The position numbers were made by a program, and so were the translations under genes. Below the pieces are notes generated by a model. The model was not told the DNA's origin and searched no databases. It saw only the letters and a list, made by a program, of their open reading frames with translations. Shown here piece by piece: positions 1 through 64,000 of a DNA stretch of 64,000 nucleotides. Source of the stretch: Aquilaria yunnanensis (taxonomy: Eukaryota; Streptophyta; Magnoliopsida; Malvales; Thymelaeaceae); assembly GCA_039654915.1 (NCBI GenBank), contig CM077595.1, forward strand, positions 92,545,501-92,609,500, given 5' to 3'. How positions within the stretch are numbered: position 1 is the first letter of the stretch; each line of letters opens with the position of its first letter.

Positions 1-7
1 CCCATGC

Positions 8-279
8 TGATGTGGTATTTTCCATCTAAAATAACAATTTTCATAAAAAAATGACTAAAATGAAACATTTTAATGAGGTTATGGTATCGTATGAGCAAAA
101 TGAAGGTTGGGGTTAGAATACATGCAAATTGCATGCAATGCCCCCAACCTTTAATTATTATTTCTGTTCTAACCCTCACCTTCATTTTGCTCGTACAATA
201 CCCTAAACTCATTAAAATCTTTCATTTTGGCCCCCTTTTTGGACGGAAAATGTTATGTTGGATGGAAAAGACCACATCA
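8..279. repeat. Fold-back inverted repeat
   Basis: Arms 8-120 and 165-279 are imperfect reverse complements around a 44-bp centre. The left arm begins TGATGTGGTATTTTCC and the right arm ends with the matching ACCACATCA. There is no ORF. It could be a fold-back or MITE-like element, or two inverted copies of one repeat. The right arm recurs, again inverted, at 4036-4265. Confidence 0.6.
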
Positions 280-360
280 TCATAGGATTATAAGGGAAAA
301 AGCTAGTTTTAAATCCCTAAAAACTTTCTTTTTACCAAAAAGACCTAAAAGCTCTACAAA

Positions 361-1072
361 TTTAGAATTTTAATCAGCTTTCACGGTTTGATACTCTTTG
401 TCATGCTCTTTAATTTTCTCTTCTATCATTTCTTTCAAAGCTCAACCGATTTTTATAAATCGAGCTTCAAAGATTCGGGTTTCATAAATTCAGATGCAGA
501 TATATAAAAATTCAATTTTCATAAATTGCATCAGATTTTATCATTTCTTCTAAATTGCATTGGATTTTCACAAATCAAGCTTCAAATATTCAAATTTTAA
601 ATTTTCAAATCTAGATGTATGAAAATCCACTGCGATTTGGAAAAAATGATAGAAAAAAAGGTTAAAGATGATGAAAAAAATGGTATCAAATCATGCAGGC
701 CAATCAAAATTTTGAAAATTTTTTTTCTGGCATGGTGGCACCATCGCCGACAAACTCATTGGTGCAGTTGCGCCATCTTGCCGAAAAAAAATTTATAGAA
801 TTTTGATAGGCCTACATGATTTGGTAGCATTTTTCATCATTTTTAACTTTCTCTTATATCATTTCTTCCAAATCTCATTGGATTTTCATATATTTGCATT
901 TGAAATTGTGAAACACGAATATTTATAGCTCGATTTACAAAAGTAGGATAAGCTTTGAAATAAATGATATAAGAGAAAGTTAAAAGAGGATAAAAAAGGG
1001 TATTAAATCGTGAATGCCGATTAAAATTCTAAATTTCTTTTTTGGTGGTGACAGGGGTAGTCGGATCGTTAG
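361..1072. other. Non-coding AT-rich stretch
   Basis: No credible coding region, RNA gene or element end was seen. It holds short inverted motifs (TTTCATAAATT-type blocks and a repeated 'ATAAGAGAAAGTTAAA'-like block near 840-990). It is the spacer between the repeat arm at 129-360 and the solo LTR. Confidence 0.4.
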
Positions 1073-2606
1073 TGTGGCAACATGCGGGTCGTTTTCAGGA
1101 GTCGCCACCAATCAGTTTTCGCTCAGGTCGATTGGATACCTTAAAAATATGGTCTGCGAGAGTTCGGGTGTTCGGGAGTACGGTTACGTTAAAACAACTT
1201 TGTTAAAAGCCTAAAAATTGGTACCTTAGTTGATTTCAATTTTGTTTTGCTTGCTTTTAAATGATTTCAGTTAATTTTCAAACTGAAAATTTTAACTGAA
1301 TTAGTCGGATGTGGATTTTTAAATTAATAGGATTCTTCAAAATCTTTGTATAATTTTTTTTAATAAATTTGATATTTCCGAACCATGGACTCTACTGAGT
1401 CATCCGGACACGGAATTTGATGAAATTTTAAATTAAATATTTTAATCCTGATATTTAATTTTATTCATTTAAAACTTTTATGTTTTCTTCAAGCCATGAA
1501 TCCTATCGGATCACCCAGACATGGGTTTTTAATTTAAAATTTTAATTCTTGATTTTTTCATAAATTTTTGTGAATTTTTTTTTGGATTTTTTTAGTAACT
1601 TTAATCTTAATCTTATTAAAAATTATTATAGAAGTCTAAACATGAGTCTAAAAATATGTTTTTTTAAAAAAATAAATTTATTCCTTTGGTAGAATAATTT
1701 GTTTATTATTTTTTTTGGATATTTTATTTTATTTACTTAAAAGTAAAAAAATGTTTCCAAACCGTGGATCCTGCCGGATCATTTGGATATGGAATTTAAT
1801 TTAAATTTTTGTTTATTTAATTAATTATTAATTTTGATAATAATTTTTAATATTTCTAATATTTTATTATTATTATTTCTATTTTTCTTGAATTTTGAAT
1901 TATTATTACTTTAAAGATATTTAAAAAAAGAATTGATTTTTATTTTTGGAATTATTTAATTATGATTTTTTTAATATTTTTAATAAAAAAAGAATAAATG
2001 GTTAACTTTTTTTTGCTTTTTTTTTATAAATATTTTTGAAAGAAATAAAATAAAAATATGTGTTCCAAAATAATAAAAGATGGTTGGCTTTTGTTAAAAA
2101 TTGATTTTTTTGTTACCCCTAAAAATAAATGGAATAAAGTTAATCATTCACATAAAAAAATTCTTCTTTTAATTTGTTATTATTTACTTATTTATTTTAT
2201 TTATTTTTTTATGGCTAAAGGTGAAATATATGAAATAAGTTTAACTATAAAATAAAATTTGCATAAAGTAAATAAAGGAAAATTAAATGACAATAAATAA
2301 ATAAAGTAAAGTGGAGATTTTCTTTTTGGTTTGGACATCTATTTAAAATAAAAGGTGCATAAATTAAATAACACATGCAAATAAATAAAGAGAAAGCACA
2401 TAAAGTAAATAAAGGAATATTAAAAGATAATAAATAAATAAATAAAGTGGGGCTTTTTGGCCATCCACTTAAAAAAATAAATAAATAGGAGGTATAACCT
2501 TCCATGAATTATAATAATAATAATAATAATTATAATAATAATAATAAAAGTTAGTTGTTAGTAATTAGTTGTGCAAAAAAATTAAAAGGTTAGTAACTTA
2601 TACTGG

Positions 2607-2637
<31 letters not shown>

Positions 2638-2660
2638 GTTAGTTGTTAGTAAAGTTAGTT

Positions 2661-2712
<52 letters not shown>

Positions 2713-4030
2713 GTTAGTTGTTAGTAATTAGTTCTGCAAAAATTAAAAGGTTAGTGTCCAAAATGAATAATCATGGAAAGATGAAGGATTAAACCAGGAT
2801 TTTACCTAGAGAGATAAAATTTTGAATTTTCTGTTACAGGAGCGATGCGACTGGCTGGGCGCGGGCGGCGTGCAGGGGCGAGGCGAACGGCGGCCAGGCG
2901 AGTGGGCGACTGTGGCGGCATACCGGGAAGGGGACGGCGGCGACAGGTAGAGAGAGAGGGCGTGACGGAGGACGAAAGGGATGACGGGCCGAGAGAGAGG
3001 GGAGGAGAGGAGGAGGAAGACGACTGCGACGATGGCGACGCGACAGGACGGCGTGAGGCGGCGACGGCGCAACAGGGGGGTAGGCGCAGCGGAGCAGAAA
3101 AAGCGACAGAGGACAGGGTGGCAAGCTGGGGAGGAAGAAACGGACGGCGGGATGGAGGAGGAGAGAGAGAGACGAAACGCGCAGAGAAAATGAAAGGTGG
3201 ACGAAGAAAGGGGGTGGTCTCAACAGAAGTTTAGGATTTTTCTGAGTGAAGGGGGAGAGCCCAGGGACTATTTCTACAGTTTTTACCCTTTTTTTTAAAT
3301 GGAGCTCTAATCTTGATTTTTTTTCCTTTTTCTTTACATATTTGGACCCCTATTTATAGGGGAAGAAGTGCTGGACTGTTCATAATTAAAAAATAATTAA
3401 AATCAAACTTATCTCTTAATTTGGTAAAATGACAGTTTCAGTCCTTTCTGTCTCTTTTGACTTTGGGGATGTTCCTGAAACTTCTGGTTGAGACAATTTT
3501 ATCTTTTTCTGTCAATTTGGGCTAGAACCGTCGGTCTGGCCCAAAATTCATGTGACAAACTACCAAATGCTCCTGGAACTTTCATATTTTGTCAAAATTT
3601 TCCAAAACTTCTTAATTTTGTCATTTTTACCCCAAACTTTTCAATTTTGTTTATTTTTTTTTATGGAGTTTTATTTTGTAATTCCTACATACATACATAC
3701 ACACATATATTATTTTTAACTAAACCCTTATAAAACAAAATATATTTTAAACTAATTGATTAAAATATTTTTAGTAATAATAATTAATTAGTTAATAATA
3801 ATAATTTTTTAATTAATTTGTTTTTGAATTTTAATTTCTTTGGATATACACACATAGATATTAACTTAACAGAATGCCCCTTCCCCAAAACTATTTAATT
3901 TAATTTTCTCTTTGTATAATTAATTAATAATAATTTTTATATAATTATTATTTTTTAATTTTTAACTAAAATTTTTTTAATTATTATTTAAAAAAAAAAA
4001 GAAGGGGTCGGACGAAATTGAGTGTCAACA
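1073..4030 (-). mobile_element. Solo LTR, Tat/Ogre-like family (minus strand)
   Basis: Read on the minus strand it starts TGTTGACACTCAATTTCGTC at 4030 and ends GTTGCCACA at 1073. These are the same termini as the LTRs at 14620, 32574, 46416 and 62682. A perfect 5-bp TSD GTTAG lies at 1068-1072 and 4031-4035, and there is no internal region, so this is a solo LTR left by LTR-LTR recombination. A minus-strand TATA box (TATAAATA) lies at 3351-3358. The GC-rich block at 2840-3230 is LTR leader sequence and gives spurious ORFs on both strands. The motif pair 'GATCCKRCCGGATCA' and 'TGACTCGGCAGAGTC' typical of this family is recognisable near 1395-1420, 1505-1525 and 1760-1790. Confidence 0.9.
2508..2711. 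repeat. AAT trinucleotide arrays within the solo LTR
   Basis: Three (AAT)n or (TAA)n runs near 2510-2545, 2604-2635 and 2663-2710 are separated by repeats of 'AAAAGTTAGTTGTTAGTAA'. They correspond to the TTATTATTGTTG minisatellite region of the related LTRs at 33540 and 47380. Confidence 0.85.
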
Positions 4031-4035
4031 GTTAG

Positions 4036-4265
4036 GTTCTTGAATTTTTAGGTTTCTTTGGCAAAGATAAAGTTTTTAGGGAGTTAAAACTAGCTTGGTC
4101 CCCTATAACCTTATGTTGACATGATCTTTTCCATCCAATATAACGATTATCGTAAAAAAAGAGGCCAAAATGAAGCATTTTAATGGGGTTAGGGTATTGT
4201 AAGAGCAAAATGAAGGTTGAGGTTAGTACAGAAACAATAATTAAAGGTTGATGGTAGTGCATGCA
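4036..4265 (-). repeat. Third copy of the fold-back arm, inverted against 129-360
   Basis: The reverse complement of this stretch matches 129-360 over about 230 bp at roughly 75-80% by eye, for example CCTTCATTTTGCTC and TTGGATGGAAAAGA. Together with 129-360 it could be the inverted ends of a roughly 1.2-kb element into which the solo LTR at 1073-4030 later inserted. No matching TSD was found. Confidence 0.55.
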
Positions 4266-4270
4266 ATTTA

Positions 4271-5139
4271 CCCATTATAATACAAACAATAAGACGCAGT
4301 GCGTGTAACTTACACTCGTCATTTCTTGGTAAAGAGTAGCGAGGAGTAGGCACCTGGCGTGCAATCTAATTCAAAAATTGAAATCCCTGAGATCTAGACA
4401 TTGATGAACTGCACGGCTGTGGGCGACCTAAGCTCAGATTAGCTTTTCGAGGACGCGGACAGCAATGCTGGACTTGGATGATGGAGTGACGGTGGTGCAA
4501 GAAGAGAAAAATGCGAGAGATTGAAAGAGGTCGAAAAGTGAAAGGCAAAAGGGGTAGTGGTAACAAGGACAGTTGAAGAAGTGTTAGAGGGAAAACGGAC
4601 AAGATGAAAGGAAGGCTGGATGAAGGCAGATTTCAAAGTAGAGGGTCGAGAAAGGTGGCACTGTGAAGATGAAACAGGCGCGGCTGGGTTGGATAATGGA
4701 GTGAGCTCTTAGTGAAGCTAGTGTGGTGAGTGCTCAAATGATCATTTGCATTGTCTTCTTAGAGTTTGAAATTCCTATTATATGTTTTAGAGCTTCACTT
4801 TGTATTCTCTCTTTGTCTCAAGTACTTATGTTTCTATTGTTTGTTTTTGTCCTAATTTCTTTCTTTTACATCCCTTGAATTAATTTTGGTCGAAGAATGT
4901 TAGGTCATCAATCAAACTGTTAGAAACAATATAGCTTGTGTCATTTAAGATTTAGATATGATTTGAGCAATAATTTTGTCTATCCTAGTTGGTTATATAT
5001 TCTTTTTCAAGCAAGAAAGATGAGATAGCTTTTGCAATGACTTCACAATCTCACAGTCATCAACTTCAATTTGTAAGCCTCTTAAGGTCATGATTGTATT
5101 TATACTATTGACATTCAATTTTGTCAGAGTATTAACTTT
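4271..5139. other. Unassigned spacer
   Basis: No gene supported. A purine-rich segment at 4440-4700 yields only shadow ORFs on the minus strand, and the rest is AT-rich. A link to the degenerate LTR that follows is possible but not shown. Confidence 0.35.
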
Positions 5140-6840
5140 TGTTTTAGTTCTAGGTTAGAAAAAATTAGTTTAGGAGCATTTTGGTTTTGCAGGGGCAATT
5201 TGGTATTTTTAGGTGTTATTGATTTTTGGAGTTTAAAGTGTTCACCTATGGTAGAAATAGGAATTAATTTAGTCTAGGCACAAATTTAGAGTCCTAAAAG
5301 TTTTATTGGGTCAATTTAAAGAAAATGAGAAAGTTTGGGAAGAAACTGAAAATTTTTAGAGGATTCTAGGGAAAAATTGGAAAGTTTGAGGTAAATTTGT
5401 CAGAAATAGAGAGTTTGGGGGCAAATTTGAAAATCTGAAAAATTTTAGGAAGTTTTGGGCTCAATTGACAAATCCTTAAAGTTTTGAGTCAAATTGAAAT
5501 TTGCACAGTATTTAGGGCAAGATTAACAGCTTGAGAGTTTTGTTGGACTTAAACTCATATTTTAATAGATTATATCCTAATCTCCTCAAATTAAATTTAG
5601 ATCAATTTTAAATTCTGTTAAACCTAGCTAATCTCACCTAGCCTCTCTTAGTATAAGTATGAGCTATTAATTGATAAAAAGGGGGCAGATTAGAAGAAAC
5701 CCTAAGCTCTTAGCGGGGAAAGGAAATACTGCAGACCCAGATCCTTGATTTTTCGCTCTCAGCATCCCAAAACCCTAAACTCTCTCCAGCCGCTGCCGCA
5801 GCCCCTGGAAGTCACGATCTCCCCTGCCAACGCTCCATCCACCACCGTCAACCTTCCACCATCCCCTCGCCATGCGCCGAACAGCCGCCCCGCGACGGTG
5901 ACGTCAAAACGAGAGAGAGGAGACATCGTGAGCTCTTCGCGTCGCAACCGCCCCCCTCCTTCCTCCTCGATCCTCCACCAGACTCGGCCGCCTCTCGCCA
6001 TCTGTACATCTGGGAGTCCCCAGCACCATCGCCGACCTAGCACTGCTGCCCGTTCATCCTATCGTCGCCGGAGAAGGAAGAATCGAGGCCAAATAGAGCG
6101 AGATCCGTTTCAGACCCGTGAACCCGACCCGTTTCCAGCTTCATCCGACCCGGTCAACCTACTTTGTTGGTTGAACTGTTGATTAGCCCCCTGATCTTTT
6201 TATTTTATTCATTCACTTACTAAATTTCTTTTATTTTTCAGATTACTCACTGCTAGCAAGCTTTTATTGTTTGTTTTTTTTCTGTCTTATTTGTTATTGT
6301 TGGTTTGGCCTTGCATTAAACAAAATGGATTCTGATTTGGTTTGTTTATTCTCTTGTTTATTTTTTAGAATAGTTTAATTTTAATTCTCATGATGCGTCT
6401 AATAGTAACATACACAAAATATTGGTTAACCAAACTTTTAAATACTTAACAAATTTTTAGGAATACATTCTTGGTGGATTTGATAAAATTCTTAGGTGGA
6501 TTACTAGTTCAAATCCGATTGGTCTGGTAAGACTCACGGCTTAGAACAATATATTCCTTCTAAATTTTTCATGAATTTAGTAAAATCTCGAAATTTCTTG
6601 GACATCTAATATTTTATATTCGATTGGTCTGGTAAGATTCACGATTTGGAATTAAATTAATTAAAAATTAAACAAAATTGAATAAAAATTATTTTTTTGT
6701 CAACGATCAAGCAAAGAAGATAAAGAGTTAGGAAAAAATAAAACTGAATTCCGGGTGCTTTAATAAGGTTATTTTAACATAACCGACTCATAATCTTAGA
6801 ATCTTTCACAGACCATAATAGGTATCTAATCTTTCACATC
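5140..6840 (+). mobile_element. Degenerate LTR related to the Tat/Ogre-like family
   Basis: Landmarks occur in the same order as in the intact LTRs: a U3-like block of 'GGAGCATTTTGG' and 'CAAATTGAAATTTG' phrases (5170-5520); a TATA-like 'TATAAGTATGAG' (about 5651); a GC-rich leader (5740-6170); 'TTTTTCAGATTACTCACTGC' (about 6235), matching 'TTTTGCAGATTAACCACTTA' at 15895; two decayed 'GATTGGTCTGGTAAGA' blocks (6518, 6620), matching TGACTCGGCAGAGTC; and a tail resembling the 'AACGTAACCGTACTCC' end (about 6775-6830). Termini and TSD are lost. The 145-codon ORF at 5745-6182 lies in the leader and is probably not a gene. Confidence 0.55.
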
Positions 6841-8008
6841 ACTCCACCGTTGCCGCATTGCGCCGTCATCGCTGCCGCATCGAGCCACCTCTCTTGTTCT
6901 CTCATCTCGTTTGGAGCACTGTTTTTTTATATTGGATAAAATAGAATTGTAAGAAAGTTTTTGAAATAATAAGGGTTAAAATTGTAAAATTAACACTATA
7001 TCTAATTAGACATATGACCATTATATCCATGATAGTGTAGAACTCTTTTATTTAAGTTTCTCCAACACTGGGTCTTCCTTCCTTGCCTCATTTCCTTTAT
7101 TTTATTTATTTATTTATTCACAAAAAAGACACTCAGATTTCTTAACTCTTTTGGAGTTTTAAGTTGTGTTAGGGGTTGATTCTTATGTCTTTGGGTTAAC
7201 TTCCTTAGCTTCTTTTCTCTTTTTGCAGAGATTTACTAATTGTTGCCTACCTTGCTAAGTAACAATATAAGCATCCATGTTCTTTTAGAAAAAAAATGGC
7301 CAATTAATTACTGATCATTATAAACAGTGAAATTGTCATTATTTGACGTTGTTCTGTAATACACAGGCAAGGGTCATTTGTGATTTTTTTTTAGACAGGT
7401 TTTATCGGCATCCAACTTATAGGTTTTCTTTTCCCCTAAATGTTTTTAGTTTTTTTTCAATTCTTTTAGTTTTAGCTGCTAAATTTTGGTAATCCCTAAA
7501 AAGACACAGTTCTTTATTTACCTGCATAAACATTGATAAGAAAGACTTCATGCTCCTTTCTCACATCCCACTGCCTTTGTGCTTTCTGTCTCTCTCTAAC
7601 ACCTTGCTTTGATCATCATTTTTCAAGGGATGAAACTTCCGTTTTTTCACTAAAAATTATAGATGGATGCTTGGGAATTTCCTTCAATATTTTCCGCCCA
7701 AGATTTCTTAACTTCTCTGAAACGTCTAAAGAGACCAATCAGAACCTATTTTTCTCATTAAAATCAGTAAAAGCTATTTTTCTCATTGTTACCATTATTG
7801 CATCACGTTCCATGCTGCTATATATAGTTGATGACTTTACTTTTTGTGGGATATTTCTAAATAATTTTTTTCTTCATTTTTCAGTTTAACAGCTAGGTTC
7901 TTTTCTTCATTTAACTGATTTATTTTTATTTCTTTCTCAAGCCTTTATATTGCCCTTAGTTTTTTTGTTGATTGAATACTTCTTTCGCAATTTTGTTTTG
8001 TTTAGAAA
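6841..8008. other. AT-rich intergenic sequence
   Basis: No coding region, repeat end or RNA gene was recognised. The ORF at 7533-7889 is low-complexity and has no codon or motif support. Confidence 0.35.
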
Positions 8009-8037
8009 CTAGCTTAAATACCTGGCGTTGCCACGGG
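8009..8037 (-). mobile_element. Helitron-like 3' terminus (minus strand)
   Basis: Read on the minus strand this is a short GC hairpin (CCCGTGGCAACGCCAGG, stem GCC/GGC with a bulge), then 8 nt, then CTAG followed by T, as expected for a plant Helitron 3' end. No convincing 5' TC end was found to its right, so only the terminus is called. Confidence 0.45.
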
Positions 8038-10294
8038 ATTTATAAAGTCAAAAACATGAATAAAAGTTATAGTAATTGTCTTATTTTAAAAAAAAACTGT
8101 AAGTAATAACATGAACCATAAGAATGTTATATTTTGAATTCAACATTTTTAAAGTACAAAAAAAACTTAAAAAGTACACGTACTAAGATAGTGGGATAAG
8201 GTTATTATCCCGTCAACTCGTCTAAATAGTATAAATTATTATAATTGACATGAATCTTTTGAAAAAAAATTATCAATGGGTTTTTGTTTTTATATCATTA
8301 GTAAAGATATCCAGTAATCTAGATTAAAAAAACAATCAATACAAACTTATATTATACATTCGATAAATTTTGCAATATTATGCTATCAAATTCACTAAAA
8401 TATTTTTATCATAATAAACATAATAAGTGAGCCTAAATTTAAATAGAACCCAATTAACCCATTTAAACTTGTCTTGAAATGAGAAAATAACTTGGCTTGT
8501 GATGATACAAATATAAAAAATAACTTAGTCCAACTGAAGAAAATTCAATTGACCTAAATCTTCTTGAATAAAAATATGATAACTTTAATTTTATCATAAT
8601 AATGAGTTCATGTACAAATATAAATTGAACTTGGCTTACTTATAATCATACAAATATTCTCTGCCACCTGTGCAAGATTAGGTAATTTCTATGAGCACAA
8701 TCGCTACATAGTAGTAAGTAGGGAATGCATGTATTTATCCCATTAACCTACCTATAATATATAAATCAGATTAATCTAAACTGTTTGAAGAAGTTTTGCC
8801 AATTAATTTTTTCCTGCATTCATGTAATTTAGCACAATTAACAACAAAAAATCCATAAAAACTTATATTCTATATAAGAACTAATACAATATACTCTAAC
8901 ATACTATATGAAATTCAATAAAAGGTTTTCGTCCATTGAATATACTATAATATATTATTACGATATACTTTTGGTCAGTCAAATTATACTGACTTGGGAA
9001 TTTTCATTGTTATACTATTACTATGAGAGAAATAGATTTTAGCAATCAGTTATTTGATGGCTAAGCGATGACTAATTTATTTTTCCTTGCATGATTTATC
9101 TCTCAATTTTTCTATTGTTCCTGTTTCTTATTTATTTTGGTACTTTTCTTGTACATCTGGTTTTTCTTTGTTTTTCTTTTCTTTTTATTTTTCTTACACG
9201 ATTTTTTTTCTTTTTTTTATCTTTGCCTCATTTTTATTGGTTTCTCGTATGAGCCTTGTCTTGTTCTGTTTCATATCAGTATTTTTTTCTTTGATCTTTG
9301 TCTCTGTTTTCCATCAGCTACAACTGAAGCTGTTTCAGCAAATGACAATTGTTCCTAAAAAATCACACATTTTGTGCAATTTGTATACGAATAAATAGAA
9401 AATAATTATTTTACTTTGAAATGAAATTGTGTTCATAATCAACGAAAGAAAATAAGAGATGAAATTGTGTTCATAATCAACAAAAGAAAGTAAGAGTTTT
9501 GTACTGCTATTGTGTCCATTTGTATGAAAACTTGATTTCTATTACTCCTTAATTTTGCCTGTCACTTGGCTTTTGTGTAATATTAATATACATTATTTTC
9601 TGCACTATCTCTTCCTTAGTTTTGGTTAAATTCTAAATGGACATTTACTTAATTGTGCATTAAATCCTTTTTAATTGCTAAAAACAAATTTGGCAACAAT
9701 TTGAAGGTCTAACCATTTTCAAACTTGGTGATTGGATATTTCCTTATTAAATTCAAAAGTTCTCATAAAAACAACTATTCAATGTAAATTATCAAATTTT
9801 AAAAGCAAATATTTTTTTCTTTGATCTCAATTTGAAACCTTGACTAATAGAATGTTTGAGTTTCCTTAATTATCATTTGTTATTCAAGGAGAGTGAATAA
9901 TTGTAATTTAAAAGTTGAAAAATTTTACTTTTAAAAGTTTAAAACCTTTACATTTTGTAATTACATGTTTCAATCATGTTTAGACACATGTTAATTAGTG
10001 GTGTAATTAATATGAAAATTCTTTTATTTTTTTCTATAATATCAACATTCCTAATTAAACATTTTTCTTTGATTCGTTCCAAATTGGTTTGTGCAAAAAA
10101 TTAGATTCCTAATTTATATAAAATGCATTTGTTAATATTGCGGCTAAACAATTTGTTTCATTAAAAATACTTAATGGTTGTCACTTGTCTAGAGGGCATT
10201 TTAGGATTTTCCTTTTAAAATTTTTCGTACTATCTTTGTTGGAAAAAAAATGCCACATGTCATTTTCTCATAATCTAAATTAAGGAAAAGACTA

Positions 10295-10299
<5 letters not shown>
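8038..10299. other. AT-rich sequence, possible Helitron body
   Basis: No gene recognised. A 38-bp direct duplication lies at 9421-9458 and 9459-9496 (unit begins ATGAAATTGTGTTC). The pyrimidine-rich ORFs at 9087-9398 are low-complexity hydrophobic translations and are not supported. Confidence 0.35.

Positions 10300-10354
<55 letters not shown>
10300..10354. repeat. (CA)n microsatellite
   Basis: About 27 uninterrupted CA units. Confidence 0.98.
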
Positions 10355-10356
<2 letters not shown>

Positions 10357-10834
10357 ATTAGATTATGACTAATTATTCGGTGTGTAACTCAAAATTTATT
10401 TACATTTTGGGAAGATAGATTGAATTCTTATTACAAAAAAACTTTGTAACTCAGCCAGTGTACTAAAAATTCGAGAGTTATTTCTTAATTATGACCAATT
10501 ATTTGGTGACCAACTTTGATAATATTTTAGTTAGATTATTCCTTTCATCCATCATGATTAACATTGAATTATATATTTGTGCATAATAGAATTCACCATG
10601 ATCAAAGTACTGCATTTTTTTAGCATAAGTAGCTATGTATTTGAACTCAATATAATTGCCATAAAAAAAATAATGGTAAAATTTTATATTATGCACATAT
10701 ATTTGATGGGTCTATAAACCATTAAGCATAATTGTATTAAGCAAAGTAGATACAATTGCTAGCTGTGAATTATTCTATGTCTAAAAGACATTTATTTATC
10801 TTTCTAAATAATATAAAAACTTGCAAGTAAGTCA

Positions 10835-11640
10835 TCACTTAGTATCAAATTCAAAGGTAGCAGCATGTGTAGCACTATCTTCTTTGCCCACCTCAAGCGC
10901 TAACTTTGAGTCCTCTTCATCTACTCCTTTAAAATTGAGACCTAACTTGAAGGGATTAAAATATTCAAACATATTCTTCATGGCATGTTTTTCACCTATA
11001 GAGCCATTAGGAAAATCCCGAACACAAAAGACAGTCCTCCTTTTACACTGAGGTCTTGATGCATCTATAATCATTGTCTCCATCACTTCATCCTCAGATG
11101 CTTCGTCTATATCTTCCATTCTTGAACTTTTCTTTGATTTGCCTTCCAAATTAACAATCTGTTGAAAAATAGGTAGTGAATATTAAAATAAGAACAATTC
11201 GGTCAAATTTTAAAATTTAAAATTTCATGTACCTTTCGAATAAGAAAATTGTTTTTTTCCTTTTAGAATTGGCATTCGATCTCCATGAACTTCAATTGCT
11301 CTTACAATCTCGTATTTTCGTTTACCATCTAAACAAGCCAATATTTCACATGCACGCGTGCACTAAAATTTAAGTCAATAATTTTAAATTTATAACATCC
11401 TTTCAAACCTTTGATTGCTTGATAGTTAGCACATTGTCGACTCTTGTATCTAGATGTTCATGGCTCTCCATGATATATTTGCTTGATGTGATTTTTGTTC
11501 TCATCCTTCACTTGAATCTCGATGAATGTTAAAAATGTACGTGACCACATATTCTCTATCATAAAGACAACTCCAGGGAGTTTGAAATATTTGAGGATCC
11601 TTTTTAGCAAGCAGACATAGCAAGCTTGACTAAGATCCAT
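10835..11640 (-). pseudogene. Broken multi-exon gene fragment, unrecognised
   Basis: On the minus strand three protein-like blocks follow one another. The first (11640-11458, 60 codons) is a helix-rich block ending QIYHGEP. The second (about 11330-11230) is a short open block reading KYEIVRAIEVHGDRMP. The third (11149-10835) is a 104-codon acidic-then-basic block containing CKRRTVFCVRDFPNGS. The third block is preceded by a good splice-acceptor-like 'TTTTTCAACAG' at about 11162. The RDFP phrase preceded by basic residues is faintly reminiscent of the region before the SRA domain of SUVH histone methyltransferases, but no domain is complete. No start, catalytic motif or continuous frame links the blocks, so a relic is more likely than a working gene. 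Confidence 0.35.
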
Positions 11641-13109
11641 TCTGAGAGTGGAAAAGAAGCACTCAAGGTTTGCTTGAAAAATCGTGTACCATCATTACTT
11701 TATATAGGCAATTGTATTCATGAAATGTATAGTAAGTAAATAACCATTTGAATTTTTGCATTTTGTTTACTTTTAAAGCGTAAATTACTATCCATTTTTA
11801 TGTGATTGACCGAAATTAATAACTGTAAATTACTAATTGACCGAAATTACTAATTTCCAATTACTGTCCATTTTTATGTCATTGACCGAAATTTCTGTAT
11901 TTTGTTAATTTTTAAAGCGTAAATTAATGTACAGCGTAAATTACTTTAGCTATATACAATATTACAATTGCCAATTACTGATTAATCGAGCCGATTAAAC
12001 AGAATAATTGTACTTTAATTGCCATTAATTGCCATTATTAATTTTCGTCACTCACAATTGCCATTATTAATTATAATTGTACTTCAATTGCCATTAATTG
12101 TACTTCAATTATTCTGTTCAATCGGCATTTCGGCGTTCAAAAAATACTAAGTGAAAAAATACTAAGTTTTCGGCACTCTTTACTTAATTGTCATTATTAA
12201 TTTTTGCAATAAAGTCAAGTTGCCATTTTTAATTCTTATGGGTAAAATTGGCATTTTAATTTTCACACTCACAATTGCTACTATAAATCATTAATAAAAT
12301 TACCACATAGCAGCCAGCCATAGACGTGAGAGTGGAAAAGACACAATCCTCCCTAAAAATGTACTGCTTTATATATATATAATTAGATTAGATGTGAAAA
12401 TCACTTCTCCAAAAATTGGGCATTTATAGTTTCATTGTTGCTCACAAAAGATTTTGCACGATTACAGTGTTCCTTTGTTCTTCCTCTTGATTATGATCGG
12501 CCTATCGTCAATACGGAAATAAGTACCATTTAAGGAATATACTTTTTTATAGCGCATTTTTCAAGTTCTTTGTCTCCTCCAAACAGAAGGGCAAAACTTC
12601 TTGGGCTGCACTAGTAAATTTTATCAACTTTGTGTCAAATTGATTTTCTCATATTTTTTATTGTGAAGCAGGAGGAGGATGAAATTAACTAAATGGATTT
12701 ACAAGCAAGGAATGGTTGCTAGATCCTACCACCTGTGGTAATTGGAAGGTAATTTTTTCTTTTGTCCAGTTGATGTTCGATCATTTTATTGTTTTATAAG
12801 AACTTTTTTTACATTTGTTTAGGGTCCTAGGACTATGATTATTATGAACAATTGCAATTTCTTTTAACCAATGGGGAACATGCTAACAATTAGTCATTTA
12901 TAATAAAGAGCATGCATTTCATAATAACAAGAGGTCCAAAATCATTGTTTGCTCTTTTTGGGATAGCAGTGTTTATTGTCTATTTTTATGCATAAATCCA
13001 CATTAAAAGAGAGATGATAGGTTCAACTTTTTTAGATGAACAAAGGAAAAGCCAATGTATGGTGAGGTTTCTTTTTAATAGTTTTCATTTACTTGTATTG
13101 GGGAAAGGT
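11641..13109. other. AT-rich spacer with local repeats
   Basis: Local duplications of 'AAAGCGTAAATTA' and 'GACCGAAATTACTAATT' phrases at 11755-11950. A small inverted pair, GCCGATTAAACAGAAT near 11989 and its near-complement near 12108, lies among repeated 'CAATTGCCATTA' words. No gene is supported. Confidence 0.4.
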
Positions 13110-16100
13110 AAAAAAAAGTCCTATAACTTTGGTAACTTTTCTAAGTAAGTCCTATATCTTCATGATTTTTTGTTTGAGTCATATATCTTAAAAAACATAA
13201 TCACTGTTAGTCCTACAAACAAAAAACTTGATAGAGATCTGATGTGGTGGAAAATGGACATTAAAAACAATGGGAAAAAAATCAAAATTGGACATCTAAC
13301 GTTGTAAATTTTATAATTAAATTACCAAGTTTTTATTTTTTCATAACTCACCCCTAGAACCCTAAATATTCTCTTCTGGTGCCGTTGTCCTTCAAGTATA
13401 AACCTGTTACATTTTCTTTTTTCTTTCTCCTTGAGAGTGAAGAACAAGGAACAATTTTCATACTTTCCAATAAAAAAAATACAGGTTTTTAAGTGATAAC
13501 ACTAATTATAATCCAACAATTAAAAACATATAAAGCTTTTGGAAATGGAGAATTCCTAGCAGGGAGTGGAATAAAAACCTTCCACCAAGTAACAGCTAGA
13601 TCATGTTCTGGCAAGAAAGCTGGAGTTGAATGACCTCAATCTTGATCCAACTGTCAATGGCTTGATTATACTGCCTCACAATTTTATAATTAATTAATCT
13701 TCCTATATATCTATATATTCATTAGGTTATAAATCCATTTTTTCATCATCAGTGAAATTATCATTATTACATTGTTATTACTGATATAAATATCCTTTCT
13801 GTAGTATACTTATAGCTCATTTTGTGAAATTTTATTGTTTATTCTTCCAAGCTTCTGTAAAAGCATGCAGAGTTAATAAAAAAAAGATTATATCATTTTA
13901 TAATGGAATCCATAAAGTACAATGAAATATTACAAAATTGATTGTGAAATATTAAGTAATGAGCTATTTAATACATTATTATTAATTAGTGTTTTTAATT
14001 TTTCATTTGACTTGTACATGAAATAAAATTCTATAAGTTAATAAGCTCAAAATATATTTTTAAAATATAGTATTTTTTAAAATTTTATTTTTGAGTTGGA
14101 TAACTTATAAATAATTAATTACATTCTAAAAGAATTTTTTCAAGTAATTGTTAAGTAGGTAAAGTGCTAGTTTTTAAATGGTTCAATTGATGTGATATCC
14201 TCATTCTCATGGCATATTCCATTGACGTAATGGCAATCAATGGCCTTAAAACATAAGAAATATAATAGTTTATTTAGGAAAAAGAAAAGAAAAGAAGAAG
14301 AAGAAGAAGAAATGGTTTATTTTAAACATTTTCTAAAAATTTCAGGCACAAAAGCAATAACCAAACTTGCACATTCCAATTAGAGTTACAAAGTTCTAGA
14401 TTTCTTTTAAATTCAGGAGTGAATTGTGAGAAAATAGGAACCCAATGACTTAATTATAAAAGTTACAAAGTTAGATGTTCAATTTTGATTTTTTTTCCCT
14501 TATTTTTAACGTTTGTTTTTCACCACATCAGATTTCCGTTAAGTTTTCCATCTATAGGATTAACAGTGATTACATTTTTTAAGATATATGACTCAAACAG
14601 AAAGTTATAAAAATATAGGTGTTGACACCCAATTTCGTCCGACCAGTTGAAATTTTTTTTAAAAATAAAAAAAAAAATAATAATAATAAAATCAATTAAT
14701 TAATTTTAAGATATAAAATATTGTTTTACGGACATCTTTTTTGTTTTGTTTTTTTTTTATATATAAAAAAAAATATTATTATTAATTAAAAATTAATTAA
14801 ATTAATTAAAATTAAAATGAAATTAATTAATGAAAAAAAAAAAAATTAAAAGTGGCCGACAGACGCTCCCCGGGCACAAATTTCTTCACCTGCTCCCTTC
14901 TCGATTCTTCTTCCCTTTCTATTAAAACAACTCATCTCTCTCTCACTCGGCAGACACACACACACAGCTCACACACACATCTGATCTCTGACCCTCTCTC
15001 ACTTCTCTTCCCTCTCTCTTCTTTTCCCTCTCCCTCTCTCACTTCTCTCGTGAACTCTCTCTCTCTCCTTTGCTCTCCTCTCTCCTTCTCCCTCTCTGTT
15101 TCTCCTTCTCTCTCTCTCTTCTCGCGAACTCTCTCTCTCTCCTTTGCTCTCCTCTCTCCTTCTCCCTCTCTGTTTCTCCTTCTCTCTCTCTCTTCTCGCG
15201 AATTCTCTCTCTCCCCTGGTAACTCGGACCCCTCTCTCTCCTGCCCCTCTCTCTCTCTCACTCACTCTCTTAGCTCTCGCCGGAACCATCCCTCTCTCTC
15301 TCTCTCTCCCGGCGACTTCGCTCGCCTAACTCTCCTCCCTCTCCTTCCCTCTCCTCCCGGAGCGTCGACGCCTCAGGATTTCCCCCAAAACTCCGCCATC
15401 TTCGACGCCCCATCGCCGACGCCCTTGCCACCAGTCACTTCCTCTGCGACGCTGCGTCCAGCTTCTTGCCGTCGCGCTCAGTCGCCGCCTCGTCGCGCCT
15501 CCCTGCCGTCGCGCCAGTCGCCTCGCGTCGCCTCCCTGCCGCTGTGTCGCCCCCTGCTATCCCGCCTCTTCCTTGCGCCACCAGCCACCCAGCTCCAGCT
15601 TCCCGTCGGCGCACGCTGCCGCGTCACCCGTTCGCCCGCCCAGCCGCCGCACCCAAGCCCAGCCTCCGCAGCGCCTCCTACCCCTCCGTCAGCCGTGGCG
15701 CCCAGCCCGCCTCGTCACCCAGCTCCCTCAACTCCACGGTCGCAGCGTCCCGACGCCAGAAGGTTGAAGACGAAGACGCGTTTAACGTTTTGACTGAGTC
15801 AAAGTTTTTTTTTATTTTTTTATTTTTGGGTAAAATCCTTGTTTAGTCCTTAGTTTCCTTTGTTTTATCCATTTAAGTCACTAACATATTCTCTTTTGCA
15901 GATTAACCACTTACAGCAAGTTTTATTGTTTTCTTTGCTTTAATTAGTCTTACTTTTTTTTCTTGTAATTTTTTTTTGATTGATTAAAAGCTTGAATTAA
16001 CTTAAGAGTTATAATTAAACATAATTATATAATTAGGATAGATAGATATTTTTAATAATAATTTTATCCCTGGATTTATTTGATTTATTTATCTGAGACT

Positions 16101-17468
16101 TTTAGTTTGTTTTGACTTACAATTTAGTCACTGATGTTTATTTTCCTTTTTTATGTTTTTGTTTATTCAGTTAATTAAAGGTGTAAAATTCACTTAGCAA
16201 TTAACATTAAGTTTAACTATATGATTAGCTTATATAAATAATTTAAATAAATAATTTGTCTTCGGATTTATCTGATTTGCTCATTTGAAACTTTAAGTTT
16301 GTTTTGATTTACAACTTGATCTCTGATTTACTTATGTTCTTTATTTTGTGTTTTGTTTGTTCAAATGATTAAACGCATAAACTAACTTAGAAATTGTCAT
16401 TAAACTTAATTATATGATTAGGTTAGATGGGTAATTTTAATAGATAATTTATCCTCGGATTTATTTGATTTGTTCGTCTGAGACTTTAAGGTTGTTTTGA
16501 ATTGCAATTTGGCCATTAATGTTTATTCTCTTTTATGTCTTTGTTTGTTCATTTAATTAAGAGCATGAATAAACTTAAAGAATTATTACTAAGCATAATC
16601 GTATGATTTGGTTAGATAAATATTTTTAATACATAATTTGCCCCTGGTCTTATGTGATTTGTATATTTGAGACTCTAATATTGTTCTGATTTACAAATTA
16701 GCCATTGTTTTACTTTTTTAGTATTGTTTGGATTATTAAAGTTATGAATTAGTTTAGAAATTGATGTTAAGCTTAAGCATGATTAAATTAGATAGATTCT
16801 TTAATGATTAATCTAAAATTAGTTTGACATAATCGAAAATCACACATTGAAAATTTCAGTCTGCATGGGCCATTTAGTAATTAATTAAATAACTAATAAT
16901 AAATTAAATTTAAATTAATTTCCATATCCGGATGATCCGGCAGGATCTACAGTTTGGAAATATCAACCTTTTTTTTAAAAAAAAAAAACTATATAAATTA
17001 AATAAAAAGATAAAAATCCATATTTTTACAATATGGATAAAATTATTTAAAATTTCATCAAATTCCGTGTCCAAATGACTCGGCAGAGTCCATGGTTCGG
17101 AATCAAAATCTTCCGTGTCCAAATGACTCGGCAGAGTCCATGGTTCGGAAGTATAAAATTTTACCTGAATTAATTACTAAAAATCCACATTTCGACATAA
17201 TTCAGTTAAAATTTCTATCTTTGAAAATTAACTGAAAATTATTTAAAAGCAAGGTAAAATAAAATTAAAAATCAACTAAGGTGCCAATTTTGGGCGCTCT
17301 AACAATATTGTTTTAGCGTAACCGTACTCCCGATCCCCGAACTCTCGCAGACCATTTTTAAGGTGACCAATCGACCTAAGTAAACAGATTGGTGGCGACT
17401 CTAGAAAACCCGACGTTGCCACAATAGGACTTACTTAGAAAAGTTGCAAAAGTTATAAGATTTTTTTT
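13110..17468. mobile_element. Non-autonomous DNA element with ~210-bp terminal inverted repeats, split by a solo LTR
   Basis: The left arm, 13110-13320 (AAAAAAAAGTCCTATAACTT...), is the reverse complement of 14451-14619 continued at 17429-17468. The right arm is interrupted by the solo LTR at 14620-17423. Without that insertion the element is about 1.56 kb. The interior, 13321-14450, has no transposase-like ORF. The element TSD is ambiguous because the ends are A/T runs; a TAA duplication can be read at both ends. Superfamily is unassigned (Mutator-like by TIR length, or PIF/Harbinger-like by a 3-bp TSD). Confidence 0.7.
14620..17423 (+). mobile_element. Solo LTR, Tat/Ogre-like family
   Basis: It starts TGTTGACACCCAATTTCGTC and ends CGACGTTGCCACA. 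A perfect TSD ATAGG lies at 14615-14619 and 17424-17428, and there is no internal sequence. The leader contains a CT-rich tract (14935-15310) with a 74-bp unit in tandem at 15052 and 15126. The paired family motifs CGGATGATCCGGCAGGAT (about 16927) and twice TGACTCGGCAGAGTCCATGG (17076, 17123) are present. The 313-codon ORF at 14852-15793 is Ser/Leu/Pro low-complexity translation of that leader and is not called as a gene. Confidence 0.93.
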
Positions 17469-17769
17469 AATGTTTAGGTGTGTGTAGTCGATCGCCGTTT
17501 CACATCTCAGTATTGGTTTCTAGATCCTCTATTTTCTCTAATTGTACCCATCATTCACAACTCTTTTCAAACAAATCTCAAATTTTTTTAGGAAGTTAGA
17601 TTTTTGTTGACCAACAAGCCAAAAAAGCTCTTGATCTGATCATCAAGAGAGTAAAACAAATTCTTCCTTATGTTCCTTAATTTCCTCTAGCACGGTTGTT
17701 TAGTTTTTTTTCTATCTCCATTATTTTCATTTTTATGATTTTTTTTCTGTACAATTTTTTTGGTTTTAG

Positions 17770-19413
17770 AGCTTGAAAGATTCATGGATGATCAAGCAGA
17801 AATAATTCTTATAAAATAATAACGTAGACTTCAACAGAAAATATTTGAAGGGTCAGAATCAATTAATACAATAGCTATTTTGAGAACTGAGCAAATGATA
17901 TTTATAAATAAAATCATACACCAAATTAGAGCAGTTCAAAGCAGAATGACAGAATAGAAATTTAGAGCGGAGTGGATGGAGTGATCACTGTGACCACACT
18001 TAAATCACTGTAGTACGTCTAAAATCGTCTAAGAATTGCTAACGATTGAGTGCCCGGAAGGACTAGTCCTAAAATAGTGCATTGCGGAATAGAATAAAAC
18101 ATAATACCCTATGTGAAGGGTCCAGAATTACACTTTCCTAATAGTAAGGGCACAAAACCAATGCCCACAAAAACGGAGTTGGAAAAGAAATTTAGAGCAT
18201 TAAAATTGTTATAAAATTTTTAGTACAAAATATCATAATTAAAACATATCTGATCCCAGCTTATTTAATCAAACACAATACATTGTATAAATAAGATAAA
18301 CTTCAAATAAGTAGATAAATAAGTAAATTCATGAAGTATTTGGAAAATAATTTCAGAATAAAACATGTATTTGAAAACTCTTTTTCTAATTGAAAATCAA
18401 TTTAATGCAAAATAGCTTTAAATCAAAATATTGAAAAATTACTAAGTAGGAAACTTAACACTTTGAAGAAATAATACACACACACACACACACATACATA
18501 ATATCAAAACTATTTAATTTTTAGAAATATTAATAGCCACTTACCTCAAAATGCAACTTTCCAAGTCCTAAAATAATTGTTTAGTCACCTAAAATAATTA
18601 TACAAAAGTTTATGTCAAAATATAATCAATTTAAGGAATAATCCAAAATCACTAGCTATAGTGGCCCAAATGAACACTTCTGGAATCTAAGAATTTTCTG
18701 ACCTGGTGTTAAAAGCACCAGGGACTAATATTGTAATTAATTTGGTTATAGCATCCTACTTCCAGTGACCAAGTTGTAATGTTTTGGATTATAGGGTGTT
18801 GATGAACCGACCTCTAAGCATAAAGGACCTAAATTGTAGTTAGCCCAATTTTTACCCAGAAATACTCGTCTCCTATTTCCACCTTCTGCATTTGAGGTTC
18901 TTCAAGCCAAAACTTCAATAAACTTATTTCTAACTCATCCGAAACAATCCTAATAATTTATTATCCTCTTTAATCATAAAAAATAAATCATGTTCAATAA
19001 AATCATCAATCAAAATCTCTTTTCAAATTCTAAAAACAATTAATTTGTGCACTATAAATAACTAACAAACACTTACTAAAGATCCTACTTTTACTGAAAA
19101 AGTTCACAGGTTGCTTTCACTTGATTCTCAATTGATGATTTCTGCTTCCACTTTTTCAATATAAAGCAATAGCTATATGAAAAAGTGAGAGAAATACACA
19201 ACTATAACTTTTTCTCATTCCCTTTTTTTTATAACCTTAGTCCGTCTCTCTCTTCTTTTCTTTTGGTTTTGTGCCGTAACTCCCCCCCCTTTTTTAATTC
19301 CCTTGCATTTTTTTTTTTAATTTGCTTCTTATTTTTATTTTTTTCCCTTCTCTTGGGCCTTAACCTAAATATCCAAAATAATAAAATAGACTAAATTGAG
19401 TTAGATCATTACA
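17770..19413 (-). mobile_element. Chromovirus-type LTR-like sequence (minus strand), left limit uncertain
   Basis: The right end at 19413, read on the minus strand, begins TGTAATGATCTAACTCAATT. A TGTAAT...CC start is typical of Tekay-like chromovirus LTRs. The body at about 17980-18200 contains phrases common in such LTRs (for example 'GGTCACAGTGATCACTCC' on the minus strand). I could not find the matching left terminus or a TSD, so 17770 is approximate. There is no coding content. The span 17469-17769 between the TIR element and this LTR shows nothing recognisable. Confidence 0.4.
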
Positions 19414-19710
19414 TATATACATACAAAGCCTTAACTCGGCTGATTCTTCTACAAAAAACAGGTAGTCCTTCTTTTATGGTTGAAATTCTCTGATCAGTTT
19501 GTTTTGAGTTTCTCTCCAACTACAAGTCATAACTCAAATACCCAAAATAATAAAATGGACTAAATTGGGTTGGGTCATTACATATATACTGATATACACA
19601 TAAAGCCTTAACTTGACTAATTCTTCTGCCAAAAACAGATGGTCCTTTTATGGTTGGGATTCTCTGATCAGTCTGCTTTGATTTTCCCTCCAACTACAAG
19701 CCATCACATA
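19373..19710. repeat. 169-bp tandem duplication spanning the LTR end and its flank
   Basis: Units 19373-19541 and 19542-19710 both contain the LTR terminus (CATTACA) followed by TATAT and the same flank (CCTTAACT...GATTCTTCT). The duplication therefore arose after LTR insertion. A third, diverged copy of the flank part lies at about 26210-26275. Confidence 0.8.
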
Positions 19711-20110
19711 TTTTAGCATCTTTTGAGCTATGGTAAGACGTTTATATAAGGAGAATATTCCTCCTTGCCTGCTCAAGGCGCTGTAAGTCTAAAACTCCCA
19801 ATCTCCTTGCTGCTTGCAAAGTTCACTGATAGCTAACGTGGAATGCAAGACTTGCTCACTTTGTGAGAGAGGTTGAGGATGAGAGTGATGTTCTCACCCA
19901 CCAAAACAAGACCACAGGAGAGACAAGAAGTGGGCGCCTATGTGATCGCAATGCAAATTCATGTTTGCAGCACATGAGCATATGAAATACCATCGCCAGA
20001 ACTATAACGGCTCTGGGTTTTACTACTAGCGGGATGCTAACTTTGTTAGCCTCAAGCTGTTGGAGACGGAGTGTCGAGAGTATGATGGATTTTGTAACAT
20101 TTGCAACCGT
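19711..20110. other. Unassigned, more GC-balanced spacer
   Basis: Less AT-rich than its surroundings, with a TATA-like 'TTTATATAAGG' at about 19741. No open frame of note. It could be the 3' flank of the minus-strand ORF that follows. Confidence 0.3.
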
Positions 20111-20446
20111 CTATTTCAAAGTCAACACGACATGCTCCAGCACCAATAAGCCGAGTACCACAGTGCTCAAAGTGCAAGAGACGCCACCAAACATGAGATG
20201 AAAGACCACAGAGCCAACCGCTGTCATGAGAAGAAACTTTGACAGCATGCTTAGTGCTTGTTTGGAAGGAGTGACGTTTGGTGTTTCATGGTAAGTGTCT
20301 TGTTGTTTTGGAGGTTGAGTTTCTAGCCTTATGTAAGCTTCATGCTCTGTACTTTCTCGGTGATCGTGTTGTCTTATTATTGCTATTTTATTACTAACTT
20401 CGTGTTTGGACTTTGCTCTTGTTTCTAGTAGTAGTTTGGTATCCAA
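20111..20446 (-). CDS. Possible small membrane protein, unrecognised
   Basis: An ATG-initiated 111-codon ORF. The N-terminal two thirds (residues 1-70) are hydrophilic and charged, with His/Gln-rich stretches. The C-terminal third (about 70-110) is strongly hydrophobic, with two likely membrane segments around LLMTAVGSVVFHLMF and LSTVVLGLLVLEHVVLTL. That organisation, and local base composition richer than the flanks, argue weakly for a real coding exon. I recognise no family, see no splice partners, and find no clear promoter or poly(A) signal. A chance ORF cannot be excluded. Confidence 0.3.
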   Translation of the reverse strand: MDTKLLLETRAKSKHEVSNKIAIIRQHDHRESTEHEAYIRLETQPPKQQDTYHETPNVTPSKQALSMLSKFLLMTAVGSVVFHLMFGGVSCTLSTVVLGLLVLEHVVLTLK

Positions 20447-22815
20447 GGCTTGCGTGCTTAAAGGCCTTGGTTATTTGCTCTTACAAGTTTAGTTTGTGTC
20501 AGATATTGTGCTATCAATAAACCCCTCTTGTTGTTCGTGTGTAATCACAGACTATTATGATTTGTATCTGTTAGTCCTCCGGTTGTAGTTGATTGAACAT
20601 GAGATTTTATCAGTTATGTATGTTACAGGCTTATAGCTCCATTGTTTTAATTAAGAAACCCATATCCAGGACTCAGATGTGACTTAATCAAGAGAGGCCA
20701 ACCATTTTCCTTATGTTCTAGTATCAATTTCGCCCGAGAGATAAACAGTCCAATGGCCCACCACAGTAGCTCTACTAACAAACTCCAGATACAGACCATT
20801 AGCTCACAGATCCATAACCAATTAATTGGAATTTCTAGTACAGAACAGATCAGAACTTAAGGCTGCACCTCACCTGCACTATGAACACATAAACCAGAAT
20901 TTCCAGTAACAATTATACAATGTAAGTCCAATCTGCAAGGTAAATCAGAAGGGGTAATGAGAACTCAGTAAGGAAACACTTGATTAATGCAGCAAACAAT
21001 TCAGTAGCATGCATATTCAATCAGACAGAATAAGAGAAACAGATCAGTAGCCCTTAACCAGACAGATCAGTTCAGATATATCAGACGAGCAAGTAACACG
21101 GATCAGATTACAGCTCCAAGAGTAACAGAAAATTGGCCACAGATGATGATCTAGATTAATCTCTCCCTCCTTACTTGCCCAAATCCAGAATTTATCTGGG
21201 TCTTCCACTTAATTCCAGATGGAAATCAAGCTGATCCCCAGTTCCTTCAGAACTGATGTCTGACAGATTGCTGGTAATTACAGAATTCCCTTGAAAGCCA
21301 TGGTCATTCAATGCACCATCGTCACATGACTTCCTAGACTTCTCAGTGCACATGCAAAGGCTTGATTCACGCATGCATTAGTTGTATTAACAACAGAAAC
21401 CAGAGAAGTTCATATTTCCTTACAATTCGTGCTTACTGAAACCAGAAGGCCGAACCTGCTGCCTAGTCAAAACGTACTGCCTTGTCACTGAAGAAACGAT
21501 GCTTGCTTGTAAAATTGCAGCAGCAACCGAGCCAACATGATCCTGATTCTGTAGGTCTCTCATCAGTCACACTAATCTTACTTCCTCAACTACAGTGGGA
21601 ACGGCAACTACCGAGTACAGCCACTTAACTTTGCTTAACCTGTAAAAGAAATACCCTTTCATTGATGAGCTAACCATTTAAGCCATCAACATACTTCAGT
21701 CGAGGACTTCATTACCGGTACAACCTGCTTACTTATCAGAACTAATGTAGATAACTGATCTGCAAACTCAGCTCGCCACTTGTACTAACTTAACCTGCAA
21801 ATTAATAAATGATAACAATCTGATGTTGGACTAACCGTTAAATCTTCATTTATCTGAACTTGTTCACTTATTTACGGTAGTAGGATTGAATGATGTGCAG
21901 TCACAACCACAGCTTTACTCTGTTCATTCACACCCGCGCCCATTACTCAGAAGCACAAACATGAGATTTTGAATCTCAGTAAGTTTGCCACACAACAAGA
22001 ACTTAAATTTCATAAATGCTCTTTGAGTTTCAAGCCTGGTATTTAAAGCAACAAAGCTTTCTCAGCTCCTTTCTTGTTATGAATGAACTCTTGGATACTA
22101 AATTGTATTAGGGTGGTGCTAGAGGTATCAATTCAAACTGGCCTATGATCACATCCTCATGTGACTTTAAGTGATCACATGACTGCCTTGAACCATGCAG
22201 ATTCAACAAAGACTTTCTGCTAAAAAACTTAAATCAGTAAGTTTCTTCATGCCTAAATATTCAAGTAAACAGATATTAAAAATATCAGAACATCTTCATC
22301 TTAGACACCTACTCCAATATGGACTACCTTCATTAGTGTCTGTATAAATTTCGACTACAATTGCTCAAGTTTGATAAGCACACGAACACTTTCAACCCTA
22401 TTTTCCTAATATAAATCAAGGTTCCACAAAACTACTTGTCTAATTCCAATTCAGTCCTTAAAGACTTAACCCGTACATGCTTGACTTCCTTTTCCAGCTC
22501 AACTCAATTTCTGTTCTATCTTCCTAATCACATATGAAATCAGTAATATCAGTTGCTCATCTTCCAGTTACTTGATGTTTCTATGACTTCGTTTTCCCAA
22601 GTTTCTGGCTGCTGATTGTCTCTGCTTTGCGTCAGTTTCAATTTGCTGTGTTCATGTAGTAAAAATCTTAACTCGGTCTATTGTGGTCTCATTTGTAAGA
22701 CTTCCATGCATATATCAGTTCTACATTTTATTGATGAATTTACTGATGTTTTATTGAATAATAATGAAGGTCTAGATCAAGCAATTGGAGAAATAGCTTA
22801 TGTTATGGAGGTTAA
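20447..22815. other. Intergenic or repeat-derived sequence
   Basis: Balanced composition with many short near-repeats ('AACAGATCAG', 'AACCAGAAG'). Minus-strand ORF 21192-21374 and plus-strand ORF 22616-22882 are not supported; the latter runs across the boundary of an inserted LTR at 22816. The sequence is probably contiguous with 24070 onward before that insertion. Confidence 0.35.
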
Positions 22816-24064
22816 TGTTGGGAATCCGAACGAGTTTCACGCTATTAAATTAGCGTACACCAGGATCGGATTGCAGAAATAATCACACGGGTACCTTGTT
22901 TTCGAAATTCCACAAACGCAGAATTCTCCAAGCTTAACACGCTCGAATTCCTTCTCCACCCGTTGCACTATATGAGTGTTTGTACTATTATTGTTTTTTT
23001 GTTTCTGTTTCCATCATCCATCTATATTCAATAATACACAACCACTCCTTTTATAGGCAAAAAGTACAATAGCTTCTCTTAGAAGCTAAAGTACAACTTC
23101 TCTTAGAAGTTAAACCGGGTAGAGTTCAGAATGTGGCGTGGGACCCTTGGGATCTCTTAATCCTGTCAAATTAGTCCTCAACTAATTTATTGTTTACAAG
23201 TCAGTACAACATATTATACGACCTTGTAAAATTTCCCAAGATTTCAGAGACAATTCACAAGTACCCATTTTATTCTATTCCGTTCACCGTCCAATATTGT
23301 TGCACATAATCCGGACTAGACCAACCACATCCAAAACGTGGTACTGTCAATTCGGAATTAAATATGTGCACGTCTCTTCAAGTTTATTCGGACTCTAAAC
23401 AATTTAGAAAAACATTTATAAAATCTATATATACCATCTATATAATTTTATATATAGAAAATAATATTTCCAAAACAATATTTTTCTAAATCGACCACGT
23501 GGATTTCTTAATCCGAAAAACCAAGAGACTTACTCCACAATATTCATTCTCATTTCAAGAGCGGTGAATTCTATGTTGAATAATCATGAACTTAACATGT
23601 TACATTTATGTGATCCAACATGTCCAAGTATATCCTATAGTAGGCATCATTGGTTGACATATCAAAATCACATAAAGTATACATTTAAATTCATATTATT
23701 CTCAAGTCTACGGAATAAATAACATTTACTCTTTCTCAACAGTTGAAGGTCTAAGAGTAATTGTTTTGGTCCTGTTCAAATATTTATCTCCATAAATATC
23801 CACATACGCATTAGGAACCAATATTCCAGTGATTGAGACAAATCACTCTATCTCATATAGTAATGTCATATGTGCAATCTTTTATGAGTAATCAACCCAT
23901 GTATATATTCATAGATTGTGAACACCTTTTTAAAGAACTACAAAGATGAATTAAGTCTCATGTGGCATGATCTCCATCATCCATCAATTCATATATAATA
24001 TAGTTCTTATGGATTTATCACAATAGGAGATAAGTTGGCTTTGATGAGCACAACAAATCTTTCA
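22816..24064 (-). mobile_element. Solo LTR, Copia-like (minus strand)
   Basis: Ends TG...CA with a perfect 5-bp TSD GTTAA at 22811-22815 and 24065-24069. On the minus strand it starts TGAAAGATTTGTTGTGC, has a TATA box (CCTATAAAAGGAG, plus-strand position about 23052-23064) in its last quarter, and ends GGATTCCCAACA. Length 1249 bp, no internal coding region, so a solo LTR. Copia-type assignment rests on size, the AACA terminus and layout only. Confidence 0.85.
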
Positions 24065-24069
24065 GTTAA

Positions 24070-27000
24070 ATTGTGCTACTTGTGAAACAGGTGACTAATG
24101 GTTTTAAATTGAAAAATACTGTCTAATATAGTTTGTAATGTACACCTGTTTTACGCGGGCCTATTGTTGAAGTGTTGAATCTGGAGGCTTGATTAAACTG
24201 CTTGATCTTTCGCCAGCTAGAACTTAGAACTGCAAATACTGGTTCCTGCTACTAGCTGCTTAAGAGGTTAACCTTAAGTTGATGGTATAGTTGCTATTCA
24301 CTTAACAAATCAAGCACCTCAACTGCTCAACGTTGAATTGGACTTCAGAGCAACTGTAGGGGATACGTTGGAGTGAAACTAATTAGGACTTAGCTTTACA
24401 TTAATCATCCACATATACTTCTTCAGAGTCTTACTTCTCTCTTGTTGATTAGGCTACTCCACTACCTTAATCTACCGTTCTCTATCTCCACTGCCATCTT
24501 CCCCATTCTCCCTCAAACCAATTGAAAAGCCTGTTGATTTTAGGAGAGAAACCAAGAACCCTAATAGCTTAAAGACTCAAAACCAACTCAGGCAGGAGAC
24601 AGCTTATGGTTTACGTCGATGCGTGGTTGATTTCAGTTCTAGTTAACTGGTTTGTGCAGTGAATCAAGAACTTGTATGGAATTTGGTTTATTGAGTTAAT
24701 GATTCATACTGGCTCTGCAAAGACTGAAACAATCTCTCAAGGTTACTTAGTGTTGCATATTGGAAATGGCCAATGTAGCATGATGATCCGCAAAGTATAA
24801 GATGATTCTTGCTACTGGGTACTCTTTATCTGACTGAAAAAGGATCTGCTTGTTGTTCGATTACTCAAAAATGAGACTGATTTTGAAACCTGCAGTGAAA
24901 CTCATGTGAATTGCTAGGAAGAAGCTACTGCAGAGGTAGTAACTGTAGACAGTTAGTTGCACTTAGGCAGTTGATCAATTTCTATGGCTCTGGTATGCTG
25001 AGCACATCGATTACTGCAATATTGATTAATTGGCTTGTTTTATCGAAACAATTACTACAGAATTGTTAATTCCTCACTGAGATTTTATTTAATCTCAACC
25101 TTACTGCTTTCCTGCAGGTTCTGGTGGCATAGATCCAACTAGTTAATCTTTTAGTAGTTGATCTAGTAGCTAACATGGTACATAACTGTCTCTGCAAGTT
25201 TTTACTGTAAAAAATTCTTATGCGAGGATGAGATTCACTTACAGTAGTGACTATGATTCTTGCAGGAAGGTGCTGTTGTAGATATCTAGAGGTTTTGGTG
25301 CCTAGCTAGCAGAACTGTACATATTGCTGCTAGCAAGTGCTGTTAATGTAATTTGCTACTGGACCTCAGAACTGTTATGTTCCACGCTAATTTGGTCGTG
25401 AACTCCTAGTTTCTAATAAGCAGTGAATGATAATCTGCTGCAATGGATCCACTGTATAATTGTTGTAGGTTAAAAAGTAGTTCAGCAGGAAGCTGTTTCT
25501 AACATTGTGACTACATAAGTGAGCTGGTTTTGTAAATTTGACAATAAGGTTTATGTGAAACTTGGTTTTACTGAGTTTATGTTCTTGTTTTTTTTGTATA
25601 GTTTTGGTTCTTCGGAGATCGTAACTGTGATTTGAAATGTTTCCCGTAGCTTTTGGTTTCAAGTAGGATTTCCTGAACCGAGCAGTAAACACCTATCACA
25701 AGATTTGTTTTCCGCTCACTGTTAGAAACTAATATCAATGTTCGTAATGTTTTCTGTAAACTTACTGACAAGTGTGGGCATTCTGATACGTTTTAACATC
25801 AAAAGTTGCTTAAAAGCTTCAGCTGCACATCCGTCCATGCAGACCACTTTATTGCATCATTTTTCAAATCAATTTTCTCGCAGCTCCCACTTGTACTGTA
25901 AGCATCCAATGACAACAATTGAAAAAGATTGCAAGATGTGGCCTTCAAATGCATTGGTAACACGTGAAAGGCTAGTGAGCTGCAAAGATGTTTTTCCTTA
26001 TTTAGGTGATTCTTTGACTGAAAGTGATCTATGAAATGAGCTCTTCCCTTCTTTGCATTCTTCTGATAGATGGTTCATGTGTGGTCTGACACTTGCAGCT
26101 GAGCAGCTGGAGATGGAAGAAAGGAGAAGCAAATGTAAATACTCCTCAAACTGAGTTTGAGTTGTGAAATAAGTTACAGAAGTTATCTTATGAAAGTGTA
26201 CTCTGCACGGAGCCTTAATTATTGCTGATTCTTCTACCACAAAACACAAGTGGTCCTTCCTTTGATGGTTGGGATCTGATTTAAGTCCCATAATATTACG
26301 GTACTAGCTAGCTATTTTAATTTCTTCCTTATATTAGTAATTAAGATCATAACAATTCAAAGTGTCTTAATATATATATTTTCTGGGACAACTTTTTTTG
26401 GCCAAATTGGACGGAACTTGAAGTGTGTATTTTATTTTCTCTTTAGTTTCTTTTTATCAACATTTGAAGTGAGTTCGTAATCATCTAATTAAAATTGCTT
26501 TGAAGCTTTTTATTCATTGGACAAAAATGAAAATCTAAGTTTTAAACAACTGCACACCACATATATATTCCTGCTCGGCTGAAATTGTAATATTGCATAG
26601 TTTCAACCTCCAGGTACAAGCTATAATACATATGTTTGGGATTTTCTGAGCAATTGGTTATGATTTTCACTGCACACAATCTTCAAAGTACAAGCTAGTA
26701 CATAAAATTGTGATTCTCATTACATGTAATGTTTAATGCGCATGTGATGAAGGAAACAGAGACATCAGTATAGGTTTAATAGTTAATAGAACTAGCCTAG
26801 AAACCATTATTAAATCGAGTTAGTAGATTGATGAATTAACCGACACACATGTTGCATCAAAATCAAGAATTATGATTGTTTTTTTTTTTTTAATGTCGCA
26901 AGTAGGGTCTTAGAATTATGATTCCTTTAACCAAAATCAGCAACTTAGCAAGAATTTTTATGAAAATTTACAAAGTCACATTCTAGTTGTCGAAACTAAT

Positions 27001-28990
27001 TACTGTAATGATTATGAAGAATAATGTCTAAACTGAATTTAAATTGAGTCATGATTTTCCTGTATAACCATCTACAATTATTTCGTATTATGACTTTTTA
27101 TCCCAAAAAAACCGTATTATGACTTCTAATTGGCTTCTGACTAATTATGTACCTAATCTTTTTTATTAAATATTAATCACATACGTACATAATTAGTGAA
27201 TGATATCTTGATTTAGTGGTTAAGACTAAAGCCTTGAGACTTAGAAATTATATCAAGCTTAAATTCTACTATCAGTTGAGAGCTAATCCCACTCTTTTAA
27301 AGAGTTCGTCTGATTTATATTTAGTTTTTCATTCATTTAAATACCTATTAAATTGTTATATATATATATATATATATATATTCTTTTCATTGTTTGAATT
27401 GTACAAACACTCGTAAAATAAATGTATATATTACAAAAATTTGAACCATAAATCATATGTTAGTATTCCCCCACTTTTCTGTCACTCAAAATGCAACAAA
27501 AAAGTCTCAACCACTTATTTTATGTTAAAAATCATAAATAAGTAGAAGTTGCATATATATATTTTTTCTTCTTTATATTTGTAATTGAGATCATAACAAT
27601 TTGAAGGTTGCTAATGTATTGTTTGGAAAAATTTGTAACGTGTGTTCTCCCTTCCTTTTTTTTATGAAATATGCACCCTAGTGTTTCCTAAAAAAAATTG
27701 AAAAGCGCCCAAAATTTGATTTTATTTCAAATTTCACTTAAATTTGAAAAGAAATTGATCATTATTTGCAAGGTAGTGGAAATGCTGGAGAAGTTGATGT
27801 TAAAAAATAGGGGAAATTACAATTATATGTGATTTGACTTATCCTACATTTTGCCCACTTTATTTTAAAAAACTACACTTTATCTCAGCTTACTTTGCAC
27901 TGTTCAATAACATCTTGTAAAATCCAAGTTTAAACTATCTGGTAACCATATTTTAATAGTTTGAAAATTTTGAGTAGTATTATTTTTCATAGTTAGATGA
28001 CATGTAAAAAATTACTTATTTACATTTATAAAGAGGAAAGTACATTTACAAAGAAGAATGATTGATAAATTTGAAATGTTTATTAACTGAAAAAAAATTG
28101 GAGAAATTGAAATTATTAGAAGATGATTATTTATACAATTTAAATCAGGGTTTTAGAAGTTGCTATTGGATAGTGTAAAAGAAGCAGGAGAAAAATTTCA
28201 GTTTTAAAAAATAAGGGAGCAAAGTGTAAGTTAAGTTAAGCTAAACTATTGAGTTATTACAAGTTCCCAAAAGAATAAAGAACGTGAGAAATAAAGAAAA
28301 AAGGAAATATTAAACTGCACAATTCATCATCAGGGAAATATCTCGAAAGCAAGAGTATTTTATTGACAATAAAGTTGAAGGAAAAAAATTAGTTACACTT
28401 TTTCCTGTGTCAAGTTATTGTAATAGATTAAAACTATTTTAAATTAACTTTTTGATAATAAATTAATTATAAATTTAAATTATTGATTAAAAATCATTGA
28501 TTCCATTTATTTTAAAAAATACATATATGTCAATATTTTTTGTTGAAGAATGATGAAAAATTTGTATTAATTGGGTGACTGAAATAAATATTTGAATAAT
28601 TGATTCAAGTGATTAATTCCATTCATTTTAGAAAATTCCTTTTCAGCAACCTTTTGTAATTTAAGACAGCTTATATGTTTTTTTTTTCAGCGTTTCTAAT
28701 TTATTTCCATATTTTTACCTTTATAGTTTATGTGCGTGTTCTTTTAGTGATGTAAGGTTTTGTTATGGATAATAATGTAAGGTTTTTTTCGTTCCTAATT
28801 TAGTTCCATAGAATTTAAAAAATAATTTATCCATCCACACAAAATGTATCCATTTAATGTAATATAATTTGCCCTTAGTTCCATCAAGGTAAAATAAGGT
28901 AATTTTATTTTTTCAAATATGAACGTCCATATCAATTAATTAGTGGAATAGATAATGAAGTGTGTTTTATTCACATTTCATTATAGTAAG
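24070..28990. other. Long non-coding stretch, no gene recognised
   Basis: Nothing with convincing coding character. Noted items: a diverged repeat copy at 26210-26275 matching 19610-19680; a direct repeat of a 'GTAATTGAGATCATAACAAT' phrase at about 26328 and 27580; an (AT)n run at 27358-27380. ORFs at 25387-26291 overlap on both strands and are not supported. Confidence 0.4.
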
Positions 28991-29518
28991 TAGGTATGAC
29001 AAGTGGATGGGTAAAATCCATGATCCACGGATATCCGCCCATAATGGGTGAATAAATAGATAAAAATACCTGTGATGGGGTGGATATGGGTGGAAGCAAA
29101 TCACACCCGTCTAACGGCTACGGGTGGGTGGCAGGAGGTATCCATCGCGGGTAAGTCCACCCCGTCTACCAGCAAAACCCGCGAGTGTAAATTTTCTATT
29201 TATTAATTATAATGAGATGCAACAACTATATTTAACTAATATTTTATACTAATTCCCATTGAATATTTTCTTATATGTATGTTATGATTTTATTGTATGT
29301 GGAGAATGACTTTGTATGTATTTTAATGAAATTTAAAAAACATAGTTTAAATCGCAGGTTACTCGCAAGTACAAATTACCTGCATGCTGGTTATGGGAGT
29401 AGGTGAGATTTTTCACCTACTTGCGGATACTCGCAAAGCCATGGGTTACTAAAAAAACTATGTACACGAATGACAGGTAAAGGGTATTTGCACCCGATCC
29501 GCCATATTACTATCCCTA
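28991..29518. mobile_element. Non-autonomous hAT-type element (MITE-like)
   Basis: 528 bp with short imperfect terminal inverted repeats (TAGGTATGACAA at the left; ACTATCCCTA at the right, reverse complement TAGGGATAGT). A perfect 8-bp TSD ATAGTAAG lies at 28983-28990 and 29519-29526. The sub-terminal regions hold the GGGTGGGTGG, GGATATCCGCCC and ACCCGCGAG-type blocks common to a widespread plant hAT MITE group. There is no transposase. Confidence 0.88.
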
Positions 29519-29526
29519 ATAGTAAG

Positions 29527-29705
29527 AGCCATAATTTGTCACAAATAGAGTCATTAAAATTTTCCTAAATATTACTATATATCACTACAATAAATTGTTA
29601 AATATTATTTTTTTTGTCAACAATAAACTAATCTTAATGCAATTTATTTTCTTTTATCTTATATATGTATGTATGTATGTATAAATCAATTATATTTTAG
29701 ATTTT
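29527..29705. other. AT-rich spacer before Helitron 3' end
   Basis: Contains a short (ATGT)n run at about 29665-29680. No gene. Confidence 0.4.
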
Positions 29706-29732
29706 CCGTGCCTGACGCGGGTGTAAAACTGG
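29706..29732 (+). mobile_element. Helitron-like 3' terminus
   Basis: Hairpin CCGTGCCTGACGCGG (stem CCGTG/CGCGG with one G-T pair), then GTGTAAAA and the terminal CTGG, followed by T. Hairpin-to-end distance is as expected for Helitrons. The matching 5' TC end was not located; the hAT element at 28991 could lie inside this Helitron. Confidence 0.5.
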
Positions 29733-30361
29733 TTTCTCTCTATAACACATACATGCTAGAAAGCTCCCCTCTCTCGAATTCTTGTGCCTGTTAGTGAATT
29801 AAAATGTGTCTTTATTTAGTTTTGAATTGTGCTTTCAATTCAAGGTCTATAATTTGAGTTACAATCATTCTCATATTGCTACTTGAATATTAACCAGATT
29901 TTCGTCAACTTTGTTTTCTTGGTTTTAACAAGAAAACCTAAAAGAAAAAAATATGCCAGTTTAATATTGTAGCTCTCTTTAGGTATTTTTTTTGCTTTCA
30001 AAAATTATGCACATGTCTCCCATTTAAGAATCTGCTCCTTTTTCAGAACCAAACTTTTTTCCTTGTGTTTTCAAATCACACATTTCCTTTTCAGTTGTGT
30101 TCAAAGATATGAGATATTAAAGCTCTACAACATAGACAGGTCATTACTTATGAGGAGTCTTCTACTAGTTCCCTATTGAAGAAAATTTTTCAGCACTCAT
30201 AAATAACATTAATTGGTGTGTACATAGAATATGTTATAAAATTTTATGAAACTTTTAATTGATAATAAAAGAAATAATTAAAAGCAATGGTTTAGTTAAC
30301 TTTCAATAATGGTATAGATAACGAAAATAATAATAATATGTAGAAACAATTAAATAACCAA
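29733..30361. other. Spacer between Helitron ends
   Basis: AT-rich, no ORF or RNA gene seen. Confidence 0.4.
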
Positions 30362-32573
30362 TCTATTATATTATTATAAAAGCGAAGCAAAGGACGTTTT
30401 ATCAATTGGACACTTCATTATAGTCTAACTGAATGCCACGTTAAAATTTTATTTCATAAATGATAAATTATCTTTAAATTTTTAATATAATAAAAAAAAA
30501 TCCACTTAATGTTCTTCTCAATTTTGATCTAAGATTGACTTTTTGTCCAAAATGTTGATATTTAACCTAAAATTCTGTGTTTTAACCAAAACCATACCAC
30601 GCAGTCAGAGCTTTAAAATTTAGATTACCTATTAAATTAATTGGAAAATCAAATTTCACAATTAATTAGCCGATTAAATGTATTTGAAGTTAATATTTAA
30701 CCATATATACATACAAAGTATTCCGTAAAAATTCAAACTTCCATGTATAGCATTTTTTCTTATTTAATTACCATATCATGTTTAATGTATTTTGGAAACT
30801 AATACTATTCCTTTTAAATTTAGGTCTATATATACTAACACATCTACAAACCCCTACAGCAACGTAATTTTCCTCTCCCATTCTCTCTCATAAAATTCTA
30901 ATTTTCCAACTTTTGTTGTCAGTAAAATTTTATTTGCATCTAATTTGTTATTCATTTTATTTCATAAATTAGTGCTATTGCTTTTAAATTAATAATTATA
31001 TTTTTGTAACATTCAAGATTATTGATGTTCCAATTCTATATGATATATTCCATTTGTCTTACAAAGCTTGTTCCCTTTATTTTTCACAATAATTAATTTA
31101 TGATTTTATTTCTTTTAGAGTTTTTTTGTAGAGATATAAATTTTTTATATGAAAATGGTACCTTAAAGACTCTAGTTTATTAATGTAATTAAAAAAAATA
31201 TATAATACAAATTAATGTAAATATATATTAGTCAAACTTTTATTAAAAAAGGTAAAAAGGTTATCTTTTGTGAAACAGATGAATCACTATTTAATCCTTA
31301 AGTTACTTGAATTTATTCAATTTTTTTTGTTTATAGGAAATGATGGTTTTTAATCGACCGATTATACTGTGTATAAGGGTGACTGCGTACATCAATATTC
31401 ATCAATATAATTACAGCCCCTTTTCGCCAATGGAATTTTCTTTACCGAGAAAAAAAAGATTATTCGCCTTTAATTCGGGCACATTCATGGTCAAGTGAAA
31501 TATATAACAATATATTTTTTACAATATTATTTTATGGAACTACAGTTTCCTGTTTTCTGCTGTTTGCATTTGTATTCCCCCAATACAATGTTATTTTTCG
31601 ATTGAGTAATAATAAGTATTTCTTTTCTCTTTGTTTCTGATTTGTAGAGTACGGGCCCATACAATGCCCATAACCGGCAAATCCATAATAGACATATCTA
31701 AGACGGAGCATAAAAAGCCTAACCGGCCAATGAGGAAACCAATAGAAGATGGAAATAGGATCTCAAAATTACGGGATAGACTAGATGATTTTCCTCCAGA
31801 AGTGATCCTCTTGAATCGCCCTCAACTATATAAGCTAGCCTCACTCATTAATTCCAAGGCATAAGATTTCTGTTAAGCACTCCATCATTTCTTTGTATTT
31901 ACCGGAAACTAACTTAATCATTAAAGAGTTCCCCCCCCCCACCCCCCCCAGGACACATCCTGAGGCTTTGATACTGTCTTTGAGTGTAGGATCTATGTTC
32001 ACCACCCATCAAGCTAATGGCCTAAACCCTTACGAACTCGTGGACTATCACTTATTTATGATGGAGGTAAAACAATATCATTTCATTCAAAAATTGAAAC
32101 TCATTTCATTGGTTCATGTGTTGGGAAATCTTAACTAATACTCTATATATTTACAGGCAATTGATGTAATCGTTCGCCTATCAAGTGAGACAAAAATGAC
32201 CAGAGAGAAAGAAAAAATGTTTAATTAGGATAAACTTATTCATAATTCTAGAATCTACAATCATTTTCTTCCAATTTTGGCATTTTAGAGTTGTAGAAAG
32301 GTAAACTCTAGAGTTGATTGTTCGATGTTGGCATTGGCAGCTAAAGTAATTTCCAAGTAATAAAAAACTAAATTAAATTAAATTGTCATGTTTTCAATAT
32401 AGTGAGACAAGCTTTGGTTGAATCAAAGTTGCCATATCAGCATAGATAAAAAAAAGTAAAGATAAATCAATTTAGATATATTTAGACACAGTGTAAAATA
32501 GAAATTGTGAAATGAAATAAATAAAAAACGTTAGCAAATTATCCGTCAATGGAGTATCAAATCAAAAACTCAT
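30362..32573 (+). mobile_element. Helitron-like 5' end, truncated at the Tat-like element
   Basis: A|TCTATTATATTATTATAAAA at 30361-30381 fits the plant Helitron 5' consensus (TC start after A, AT-rich, then AAGCGAAGC). No 3' hairpin and CTRR end is found before 32574, where the LTR element begins without a TSD. The right part of the Helitron is therefore missing, or the end call is wrong. It would contain the gene fragment at 31647-32228. Confidence 0.45.
31647..32228 (+). pseudogene. Spliced-gene fragment, unrecognised, possibly Helitron-captured
   Basis: Three exon-like blocks. Block 1 (31647 to about 31857) follows 'TTTCTGATTTGTAG' and encodes a basic stretch ending DDFPPEVILLNRPQLYKLAS. 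Block 2 (31952-32066) follows a C-rich tract ending CAG, contains SVGSMFTTHQANGLNPYE, and ends at GAG|GTAAAA. Block 3 (32157-32228) follows TATTTACAG, is in phase with block 2, and ends in TAG after 24 codons. Blocks 2 and 3 join cleanly in phase 0. The donor of block 1 is poor (only a GC-type site before an in-frame TAA) and its phase does not match block 2. I recognise no family. It is probably a captured and decaying piece of a host gene. Confidence 0.4.
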
Positions 32574-35114
32574 TGTTGACACCCGATTTCGTCCGGGTGT
32601 TTTAAAATTTTGAAAAAAATTTTATTAAAAAAAATTAATTTAAAAAAAATATATTACTATTATTATTAAAAAAAAATTTAATTAGTTTAAAATATATTTT
32701 TGTTTTGTGAAAATTTGATTTAAAATGATATATGTGTGAATATGTGTATGTTTGAAATAAAATAAAATTTCATGAAAAAAATGACAAAAAATTAAAAGTT
32801 TGAGGTAAAAATGACAAAATTGAGAAGTTTCGGAAAGAATTGACAAATTCTAAAAGTTCCAGGAGCATTTGGTAGTTTGTCACATAAAATTTTGAGCCTG
32901 CCGACGTTTTTGGCTCAAATTGACAGAAAACGACAAAATTGTCAAAATCAGAAGCTTCAGGAACTTATCCTGAGGCTGAGAGACGTAAAGGACTAAAATT
33001 GTCATTTTACCAATTTAAAAGATAAGTTTGAAATTTTTTATTAATTTATCCATCAACAGTTCAGCCAAACTTCCTCTATAAATAGCCCCCCAAATTTTGT
33101 GCTGAACACAGAGAAAAATAGAAAGAAAAGCTTAGAGCTCCGTTTTTAAAATAGAAAAAATTACAGCCTTAGTCCCTAGCTCTCCTTCCTTTCCTCAGAA
33201 AATCTCAAAACTTTTCATTTTGACGATTAAGCCATCTTCTTCCCCCCCCCCGCGCCCTCTGTTTCCATTTCTCAGAATTCAGAATTTAAAATCAAGGGTA
33301 CAACTCTCATTTAATCCTTCATCTTTTCAATTTCTTTCACTTTGGTCACTAACTTTGTATTTTATTCTTGCAGAATTAATTACTAACCCTTTTAATTTTT
33401 ACTTGTTTATTTATTATTTGTTTATTACTAACCCCTTTTTTTATTGTTGTTATTAACTTACTAACAACTAACTTTTAATACTATTATTGTTACTAACCTT
33501 TTAATTTTTGCATTATTACTAACTTTTATAATTGTTGTTAACAATTAATTAACTTTTATTATTGTTGTTAATTAATTAATTTAATTAACTTGGCTAACTT
33601 TTATTATTGTTGTTAATTAATTAATTTAATTAACTTGGCTAGCTTTTTATTATTTTTGTTAATTAATTAATTTAATTAATTTGGCTAACTTTTTATTTAT
33701 TGTTGTTAATTAATTTAATTAATTTGGCTAACTTTTTATTTATTGTTGTTAATTAATTTAATTAATTTGGCTAACTTTTTATTATTGTTGTTAATTAATT
33801 AATTTAATTAACTTGGCTAACTTTTTACTGTTGTTAATTAATTAATTTAATTAACTTGGCTAACTTTTTATTATTGTGGTTAATTAATTAATTTAATTAA
33901 CTTGACTAACTTTTTATTATTGTTGTTTAACAATTAATTTAATTAACTTTGCTAACATTTATTATTATTTTTAAAGTGGATGGCCAAAAAGCCCCACTTT
34001 ATTATTATTAATTTTTTTTTCTTTATATAATTTTTTTATTTAATTCACCTTTACCCTTTACTAATTAATAAATAAATGAAAATTAAAAGAAGATTATTTT
34101 GTAATTAATTATTAAGGCTAATAAAAATTTATTTTTAAAAAAGCCAATTATTTTTATTTTTATATACATGTTTTTAATTCTTTAAAGATAACAAAAAGTT
34201 AAAATTAATTTTAATAGTTATTTTTATCCAGTAAAAATAATAAAAAAATAAAAATAAAACCTGTTTAAAAAAATACATGAAAATAAGACTTTATATTTTA
34301 CTGATTTATTTAAAATATAACTTTTAAATCCACTAAAATAATAAATATTTTTCATTAAACAAGAAAACAAAAAGAAAATTAAAACAAGATAAGAAAAAGA
34401 TAAGAAAGATAAGAAAAAGATAATAAAGATAAGAAAGATAAGATAAGATAAGAAAGATAAGAAGGAAAAGAAAGAAAAGAAAGAAAAGAAATAAAAATTT
34501 TTAGATTATTAATGAATCTAAAAATTCTATAACAAAAAGAATTACGAATTAGTAATTAAACTAATAATTAATTCCATAAAAATAAGAATTAAATAATTAA
34601 CTATAAATTAAATCAACTTACATATCCGGATGATCCGTCAGGATCTGCGGTTTTAAAAAAATATCACCCTTTTAATTAAATAAATTAAATAAAAAAAAAG
34701 ATAAAAATCCATATTTACAATATGGATTAAATTATTTAAAAGTTCACCAAATTCCGTGTCCAAATGACTCGGCAGAGTCCATGGTTCGGAATCAAAAATC
34801 TTCCGTGTCCAAATGACTCGGCAGAGTCCATGGTTCGGAAGTATAAAATTTCATACAAATTAATTAATTTAAAAATCCACATTTCGACTAATCCAGTTAA
34901 AATTTCTAATTTTGAAAATTAACTGAGAATTATTTAAAAGCAAAGCAAAACAAAATTAAAATCAACTAAGGTGCCAATTTTTGGGCGTTTTAACAAAGTT
35001 GTTTTAACGTAACCGTACTCCCGATCCCCGAACTCTCGCAGACCAATTTTAAGGTGACCAATCGACCTAAGAAAACTGATTGGTGGCGACTCCCGAAAAC
35101 CCGACGTTGCCACA
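32574..35114 (+). repeat. 5' LTR of the cargo element
   Basis: 2541 bp, TGTTGACACCC...GTTGCCACA. TATA box TATAAATA at 33077-33084. A minisatellite of 'TTAATTAATTTAATTAACTT' plus 'GGCTAACTTTTTATTATTG' units of about 45-50 bp runs from about 33540 to 33960. Paired motifs are CGGATGATCCGTCAGGATC (about 34627) and TGACTCGGCAGAGTCCATGG twice (34765, 34815). The last 2.05 kb is nearly identical to the 3' LTR; the first 0.48 kb is clearly diverged. Confidence 0.95.
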
Positions 35115-35117
35115 GCT

Positions 35118-35136
35118 TGGCGACTCCGCTGGGGAC
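35118..35136 (+). other. Primer binding site
   Basis: TGGCGACTCCGCTGGGGAC starts 3 nt after the LTR end, in the standard position, with the TGG that pairs with a tRNA CCA end. Tat/Ogre elements are reported to use a tRNA-Arg-type primer, and this sequence fits that pattern. The same TGGCGACTCC core also occurs inside the LTR tail at about 35082. Confidence 0.85.
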
Positions 35137-36276
35137 GCGACGTTAGTGAGTCGAGCCTACAAGTTGATTTATTTTGATTTGCTTTGCTTATATTTATGTG
35201 GATTTATATGTTATATTTACTTAGGTAAACATGCATTATGCATTCACAATATGAAGCTCTATACCCGAGCTTCTTCAAAGCGAACACGTTCTTTCTAAGC
35301 GGAATTGGTGTTGTTGTCCTTGAGAGGCCATGGTCTCCAAGCCTTCACCGGTTTCAAAGTAGCAAAGTAGTGTATTGCCTTCTGAGACGGTTAGTCTCTG
35401 CATGGGCCCACGAAAAGCTACGACTCGAATTAATCCATTCCTTACATTAACCCTAGAGGGTAAGGAATCGGGCCGTCACTATGATTTAGTGACGGGATTC
35501 GGGAACTATCCCTTGCCTTTTGATAAGCTACCTTATGCATATAGAACTCCCCACTTAACCATAGAACTGACCATAGAATTTATACCATTTTACCAACGCC
35601 ATAAGCACGTCCTTGTTATGCTATGTTGTTGCTCTACACTTTTATTTTCTTCGTGTCTTATATTTATGGTTTTAATTCATTTTTCCATAATACTTCATGA
35701 GTTGTTAATTGTTATTTAACTTATTAATAACCTTATCTTTCTTGTGCAATTATTCTTCATGCATCAAAACCACGCATCAAATTATGCTAACTTTTTGGTC
35801 TTTATAATGACAACTAAAAGTTTTGAAGTTCTACGATAATGGATAAGCAAACTCACTCATTGCATGCATTCCATTACATTAATCACGTGCATATAAAATC
35901 TGATAAAAATAATCTCATTGCATGCATTCCATTACATTAATCACATGCATATAAAATCTGATAAAAATAATCTCATTGCATGCATTCCATTACATTAATC
36001 ACGTGCATATAAAGTCTGATAAAAACATAATCTCACTTTATATTGCATGCATCCATTACATCAATCACACGCATATAAAATCTGATAAAAATAATCTCAT
36101 TGCATGCATTCTATTACATCAATCACGTGCATATAAATTTTGATAAAAACATAATCTCATTGCATGCATCCATCACATCAATCATATACGCATAGAATCT
36201 AATAAAATAAATATTCCTTTAAAAAGGTAAAATTGGACCTTAACACCGATATTCAACTCGACTCCAAACAAGATTA
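35137..36276 (+). other. Leader region of the cargo element
   Basis: Untranslated leader between PBS and gag. The first 600 bp have overlapping short ORFs without motif support. A tandem array follows (separate entry). The last 60 bp run into the gag ATG. Confidence 0.6.
35850..36217 (+). repeat. ~59-bp tandem repeats in the leader
   Basis: Six full copies plus a partial one (phases at about 35861, 35920, 35979, 36044, 36102, 36162). Each contains TTGCATGCATTCCATTACAT and AATCACGTGCATATAAAATC. They end about 60 bp before the gag start. Confidence 0.92.
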
Positions 36277-38004
36277 ATGGCAGAACAAGCCGAAGGACGT
36301 CTCATGGAGATGGAGTCCAAGATTGAAAGTATGTCAGAACAGATGAGACAATTGATGGAATTAATCAAAGGGAAAGCAACTCAAGTCCCCATCAAAGAAG
36401 TACAAGATCCCACTTATCCCCCGGGATTCACCCCGCAACGAGTCTCAGTCCAAGAAAACCTGTTTCAAGAATCAGGACCGTCTGCTAGTGTTCACCTGAA
36501 ACAAGACACTGTACATGAAGAGAAGAATATATTACCAAAAGAAGAAGCAGAATCTCAAAAGCTCGAAACAATAGAGAAGAGACTGCGAGCCATTGAAGGA
36601 GGTAATATATTCGGATCTCTCTCAGTGGATGACCTCTGCTTAGTGCCAGACGTCATAATCCCTTCGGACTTTAAAGTACCGGATTTCGTAAAATACGATG
36701 GAACGAGTGATCCCATCACTCACATCACACTGTTCCTAAGGAGACTACAACCACTCACAAAAGATGAAAATGTGTGGATTGCACTTTTTCAGGAAAGTCT
36801 CACAAAATCAGCATTGCAGTGGTATCTAAGTCAAGGACCAAGAAACATCAAAACTTGGAATGACCTTGCTCAGGCCTTCATCGGCAACTATAAACATGTT
36901 ATGGACTTGGCTCCGGATCGCCAAACTCTCCAAAACATGGAGAAGAAAAAGCCAGAAACTTTCAAGGAATATGCCCAACGGTGGAGGGACTTAGCTGCAC
37001 AAGTTCAGCCACCCATGACAGAAAAAGAAATGGTTACTTTGTTTGTCCAGACACTGAAATACCCATATTATGACAAACTCATCGGCAATTCGGCAACTAA
37101 TTTCTCCGATGTTGTCATGTCTGGAGAAAGGATCGAGCATGGGATTAGGACTGGGAAGATTGCTGAGTCCTTTAGTGATCCTATGAAAAGAGGAGGACCA
37201 TCCAGAACAAAAGATGAAGAAGTACAACAAATAGGACGCGAAAGAGGGATTCCCCTCGTAGGTACTGTGGTTACCGGTCCTCGCCTATCCTATTCTGCCA
37301 AAAGGCCCAATTATTATCCTACCAATAGGCCCAATGACTATCCTCCCAATATGCCTAATGATTATCCTCCCAATAGGCCCAACAATTATCCTTTCAACAG
37401 GCCTAATCAGTTAGGACCACCTGTTCTGACTCCTCCAGTACCCACACGAAGACCAAAAGAAGTTTTTGCACCAATTCCCATGACTTACACTGAGTTGTAT
37501 CCAAAACTCATAGAAAGTCAACTTATCCGTCCAATTCCTACAAATCCATTTGGACCCCCATATCCAACGTGGTATGACCCCAACATAACTTGCCCATATC
37601 ATGATGGCGTTCCAGGCCATGGCTTGGAAAATTGCACAGCATTGAAACGTATAGTCCAACAATTAATTGAATCAAAGTGGTTGGACTTTTCCGATGAACC
37701 GAACGTCACTCACAATCCATTGCCGCCTCATCAAGGAAAACCAGTCAATATGATAGAAGAACACCGGCTGATGAAAAAGTCAGTCAATGATATCATAACC
37801 CCTCTTAAGCATGTATATTCATGCCTTGTGAAAGAAGCGATTATCATGGGAAAGCCTTCTTTTGGACATGAAGAAGTTGAAGATGAGGAATGGTGCAACT
37901 TTCATGACAGTAAGAGTCATTCTATCCAAGAATGCTCAGAATTCCGTAAGAATCTGCAAAGACTCATAGACTCATCCCAACTTATCGTTTTTATGATGAT
38001 GTGA
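36277..38004 (+). CDS. gag: Gag protein (Tat/Ogre type)
   Basis: 575 codons, intact. Structural protein that packages element RNA into cytoplasmic particles. Residues 1-100 include a coiled coil (MESKIESMSEQMRQLMELI). The conserved Retrotrans_gag core lies at about 125-290 (DFVKYDGTSDPITHI, LTKSALQWYL, TWNDLAQAFIGNYKH, FKEYAQRWRDLAAQV). A degenerate Asn/Pro/Tyr repeat follows (RPNDYPPN-like, about 345-375). Two short Cys/His clusters near the C-terminus (CPYHDGVPGHGLENC at about 450; CNFHDSKSHSIQEC at about 545) replace a classical zinc knuckle and are typical of Tat/Ogre Gag. ATG 36277 is the first in frame. After the TGA at 38002 the -1 frame stays open to 38144 and continues plausible sequence, so the original Gag or Gag-Pro probably extended further. 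Confidence 0.93.
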   Translation: MAEQAEGRLMEMESKIESMSEQMRQLMELIKGKATQVPIKEVQDPTYPPGFTPQRVSVQENLFQESGPSASVHLKQDTVHEEKNILPKEEAESQKLETIEKRLRAIEGGNIFGSLSVDDLCLVPDVIIPSDFKVPDFVKYDGTSDPITHITLFLRRLQPLTKDENVWIALFQESLTKSALQWYLSQGPRNIKTWNDLAQAFIGNYKHVMDLAPDRQTLQNMEKKKPETFKEYAQRWRDLAAQVQPPMTEKEMVTLFVQTLKYPYYDKLIGNSATNFSDVVMSGERIEHGIRTGKIAESFSDPMKRGGPSRTKDEEVQQIGRERGIPLVGTVVTGPRLSYSAKRPNYYPTNRPNDYPPNMPNDYPPNRPNNYPFNRPNQLGPPVLTPPVPTRRPKEVFAPIPMTYTELYPKLIESQLIRPIPTNPFGPPYPTWYDPNITCPYHDGVPGHGLENCTALKRIVQQLIESKWLDFSDEPNVTHNPLPPHQGKPVNMIEEHRLMKKSVNDIITPLKHVYSCLVKEAIIMGKPSFGHEEVEDEEWCNFHDSKSHSIQECSEFRKNLQRLIDSSQLIVFMMM

Positions 38005-41000
38005 ATGTGATCATTAAAGAACAAGAAGTCAATACTATACCGATCTCAAAACCTACTCTTAAGCCGTCAAGTCCCGAGGCCATTCCTCTACAAATCAAAC
38101 AAAACCGAGGTCAAGCTGCTAGGCCCGATGTGATTGGTAATTGAAAGTGAAGATTTTGAGCTGGAATTACATTGATTTTGGAAGGGCTCCAAGTCAGATC
38201 TGACCTAACAGTCCGCATACATTTTTGAATAACAGGGAATCCTTTGAATAAACTTGTATCTTTGAAAGCTTGCAAAAGTAATCTAATAGTAAAAATCTCC
38301 TAGATTTAGTCCAGAATCTAGGGTGTAGTCTTTGTTAAATGGACACCTGGTATTCTTTCTGGTACAACAAAAAGATGTAATGCGTGCATTCTACTACTTT
38401 CCATTTATACACTCTTTGCCATTATACTATCCATTATTGTCATCACACTTTACTTTTTGACAACCGGTAATTCTTTTTGTTCTCCAACAAAAAGATGTTA
38501 TGTGTGCATTCTACCACTTTTTAATTCAATTATTACACCTACACATTCTACCACTTTTTACCAAAAATTTCATTTTTACCTCTATCTCTCAATCTTTGCC
38601 ATTGCACTAACTATTATTGCCATCATACTTTGCTTTCTAAATGATACTACTCGTGGGTGAAAATAAAAAGTTAAGGGAGATTTGATAGTGGTGATCTGGA
38701 AAGTACTACTAAATCTAGCAAGAATGATTTCATATGTTGCACCCCAACTCTTAAAAAAAAAATTCACAGTGGTTATCAACATCCTTGCAAGGAGTCCGGG
38801 ATTAACTTCCAAAGAAGTTAGCTCTCATATTAAATGACTTCAGTGGCCTCCCAATTCTCACAAATGCTCAATACAAAAAAAAAATTCTCAGTTTTCCACA
38901 ACACAAATTCCAACAAAAGAAAGAAGTTCCTCCATTCCATCAAAAGCCATTAAAGGAAAAATCCAAAACAAAAAAAAAGAGACTGAGAGCAAACACAAGC
39001 AAGGCCACTTGAGTCATCTCACTTCAAGAGAGTTATCAAGTATGTCATCACCATAGCTCACAAAAAAAAAAAAGGGAAACAAAAAAAAATAAAAAATAAA
39101 AAGGAAAAAGGGCTCAAACTAGATCAAAAGAAAAAAAAAAGAAAAAAGTGAGCTATGGATTCTAGACTGAAAACCTGCAAAGGCGGTTTAGAACACAAAA
39201 GCAACCCTCAAACCAAGCATGCATAAAGATCACAATAGTTGGGGGGCAACAGATGAGGTCTAACTTTCTGGAAAGAGTGGCAAATTGAGGTCATCACTAT
39301 TGAGTTTTTCACCATAATCAAATTTGCTCACGAGTAGTATTAAAAGACCCTTCTTTCACACCACTCAAACTTAACTTTATTCAGACCTAATATTTACCTC
39401 TTAATATTATTCTCATTCAGCTAAAAGACTGCCACAAAAAAAAAAAACATTCAAACTTAACTTTCCTCACACCTAACATTTACCTCTCGATATCATCCTC
39501 ATTCAGTTAAAAGGCTATTATTGTGAATCATGTTTCTACCTTATTGCCTTGCACAGTTTATGTCTTCGAGTTGGAAAAGGGAAGAATGGCAGGATATTTT
39601 AATTAAAAACAAAGACCGTAAATTACTTTGTCAAGCTTTGCAAATTGATGAAAGTTTTTCTTTAAGGCCAAACCATTATTCATTAATGTATGTAGACTTA
39701 AAAGTGAGGAGATAGCTTGAGTCTTTCTTTAATAAGATGTGGTTCTTGTAAGAGAAATTTACGATCAAGTGCCATCACAAAGGTCTAGAAATGCTCGACC
39801 TTCTGTTAAATCAAAGGCGATATGATACATTTTCTCCACATAAATACCATATTCAGGAGGGCAAAGTAGTCTCTACAAAGCGTAAGAAGAGTACTGCCAA
39901 GAAAGAAGCTCAATAGACAAGGGGGCAAGTCTTATGGATCAGAACCTGAGTCTAAGGAAGAGCAATCATTCGGACTGTAACATGGGGGTAAACAAGTGTC
40001 GGCACGGCCAGAAGAAAATGGGCAAAGCAGACATTGAAAGTAAAGCCTTTGATGGTATCAAATCCATGACAATGGATGAGTACCCGAAAGAGATATAAAT
40101 TATGAGGCGGGCCAACTTTAAAGAAATTGAGGCCAAAATTCAAGAACAAGTCAAAGAAAGGGGATTTTGAAAAAAGTTGGGCTTTTGAGGCAGTGAACAA
40201 AAGCTGGAAAGCATAAAGAGATTCAATGATAGTCCAAGAAGGCAATTATAAAGAGGATCCAGTAAAGCAAAGATATGAAGAACTAGATCAATCCAAAAAA
40301 AATAAAAAATAAAAAAATAAATATAAAAAAAAATAAATAAATAAAAAAAGAACCATCAATTACACATGCTTTGCATTCATGCATTTCACATCATGCATGC
40401 ATGATTTTTACACGATAGGAATCAAATGGGAAACACATCCACCGCACCGTTACAGCAGTATAAGCTGAGATCTCAATAATATCAGCTCTTACCAATCTAT
40501 CACTGGATACACAGCTAATATGCGGGACCAACCCGCATCAGGAATTCAAGGATAAGGTAGACAATATGTCAAAAGCCTGGCAATTGATTCAATAATCGAG
40601 ACTACACCTGGAAGGACAGGATTGACATCAGCTAGTAGTATCCAAAATAAGAGATAGCTATAGCCAAGGATAAGGCAGATATCAAAAAGGATAAAGTAGA
40701 CAATATTGTCAAAAGCTTGGCAATTGATTCAATAATCGAGGCTACACCTGGAAGGACAGGATTGATGCCAGCTTAGCAGCATCCAAGATAAGAGATAGCT
40801 GTGGTCAAAGATAAGGCAGACATCAAGAAATATTGAAGTTGAAACTTTGTTAAAAGCGGACAATGGATTCAATAATCGAGGACTGGATCAACGGATAAAA
40901 AAAAAAATCTATCAAAATGAAGTAGGATCTACTTTTCCGGTTAAACGGCGGATACGGTACTTCGTGACTCTCAAGTCGGTTCTCTCAGTTGCCCATAATA

Positions 41001-41043
41001 ACTGATTCCTTCACCCCTTCTTTCTTTTACTTCCTCCTAGAAA
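38005..41043 (+). other. Non-coding segment in the pol position
   Basis: No RT, protease or integrase motif in any frame. Content: a repeated 'AACAAAAAGATGT' and 'TGCATTCTACCACTTT' block (38370-38530); A-rich runs (39060-39140, 40290-40350); an 89-bp duplication (about 39362-39450 and 39451-39530, 'CTTAACTTT..TCAGACCTAA'-like). An unsupported 61-codon ORF (39530-39715) contains KREEWQDILIKNKDRKLL. It may be leftover host or pol-flank sequence. Confidence 0.6.
40550..40890 (+). repeat. 139-bp tandem repeat upstream of the Cys-rich genes
   Basis: Two full units (40550-40688, 40689-40827) and a partial third to about 40890. Markers: GGATAAGGTAGACAATAT, TTGATTCAATAATCGAG, CACCTGGAAGGACAGGATTG. 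Confidence 0.9.
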
Positions 41044-41481
41044 ATGGATCCTACTTTTTCCGCCTTGCGAAAGTATTTCCCTTCTCTCCCAATGAACATC
41101 CTCAAAAAGATCTACCAAGTTCGCTGTGAACGATTAAGAGTTCTGATGCACAAAGGAATCCCTGAAGATGTGCGGTGGTTAATCGAAGCCAAGGTTCGTC
41201 TAGCAGGTGAAATCCCAGAGGCATTTGTGTCTCACATGCCTGGTATAGGCAAAAGCTCTTATGCCAAAAAGCGAAGAGCGAAAAGGTTACAAGTCTGCCA
41301 TAAATGTGGACGGTGGACTTGTAATACTAAATGTCGTTCTTTAGGGATGATCTCTGATAATCGAGAAGATAAAATACGATTCATTAAGAATGGCCTGAGT
41401 AAAGACTCGTTGGATGATATCCAATTGACTCTTGAGACGCATTCTTGTGGATCTGTGCAACGTGAACTACTTGGTTTGTAG
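41044..41481 (+). pseudogene. Cys-rich NABP-like gene, copy 1 (C-terminally truncated)
   Basis: 145 codons, first of three tandem paralogues. Order: an N-terminal Leu/Ile/Arg-rich region (1-75), a basic patch (YAKKRRAKRL, about 77-88), a zinc-binding motif C-x2-C-x4-C-x3-C (about 90-103), then a conserved FIKNGL block (about 117). This layout resembles the small Cys-rich nucleic-acid-binding proteins of carla- and viti-like plant viruses, some known as RNA-silencing suppressors or nuclear regulators. The homology is inferred by eye. The ORF ends at TAG 41479-41481 where copy 2 has a Trp codon, so it lacks the 37-residue C-terminal part of copy 2; the zinc motif is intact and the shorter protein could still be made. 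The duplicated leader (GCGGATA...ACTGATTC, about 40945-41010) is present, but no TATA box was found upstream. Confidence 0.6.
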
Positions 41482-41754
41482 AGCATTTTTCATGAAGAAC
41501 GAAACCGTTACAGTCCCGGGAATCTGACTGTAAATGACCCTGTTTGCCAGCTTGTAAGAAAACTGGATGGGAAGCAAATCCTCGACTCATAGAAGCCGTT
41601 AATGCCGTTACTGGACGAAAAACCAGTGGAAGATGTGAGCCACAGTCACAATTACTGTACATACAGTTTGTTATATTTGGAAAAGTTTGCATTTTCTTTC
41701 GACAGATGTACACGCTCCCCTAAGTGTAATCAACACGTTATCCCTTTTCATCAC

Positions 41755-41761
41755 TATAAAT
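41755..41761 (+). promoter_or_regulatory. TATA box of copy 2
   Basis: TATAAAT within the cassette 'TTATCCCTTTTCATCAC' + TATAAAT, 121 bp before the copy 2 ATG. The same cassette stands before copy 3 and, changed, before LOG. Confidence 0.65.
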
Positions 41762-41881
41762 GCGTGTTCTTCCTTCTGATTAAGCAGCGGATAAGATACC
41801 CCGTGACTTCTAAATTCAGTTATTCCAGTCTCCTACAATAACTGATTCATTTCCCTCTTCTCTCAAATTCTTCTCTCATCA

Positions 41882-42430
41882 ATGGATTCTACTCTTTCTG
41901 CACTGCGAAAATACTTTCCTTCCCTTCCAATAAAAGTCCTTAAAAAGATCTACCTGGCTAGATGTGAAAGAATCAGAGTTTTTACACGCAAAGGCATTCC
42001 CGATAATGTGCAGTGGATAATTGAAGCTAAGGTCCGTTTGGCGGGTGAAGTTCCAGATGCATTTATGCCCCGCATGCCCGGTTTAGGTAAAAGCCGTTAT
42101 GCCAAAAGGCGAAGAGCAAAGAGACTAGGCGTGTGTTATAAATGTGGGCGATGGAATTGTATTACTAAATGTCGCTCTTTAGGATACATCTTCATAAATC
42201 GTGAAGATAAAAGAAAATTCATTAAGAATGGCCTGCGTAAGGAATCTCTGGAAGATATCCGAGAGACTCTTGAAACGCATTCTTGTGGAAAAGTGCAAGG
42301 TGAAATTATCAGTTTATGGAGGACTTACCATAAAGAACGAAACCGTTACAGTCTTGGGAATGTGATTTTAAACAACCCTGTTTGTCAGTTTGTAAGGAAA
42401 CTGGATGGGAAGCAAATCCCCGACTTATAG
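41882..42430 (+). CDS. Cys-rich NABP-like protein, copy 2 (longest, intact)
   Basis: 182 codons, start ATG 41882 exactly 838 bp after that of copy 1. Regions: basic, helix-prone N-terminus (1-75); nuclear-localisation-like RRRAKRL (about 82-88); single zinc motif C-x2-C-x4-C-x3-C (CYKCGRWNCITKC, 90-102); FIKNGLRKESLEDI block; then a 45-residue C-terminal part with HSCGK and NNPVCQFVRKLDG. Similarity to the nucleic-acid-binding Cys-rich proteins of carla- and viti-like RNA viruses is my reading of the basic-patch, Cys-motif and FI-x-G order. In those viruses the protein binds nucleic acid, can enter the nucleus and may suppress RNA silencing. A role in shielding the element from silencing is inference only. 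Own TATA box upstream, and sense orientation with gag. A plant or element protein with a convergent zinc motif is the alternative. Confidence 0.65.
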   Translation: MDSTLSALRKYFPSLPIKVLKKIYLARCERIRVFTRKGIPDNVQWIIEAKVRLAGEVPDAFMPRMPGLGKSRYAKRRRAKRLGVCYKCGRWNCITKCRSLGYIFINREDKRKFIKNGLRKESLEDIRETLETHSCGKVQGEIISLWRTYHKERNRYSLGNVILNNPVCQFVRKLDGKQIPDL

Positions 42431-42580
42431 AAGGCATTGAAGCCATTACTGGACATAAATCAGTGGAAGATGAGAGCCACGGTCATGATTCCTGTACATA
42501 TAAGCTGTCATTTGTCTTTTCTTTTGACAATAATGTACTTGCTTCTGTAAGTGTAATTAACGCATTATCCCTTTCATCAC

Positions 42581-42588
42581 TATAAATA
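42581..42588 (+). promoter_or_regulatory. TATA box of copy 3
   Basis: TATAAATA in the cassette 'GCATTATCCCTTTCATCAC' + TATAAATA, 66 bp before ATG 42647. Confidence 0.65.
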
Positions 42589-42646
42589 TGTGTTAGTTAT
42601 TTTCGTTTCCTACAATCACTAATTTCTTTCTTTGCCTCCTTCATCA

Positions 42647-43027
42647 ATGGAGTCTTCTCTTTCCGCCCTACGAAAGTATTTTCCTTCCTTCCCAATAAAT
42701 GTTCTTAAAAAGATTTATCAAGCTAGATGTGAACGATTCAGAGTATTTATGCACAAAGGCATTCCTGATAATGTGCGATGGCTAATCGAAGCTAAAGTTC
42801 GTTTGGCTGGTGAAGTTCCAGATGCGTTCTTTCCCCGTATGCCCGGCTTTGGTAAAAGCGCTTATGCCAAAAAAAGAAGAGCAAAGAGGCTAGGCGTTTG
42901 TCATAATTGTGGATGGTGGATTTGCGGCAATAAATGTCGTTCTCCAGGAGTGATCACCAGAAATCGTAATGATAGAATAAGATTCATTAAGAATGGCTTG
43001 CGTAAGGAATCTCTAGAAGATATTTGA
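42647..43027 (+). pseudogene. Cys-rich NABP-like gene, copy 3 (early stop)
   Basis: 126 codons from ATG 42647 (the TTG-initiated extension to 42632 has no merit). Same domain order as copy 2: the zinc motif is kept (CHNCGWWICGNKC) and so are the basic patch and the FIKNGLRKESLEDI block. It ends at TGA 43025-43027 where copy 2 has an Arg codon. Downstream, homology to copy 2 continues to about 43200 but with an A-run (about 43095) that also disturbs the frame, so the C-terminal part is lost. A shorter, zinc-motif-containing protein could still be produced. Confidence 0.6.
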
Positions 43028-43224
43028 GAGGTTCTTGAAGCGCATTCTTGCGGAATAGTGCAATTTGAGGTTGTTGGATTATGGATAATTTTCCAAAAAA
43101 AATGAGATCGTTACAGTCTTGGGAATCTGACCCTAAATGACCCTGTTTGCCAGTTTGTGAGAAAGCTAGATGAGATGCAAATCACCGATTCATAGAAAGC
43201 ATTGAAGCCATTACTGGACGCAAA

Positions 43225-43800
43225 GCCAGTGGAAGACGAGGATCAAAGTCACGATTACTGTACGTGCTAGCTGTCGTTTTTGAAATTTTCCTCCCCTTTT
43301 GGTAATAATGTATCCACTCCTGACGTGAACCAAAGTCACGATTACTGTACGTGCTAGCTGTCGCTTTTGAAATTTTCCTCCCCTTTTGGTAATAATGTAT
43401 CCACTTCTGACGTGAACTAAAGTCACGATCACTGTACGTGCTAGCTGTCGCTTTTGAAATTTTCCTCCCCTTTCGGCGATAATGTATCCACTCCTGACAT
43501 GAGCCATAGTTACGATACTGTACATGCTAGCTGTCGCTTTTGCAATTTTCCTTCTCCTTTGGCGATAATGTACCCACTCCTGACATGAGATACAGTTATG
43601 ATTACTGTATATAGCGGCCACTTTTTAAAATTTCCCTTCTCTTCCAACAATCACGTACCTACTCCTGACGTAAGCTACAGTAGTGACTACTGTACATGCT
43701 AGCAGCTATTTTGAAAATTTTCCTCCTCTTTTAACGATAGTGTACCCATACCTGACCAGAGTCATACTCATGACTACTGTGAATAGCTGGCAATAATGTA
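43225..43800 (+). repeat. ~86-bp tandem array between copy 3 and LOG
   Basis: Seven degenerate units (phases at about 43240, 43327, 43415, 43501, 43588, 43670, 43757), each with 'AGTCACGATTACTGTACGTG', 'CTAGCTGTCGCTTTTG' and 'GATAATGTATCCACTCCTGA'. Single copies of the same sequence follow copy 1 (about 41640) and copy 2 (about 42478), so the array is an amplified piece of the intergenic promoter-proximal DNA. It ends 40-45 bp before the LOG TATA box. Confidence 0.85.
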
Positions 43801-43842
43801 TCCACTCTTGAAAATAAAATTATTGCCTTATCTCTTCATCTC

Positions 43843-43850
43843 TATAAATA
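43843..43850 (+). promoter_or_regulatory. TATA box of LOG
   Basis: TATAAATA preceded by 'TTGCCTTATCTCTTCATC', a changed version of the cassette before copies 2 and 3. It lies 40 bp before ATG 43883, giving a leader of only about 10 nt if initiation is at the usual distance. It therefore excludes the upstream in-frame ATG 43796 and probably the out-of-frame ATG 43873. Confidence 0.6.
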
Positions 43851-43882
43851 TATCCTCTTTTCTCACAAGGGTATGGATAGGA

Positions 43883-44512
43883 ATGGAGAAAACCCCAACT
43901 CGTAAATCCCGAAGTATTTGTGTATTTTCTGGGGTTTTTCCTGGAAAAGATGAAGAGTATTTAAAGGCAGCCAACCATTTGGGTAGAGTATTAGCTGAGC
44001 GAAAAATACATTTAGTTTATGGAGAAGGTAGTGTCGGATTAATGGGAGGTGTAGCATCAGCAGCATCTTTAGGAGGAAATCAAGTTTTGGGCATCATCCC
44101 TGGACCTTTGAAATTTGTTTCTGGGGGCACGATTGGAGAAGAATTAGTGGTTAAAAATTTGCAAGAGCGTGTGTTACAAATGCTTTTAAATGCTGATGCT
44201 TTTATCGCTCTACCAGGTGGTTTTGGCACATTGGGAGAAGTCTTTCAAATTGCTTCCATGGCCCAACTTAATTTGCATAAGAAACCCATTGGGCTTTTAA
44301 ATGTTAACAATTTCTTTACAGGTCTGATAGCTTTTATGGATTATGCTATGCAGAAGAATTTCATATCAAGAGTGGCACGGCGAATCATAATATCCGCAAC
44401 AACTGCTGAAGAATTGCTAGATAAAATACAAGCTTTTGTTCCTGAACCAGATCCAGCAATAATTCAGATAGACTGGACACGACAGTCTTTCCCGACCAGT
44501 TCACTCCCATAA
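43883..44512 (+). CDS. LOG: LOG-family cytokinin riboside 5'-monophosphate phosphoribohydrolase
   Basis: 209 codons, intronless, full family length. LOG enzymes remove ribose 5'-phosphate from cytokinin nucleotides, giving active cytokinin bases in one cytosolic step. Visible motifs: N-terminal Rossmann strand ICVFSG (about 11-16), LVYGEGSVGLMGGVA (family form GGGSxGLMG), VLGIIP, GGTIGE, the signature PGGFGTLGE (PGGxGTxxE, catalytic Glu kept) at about 114-122, then KPIGLLNVNNFF and FISRVARRIIISATTAEELL, all collinear with plant LOGs. Departures: GEG for GGG, a shortened loop before GGTIGE, and the family MHxRKA motif replaced by LQERVLQM (Arg kept, Lys lost). Start 43883 chosen because residue 1 onward aligns with LOGs and the TATA box is at 43843; the frame is open to ATG 43796. 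The retained ORF suggests selection or recent capture. Activity is uncertain because of the motif changes. Confidence 0.9.
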   Translation: MEKTPTRKSRSICVFSGVFPGKDEEYLKAANHLGRVLAERKIHLVYGEGSVGLMGGVASAASLGGNQVLGIIPGPLKFVSGGTIGEELVVKNLQERVLQMLLNADAFIALPGGFGTLGEVFQIASMAQLNLHKKPIGLLNVNNFFTGLIAFMDYAMQKNFISRVARRIIISATTAEELLDKIQAFVPEPDPAIIQIDWTRQSFPTSSLP

Positions 44513-45027
44513 TGGTCCTCTACTCACCCTGTTGAAGAATTGTGGAAGAAAGAAGCGATCTGATCTGTTTTTCTTGTCCTTTAGTTTTATTATCAGCATT
44601 TTCTTTCGCGTTTCAGTTTTTCTTTTCAGGAAATTTCTTTTTTTTTATAATATAGTTTCGTCCAAGCTGATATTAAAACCATAGGACAATGCCTTTAGGT
44701 TGGAATGGCTGAGTAAAGAGTAATTTTTGTTACTCTTGAGACGCATCCTATTAGGTCTACTAGGCATAACATTTTGGGGTAGTTAAGCTTTAACCTTATT
44801 CGGATGACATATCTCACAAGGGAATCTATATTTACTGAAGAAAATATTAGATGAACCTTGAATATTGATTCCAAACATCCGTTCCCTTTACATAATTTGT
44901 CAGTGTTATTGTCATCATCAAGATTCACTCGTTTTATCGAAGCCTAATTCTTTGTGCTCGCCTATTATGAAAATTCACACTTTCGAAGAAAATTATTCCA
45001 ATTTCAATTGCTTTCATATAAATTTCG
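44513..45027 (+). other. 3' flank of LOG
   Basis: No gene. T-rich 'TTTTTCTTGTCCTTTAG' stretches and a possible poly(A) region around 44640-44660. ORFs here are unsupported. Confidence 0.45.
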
Positions 45028-45975
45028 CTCGAGGTCCTAAGGAAAGCTCCTTAGCCTCAAAATCAATTTTCATCATCAGGGTTTTAAGGATGGAACCTTT
45101 GCCTTGAAAAGAATCAATTTTCATCATCGGGGTTTTAAGGATGGAACCTTTGCCTCGAAAACAATCAATCTTCATCATCGGGGTTTTAAGGATGGAACCT
45201 TTGCCTCGAAAACAACTAATTTTCATCATCGAGGTTTTAAGATGGAACCTTTGCCTCGAGATCAATCAATCAATCCGGCGTTTTAAGGATGGAACCTTTG
45301 CCTCGAGATCAATTATCAATCCGAGGTTTTAAGGATGGAACCTTTGCCTCGAAAACAATCAATTATTAATCCGAGGTTTTAAGGATGGAACCTTTGCCTC
45401 GAACTCAATCAATCGTCGAGGTTTTAAGGATGGAACCTTTGCCTCGACATCAATTAATCAATCCGAGGTTTTAAGGATGGAACCTTTGCCTCGACATCAA
45501 TCAATCAATCCGGGGTTTTAAGGATGGAACCTTTGCCTCGACATCAATCAATCAATCCGGGGTTTTAAGGATGGAACCTTTGCCTCGAGATCAATCAATC
45601 AATCCGAGGTTTTAAGGATGGAACCTTTGCCTCGAGATCAATTAATCAATCCGGGGTTTTAAGGATAGAACCTTTGCCTCGAGATCAATCAATCAATCCG
45701 GGGTTTTAAGGATGGAACCTTTGCCTCGACATCAATCAATCAATTCGAGGTTTTAAGGATGGAACCTTTGCCTCGACATCAATCAATCAATCCGGGGTTT
45801 TAAGGATTGAACCTTTGCCTCGACATCAATCAATCAATCCGGGGTTTTAAGGATGGAACCTTTGCCTCGAGATCAATCAATCAATCCGAGGTTTTAAGGA
45901 TGGAACCTTTGCCTCGAAAACAATCAATTTTCATTCATCGGGGTTGTAAGGATGGAACCTTTGCCTCGAAAACAA
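45028..45975 (+). repeat. ~47-bp hairpin-forming tandem array (about 19 units)
   Basis: Consensus CGAGGTTTTAAGGATGGAAC followed by CTTTGCCTCG and a spacer of ATCAATCAATCAATC type. Each unit can fold with CGAGG pairing CCTCG and AAGG pairing CCTT. Units that read CGGGG instead of CGAGG still pair through G-U. The array lies in the untranslated region before the PPT. Confidence 0.92.
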
Positions 45976-45984
45976 ATAATCAAT

Positions 45985-46308
45985 CAATTAGTCCATCTTA
46001 CAACGATAGGAGCTTTCCTATCGTTAGAGGTTCTAAGGACATTTCCTTAACCTCAAATAAACAATCAATCAATCAGTCCATCTTACAACGATAGGAGCTT
46101 TCCTATCGTTAGAGGTTCTAAGGACCTTTCCTTAACCTCAAACAAACAATCAATCCATCAGTCCATCTTACAATGATAGGAGCTTTCCTATCGTTAGAGG
46201 TTCTAAGGACTTTTCCTTAACCTCAAACAAATAATCAATCAATCAGTCCATCTTACAACGATAGGAGCTTTCCTATCGTTAGAGGTTTTAAGGACCTTTC
46301 CTTAAACC
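45985..46308 (+). repeat. ~85-bp tandem array (4 units) with two hairpins per unit
   Basis: Units at about 45990, 46075, 46160 and 46244 contain ACGATAGGAGCTTTCCTATC(GT), a perfect 9-bp stem with a GCTT loop, and GAGGTT-AAGG...CCTT-AACCTC, a second stem related to the 47-bp units. A fragment of this array recurs inverted inside the solo LTR at 62682-63330. Confidence 0.92.
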
Positions 46309-46402
46309 TTACTGTTTGGGCGGCGAGAAGATTCTCAATGCCTACCTAAGCCGGACGAAATTTGGTAACGACTTTGCATACATCATGTCCCATGAAGCAT
46401 GC

Positions 46403-46415
46403 AAAGGGGGGCAGC
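46403..46415 (+). other. Polypurine tract
   Basis: AAAGGGGGGCAGC immediately before the TG of the 3' LTR, the standard position for second-strand priming. Confidence 0.9.
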
Positions 46416-48952
46416 TGTTGACACCCAATTTCGTCCGGGTGTTTTAAAATTTTAAAAAAATTTTATTAAAAAAAAATTATTAATTTTAAAAAAAAATATT
46501 ACTATTAAAAAAAATTTAATTAGTTTAAAATATATTCTTGTTTTGTGAAAATTTGATTTAAAATGATATATGTGTGAATATGTGTATGTTTGAAATAAAA
46601 TAAAATTTCATGAAAAAAAATGGCAAAATTTAAAAGTTTGAGGTAAAAATGACAACATTAAGAAGTTTCGGGAAAAATTGACAAATTCTGAAAGTTCTAG
46701 GAGCATTTGGTAGTTTGTCACATAAAATTTTGGGCCTGCCGACGTTCTGGCGCAAATTGACAGAAAACGATAAAATTGTCAAAATCAGAAGCTTCAGGAA
46801 CTTATCCAGAGGCTGAGAGACGTAAAGGACTAAAATTGTCATTTTACCAATTTTAAAGATAAGTTTGAAATTTTTTATTAATTTATCCATCAACAGTTCA
46901 GCCAAACTTCCTCTATAAATAGCCCCCCAAATTTTGTGCTTAACACAGAGAAAAATAGAAAGAAAAGCTTAGAGCTCCGTTTTTAAAATAGAAAAAATTA
47001 CAGCCTTAGTCCCTAGCTCTCCTTCCTTTCCTCAGAAAATCTCAAAACTTTTCATTTTGACGATTAAGCCATCTTCTTCCCCCCCCCCCGCGCCCTCTGT
47101 TTCCATTTCTCAGAATTCAGAATTTAAAATCAAGGGTACAACTCTCATTTAATCCTTCATCTTTTCAATTTCTTTCACTTTGGTCACTAACTTTGTATTT
47201 TATTCTTGCAGAATTAATTACTAACCCTTTTAATTTTTACTTGTTTATTTATTATTTGTTTATTACTAACCCCTTTTTTTATTGTTGTTATTAACTTACT
47301 AACAACTAACTTTTAATACTATTATTGTTACTAACCTTTTAATTTTTGCATTATTACTAACTTTTATAATTGTTGTTAACAATTAATTAACTTTTATTAT
47401 TGTTGTTAATTAATTAATTTAATTAACTTGGCTAACTTTTATTATTGTTGTTAATTAATTAATTTAATTAACTTGGCTAGCTTTTTATTATTTTTGTTAA
47501 TTAATTAATTTAATTAATTTGGCTAACTTTTTATTTATTGTTGTTAATTAATTTAATTAATTTGGCTAACTTTTTATTTATTGTTGTTAATTAATTTAAT
47601 TAATTTGGCTAACTTTTTATTATTGTTGTTAATTAATTAATTTAATTAACTTGGCTAACTTTTTACTGTTGTTAATTAATTAATTTAATTAACTTGGCTA
47701 ACTTTTTATTATTGTGGTTAATTAATTAATTTAATTAACTTGACTAACTTTTTATTATTGTTGTTTAACAATTAATTTAATTAACTTTGCTAACATTTAT
47801 TATTATTTTTAAAGTGGATGGCCAAAAAGCCCCACTTTATTATTATTAATTTTTTTTTCTTTATATAATTTTTTTATTTAATTCACCTTTACCCTTTACT
47901 AATTAATAAATAAATGAAAATTAAAAGAAGATTATTTTGTAATTAATTATTAAGGCTAATAAAAATTTATTTTTAAAAAAGCCAATTATTTTTATTTTTA
48001 TATACATGTTTTTAATTCTTTAAAGATAACAAAAAGTTAAAATTAATTTTAATAGTTATTTTTATCCAGTAAAAATAATAAAAAAATAAAAATAAAACCT
48101 GTTTAAAAAAATACATGAAAATAAGACTTTATATTTTACTGATTTATTTAAAATATAACTTTTAAATCCACTAAAATAATAAATATTTTTCATTAAACAA
48201 GAAAACAAAAAGAAAATTAAAACAAGATAAGAAAAAGATAAGAAAGATAAGAAAAAGATAATAAAGATAAGAAAGATAAGATAAGATAAGAAAGATAAGA
48301 AGGAAAAGAAAGAAAAGAAAGAAAAGAAATAAAAATTTTTAGATTATTAATGAATCTAAAAATTCTATAACAAAAAGAATTACGAATTAGTAATTAAACT
48401 AATAATTAATTCCATAAAAATAAGAATTAAATAATTAACTATAAATTAAATCAACTTACATATCCGGATGATCCGTCAGGATCTGCGGTTTTAAAAAAAT
48501 ATCACCCTTTTAATTAAATAAATTAAATAAAAAAAAAGATAAAAATCCATATTTACAATATGGATTAAATTATTTAAAAGTTCACCAAATTCCGTGTCCA
48601 AATGACTCGGCAGAGTCCATGGTTCGGAATCAAAAATCTTCCGTGTCCAAATGACTCGGCAGAGTCCATGGTTCGGAAGTATAAAATTTCATACAAATTA
48701 ATTAATTTAAAAATCCACATTTCGACTAATCCAGTTAAAATTTCTAATTTTGAAAATTAACTGAGAATTATTTAAAAGCAAAGCAAAACAAAATTAAAAT
48801 CAACTAAGGTGCCAATTTTTGGGCGTTTTAACAAAGTTGTTTTAACGTAACCGTACTCCCGATCCCCGAACTCTCGCAGACCAATTTTAAGGTGACCAAT
48901 CGACCTAAGAAAACTGATTGGTGGCGACTCCCGAAAACCCGACGTTGCCACA
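46416..48952 (+). repeat. 3' LTR of the cargo element
   Basis: 2537 bp, TGTTGACACCCAATTTC...GTTGCCACA, TATA box TATAAATA at 46914-46921. From 46898 to the end it matches the 5' LTR except for one base (GTGCTTAAC versus GTGCTGAAC) and one C in a poly-C run that I noticed. The first about 480 bp differ at roughly 18 or more positions. Confidence 0.95.
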
Positions 48953-49061
48953 GATAGGATCACATTATCCCTTGGGACGATACCTTTATTCAACTTTGCA
49001 TACAACGAAATCGTACGCTTATGAGTGAGTATGGTTTATAAATTATAAACTCTTGTTATCA
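48953..49061 (+). repeat. Remnant of the Athila 5' LTR (last ~109 bp)
   Basis: GATAGGATCACATTATCC... aligns with GGTATGATCACATTATCC at 63958-63977 in the 3' LTR. It ends at TTATCA, 12 bp before the PBS. The preceding 1.3 kb or more of this LTR is absent from the window. Confidence 0.8.
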
Positions 49062-49073
49062 CGATAAAGTTTT

Positions 49074-49090
49074 TGGCACCATTGCCAAGG
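49074..49090 (+). other. Athila primer binding site
   Basis: TGGCACCATTGCCAAGG is a mutated form of the Athila-type PBS (TGGCGCCGTTGCCGGGG, tRNA-Asp in the literature). The G-to-A changes fit decay of methylated CpG sites. Confidence 0.8.
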
Positions 49091-49193
49091 ATTGTGATTT
49101 GATTTTTCCTTGGATATTAAGTTGTTGGTTACTCTTGCCTCTTTTTTCTTGTATTTAGTTTGTCATTTTTTTCATTATAAGTTCTTTTAGTGC

Positions 49194-50806
49194 ATGACCT
49201 GTAACTCTTGCTCCTGCTTACTACTGTTTGACCTGGAAATTGAGAAGACCCTAAGGGAGATTCGTTTGAAAAGCAAGATTATTGTTGAGGAAGAAGACTT
49301 GAGTGCTTCCAATTCTGACAACATAGAGGAAAATCAAGGATACAACATGAAGAACCTTGGAGGAGAGATGAATGCCAATCCCATAGACTTCAATGGTGAT
49401 GAAGAGGTAATGGACAATGCTCATAAAAGAGCTCATGGTAATGATGTAAGAAAAAGGGGAAACTAGTGCTTGACTACTTTAGACCTTAAAGGGTAGAGGA
49501 TCATGAGAACATGATTAGGCCGGTGCCACTTCAAGGGCGAACATTCATGATTCTTAGCCATGTTCTTCGATTAATCGAGGCACTTTATTTGGAGGAGCTA
49601 TTGATGAAGATCTAAATAACCATATTAAGAGGTTTGTTCGCTTATGCGATACTTTTGATTTGGAGGGTGTGAATGAGGATGTGAAAAAGATGAAGCTCTT
49701 CCCTTTTTCTCTTGTGGATGAAGCAATTGAGTGGTTTGAGAATTTGGAGCATACCTCGATTTATACATGGTAAGACTTATATGATGCTTTCATTCGGAGG
49801 TTCTTCCCCTGAGTTATTTGCCTTTAGACAACATGAATATGAGTCACTTATGGAGGCATGGGTGTGCTTCAGAAAGATGGTGAAGAGGGTCCCAACACAA
49901 GATATTAATCAAGCTCATCAACTCCACCTTTTCTACAATGGGTTGAGTTTAAATACTTATTTACAAGTTGATACCACTGTCGGTAGTTTCCTTCTTTTGA
50001 AAGATATTGAGGAGTGATTTGAATTGCTCAATAACATGACCAAGAGCCTTGAGCTTAGTGGAAAATAGGCTCCAAGAAAATGGAGTGGCTTGTATGAAGT
50101 TGACAATGATACCTCTCTCTAAGCACAACTTTCGATACTCACTAGCATGGTGTCCAAATTGGCCAAGAATCAAGATAGAATGAAGGTGCAACAAGCTTTG
50201 GTTAGTGAGGATGTGGAAGAATTAGATGATGTGAATTTTGTGAGGTATCAGAATCTTTATCCACCACAGCAATGAGGGGGAAACTTCTTCCCAAGGAATC
50301 ATCAACATGAATGGTTCAACTATTCAAATCCAAAGAGTGCCATGCAACCACAAGGTGAGACCTCCCATGAATCGGACACTTTATTGAAGGATTTTATAAA
50401 AGGTATAATGGGAGAATTCATGCATGACGTAAGAGGAATGACTAATGGTCAAAACAAAAAGATTAATGCATTGGAAAATGAGATGAAAACAATGCAAGCC
50501 AACACTCAAGTGTCAATTAAGAATTTGGAGACACAAGTTGGCCAAATAGTCACTTCCATGAGACAACTTCAAAAAGGAAATTTCATACCCAGCGATATGG
50601 ACATAAATCCAAGGGAGTCTTGTCAAGTCATAACTCTAAGAAGTGGAAGGAATGTGGTGACTCAACCTAAGGAGCCACCGACTCTAGAAGATTTTCCTCC
50701 TCAAGGACCTACCCTACTGAAAGAAGTTGATGATTATCAAGTTAAACCACCAAGTGGTGAAGAAACTCATTCGAAGGATAAGGGAAGAAAGATGCCCACT
50801 CAATAG
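49194..50806 (+). pseudogene. Athila gag, broken
   Basis: The gag core is recognisable in pieces: RPVPLQGRTFMI (about 49518-49555), DVKKMKLFPFSLVDEAIEWF (about 49679-49738), then a stop within the usual TW-DDL motif (about 49770). The C-terminal part is open at 50342-50806 with a coiled coil (KKINALENEMKTMQ), NLETQVGQIVTSM and CQVITLRSGRNV, phrases typical of the Athila Gag-Pro junction. Several in-frame stops and at least two frame changes make it non-functional. Confidence 0.75.
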
Positions 50807-50878
50807 GAAGTATTAAAACATACTCCTATTCTCCCCTATCCTTAAAGGTTTAAGCCCAAAAAGAAGGAAACTCAATTC

Positions 50879-51837
50879 ATGAAGTTTCTTGAAATATTTA
50901 AAAAGTTGGAGATCAATATTCCCTTTTTGGAAGTACTAAACCAAATGTCATCTTCTGCTAAGTTTCTCAAGGAGTTGATTACTAAAAAGAGGAAGTTACT
51001 TAACAATGAGCTTATTTTGATGAAGGAGGAGGCAGGTGTCATCATTCAACAAAAGATGCCTAAAAAACTCAAATACCCGGGGAGTTTCACTATTCCTTTG
51101 GATATATGGTCTTTTCATTGTGACAAGGCGCTATATGATCATGAAGCTAGCATTAACCTAATGCCAATGTCTATTTGTAGGAGCCTTGGCCTTAGGGAGG
51201 TGAAGTCGTCATCGATTGGCTCCAATTGGTAGATAGATCCCTTACATTCCCAAAAAGTGTATTAGAGGATGTGTTGGTTAAAGTTGGTAAATTCATATTT
51301 TCGATGAATTTCGTGGTGTTGGATATGGAAGAAGATCGAAACATGTCAACTATTCTTGGGAGACCCTTTCTCACCACCGGGAAGGCCATCATCGATATGG
51401 AAAAAAATAATCTTACCTTGAGAACTAATGATGAAGAGATTACTTTCAATCTTGCTCAAGCTATGGAATCTATTAATGATGAGATGCCCAAATGTTTTAT
51501 GGTGGGTGTGGTTGACTCTTACATTGGTGAGGTAAAGGGGTCTTTGTTTATAGATGATTCACTTGGGAATGCTTATATTTGTGCGAATCCATTTGAGGAG
51601 ATTCATAAAGTAATAAGTGCATGGGAGTCCATTGATGTTTATAGGAAAACACAAGCAAAAAGGGGAAGTTTTGAGCAACTTTTGTCTTGTGAGACTAAAG
51701 AAGAGCCCAAGTTGGAATTAAAACCTTTGCCCAAGGATCTCAAGTATATTTACCTTGGTCTTAGAGAATTCTTCCTAATGATTATTTCTTTTTTTTTTTA
51801 TCAACTTTGGAGGAGGATAAATCGATTAAAGTTTTGA
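50879..51837 (+). pseudogene. Athila protease region, broken
   Basis: Two overlapping frames (50879-51232 and 51226-51837). The active-site region reads YDHEASINLMPMSI where Athila proteases have a D-x-G-A-S motif, so the Gly needed for the catalytic loop is lost. The second half contains NMSTILGRPFLTTGKAIIDM, the conserved ILGRPFL flap and C-terminal region, in the other frame, and then the spacer toward RT. Confidence 0.75.
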
Positions 51838-51889
51838 GGGAGTACAAAAGTGCAATTGCTTAATCGATCGCCGACATCAAAGGTATAAG

Positions 51890-53240
51890 CCCTGACATTT
51901 GCATGCACAAGATCTTAATGAAGGATGAATACAAGCCCTCAATCCAAGCTTAAAGGAGATTAAATCCTAAATTGAATGAGGTGGTAAAAGAATAGATCTT
52001 GAAGCTTTTCAAGACCGGCATTATTTACCCCATCTTGGACTTGTAATGGGTTAGTTCGATACAAGTGGTGCCAAAGAAGGGTATAACTACCATTATGAAA
52101 AATGAGAACAATGAATGGATTTCTACAAGATTAGTGACCAAGTGGAGGGTTTATTTTGATTACTAGAAGCTCAATAAAGCTACTCAGAAGGATTATTTCC
52201 CTTTGCTTTTCGTTGATCAAATCTTGGATCGGTTAGCCAGCCATTCTTATTATTGTTTTTTGGATGGCTACTCCGGGTACAATCAAGTTGCAATAGCCCC
52301 CGGAAGATCAAGAGAATATGACCTTCACTAGTCCTTGGGGTACATATGCCTTTTGGAGGATGCCTTTTAGTCTTTGTAATGCACCGGTAATCTTCCAATG
52401 ACATATGATGGCCATCTTTTCGGATATGGTGGAGAAATGCATGGAGGTATTTACGGATGACTTTTCGGTCTTTGGTGATTCTTTTGATGCATGTTTGGAT
52501 AATTTAGCTTTTGTGTTGAAAAGATGTCAAAAAACCAATTTGGCTTTGAATTGGGAGAAATTCCATTTCATGGTTACTTCCGGTATTGTTCTTGGTCATA
52601 AAATTTCTTGCGAATGCATGGAGGTGGATAGAGCAAAAATTGTTGCTATTGAAGAATTGCCACCACCCACTAATGTTAAGGGGGTTGGAAGTTTTTTGGC
52701 CCATACTGGGTTCTATCGGTGATTTATCAAGGATTTTCCAAAATTACTAAGTCATTTTGTAATTTACTTGATAAGCATGTTCCTTTTGTCTTTAATGAGC
52801 ATTTTATTGAGGCTTTTGATATTTTGAAGCAAAAGTTGGTCAAGGCTCCCGTAGTAGTAGCACCAAATTGGGATTAGCCTTTTGAAATCATGTGTGATGT
52901 TAGTGACGTCGCCATTGGGGCAGTGTTTGGACAACAAAGAGAGAAAATTTTTCGAGTGATATACTATGCTAGCGAAACATTAGATGGGGCTCAACAAAAT
53001 TACACTACTACGGAGAAGAAGTTGTTAACAGTTGTGTTCTCGATGGATAAGTTTTGAGCTTATATTGTGGGATCCAAGATGGTAGTGCACACAGATCATG
53101 CGGCCATCAAGTACCTCTTCACCAAAATGGATGTTAAACCAAGGTTAATCTGGTGGATTCTCTTCCTTCAAGAGTTCGACCTTGAAATCAAGGATAAAAA
53201 GGGCAGTAAAAATTTAGTGGTTGATCACTTCTCTCGAATT
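51890..53240 (+). pseudogene. Athila reverse transcriptase and RNase H, broken
   Basis: RT motifs across frames: a YWMKLNKAT-like block disrupted by a stop (about 52160), FLDGYSGYNQVAIAP (about 52257-52301), a disrupted FGLCNAP-like block (about 52362-52390), and the catalytic box FTDDFSVFG (52450-52476), where the Asp pair is kept. VLGHKIS and the thumb region follow to 52722. RNase H pieces include 'VMCDVSDVAIGAVFGQ' (about 52890) and [13 protein letters not shown]. Many stops (for example 52163, 52330, 52722). Confidence 0.8.
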
Positions 53241-54520
53241 GAAGTTCTTGTGCCATCTTTGGGGAGCCAAATTCAAGACCATTTCCCGAATGAAAGTTTA
53301 TTCAAGGTGGAAGATAAATTGTCATGGTATGTGGACTATGTCAATTATTTATCTTATGATGTTCTTCCTCCCAACCTTTTAAGCCAAGAAAGGAAGAAAT
53401 TTCTTGCCGATGTTAAGTATTATCTTTGGGATGAACCTATTCTTTTTCACCGATATGCCGATCAAATTATAAGGAGATGCATATCTCATGATGAGGCCAA
53501 GGATGTTCTCCACTATTTTCACTTTTCACCATATGGTGTTCACTTTAGAGCTCCTAAGATGACAAGTAAGGTATTGCAAACCAGTTATTATTAGTCATCT
53601 TTATTTAAGGATGCATATACCTTTGTGTTAACATGTGATAGATGTCAAAGGGTGGGAAACATTTCTAGGAGAGATGAAATGCCATTGCAAAATATTCTTG
53701 AGGTAGAAGTGTTTGACTTATGGGATGTAGATTTTATGGGTCATTTCCCTCCTCCACTTGGCAATCATATATCTTGCTTATGGTTGATTATGTTTCTAAA
53801 TGGGTGAAGGCCATTGCCACTCCATCTTGTGATGCTAATGTGGTTGTCAAATTCCTTCATAGGAATATTTTTGCAAGATTTTGAATGCCTTAAGTTATTA
53901 TCTCCGACGAAGGATCACACTTTATCAATAAGACTTTGGCTCAAACTTTGATGAAATATGGTGTATGGCACAAGGTGGCTCTCCTTTATCATCCACAAAC
54001 AAATGGCCAAGCTGAAATTTTAAATCGGGAGATCAAGAAAATATTAGAGAAGATGGTGGGTATCAACCGAAAAGATTGGTCACATAAATTGAGTGATACA
54101 CTCTAGGCATATCGAACGGTATACAAGACACCAATTGGAATGTCTTCATATCAACTCGTGTTTGGGAAGACATGCCATTTACCAGTGAAATTGGAGCACA
54201 AGTCATATTGGGCAGTGAAGAAGATGAACTTTGATTTGAAGAGAGAACTTTCCAATTAGATGAGTTGAATGAAATCCGCCTTGATGCTTATGAGAATATA
54301 AGGATTTACAAAGAGCGAATGAAGCTTTGGCATGATAAGTTACTTGTGAGAAAGGATTTCCAACCAGGTCAACAAGTGTTGCTTTTTAATTCAAGGTTGA
54401 GGCTTTTTCTAGGAAAGTTGAGGTCCAAGTGGTCCGGGCCGTTTGAGGTGGTCAAAGTGATGCCATATGGAGTGGTGGAGCTCAAAGGTCAAGATGGATC
54501 CACATTTTAAGTCAATGGAC
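53241..54520 (+). pseudogene. Athila integrase, broken
   Basis: A zinc-binding HHCC remnant (HFSPYGVHF about 53517-53543; CDRCQRVG 53631-53654), then a DLWDVDFMGHFPPP block carrying the first catalytic Asp (about 53713-53755), [10 protein letters not shown] with the second Asp (about 53897-53927), and [16 protein letters not shown] with the catalytic Glu (53991-54038). C-terminal chromatin-binding-type region: KLRSKWSGPFEVVKVMPYG (about 54415-54471). Stops at 53592, 53805, 53882 and 54104 separate the pieces. Confidence 0.8.
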
Positions 54521-55963
54521 ATCGAGTGAAGGCTTATTGTGGTGATGACCTCCGTCACATTAGCCAATTAATCTTGGCTAACCCCTCCCCTTGAAAGTGT
54601 GTTCAAAGGCGCCTAGCTAGAGGCATAAAACCAAGCGCTAGTTGGGAGGCAACCTGATTTCCAATTCATTTTTTTTTTGTTTTAAGAGGTTTTCTTTGAT
54701 TCGTTTATTTTTTTTTCTTGTGACTCTATATTTATCTTGAGTGTTGGTGTCTTTATGTAAGGTTGGAAAAGCTAAAGGTATGAGGAAGAATGGGACGGAA
54801 GATGAAAGCTTCGACATTGGGAAATTTGAGGAAGTGGTCGCGCCTAGTGGCGATGCGTTGCCAAAAGTGAAAAATTGACAATGCATTCCTAACATTGGCA
54901 ATGCATCGCCAACAATTCAACCTTAGTGGCGATGAGTTGCCGCCAACTAAACCTACCATTTTATCTATTCTCTTTTCACTTCCCCTCACTTTTAACGTCA
55001 CCCCCAACCCAAAAACCTCTTAAGTTTCAAACCGTAGCCCTTTTGTGAGCTTCATAATTCAATTTTCTTATTGATTTCTACTCAAATCCAAAGTAAGTAA
55101 ATGATTCTCTACCTTTTTTTCTTGTTCTTTCATGGTTTATTATGCTCAAATCATGCTCATTTGCAGGTGTTGTACACTTGTTTGATTGGGCTTCAATTTT
55201 GTGGATTTCTTGTTTGATTTTGATTTGTCTTGCTAATATGTATGTATGGGATGTGTTATGATGCTTGGGTTATGGATTTGGCATGAAAATCATGGTTTGA
55301 AAATCACCTACCAAGGTGGCCACGAAATTTTCATGGCAAATTCTTGATGATGATTGTTCTTGTTACTTTGTTGATTCCAAGAGCTTTAATCAATGAAATT
55401 AGGAATGGGTCTTGTAAGAATTTATGTTAAGTTGATCTATATTGCTCAAATTTGGTTCTTGAACTTTTTCGGAAAAGTGATTGTCAAGTTTTGCCATATG
55501 TACTTTGAATGATAATGTGGCTTCATATGCTCCTTGTTTGCCTCAATTCTTGGGGTGTGTTGCATCTTGGTATTGCATATTGTAAGTTTGTGTCCTTGGT
55601 TTTCTCCTAAATACATGATTTTCATAAGAAGCATAGTCCAACTTATGCTATGAACTACTATAGTATTTTTGTTGATAGCAAGCTCCTGGGCACATAACCC
55701 TCCATCTAGCCATTATTGGTCACTTCTAACCACTTGAATACCAAGTATGTGTTGCATAGATGATCTATTCAAGTTGCTTTTAAATTTTAAGGCTTGGGAA
55801 AAAATTCCATAGATTGCTAAAAAATGCTATGCCTTGAATATTAACTTGGAGATAATGTGCTTTGATCTTGTTTGAGTTTGTAACACTAGCTTGCGTGTGT
55901 TGCTTTGTTGCTCTTTTTGTAGGAAAATATTGCGTTAAAATTTTTTATGTTGTTTTGTAGGAC
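54521..55963 (+). other. Athila spacer between integrase and the env-position ORF
   Basis: Non-coding. It contains GCGATGCGTTGCC-type repeats at 54840-54950 that resemble a stretch of the 3' LTR (about 62165-62260). It ends in TTTTTTATGTTGTTTTGTAG, a good splice-acceptor context directly before the interrupted ORF start. Confidence 0.55.
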
Positions 55964-55968
55964 ACATG

Positions 55969-58882
55969 TGTAATGGCTCTAAAAAAAAATCTGGACATAA
56001 TTACTGAGTTAACTTCAGTTATTTTAGTAATTTAATGTACTTAAAATATTTAATGTAAGCAAATTCTCGGTTTAATAAACTATAGTAGCTTAGAGAGAAC
56101 AAAATTGATCATTTAAGTAAACCGGACCAAGAAGGGCATTTTAGTCATTTCATATAGTGACCCATTTTTATTTCACGGTTGGGTAGAGGATGGAAATTTA
56201 TTAAATTTAAGGTATCACGGTTTTTTCGTGATTCCCATTCTACCCTGGTGAAATTGTGACTCGACTAAATAGTCTGTGAATGATTTTTATGTAACCTTCA
56301 AAAGTATCAGGCCTAAATTGCACGTCTGTCAAAGATGAGGACTGAGTGTGTAATTAAGGTAAAGAAGGATTCAGGCACAGAATACTTCCAGTTTTGGTCT
56401 TAGGTTTTCTGGGCGGTTCTGGATAAGTCCCCAACATATTATTGTGTACAAAGGAGGCACCATGTGCGTGGCATGTGCAATTAAAGCCTACATAAGTTGA
56501 CTTCTCATTAATTGCTCGGCCAACTTCTCCCACAAGTTCCAGACCACCCGAGAGCACTCTCACCCCTTCAAAACTCCATTGCTAACCAAATCCAAGCTCC
56601 AATCCATCAAATTCAAACACAATTAAGCAAATTTTTGAAGGAAAATCATGTATGGGACCATCCTAGGCTTGAATTTCAAGCTATTTGTTCAAGTAAGTTT
56701 TGTCTTGTTCTTCCCCTATTTTTGACCTTCATAAGGCTCTGTAATTGTTGGATCTACCAATTTGAGCTTAGTTCTTGTTTGTTTTTTAAGGGAAAAACAA
56801 CAAGAAAAGCTTGGAAATTAAGCTTAAGTAAGAAAGGTAAGAACTAATTCAATTTTTCTTATTTTTGATTAATTCCAGAATTTTTGTGGGTTTATAAATA
56901 TGGAATTAAGTGTGTTATAATCAGTTTTTGTTAGCTTGTGAAGGCAAAAATACGTTTAAAACCCATTTGAACCAAGTTATTGAAAGAAGGCTAAAAGCCT
57001 AATTGTTTGTTGATTCGATTCGGATGTGTCTAGATTTTTTGGGTTATTTGTGCTGAAAAATGGTTGGATTTAATATGTTTATATTGGTTCTTAGTTGATT
57101 ATAAGAGAAATAATCAACAGGAACCTAGATTTTTCAATCTTGGAGTTGAAAGGATACAACACCGAAACCGGTGTTGTTGTGTGTTTAGTAAAGGGCCAAT
57201 TAATTAGAATCCATTGAGAAGGTTATTCCTAACCATTTAAACCATAAGGATGTTGTAATATTATCCTAATTATGGTTTATTTATGTAGCTAAATGATTAA
57301 TTAAAAGAGAAATACTTAAACTACTATAAAGGTATAAAGAATGATACAAAACCGAGACCATAAGGACACTGAAGTTGGTGTTTGCTTGCATTAATTATTC
57401 AAGATAAGGGATTTTAAGTTCAAGTTTAAATTGATGCATTATGAGTTTTACAATGCATTAATTAAGTGAGTAAGAGGTGGACAAGGAGTGACTTAAGGAC
57501 TATGTAATTAAATAGCCTTTAAGTAAGTATACAAGGTACTAAGTATTCAAGATGGGCTTTGATGCTCAAGAATACCCTAGCTAAGCTACCAAGCTTAGTA
57601 AGAATGACAGGGTACTAAGTATTCAAGATGAGCTTTGACGTTTAAGAGTACCCTAGCTAAGCTACCAAGCTTAGTAAGAATGAGCCACCAAGAACTCCTG
57701 TACAGTGTGAATAAGGGCAAGTAATGGCAAGCCAAACTTGCTAAGGTAAGAGTTAAGCTCTTGTAAGAGTAAGGGAAAGTAATGGCAAGCCAAGCTTGCT
57801 AAGGCAAGAGTTAAGCTCTTGTAAGAATAAGGGAAAATAATGGCAAGCCAAGCTTGCTAAGGCAAGAGTTAAGATTTTGTAAGAGTAAGGGAAAATAATG
57901 GCAAGCCAAGCTTGCTAAGGCAAGAGTTAAGCTTTTGTAAGAGTAAGGGAAGTAATGACAAGCCAAGCTTGCTAAGGCAAGAGTTAAGCTCTTGTAAGAG
58001 TAAGGGAAATTAATGGCAGGCCAAGCTTGCTAACGCAAGAGTTAAGCTCTTGTAAGAGTAAGGGAAGTAATGGCAAGCCAAGCTTGCTAAGACAAGACTT
58101 AAGCTCTTGTAAGAAGGACTAAGTTGAGGATGGGTTCCCCGCCATAGAACCCGTACTAGTGGCCATTAGTCAAGACCTCATAACGTTTTGAGCTCACGTT
58201 AAGATGCGTATATATGTTATATATGCTGGGTCCTAAAGTTTATTTTGCAGGTATTTAATTTCTTACTGAGAATTTATGATTCTCACTCCCTTAAGTATCA
58301 CATTGTGCAGATACTAGTAGTGTGAAGCCTAACGCCCACTGAAGGGTTGTTAAGCAAGGTTTTGGTGTAGGTATTTAAAGTACCATGAATCTTTAATGAT
58401 TCTAAGTTAATGGTTAGTAACATTATTGTACTAACTAAGTTATTTAAAATAGCCTTGACAAATACAAGCAAAGTGCACAAGGAGAAGTTGGACCCCTCAT
58501 TTCTGGAGCTTCTGTGCTCAGGTGGGAGTTATCTTGATAATCTCAGACTTTGTACATATTGGGTACTCAAGTACCATGAAAATGCCTCTAGTTTGACAAA
58601 TTTATGCATAGACTTATTTAGTGTATATGTCTATATATACACTATGGTTGCTTATGGATGTACATAAGTTAAGTGAGATGTGTACATAAGCTAATGCTTG
58701 AAAGTTTAAATAAATACGTTTATATGACTTTGGCATGTCTTTCAAGTGTTTAATGAATGCCGAAGTTAAGCGCACAAGTATTAGCTTAGCCATTTGCAAC
58801 TAAGAGCAGGAATACTAAATTCTGATTATCCTAAGATCCTGGGAACACCCTATATTAGGGTAAGCGAGGAGGTTCCCTCACA
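55969..58882 (+). mobile_element. Solo LTR, chromovirus-like (Tekay type)
   Basis: 2914 bp, TGTAATGGCTC...CCCTCACA, with a perfect 5-bp TSD ACATG at 55964-55968 and 58883-58887. The TGTAAT start and the 'TTACTGAGAATTTATGATTC' segment followed by TCACTCCC (58262-58290) are typical of Tekay-like chromovirus LTRs. No internal region. Inserted in the Athila element at the ATG of its env-position ORF. ORFs inside it are not supported. Confidence 0.88.
57535..58115 (+). repeat. Two tandem arrays inside the chromovirus-like LTR
   Basis: First, a ~76-bp unit twice (about 57535-57690; 'GGTACTAAGTATTCAAGATG', 'ACCCTAGCTAAGCTACCAAG'). Then a ~59-bp unit seven times (57713-58115; 'TAATGGCAAGCCAAGCTTGC', 'AAGAGTTAAGCTCTTGTAAG'). 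Each of the latter holds two short palindromes (CCAAGCTTG, AAGAGTTAAGCTCTT). Confidence 0.92.
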
Positions 58883-58884
58883 AC

Positions 58885-59790
58885 ATGCCTCACAAGTCTA
58901 TGCCGGTTAACTCTCGAAAAGAAAAGATGAGGGGCAAAAGGGTCTGTGAGGAGGCGCCTCAAGAACCTCTTTATGACAAGAATCGATTTTTCTCTGCTCG
59001 GGCATGTAACTACTTTGAGGTTTTTGTGAACCGTAAATTTACACCTGAGTGGGGGTTTGACTTCTCTAAGAAATAGAATGACAGCATTTTGAGAATGGTG
59101 GAAAGGAGAGGATGGCATCACTGGGTTGCCCATCCTCGAGCGGAGGTGCCCAAAACTCTGGTCATGGAATTCTATGCCAACTTCATGGACGCGTACTATC
59201 TAGATCGCAGACAAAAATTTTGTTGGATGAGGACCTGCAGTGTGCACTATGACGAGACAACTATTAACGACTTTCTTCAGATCAACCCGCTTATTAGGAG
59301 ATCATTCAAAGAGGCGTCACTTGATCAGATGACTTAGATAGTATGCGAGCACCCTGTCGACTGGATAATGAGTAAGGATGATACAAACAAAAAGCTGTAC
59401 TTCAATTCATCAGCTCTTCTTCCTAAGATGAGAGCGTGGAACTACTTCATCTCCTCCCACCTCATCCCGATGACTCATGTATGGGAGGTCACCCCAGACC
59501 GTTTGAAGGTCCTATACTGCATTGCATGTGATTTCCGAGTGAACATAGGATGCTTCATCTTCCAGAATATGGTTCATGCTGCAAAGTCAAAGTGGGGGAA
59601 TCTACCATTCCTGCAATTGATCACGACCATAATGTTGAGGGTCAGGGTCGACTTGGAGGATTCTTTGCAAGTATCTTTGGTCATGAGACTTATTTTGGCG
59701 GACAAGCTGAGTGGAGCGCTGGTGGGCATTCAGGAAGTAGCTTTAGAGGAAGAAAAGGAAGAGCACGTACATGAACAAGTGCAAGAATAG
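58885..59790 (+). pseudogene. Athila ORF in the env position ('putative plant transposon protein' type)
   Basis: One frame from ATG 58885 to TAG 59788, interrupted by two nonsense TAGs (59074-59076 and 59335-59337) but no frameshift. Recognisable phrases: ACNYFEVFVNRKF, VERRGWHHW, LVMEFYANFMDAYY, TINDFLQI and KKLYFNSSALLPKMRAW. These match the protein family found downstream of pol in many Athila elements, whose function is unknown; it has been called env-like from its position, but no signal peptide or membrane span is visible here. An acidic C-terminus (EEEKEEHVHEQ) follows. The start codon is doubled by the TSD of the inserted solo LTR, separating the ORF from its probable splice acceptor at about 55960. 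Confidence 0.7.
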
Positions 59791-61942
59791 GAGGAAGAAG
59801 AACAATAGCATTATTTGAAGCATGAACAAAGAAGGGATGAGCAAGGGGGAACATATGAGGAGCTCATTGACCCGGCCACTGCCACTCAAGCATCATTAGC
59901 TGTGGCGCTAAACAAGATATACATCCTAATGAAGGAGTAGCACAATGAATCGGATGCTCGGTTCGAATCAGTTGGTGGTAACTTCACGTCCTTTACGAGA
60001 AATATGCGTGAGGGCATATCCTTTCTCGTCGGAAATCATGAGTCCCTATCCAATCAAGGTCACTGAGGCCACTAATAGCAACAAAGCTTGCCCCGGGAGT
60101 ACCCCCCCTTCCAGGCCATACCTCCCTATTTCCATCCCTCGGCATACCAGTGGTATACGCCGCATCCTTCCAGCCACCCCCTCCGTTCTACCCACATTTT
60201 TGTCTTTTAGGTGACCCGTTTGAAGGTCCATCCTTTTTCCCTTTGGCTGGTGGCTTATCCAAGCCATATGACATAGGCGAAGATTAGTTGGGGGCAGATA
60301 CCTCCCCCCCCCCCCCCCAGGTATGATTCTTGAACGCCTCTTTTCTATTCTCCACTTCTATTGAGGAAAATGTTGGTATTTAAGTTTAGGGGGTTTTGTT
60401 TGATAGTCATGCCTGATAATCCTTGTTGGTGTCATTGTTCTTTTCTTTATTGTGTTTTTTGTTTAGCTTAGTCTCGGTTGTTTTTTCTTTTTTTGAGTTA
60501 GAAACATCTTGTCTCATTCATTTTGGGTGGCTTTCTCTTTCTTGCATATCATGCATTTAATCCTTTAGGATGCATGTAGTAGCATATAGGTTGATTTCTT
60601 TTCGTGCTTTCTTCTTTTATTTTCCTAGGGACTCAATGATAACCATTGTTGCATATAAATGAACTTCGTTTCTAGTTTTACTCTCTATGAAGTTCTGGTG
60701 AATTTGGAAGGTTAGTTTTGAAACTTTTAGTGGAACCTTCCTATTGAGATGTTTTGAGCCTTGAGTGATTTTGCTATGAACTTGTTCTTTCTTGAGATAC
60801 TTATGCTATGTTTCGATCTAGAACTTGCCCAAGAACTCGTTCAAATCCACAGTTGTCGTATGAAATTTTTTAGGTTCATTTGATTTCTTAGGATGAACTA
60901 CTTTCCCAGATGGGGAACCTTGTTATACTTTCCCTTAGTAAGCCCTTTTATGCCTAAGTGCTTGTTTCTTGGTTTTAACGCATACTTTGAGCTTTAACTG
61001 TCTTTGTTTCCTCTCTTCCACTCAAGGTGGTAAGTATAAATTAAGAGCTTAGATGATGATGCATTGGGTTAAGTGAGGATTTAGAATAAGAACAAGTTTA
61101 GGGGGGACTTAAAAGAAATTAGGGTAGCTTGTACTTTAAGTTTGTAAGTTCATTTTTTTTGGGTGATTAGATGAAAAAAAAATCTACTCTGCTGTTTTGT
61201 AGTATCGAAGTAGATAAGAGTCTTCTTCTAAGACAAGAGTTGATCACTGCTCAAAAATATGCATGAAACATGAATATGATAAAAAAAATAAAAATCACCT
61301 TGGATTGTATTAAGTTAGTAACTTGGGTCTAGACAGAACTCCTATTTGTATACTTGCTAAAAGGTGGAATACATAAAGAGTATTTAAAAAAACAAAAAAA
61401 AATGGATAGTACTTTTGAATAATTATGAGCTTTTCGAGTTGGTTAAATGGTGTGTTATGTTTGTGGACCTCGGGCTGAGTGCTTTATTGGTTCATATGTT
61501 GGAACCTTTAGTTTATACTTGCTCACCTCTTTAGCTCCACTTAGAAAGCCTTCATCTGATTCCTTTTTCTTTCCTAGCCTAGCCCCTTTCAACCATGGAA
61601 AAATCATTTGAGTTTTAAATCTTATACAACTCCCTTAGGGGAATTTAGTGGGGGAGGTTGGATATTCTTACAAGCTTATGGAAAGAAATATAGTATAAGT
61701 TTTAATTTGCGCGGCGTAACTCCACCAGATAAATTGAGCCTTTTTTTTGTAAGGGTGTGACCCTTCCAAGGTCCTACCTTAAGCAGCAAAGCTTTTCTTT
61801 CCTTAATTATCATTTCTTCTTTTGAAGTTAAGCTAATGGATCATCGAAGTTCATGTGTGGCGATTAATTGACATTTCAATTTCTATGTTTTGTTGTGTTT
61901 AGTTTTTCTAGGTTAGGCACGCTAGGGACTAGCTTAGGTTTA
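59791..61942 (+). other. Athila 3' untranslated region
   Basis: The first 450 bp continue the ORF region in decayed form (Pro-rich translations, poly-C at 60305-60318). The rest is T-rich and non-coding with no further domain. Confidence 0.5.
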
Positions 61943-61956
61943 AGTTTTGGGGAGTT
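61943..61956 (+). other. Athila polypurine tract
   Basis: AGTTTTGGGGAGTT directly before the TG of the 3' LTR. Shorter and more T-rich than usual, consistent with decay. Confidence 0.55.
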
Positions 61957-64000
61957 TGTTAAGCGCATAATTTTGCGGTCAAAGTTGTTGACTTTTTCAG
62001 CAACTTTGACCGCCTATTCCTTTCATTTCATCCATTTTCTCTTAGTTTTTCTTGTTTAGATTTGCTTCCTGCAAATGGAAGTGTATTGCGGATGTGTCGG
62101 GTTAGGGTGGGATCAAGCAAGATGGAATTTAGACGTGCGAAAGTCAAGCTGTAGTAAGAGGCACTGGCGACGTGTCCCCGGTGTTACGAACACTCTGTCA
62201 TTTTTGCATTTTTGGTAACGCGTTGCCGCAAACTCGAGCCAGTTGGCAACGCATCACTACTCATTCCCTTGTTTCACCCGAACCTCGTATTTTGATGGTC
62301 TCTGCATTTTCCCACCTGGTGAGCTATCTTGGAGTAGGGATTTCTATCCTTTTAGGGTTTGGGAGCTAAGACAAAGCAAGAAAGAGAGCCTTTGGGTATA
62401 AATAGGAAGAGGAAATGGGGCAGCCCATACACACACATTGCATATTCTTCTTCTCATCTCTTCTTAGAAAGTCACCATTGGAGCAAGATTAAAGCTTGAA
62501 GAATGAGTCTAGGAGCCAAAAGGATTTAGGCAACTAGGATCCATCTTGGGTTTCCTTTTCTCCTTTCTTATTTTGTGAAATTATCATGGATTGTTAAATT
62601 ATGAGTTTATTGTTGATTGATAGAATGAATATTAAGTAGGTTTTTGTATCTCTCTAGGATGAAACTTTTATTATTTGTTATTGTTGACACCCAATTTCGT
62701 CCGGCCATTAAAATAATTTTAAAAAATTAAATAAAAAAAATTAAATAAAAAAATGTATTATTATTATTATTGTTATTATTATTACTAATTTTTTTTTAAT
62801 TAGTTTAAAATATATATTTTTTTTTTGTTTTGTTTTGTGAAGATTTGATATATGTGTGTATATGTGTATGTTTGAAAGAAAAAAAAGAAAACTCCATAAA
62901 AATGACAAAATTTAAAAGTTTGAGGTAAAAAATGACAAAATTAAGAAGTTTCAGGCAAAATTGACAAATTCTGAAAGTTCCAGGAGCATTTGGCAGTTTG
63001 TCACATAAAATTTTGAGCCTGCCGACGTTTTTGGCTCAAATTGACAGAAAACGACAAAATTGTCAAAATCAGAAGCTTCAGGAACTTATCCAGAGGCTGA
63101 GAGACGTAAAGGACTAAAATTGTCATTTTACCAATTTAAGAGACGTAAAGGAACTTATCGTTGTAAGATGGACTGAATGATTGATTGTTTGTTTGAGGTT
63201 TAAGGAAAGGTCCTTGGAACCTCTAACGATAGGAAAGGTTCTATCGTTGTAAGATGGACCATATTTTAGGTGACCAATCGACCTAAGTAAACTGATTGGT
63301 GGCGACTCCAGAAAACCCGACGTTGCCACAGTTATCTAATGGTTTTTTATTGATCTTTTATGGATGTGGATCTCCTTGTGTCACCCATTCTTGTGTGTAA
63401 TACTTGTGTGATTATTTGGCCACTCCCACACTCACAAATCCCACTTAGTCCTTTAGAGAGAAAGAATGGGAATAGAAAAAAGGAATAGGGTGTAACGAGT
63501 ATTGTATATTAGAGATAATTTATATTCTCATTAGGTGTTTAAAAAGAGGGTTATAGCTTAAACCACCTTGGGTTATATCATAAGCTTGAGAAATGCCTTG
63601 TTTGATCCTAGGTGAGTAAAGACTTAGCTTGAGAAAGTGAGTTTTTGAACTTTAGACTCCCACGCCACACAAGGGGGTAAATATTCTAGGGTTTCAATTG
63701 ACTTGGATAACAAGTAATAGGGTGAATTCTTAGGGAGGTAATTATCACACTTGAGCATTTTAGTTTAGACTACCTTAGTAACTCTTGCATTTGTTTAGTT
63801 TTCCATCTTAGAGATTACTAGTTAATCAGGGAGGTTATTCATTGTTCTTTACTCTTCATTCCCACATTTACTTAATTGGTGTTGGGTCTTATTTGTTTCC
63901 TTTATTTTCTTTCTCTCACTTAATAGTTTAGGAAGTTTGGTAGCTAGAATTTAATTCTTGGTATGATCACATTATCCTTTGGGACGATACCCTTATTCAC
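61957..64000 (+). repeat. Athila 3' LTR, incomplete at window end
   Basis: Starts TGTTAAGCGCATAATTTTGC. A TATA box TATAAATA lies at about 62398-62405. Interrupted by the solo LTR at 62682-63330. The end (about 100 bp more, judging from the 5' remnant) lies beyond 64000. Confidence 0.75.
62682..63330 (+). mobile_element. Short chimeric solo LTR, Tat/Ogre-like family
   Basis: TGTTGACACCC...GTTGCCACA, with a perfect TSD GTTAT at 62677-62681 and 63331-63335. Only 649 bp: LTR 5' part (62682 to about 63147), then about 110 bp that is the reverse complement of the element's internal 85-bp hairpin array (about 63148-63258), then the last ~70 bp of the LTR. The middle 1.9 kb of a normal LTR is missing. 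Confidence 0.9.

Follow-up and report, generated by a model that had tools for sequence, protein, structure and literature searches.

An apparently non-autonomous LTR retrotransposon family of Aquilaria yunnanensis carries a LOG gene beside three NABP-like genes

Introduction

Some non-autonomous LTR elements, known as TR-GAG and LARD, encode only gag or are coding poor; they retain LTRs, a PBS, and a PPT, lack pol, and reach high copy numbers. Additional ORFs in LTR elements are discussed in PMC7264820 and PMC11963269. The former describes transduced host genes in plant LTR elements as well as aORF-3S elements, which are present in many copies and have extra sense ORFs between pol and the 3′ LTR. 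LOG does not appear in the parts of these two papers considered here, and the same scope applies to our statements about the other papers cited. The presence of a LOG-type domain in LTR elements is already published: PMC9289625 reports a YgdH (LONELY GUY-type) domain in LTR-element consensuses of Citrus sinensis and C. clementina and, under a looser filter, of Populus trichocarpa, and notes that this agrees with Steinbauerova et al. 2011. The same paper reports orchid Ty3/gypsy elements that have gained an m6A RNA demethylase domain described as functional.

Two protein families are relevant to the locus described here. The carlavirus NABP is described as a nuclear zinc-finger protein and silencing suppressor (PMC8839810). 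The same work connects the NABP of one virus, which has a nuclear signal, with a transcription factor, malformed leaves, and cell proliferation. LOG proteins, for which PMC11593424 names the motif PGGxGTxxE, are described as falling into two groups, one releasing mainly the free base and the other mainly the riboside, that share their critical residues.

We analyzed a 64-kb stretch of the Aquilaria yunnanensis genome (here, the window) that contains a LOG gene within an LTR element. The element shares with those of Citrus and Populus the LOG domain inside an LTR retrotransposon; the published elements are Gypsy-type and the YgdH finding is a domain hit (PMC9289625), whereas viral-type partner genes, a C-terminal tail, TATA modules, copy statistics, and a selection test are added here. 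As in aORF-3S elements, the extra ORFs are in sense orientation and occur in many copies, but no pol was seen, and there are four extra genes, including a recognizable enzyme and a viral-type protein. The family differs from TR-GAG and LARD in adding non-retroelement genes under selection. The orchid elements have likewise gained an enzyme, but a different one that acts on RNA. A limited literature search found no report of NABP genes in LTR elements or of LOG together with NABP.

Results and discussion

Structure of the element

The initial annotation had described a full-length, intronless LOG ORF with PGGxGTxxE, lying in sense orientation between gag and the PPT of a 16.4-kb LTR element, and both the gene and its setting proved to be as described. 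The element that spans the LOG ORF occupies positions 32574-48952 (16.4 kb) of the 64-kb window and has the paired LTRs, PBS, PPT, and gag of an LTR retrotransposon, the PBS and PPT being assigned by position and reading (Table 1). The LOG ORF matches PF03641 (1.3e-30; 106.7 bits against a cut-off of 27) and TIGR00730 (142.4 bits against 96.35) without an internal stop. It has the motif in the form PGGFGTLGE and retains the Arg of the LQER stretch (R96), both columns being conserved in alignments. The closest solved relative is Arabidopsis At2g37210 (2a33; E, 3.3e-50). The NF058542 equivalog cut-off was missed (93.3 versus 300 bits) in a comparison made without a plant LOG control. Plant LOG genes normally contain introns.

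Table 1. Features of the LTR element, in window coordinates
Feature	Coordinates	Strand	Evidence or remarks
5′ LTR, 2541 bp	32574..35114	+	TG...CA termini; 98.6% identity with 3′ LTR (blastn)
PBS-like stretch TGGCGACTCCGCTGGGGAC	35118..35136	+	Position and reading; directly 3′ of 5′ LTR
gag ORF, 575 aa	36277..38004	+	PF03732 5.2e-12
NABP-like gene 1	41044..41481	+	PF05515 1.4e-7, PF01623 4.2e-6; stop at codon 146
TATA module TCATCACTATAAAT before NABP 2	41748..41761	+	Sequence match
NABP-like gene 2, open, 182 aa	41882..42430	+	PF05515 1.1e-6, PF01623 3.1e-5
TATA module TCATCACTATAAAT before NABP 3	42574..42587	+	Sequence match
NABP-like gene 3	42647..43195	+	Stops at codons 127 and 153 in window copy
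87-bp tandem unit, 5.9 copies	43245..43756	+	CTGACGTGA-like (TGACG) motifs; directly upstream of LOG
TATA module TCATCTCTATAAAT before LOG	43836..43849	+	Sequence match
LOG ORF, 209 aa	43883..44512	+	PF03641 and TIGR00730; no internal stop
47-bp tandem array, 19 copies	45079..45985	+	Between LOG and 3′ LTR
Polypurine tract AAAGGGGGGCAGC	46403..46415	+	Position and reading; abuts 3′ LTR
3′ LTR, 2537 bp	46416..48952	+	TG...CA; pairs with 5′ LTR

The window element has no target-site duplication, its flanks reading CTCAT and GATAG. In the LTR alignment, which begins with 32574-33270 against 46416-47110, all 28 substitutions fall within the first ~600 columns and the final ~1845 columns are identical. 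The LTR pair is a mosaic, which likely arose by recombination between family copies. Because the pair is mosaic and without a target-site duplication, LTR dating was not used. The gag and PBS may resemble those of Tat/Ogre elements, which use a tRNA-Arg PBS of this kind.

No pol (RT, RNase H, integrase) was found in the window: between gag and NABP 1 no ORF of at least 100 aa is listed, and of the 25 open pieces in that interval, all on the plus strand, the 7 scanned against Pfam gave no pol match. Judged by frames rather than HMMs, the family copies L031 to L033 (plus strand) and L079 to L081 (both strands) also have no long pol-like frames. A pol-bearing partner was sought through gag, with 76 of 13633 candidates scored. 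One stretch, L081, was fetched for its gag frame, which is ~50 codons longer than that of the window, and it had no pol frame either.

Three NABP-like genes

Between gag and LOG lie three tandem, sense-oriented copies of one gene, which the initial annotation had missed. All three exceed the Pfam cut-offs for Viral_NABP (PF05515) and Carla_C4 (PF01623) (gene 1, 32.2 bits against 23 and 27.1 bits against 20.9, respectively), and only gene 2 is whole in the window copy. Among six other copies read, gene 1 is open to codon 182 in five, one of which (L079) lacks the ATG, and gene 3 in four.

In an alignment of 36 sequences including that of the window, a basic KKRRAKRL stretch is followed by C-X2-C-X4-C-X3-C. 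Carlavirus NABPs (PF01623/PF05515) share this order of basic patch and four-cysteine motif, but their spacing, given for one carlavirus as C-X2-C-X12-C-X4-C (PMC8839810), was not seen after the basic stretch here, and the present protein has 182 aa and is encoded in tandem triplicate in a retrotransposon. Because the cysteine spacing differs, we do not class the proteins as carlavirus NABPs; they appear to be relatives that may work in a similar way, and the likeness to the viral families is remote. The AlphaFold model (mean pLDDT, 60.7) was too poor for a fold search. Scans of IMG/VR with LOG and NABP returned no relatives.

Putative promoters and tandem repeats

TATA modules, which like the lack of pol went unnoted in the initial annotation, precede NABP 2, NABP 3, and LOG; none was found before NABP 1. 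With one mismatch allowed, TCATCNCTATAAAT has three matches in the 64 kb, where 0.20 is expected; all three are exact, and each is upstream of one of these genes. The TATAAA core lies 127 nt (NABP 2), 66 nt (NABP 3), and 40 nt (LOG) from the start codon, and cores at similar distances occur in five other copies. Among copies selected independently of LOG (the blind sample described below), 14 were looked at, and CTATAAATA is present in all 11 in which the LOG start was located. Based on these matches, we infer that the modules may give NABP 2, NABP 3, and LOG their own promoters.

The core of the 47-bp unit downstream of LOG, GAGGTTTTAAGGATGGAACCTTTGCCTC, has inverted ends, and the array is followed by four 85-bp units. 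The LOG frame is also open upstream of its start (43796-43882), making a 29-residue, partly hydrophobic extension possible; open extensions occur in other copies too.

Copies in the host genome

A search of the plant's own genome (842 Mb) with LOG gave 3663 first-look candidates, and none of the 150 matches scored contains a stop. In its genome of origin the family thus carries the gene at many loci, a point that the initial annotation had proposed to check in related genomes. A search of this genome with a stretch of Arabidopsis LOG3 gave 150 scored matches with 45-48% identity that are uninterrupted over nearly the whole query, four of them with a stop. We take these matches for element copies; the search ignores introns, and host LOG exons are outside the 150 scored.

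Thirty loci, the window included, were fetched in order of similarity to the LOG protein. NABP lies upstream of LOG in 29 of them (the exception is L005), and 20 of the 30, ranked by that very protein, encode the same LOG. The LOGs of the copies are 94-99.7% identical to that of the window.

Six other stretches were read, five selected for LOG (L031, L032, L033, L079, and L080) and one, L081, for its longer gag. All six contain three NABP genes, with damage in several: genes 1 and 2 of L031 contain stops, gene 3 of L032 ends at a late stop, gene 3 of L033 is frameshifted, and gene 1 of L079 has no ATG. LOG is open in each of the five stretches that reach it, all of which had been selected for LOG. 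Of these five, only L032 retains a full gag gene; that of L079 is cut, and at most a scrap is left in L031, L033, and L080, so that four are without a full gag. Long frames in the stretches read are gag, NABP, LOG, and a few that are unassigned. A separate nested insertion of the LOG block into the window element alone was considered and rejected: NABP and LOG have the same order in the copies read.

The steady genetic content of the family is a cargo of three NABP genes and one LOG gene. The family is apparently a high-copy, non-autonomous LTR retrotransposon that would depend on the pol of another element.

Selection on LOG

Because LOG itself should not choose the copies, a blind sample was drawn with 518 bp of non-coding DNA downstream of LOG as the query, and 40 of 1724 candidates were scored. 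Leaving the window aside, 39 rows remained, and 34 of these copies make up the sample; they are young, with at least 98% identity in the query stretch. LOG is open in 22, has one in-frame stop in 8, and has indels in 4.

Changes were counted in 30 ungapped sequences, including that of the window and omitting L076 and the four copies with indels. A change was called shared if present in at least two sequences and private if present in one; the count is not tree based, and recurrent mutation can render changes shared. Shared changes were nonsynonymous and synonymous in the ratio N10:S36 (omega, 0.086; p ~1e-14), and private changes, at N51:S18 (omega, 0.88), were indistinguishable from neutral; the two classes differ (Fisher, 4e-8). 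With L076 added, the counts were 11:39 shared and 74:34 private. Restricting the count to the 22 open LOGs (21 copies and the window) gave N4:S22 (0.056) shared and N35:S30 (0.36) private. The shared class includes one stop, R10*, which two copies carry.

As controls, the shared-class omega was 0.68 and 1.83 in the other sense frames and 1.35, 0.36 (p 0.001), and 2.13 in the antisense frames. The antisense value of 0.36 is a warning of leaking codon coupling; no wrong frame comes near 0.086. Two LOG subfamilies ~10% apart in DNA are both open, with dN/dS of 0.20-0.34 in 12 pairs. The second (L052 to L056 and L076) has a divergent central stretch, YFFAGLLSFMNRAVKQKFIPEVA.

Together, these counts look like purifying selection on LOG during copying, followed by decay after insertion. 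Because decay is expected after insertion, 12 broken copies among 34 and near-neutral private changes fit this pattern. The initial annotation had reserved the case of a one-off insertion for a gene with no other copies, or with copies showing dN/dS near 1 and frequent stops. We found instead a shared omega of 0.086, and a one-off insertion was rejected based on the many copies in the plant's own genome and the selection on shared changes.

In 31 sequences (30 blind copies and the window), the active-site positions are retained almost throughout (R96, 30/31; P111, 30/31; E119, 31/31). Compared with the protein common to 20 of the 30 fetched loci, the window LOG has four changed residues, one of them G48E in the YGGGS motif. 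Position 48 is G in 28 of the 31 sequences and R, a stop, or E (the window) in the remainder; E also occurs there in the Orobanche relative P0117. The window copy may or may not be active. With NABP 1 and NABP 3 prematurely stopped and LOG changed at four residues, it is less intact than some others.

Selection on the NABP genes

Within-element comparisons of NABP paralogues in seven elements gave dN/dS of 0.18-0.41 at dS of 0.43-1.0 (19 of 21 pairs; two with early stops were left out). The NABP genes have therefore been under purifying selection since their duplication. The signal between copies is weaker. Across four copies, the ratio was 0.135 for gene 1 and 0.61 for gene 2. For gene 3, 27 of 33 sequences from LOG-ranked loci (20 of the 27 open) gave a shared omega of 0.30, whereas one wrong frame gave 0.50; five sequences had been set aside for gaps or divergence, and L005 has no gene 3.

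Relatives of LOG and NABP in other plants

A protein search with LOG gave 7998 scored candidates, 7750 of them at E of ≤1e-3. Reevesia pubescens genes, on many chromosomes, account for 38 of the best 120 of these 7750, and other organisms among the matches listed are Diplodiscus, Paulownia, Populus, Xanthoceras, Parasponia, and Orobanche. For NABP 2, 141 relatives were found at E of ≤1e-3 among 190 candidates. Those with an organism name among the best 120 are all from plants (Xanthoceras, Acer, Rhamnella, and Orobanche), and none of the 120 is a Reevesia protein.

In Rhamnella, the gene model P0212 combines 55% identity to NABP across most of the query with a LOG domain, the latter being the only domain found in a Pfam scan at E of ≤0.01. 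Contigs of length 4511, 2128, and 2425, from the same source, are in both match lists, which suggests linkage without proving it; contigs of 905 and 1018 are also common to both and are too short for both genes. Based on copy number, P0212, and the elements of PMC9289625, the listed LOG relatives are presumably element borne.

The LOG tree comprises 58 rows, with 35 taken from the 120 element-type LOGs listed, the window LOG, 20 of 120 proteins listed in a protein search with a LOG3 query, a LOG8 fragment, and one bacterial sequence. The 35 element-type LOGs and the window LOG fall on one side of a branch and 21 host-type LOGs on the other (support, 99/97), with a branch length of 0.59 to the element-type lineage. 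The phylogenetic comparison with host LOGs to which the initial annotation had looked thus sets the element-type LOGs apart from hosts of the LOG1/LOG3 type, other host groups being barely sampled, with the LOG8 fragment alone representing those beyond LOG1/3. That annotation had also held the intronless copy to fit capture through an RNA intermediate. LOG is indeed a regular gene of a many-copy LTR family, but because element-type LOGs branch apart from host-type LOGs (99/97), its capture was probably not an event of the window element.

Of the 120 element-type LOGs listed, 99 have an LxLxL pattern in their C-terminal 15 residues, in most cases preceded by a K/R-rich stretch; none of the 120 proteins listed for the LOG3 query has it. 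Such a tail may act as an EAR (TOPLESS-binding) motif. It is absent from the window LOG and the eleven copies printed, which end in SFPTSSLP or close to it.

A possible role for the cargo

We consider the odds about even that this is a non-autonomous LTR family whose cargo of three NABP genes and LOG serves the copying of the element through weakened silencing and released cytokinin. Under this model, the element would borrow pol from another element. Where the element is transcribed, NABP proteins would weaken silencing or alter transcription, and LOG would release active cytokinin or a related product. The released cytokinin would hold the element-expressing cell in a dividing or meristem-like state, and copies with a working cargo would leave more heritable copies. 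The manipulation of cytokinin by the element is what we infer from the gene content. LOG activity is not readable from the motif, because some motif-intact plant LOGs mainly make the riboside (PMC11593424), and selection at the level of the element is harder to explain because a diffusible hormone benefits other copies too.

More tentatively, the family may belong to a retrotransposon lineage, spread over several plant families, that combines viral-type, anti-silencing zinc-finger proteins with a division-promoting, cytokinin-releasing LOG that mostly has a corepressor-binding tail. In the genome studied, this kit would have outlived pol, and often gag, and would have been selected for element copying.

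If this role for the cargo is correct, a genomic parasite employs a plant hormone gene, as do bacteria and gall-formers, and a transposon bears virus-type counter-defense genes. LOG cargo makes the purpose of additional ORFs in plant LTR elements directly testable, with substrates that are known and selection that is measurable, and natural copies with and without gag, or with whole or broken cargo, allow comparison.

Other explanations

LOG may also have been selected for the element but not mainly for cytokinin, acting instead as a nuclear or regulatory protein or as a nucleotide-pool enzyme that helps reverse transcription. We regard this as unlikely, yet as the strongest competitor. In most relatives, the basic patch and the LxLxL (EAR-like) tail would recruit a corepressor, and the contrast in tail frequency (99/120 element-type LOGs listed versus 0/120 LOG3-query proteins), the long branch to the element-type lineage (0.59), and the different main product of some LOGs (PMC11593424) would all suit such a role. 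However, the window family is tailless and its LOG is nevertheless under strong selection, and R96, P111, and E119 are retained in 30-31 of 31 sequences. The three NABP genes and LOG might alternatively be a once independent unit, for example, the relic of an endogenous virus or something pararetrovirus-like, carried passively in the LTR element. The viral-type NABP genes, the genes' own TATA modules, the TGACG-type repeats before LOG, and the persistence of the cargo where gag is absent are consistent with such an origin, which we nonetheless consider improbable. Judged by its long frames, the family has gag, NABP, and LOG together with a few frames that are unassigned, selection on shared changes requires a benefit during copying, and Rhamnella P0212 joins NABP similarity with a LOG domain (LOG only by Pfam at E of ≤0.01).

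Benefit to the host, with the LOG copies forming a dispersed host gene family, is disfavored and seems very improbable. It would account for the many open copies and for the same protein at 20 of 30 loci, although that protein had also served to rank the loci. However, private changes are close to neutral, 12 of the 34 blind copies are broken, and host selection would favor particular loci rather than changes common to many insertions. We give the least credence to passive hitchhiking of a captured host gene that is intact only through the youth of its copies. The copies are indeed similar (LOG, 94-99.7% identical to that of the window), and transduced host genes are known in plant LTR elements (PMC7264820), but youth alone gives neither the shared ratio of N10:S36 nor dN/dS of 0.20-0.34 between open subfamilies. 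As a full account, hitchhiking is not consistent with the LOG counts.

Other retroelement sequences in the window

The window also contains LTR fragments that belong to this family or a related one, at 62680-63143 (+), 3227-3841 (-), 16895-17429 (+), and 1073-1328 (-). From a reading of its ORFs, the stretch at 49712-54462 resembles a second, degraded Ty3-type element. Rhamnella P0200, a protein whose C-terminal part is NABP-like, is ~57% identical in its N-terminal part to 54140-54462 within this stretch.
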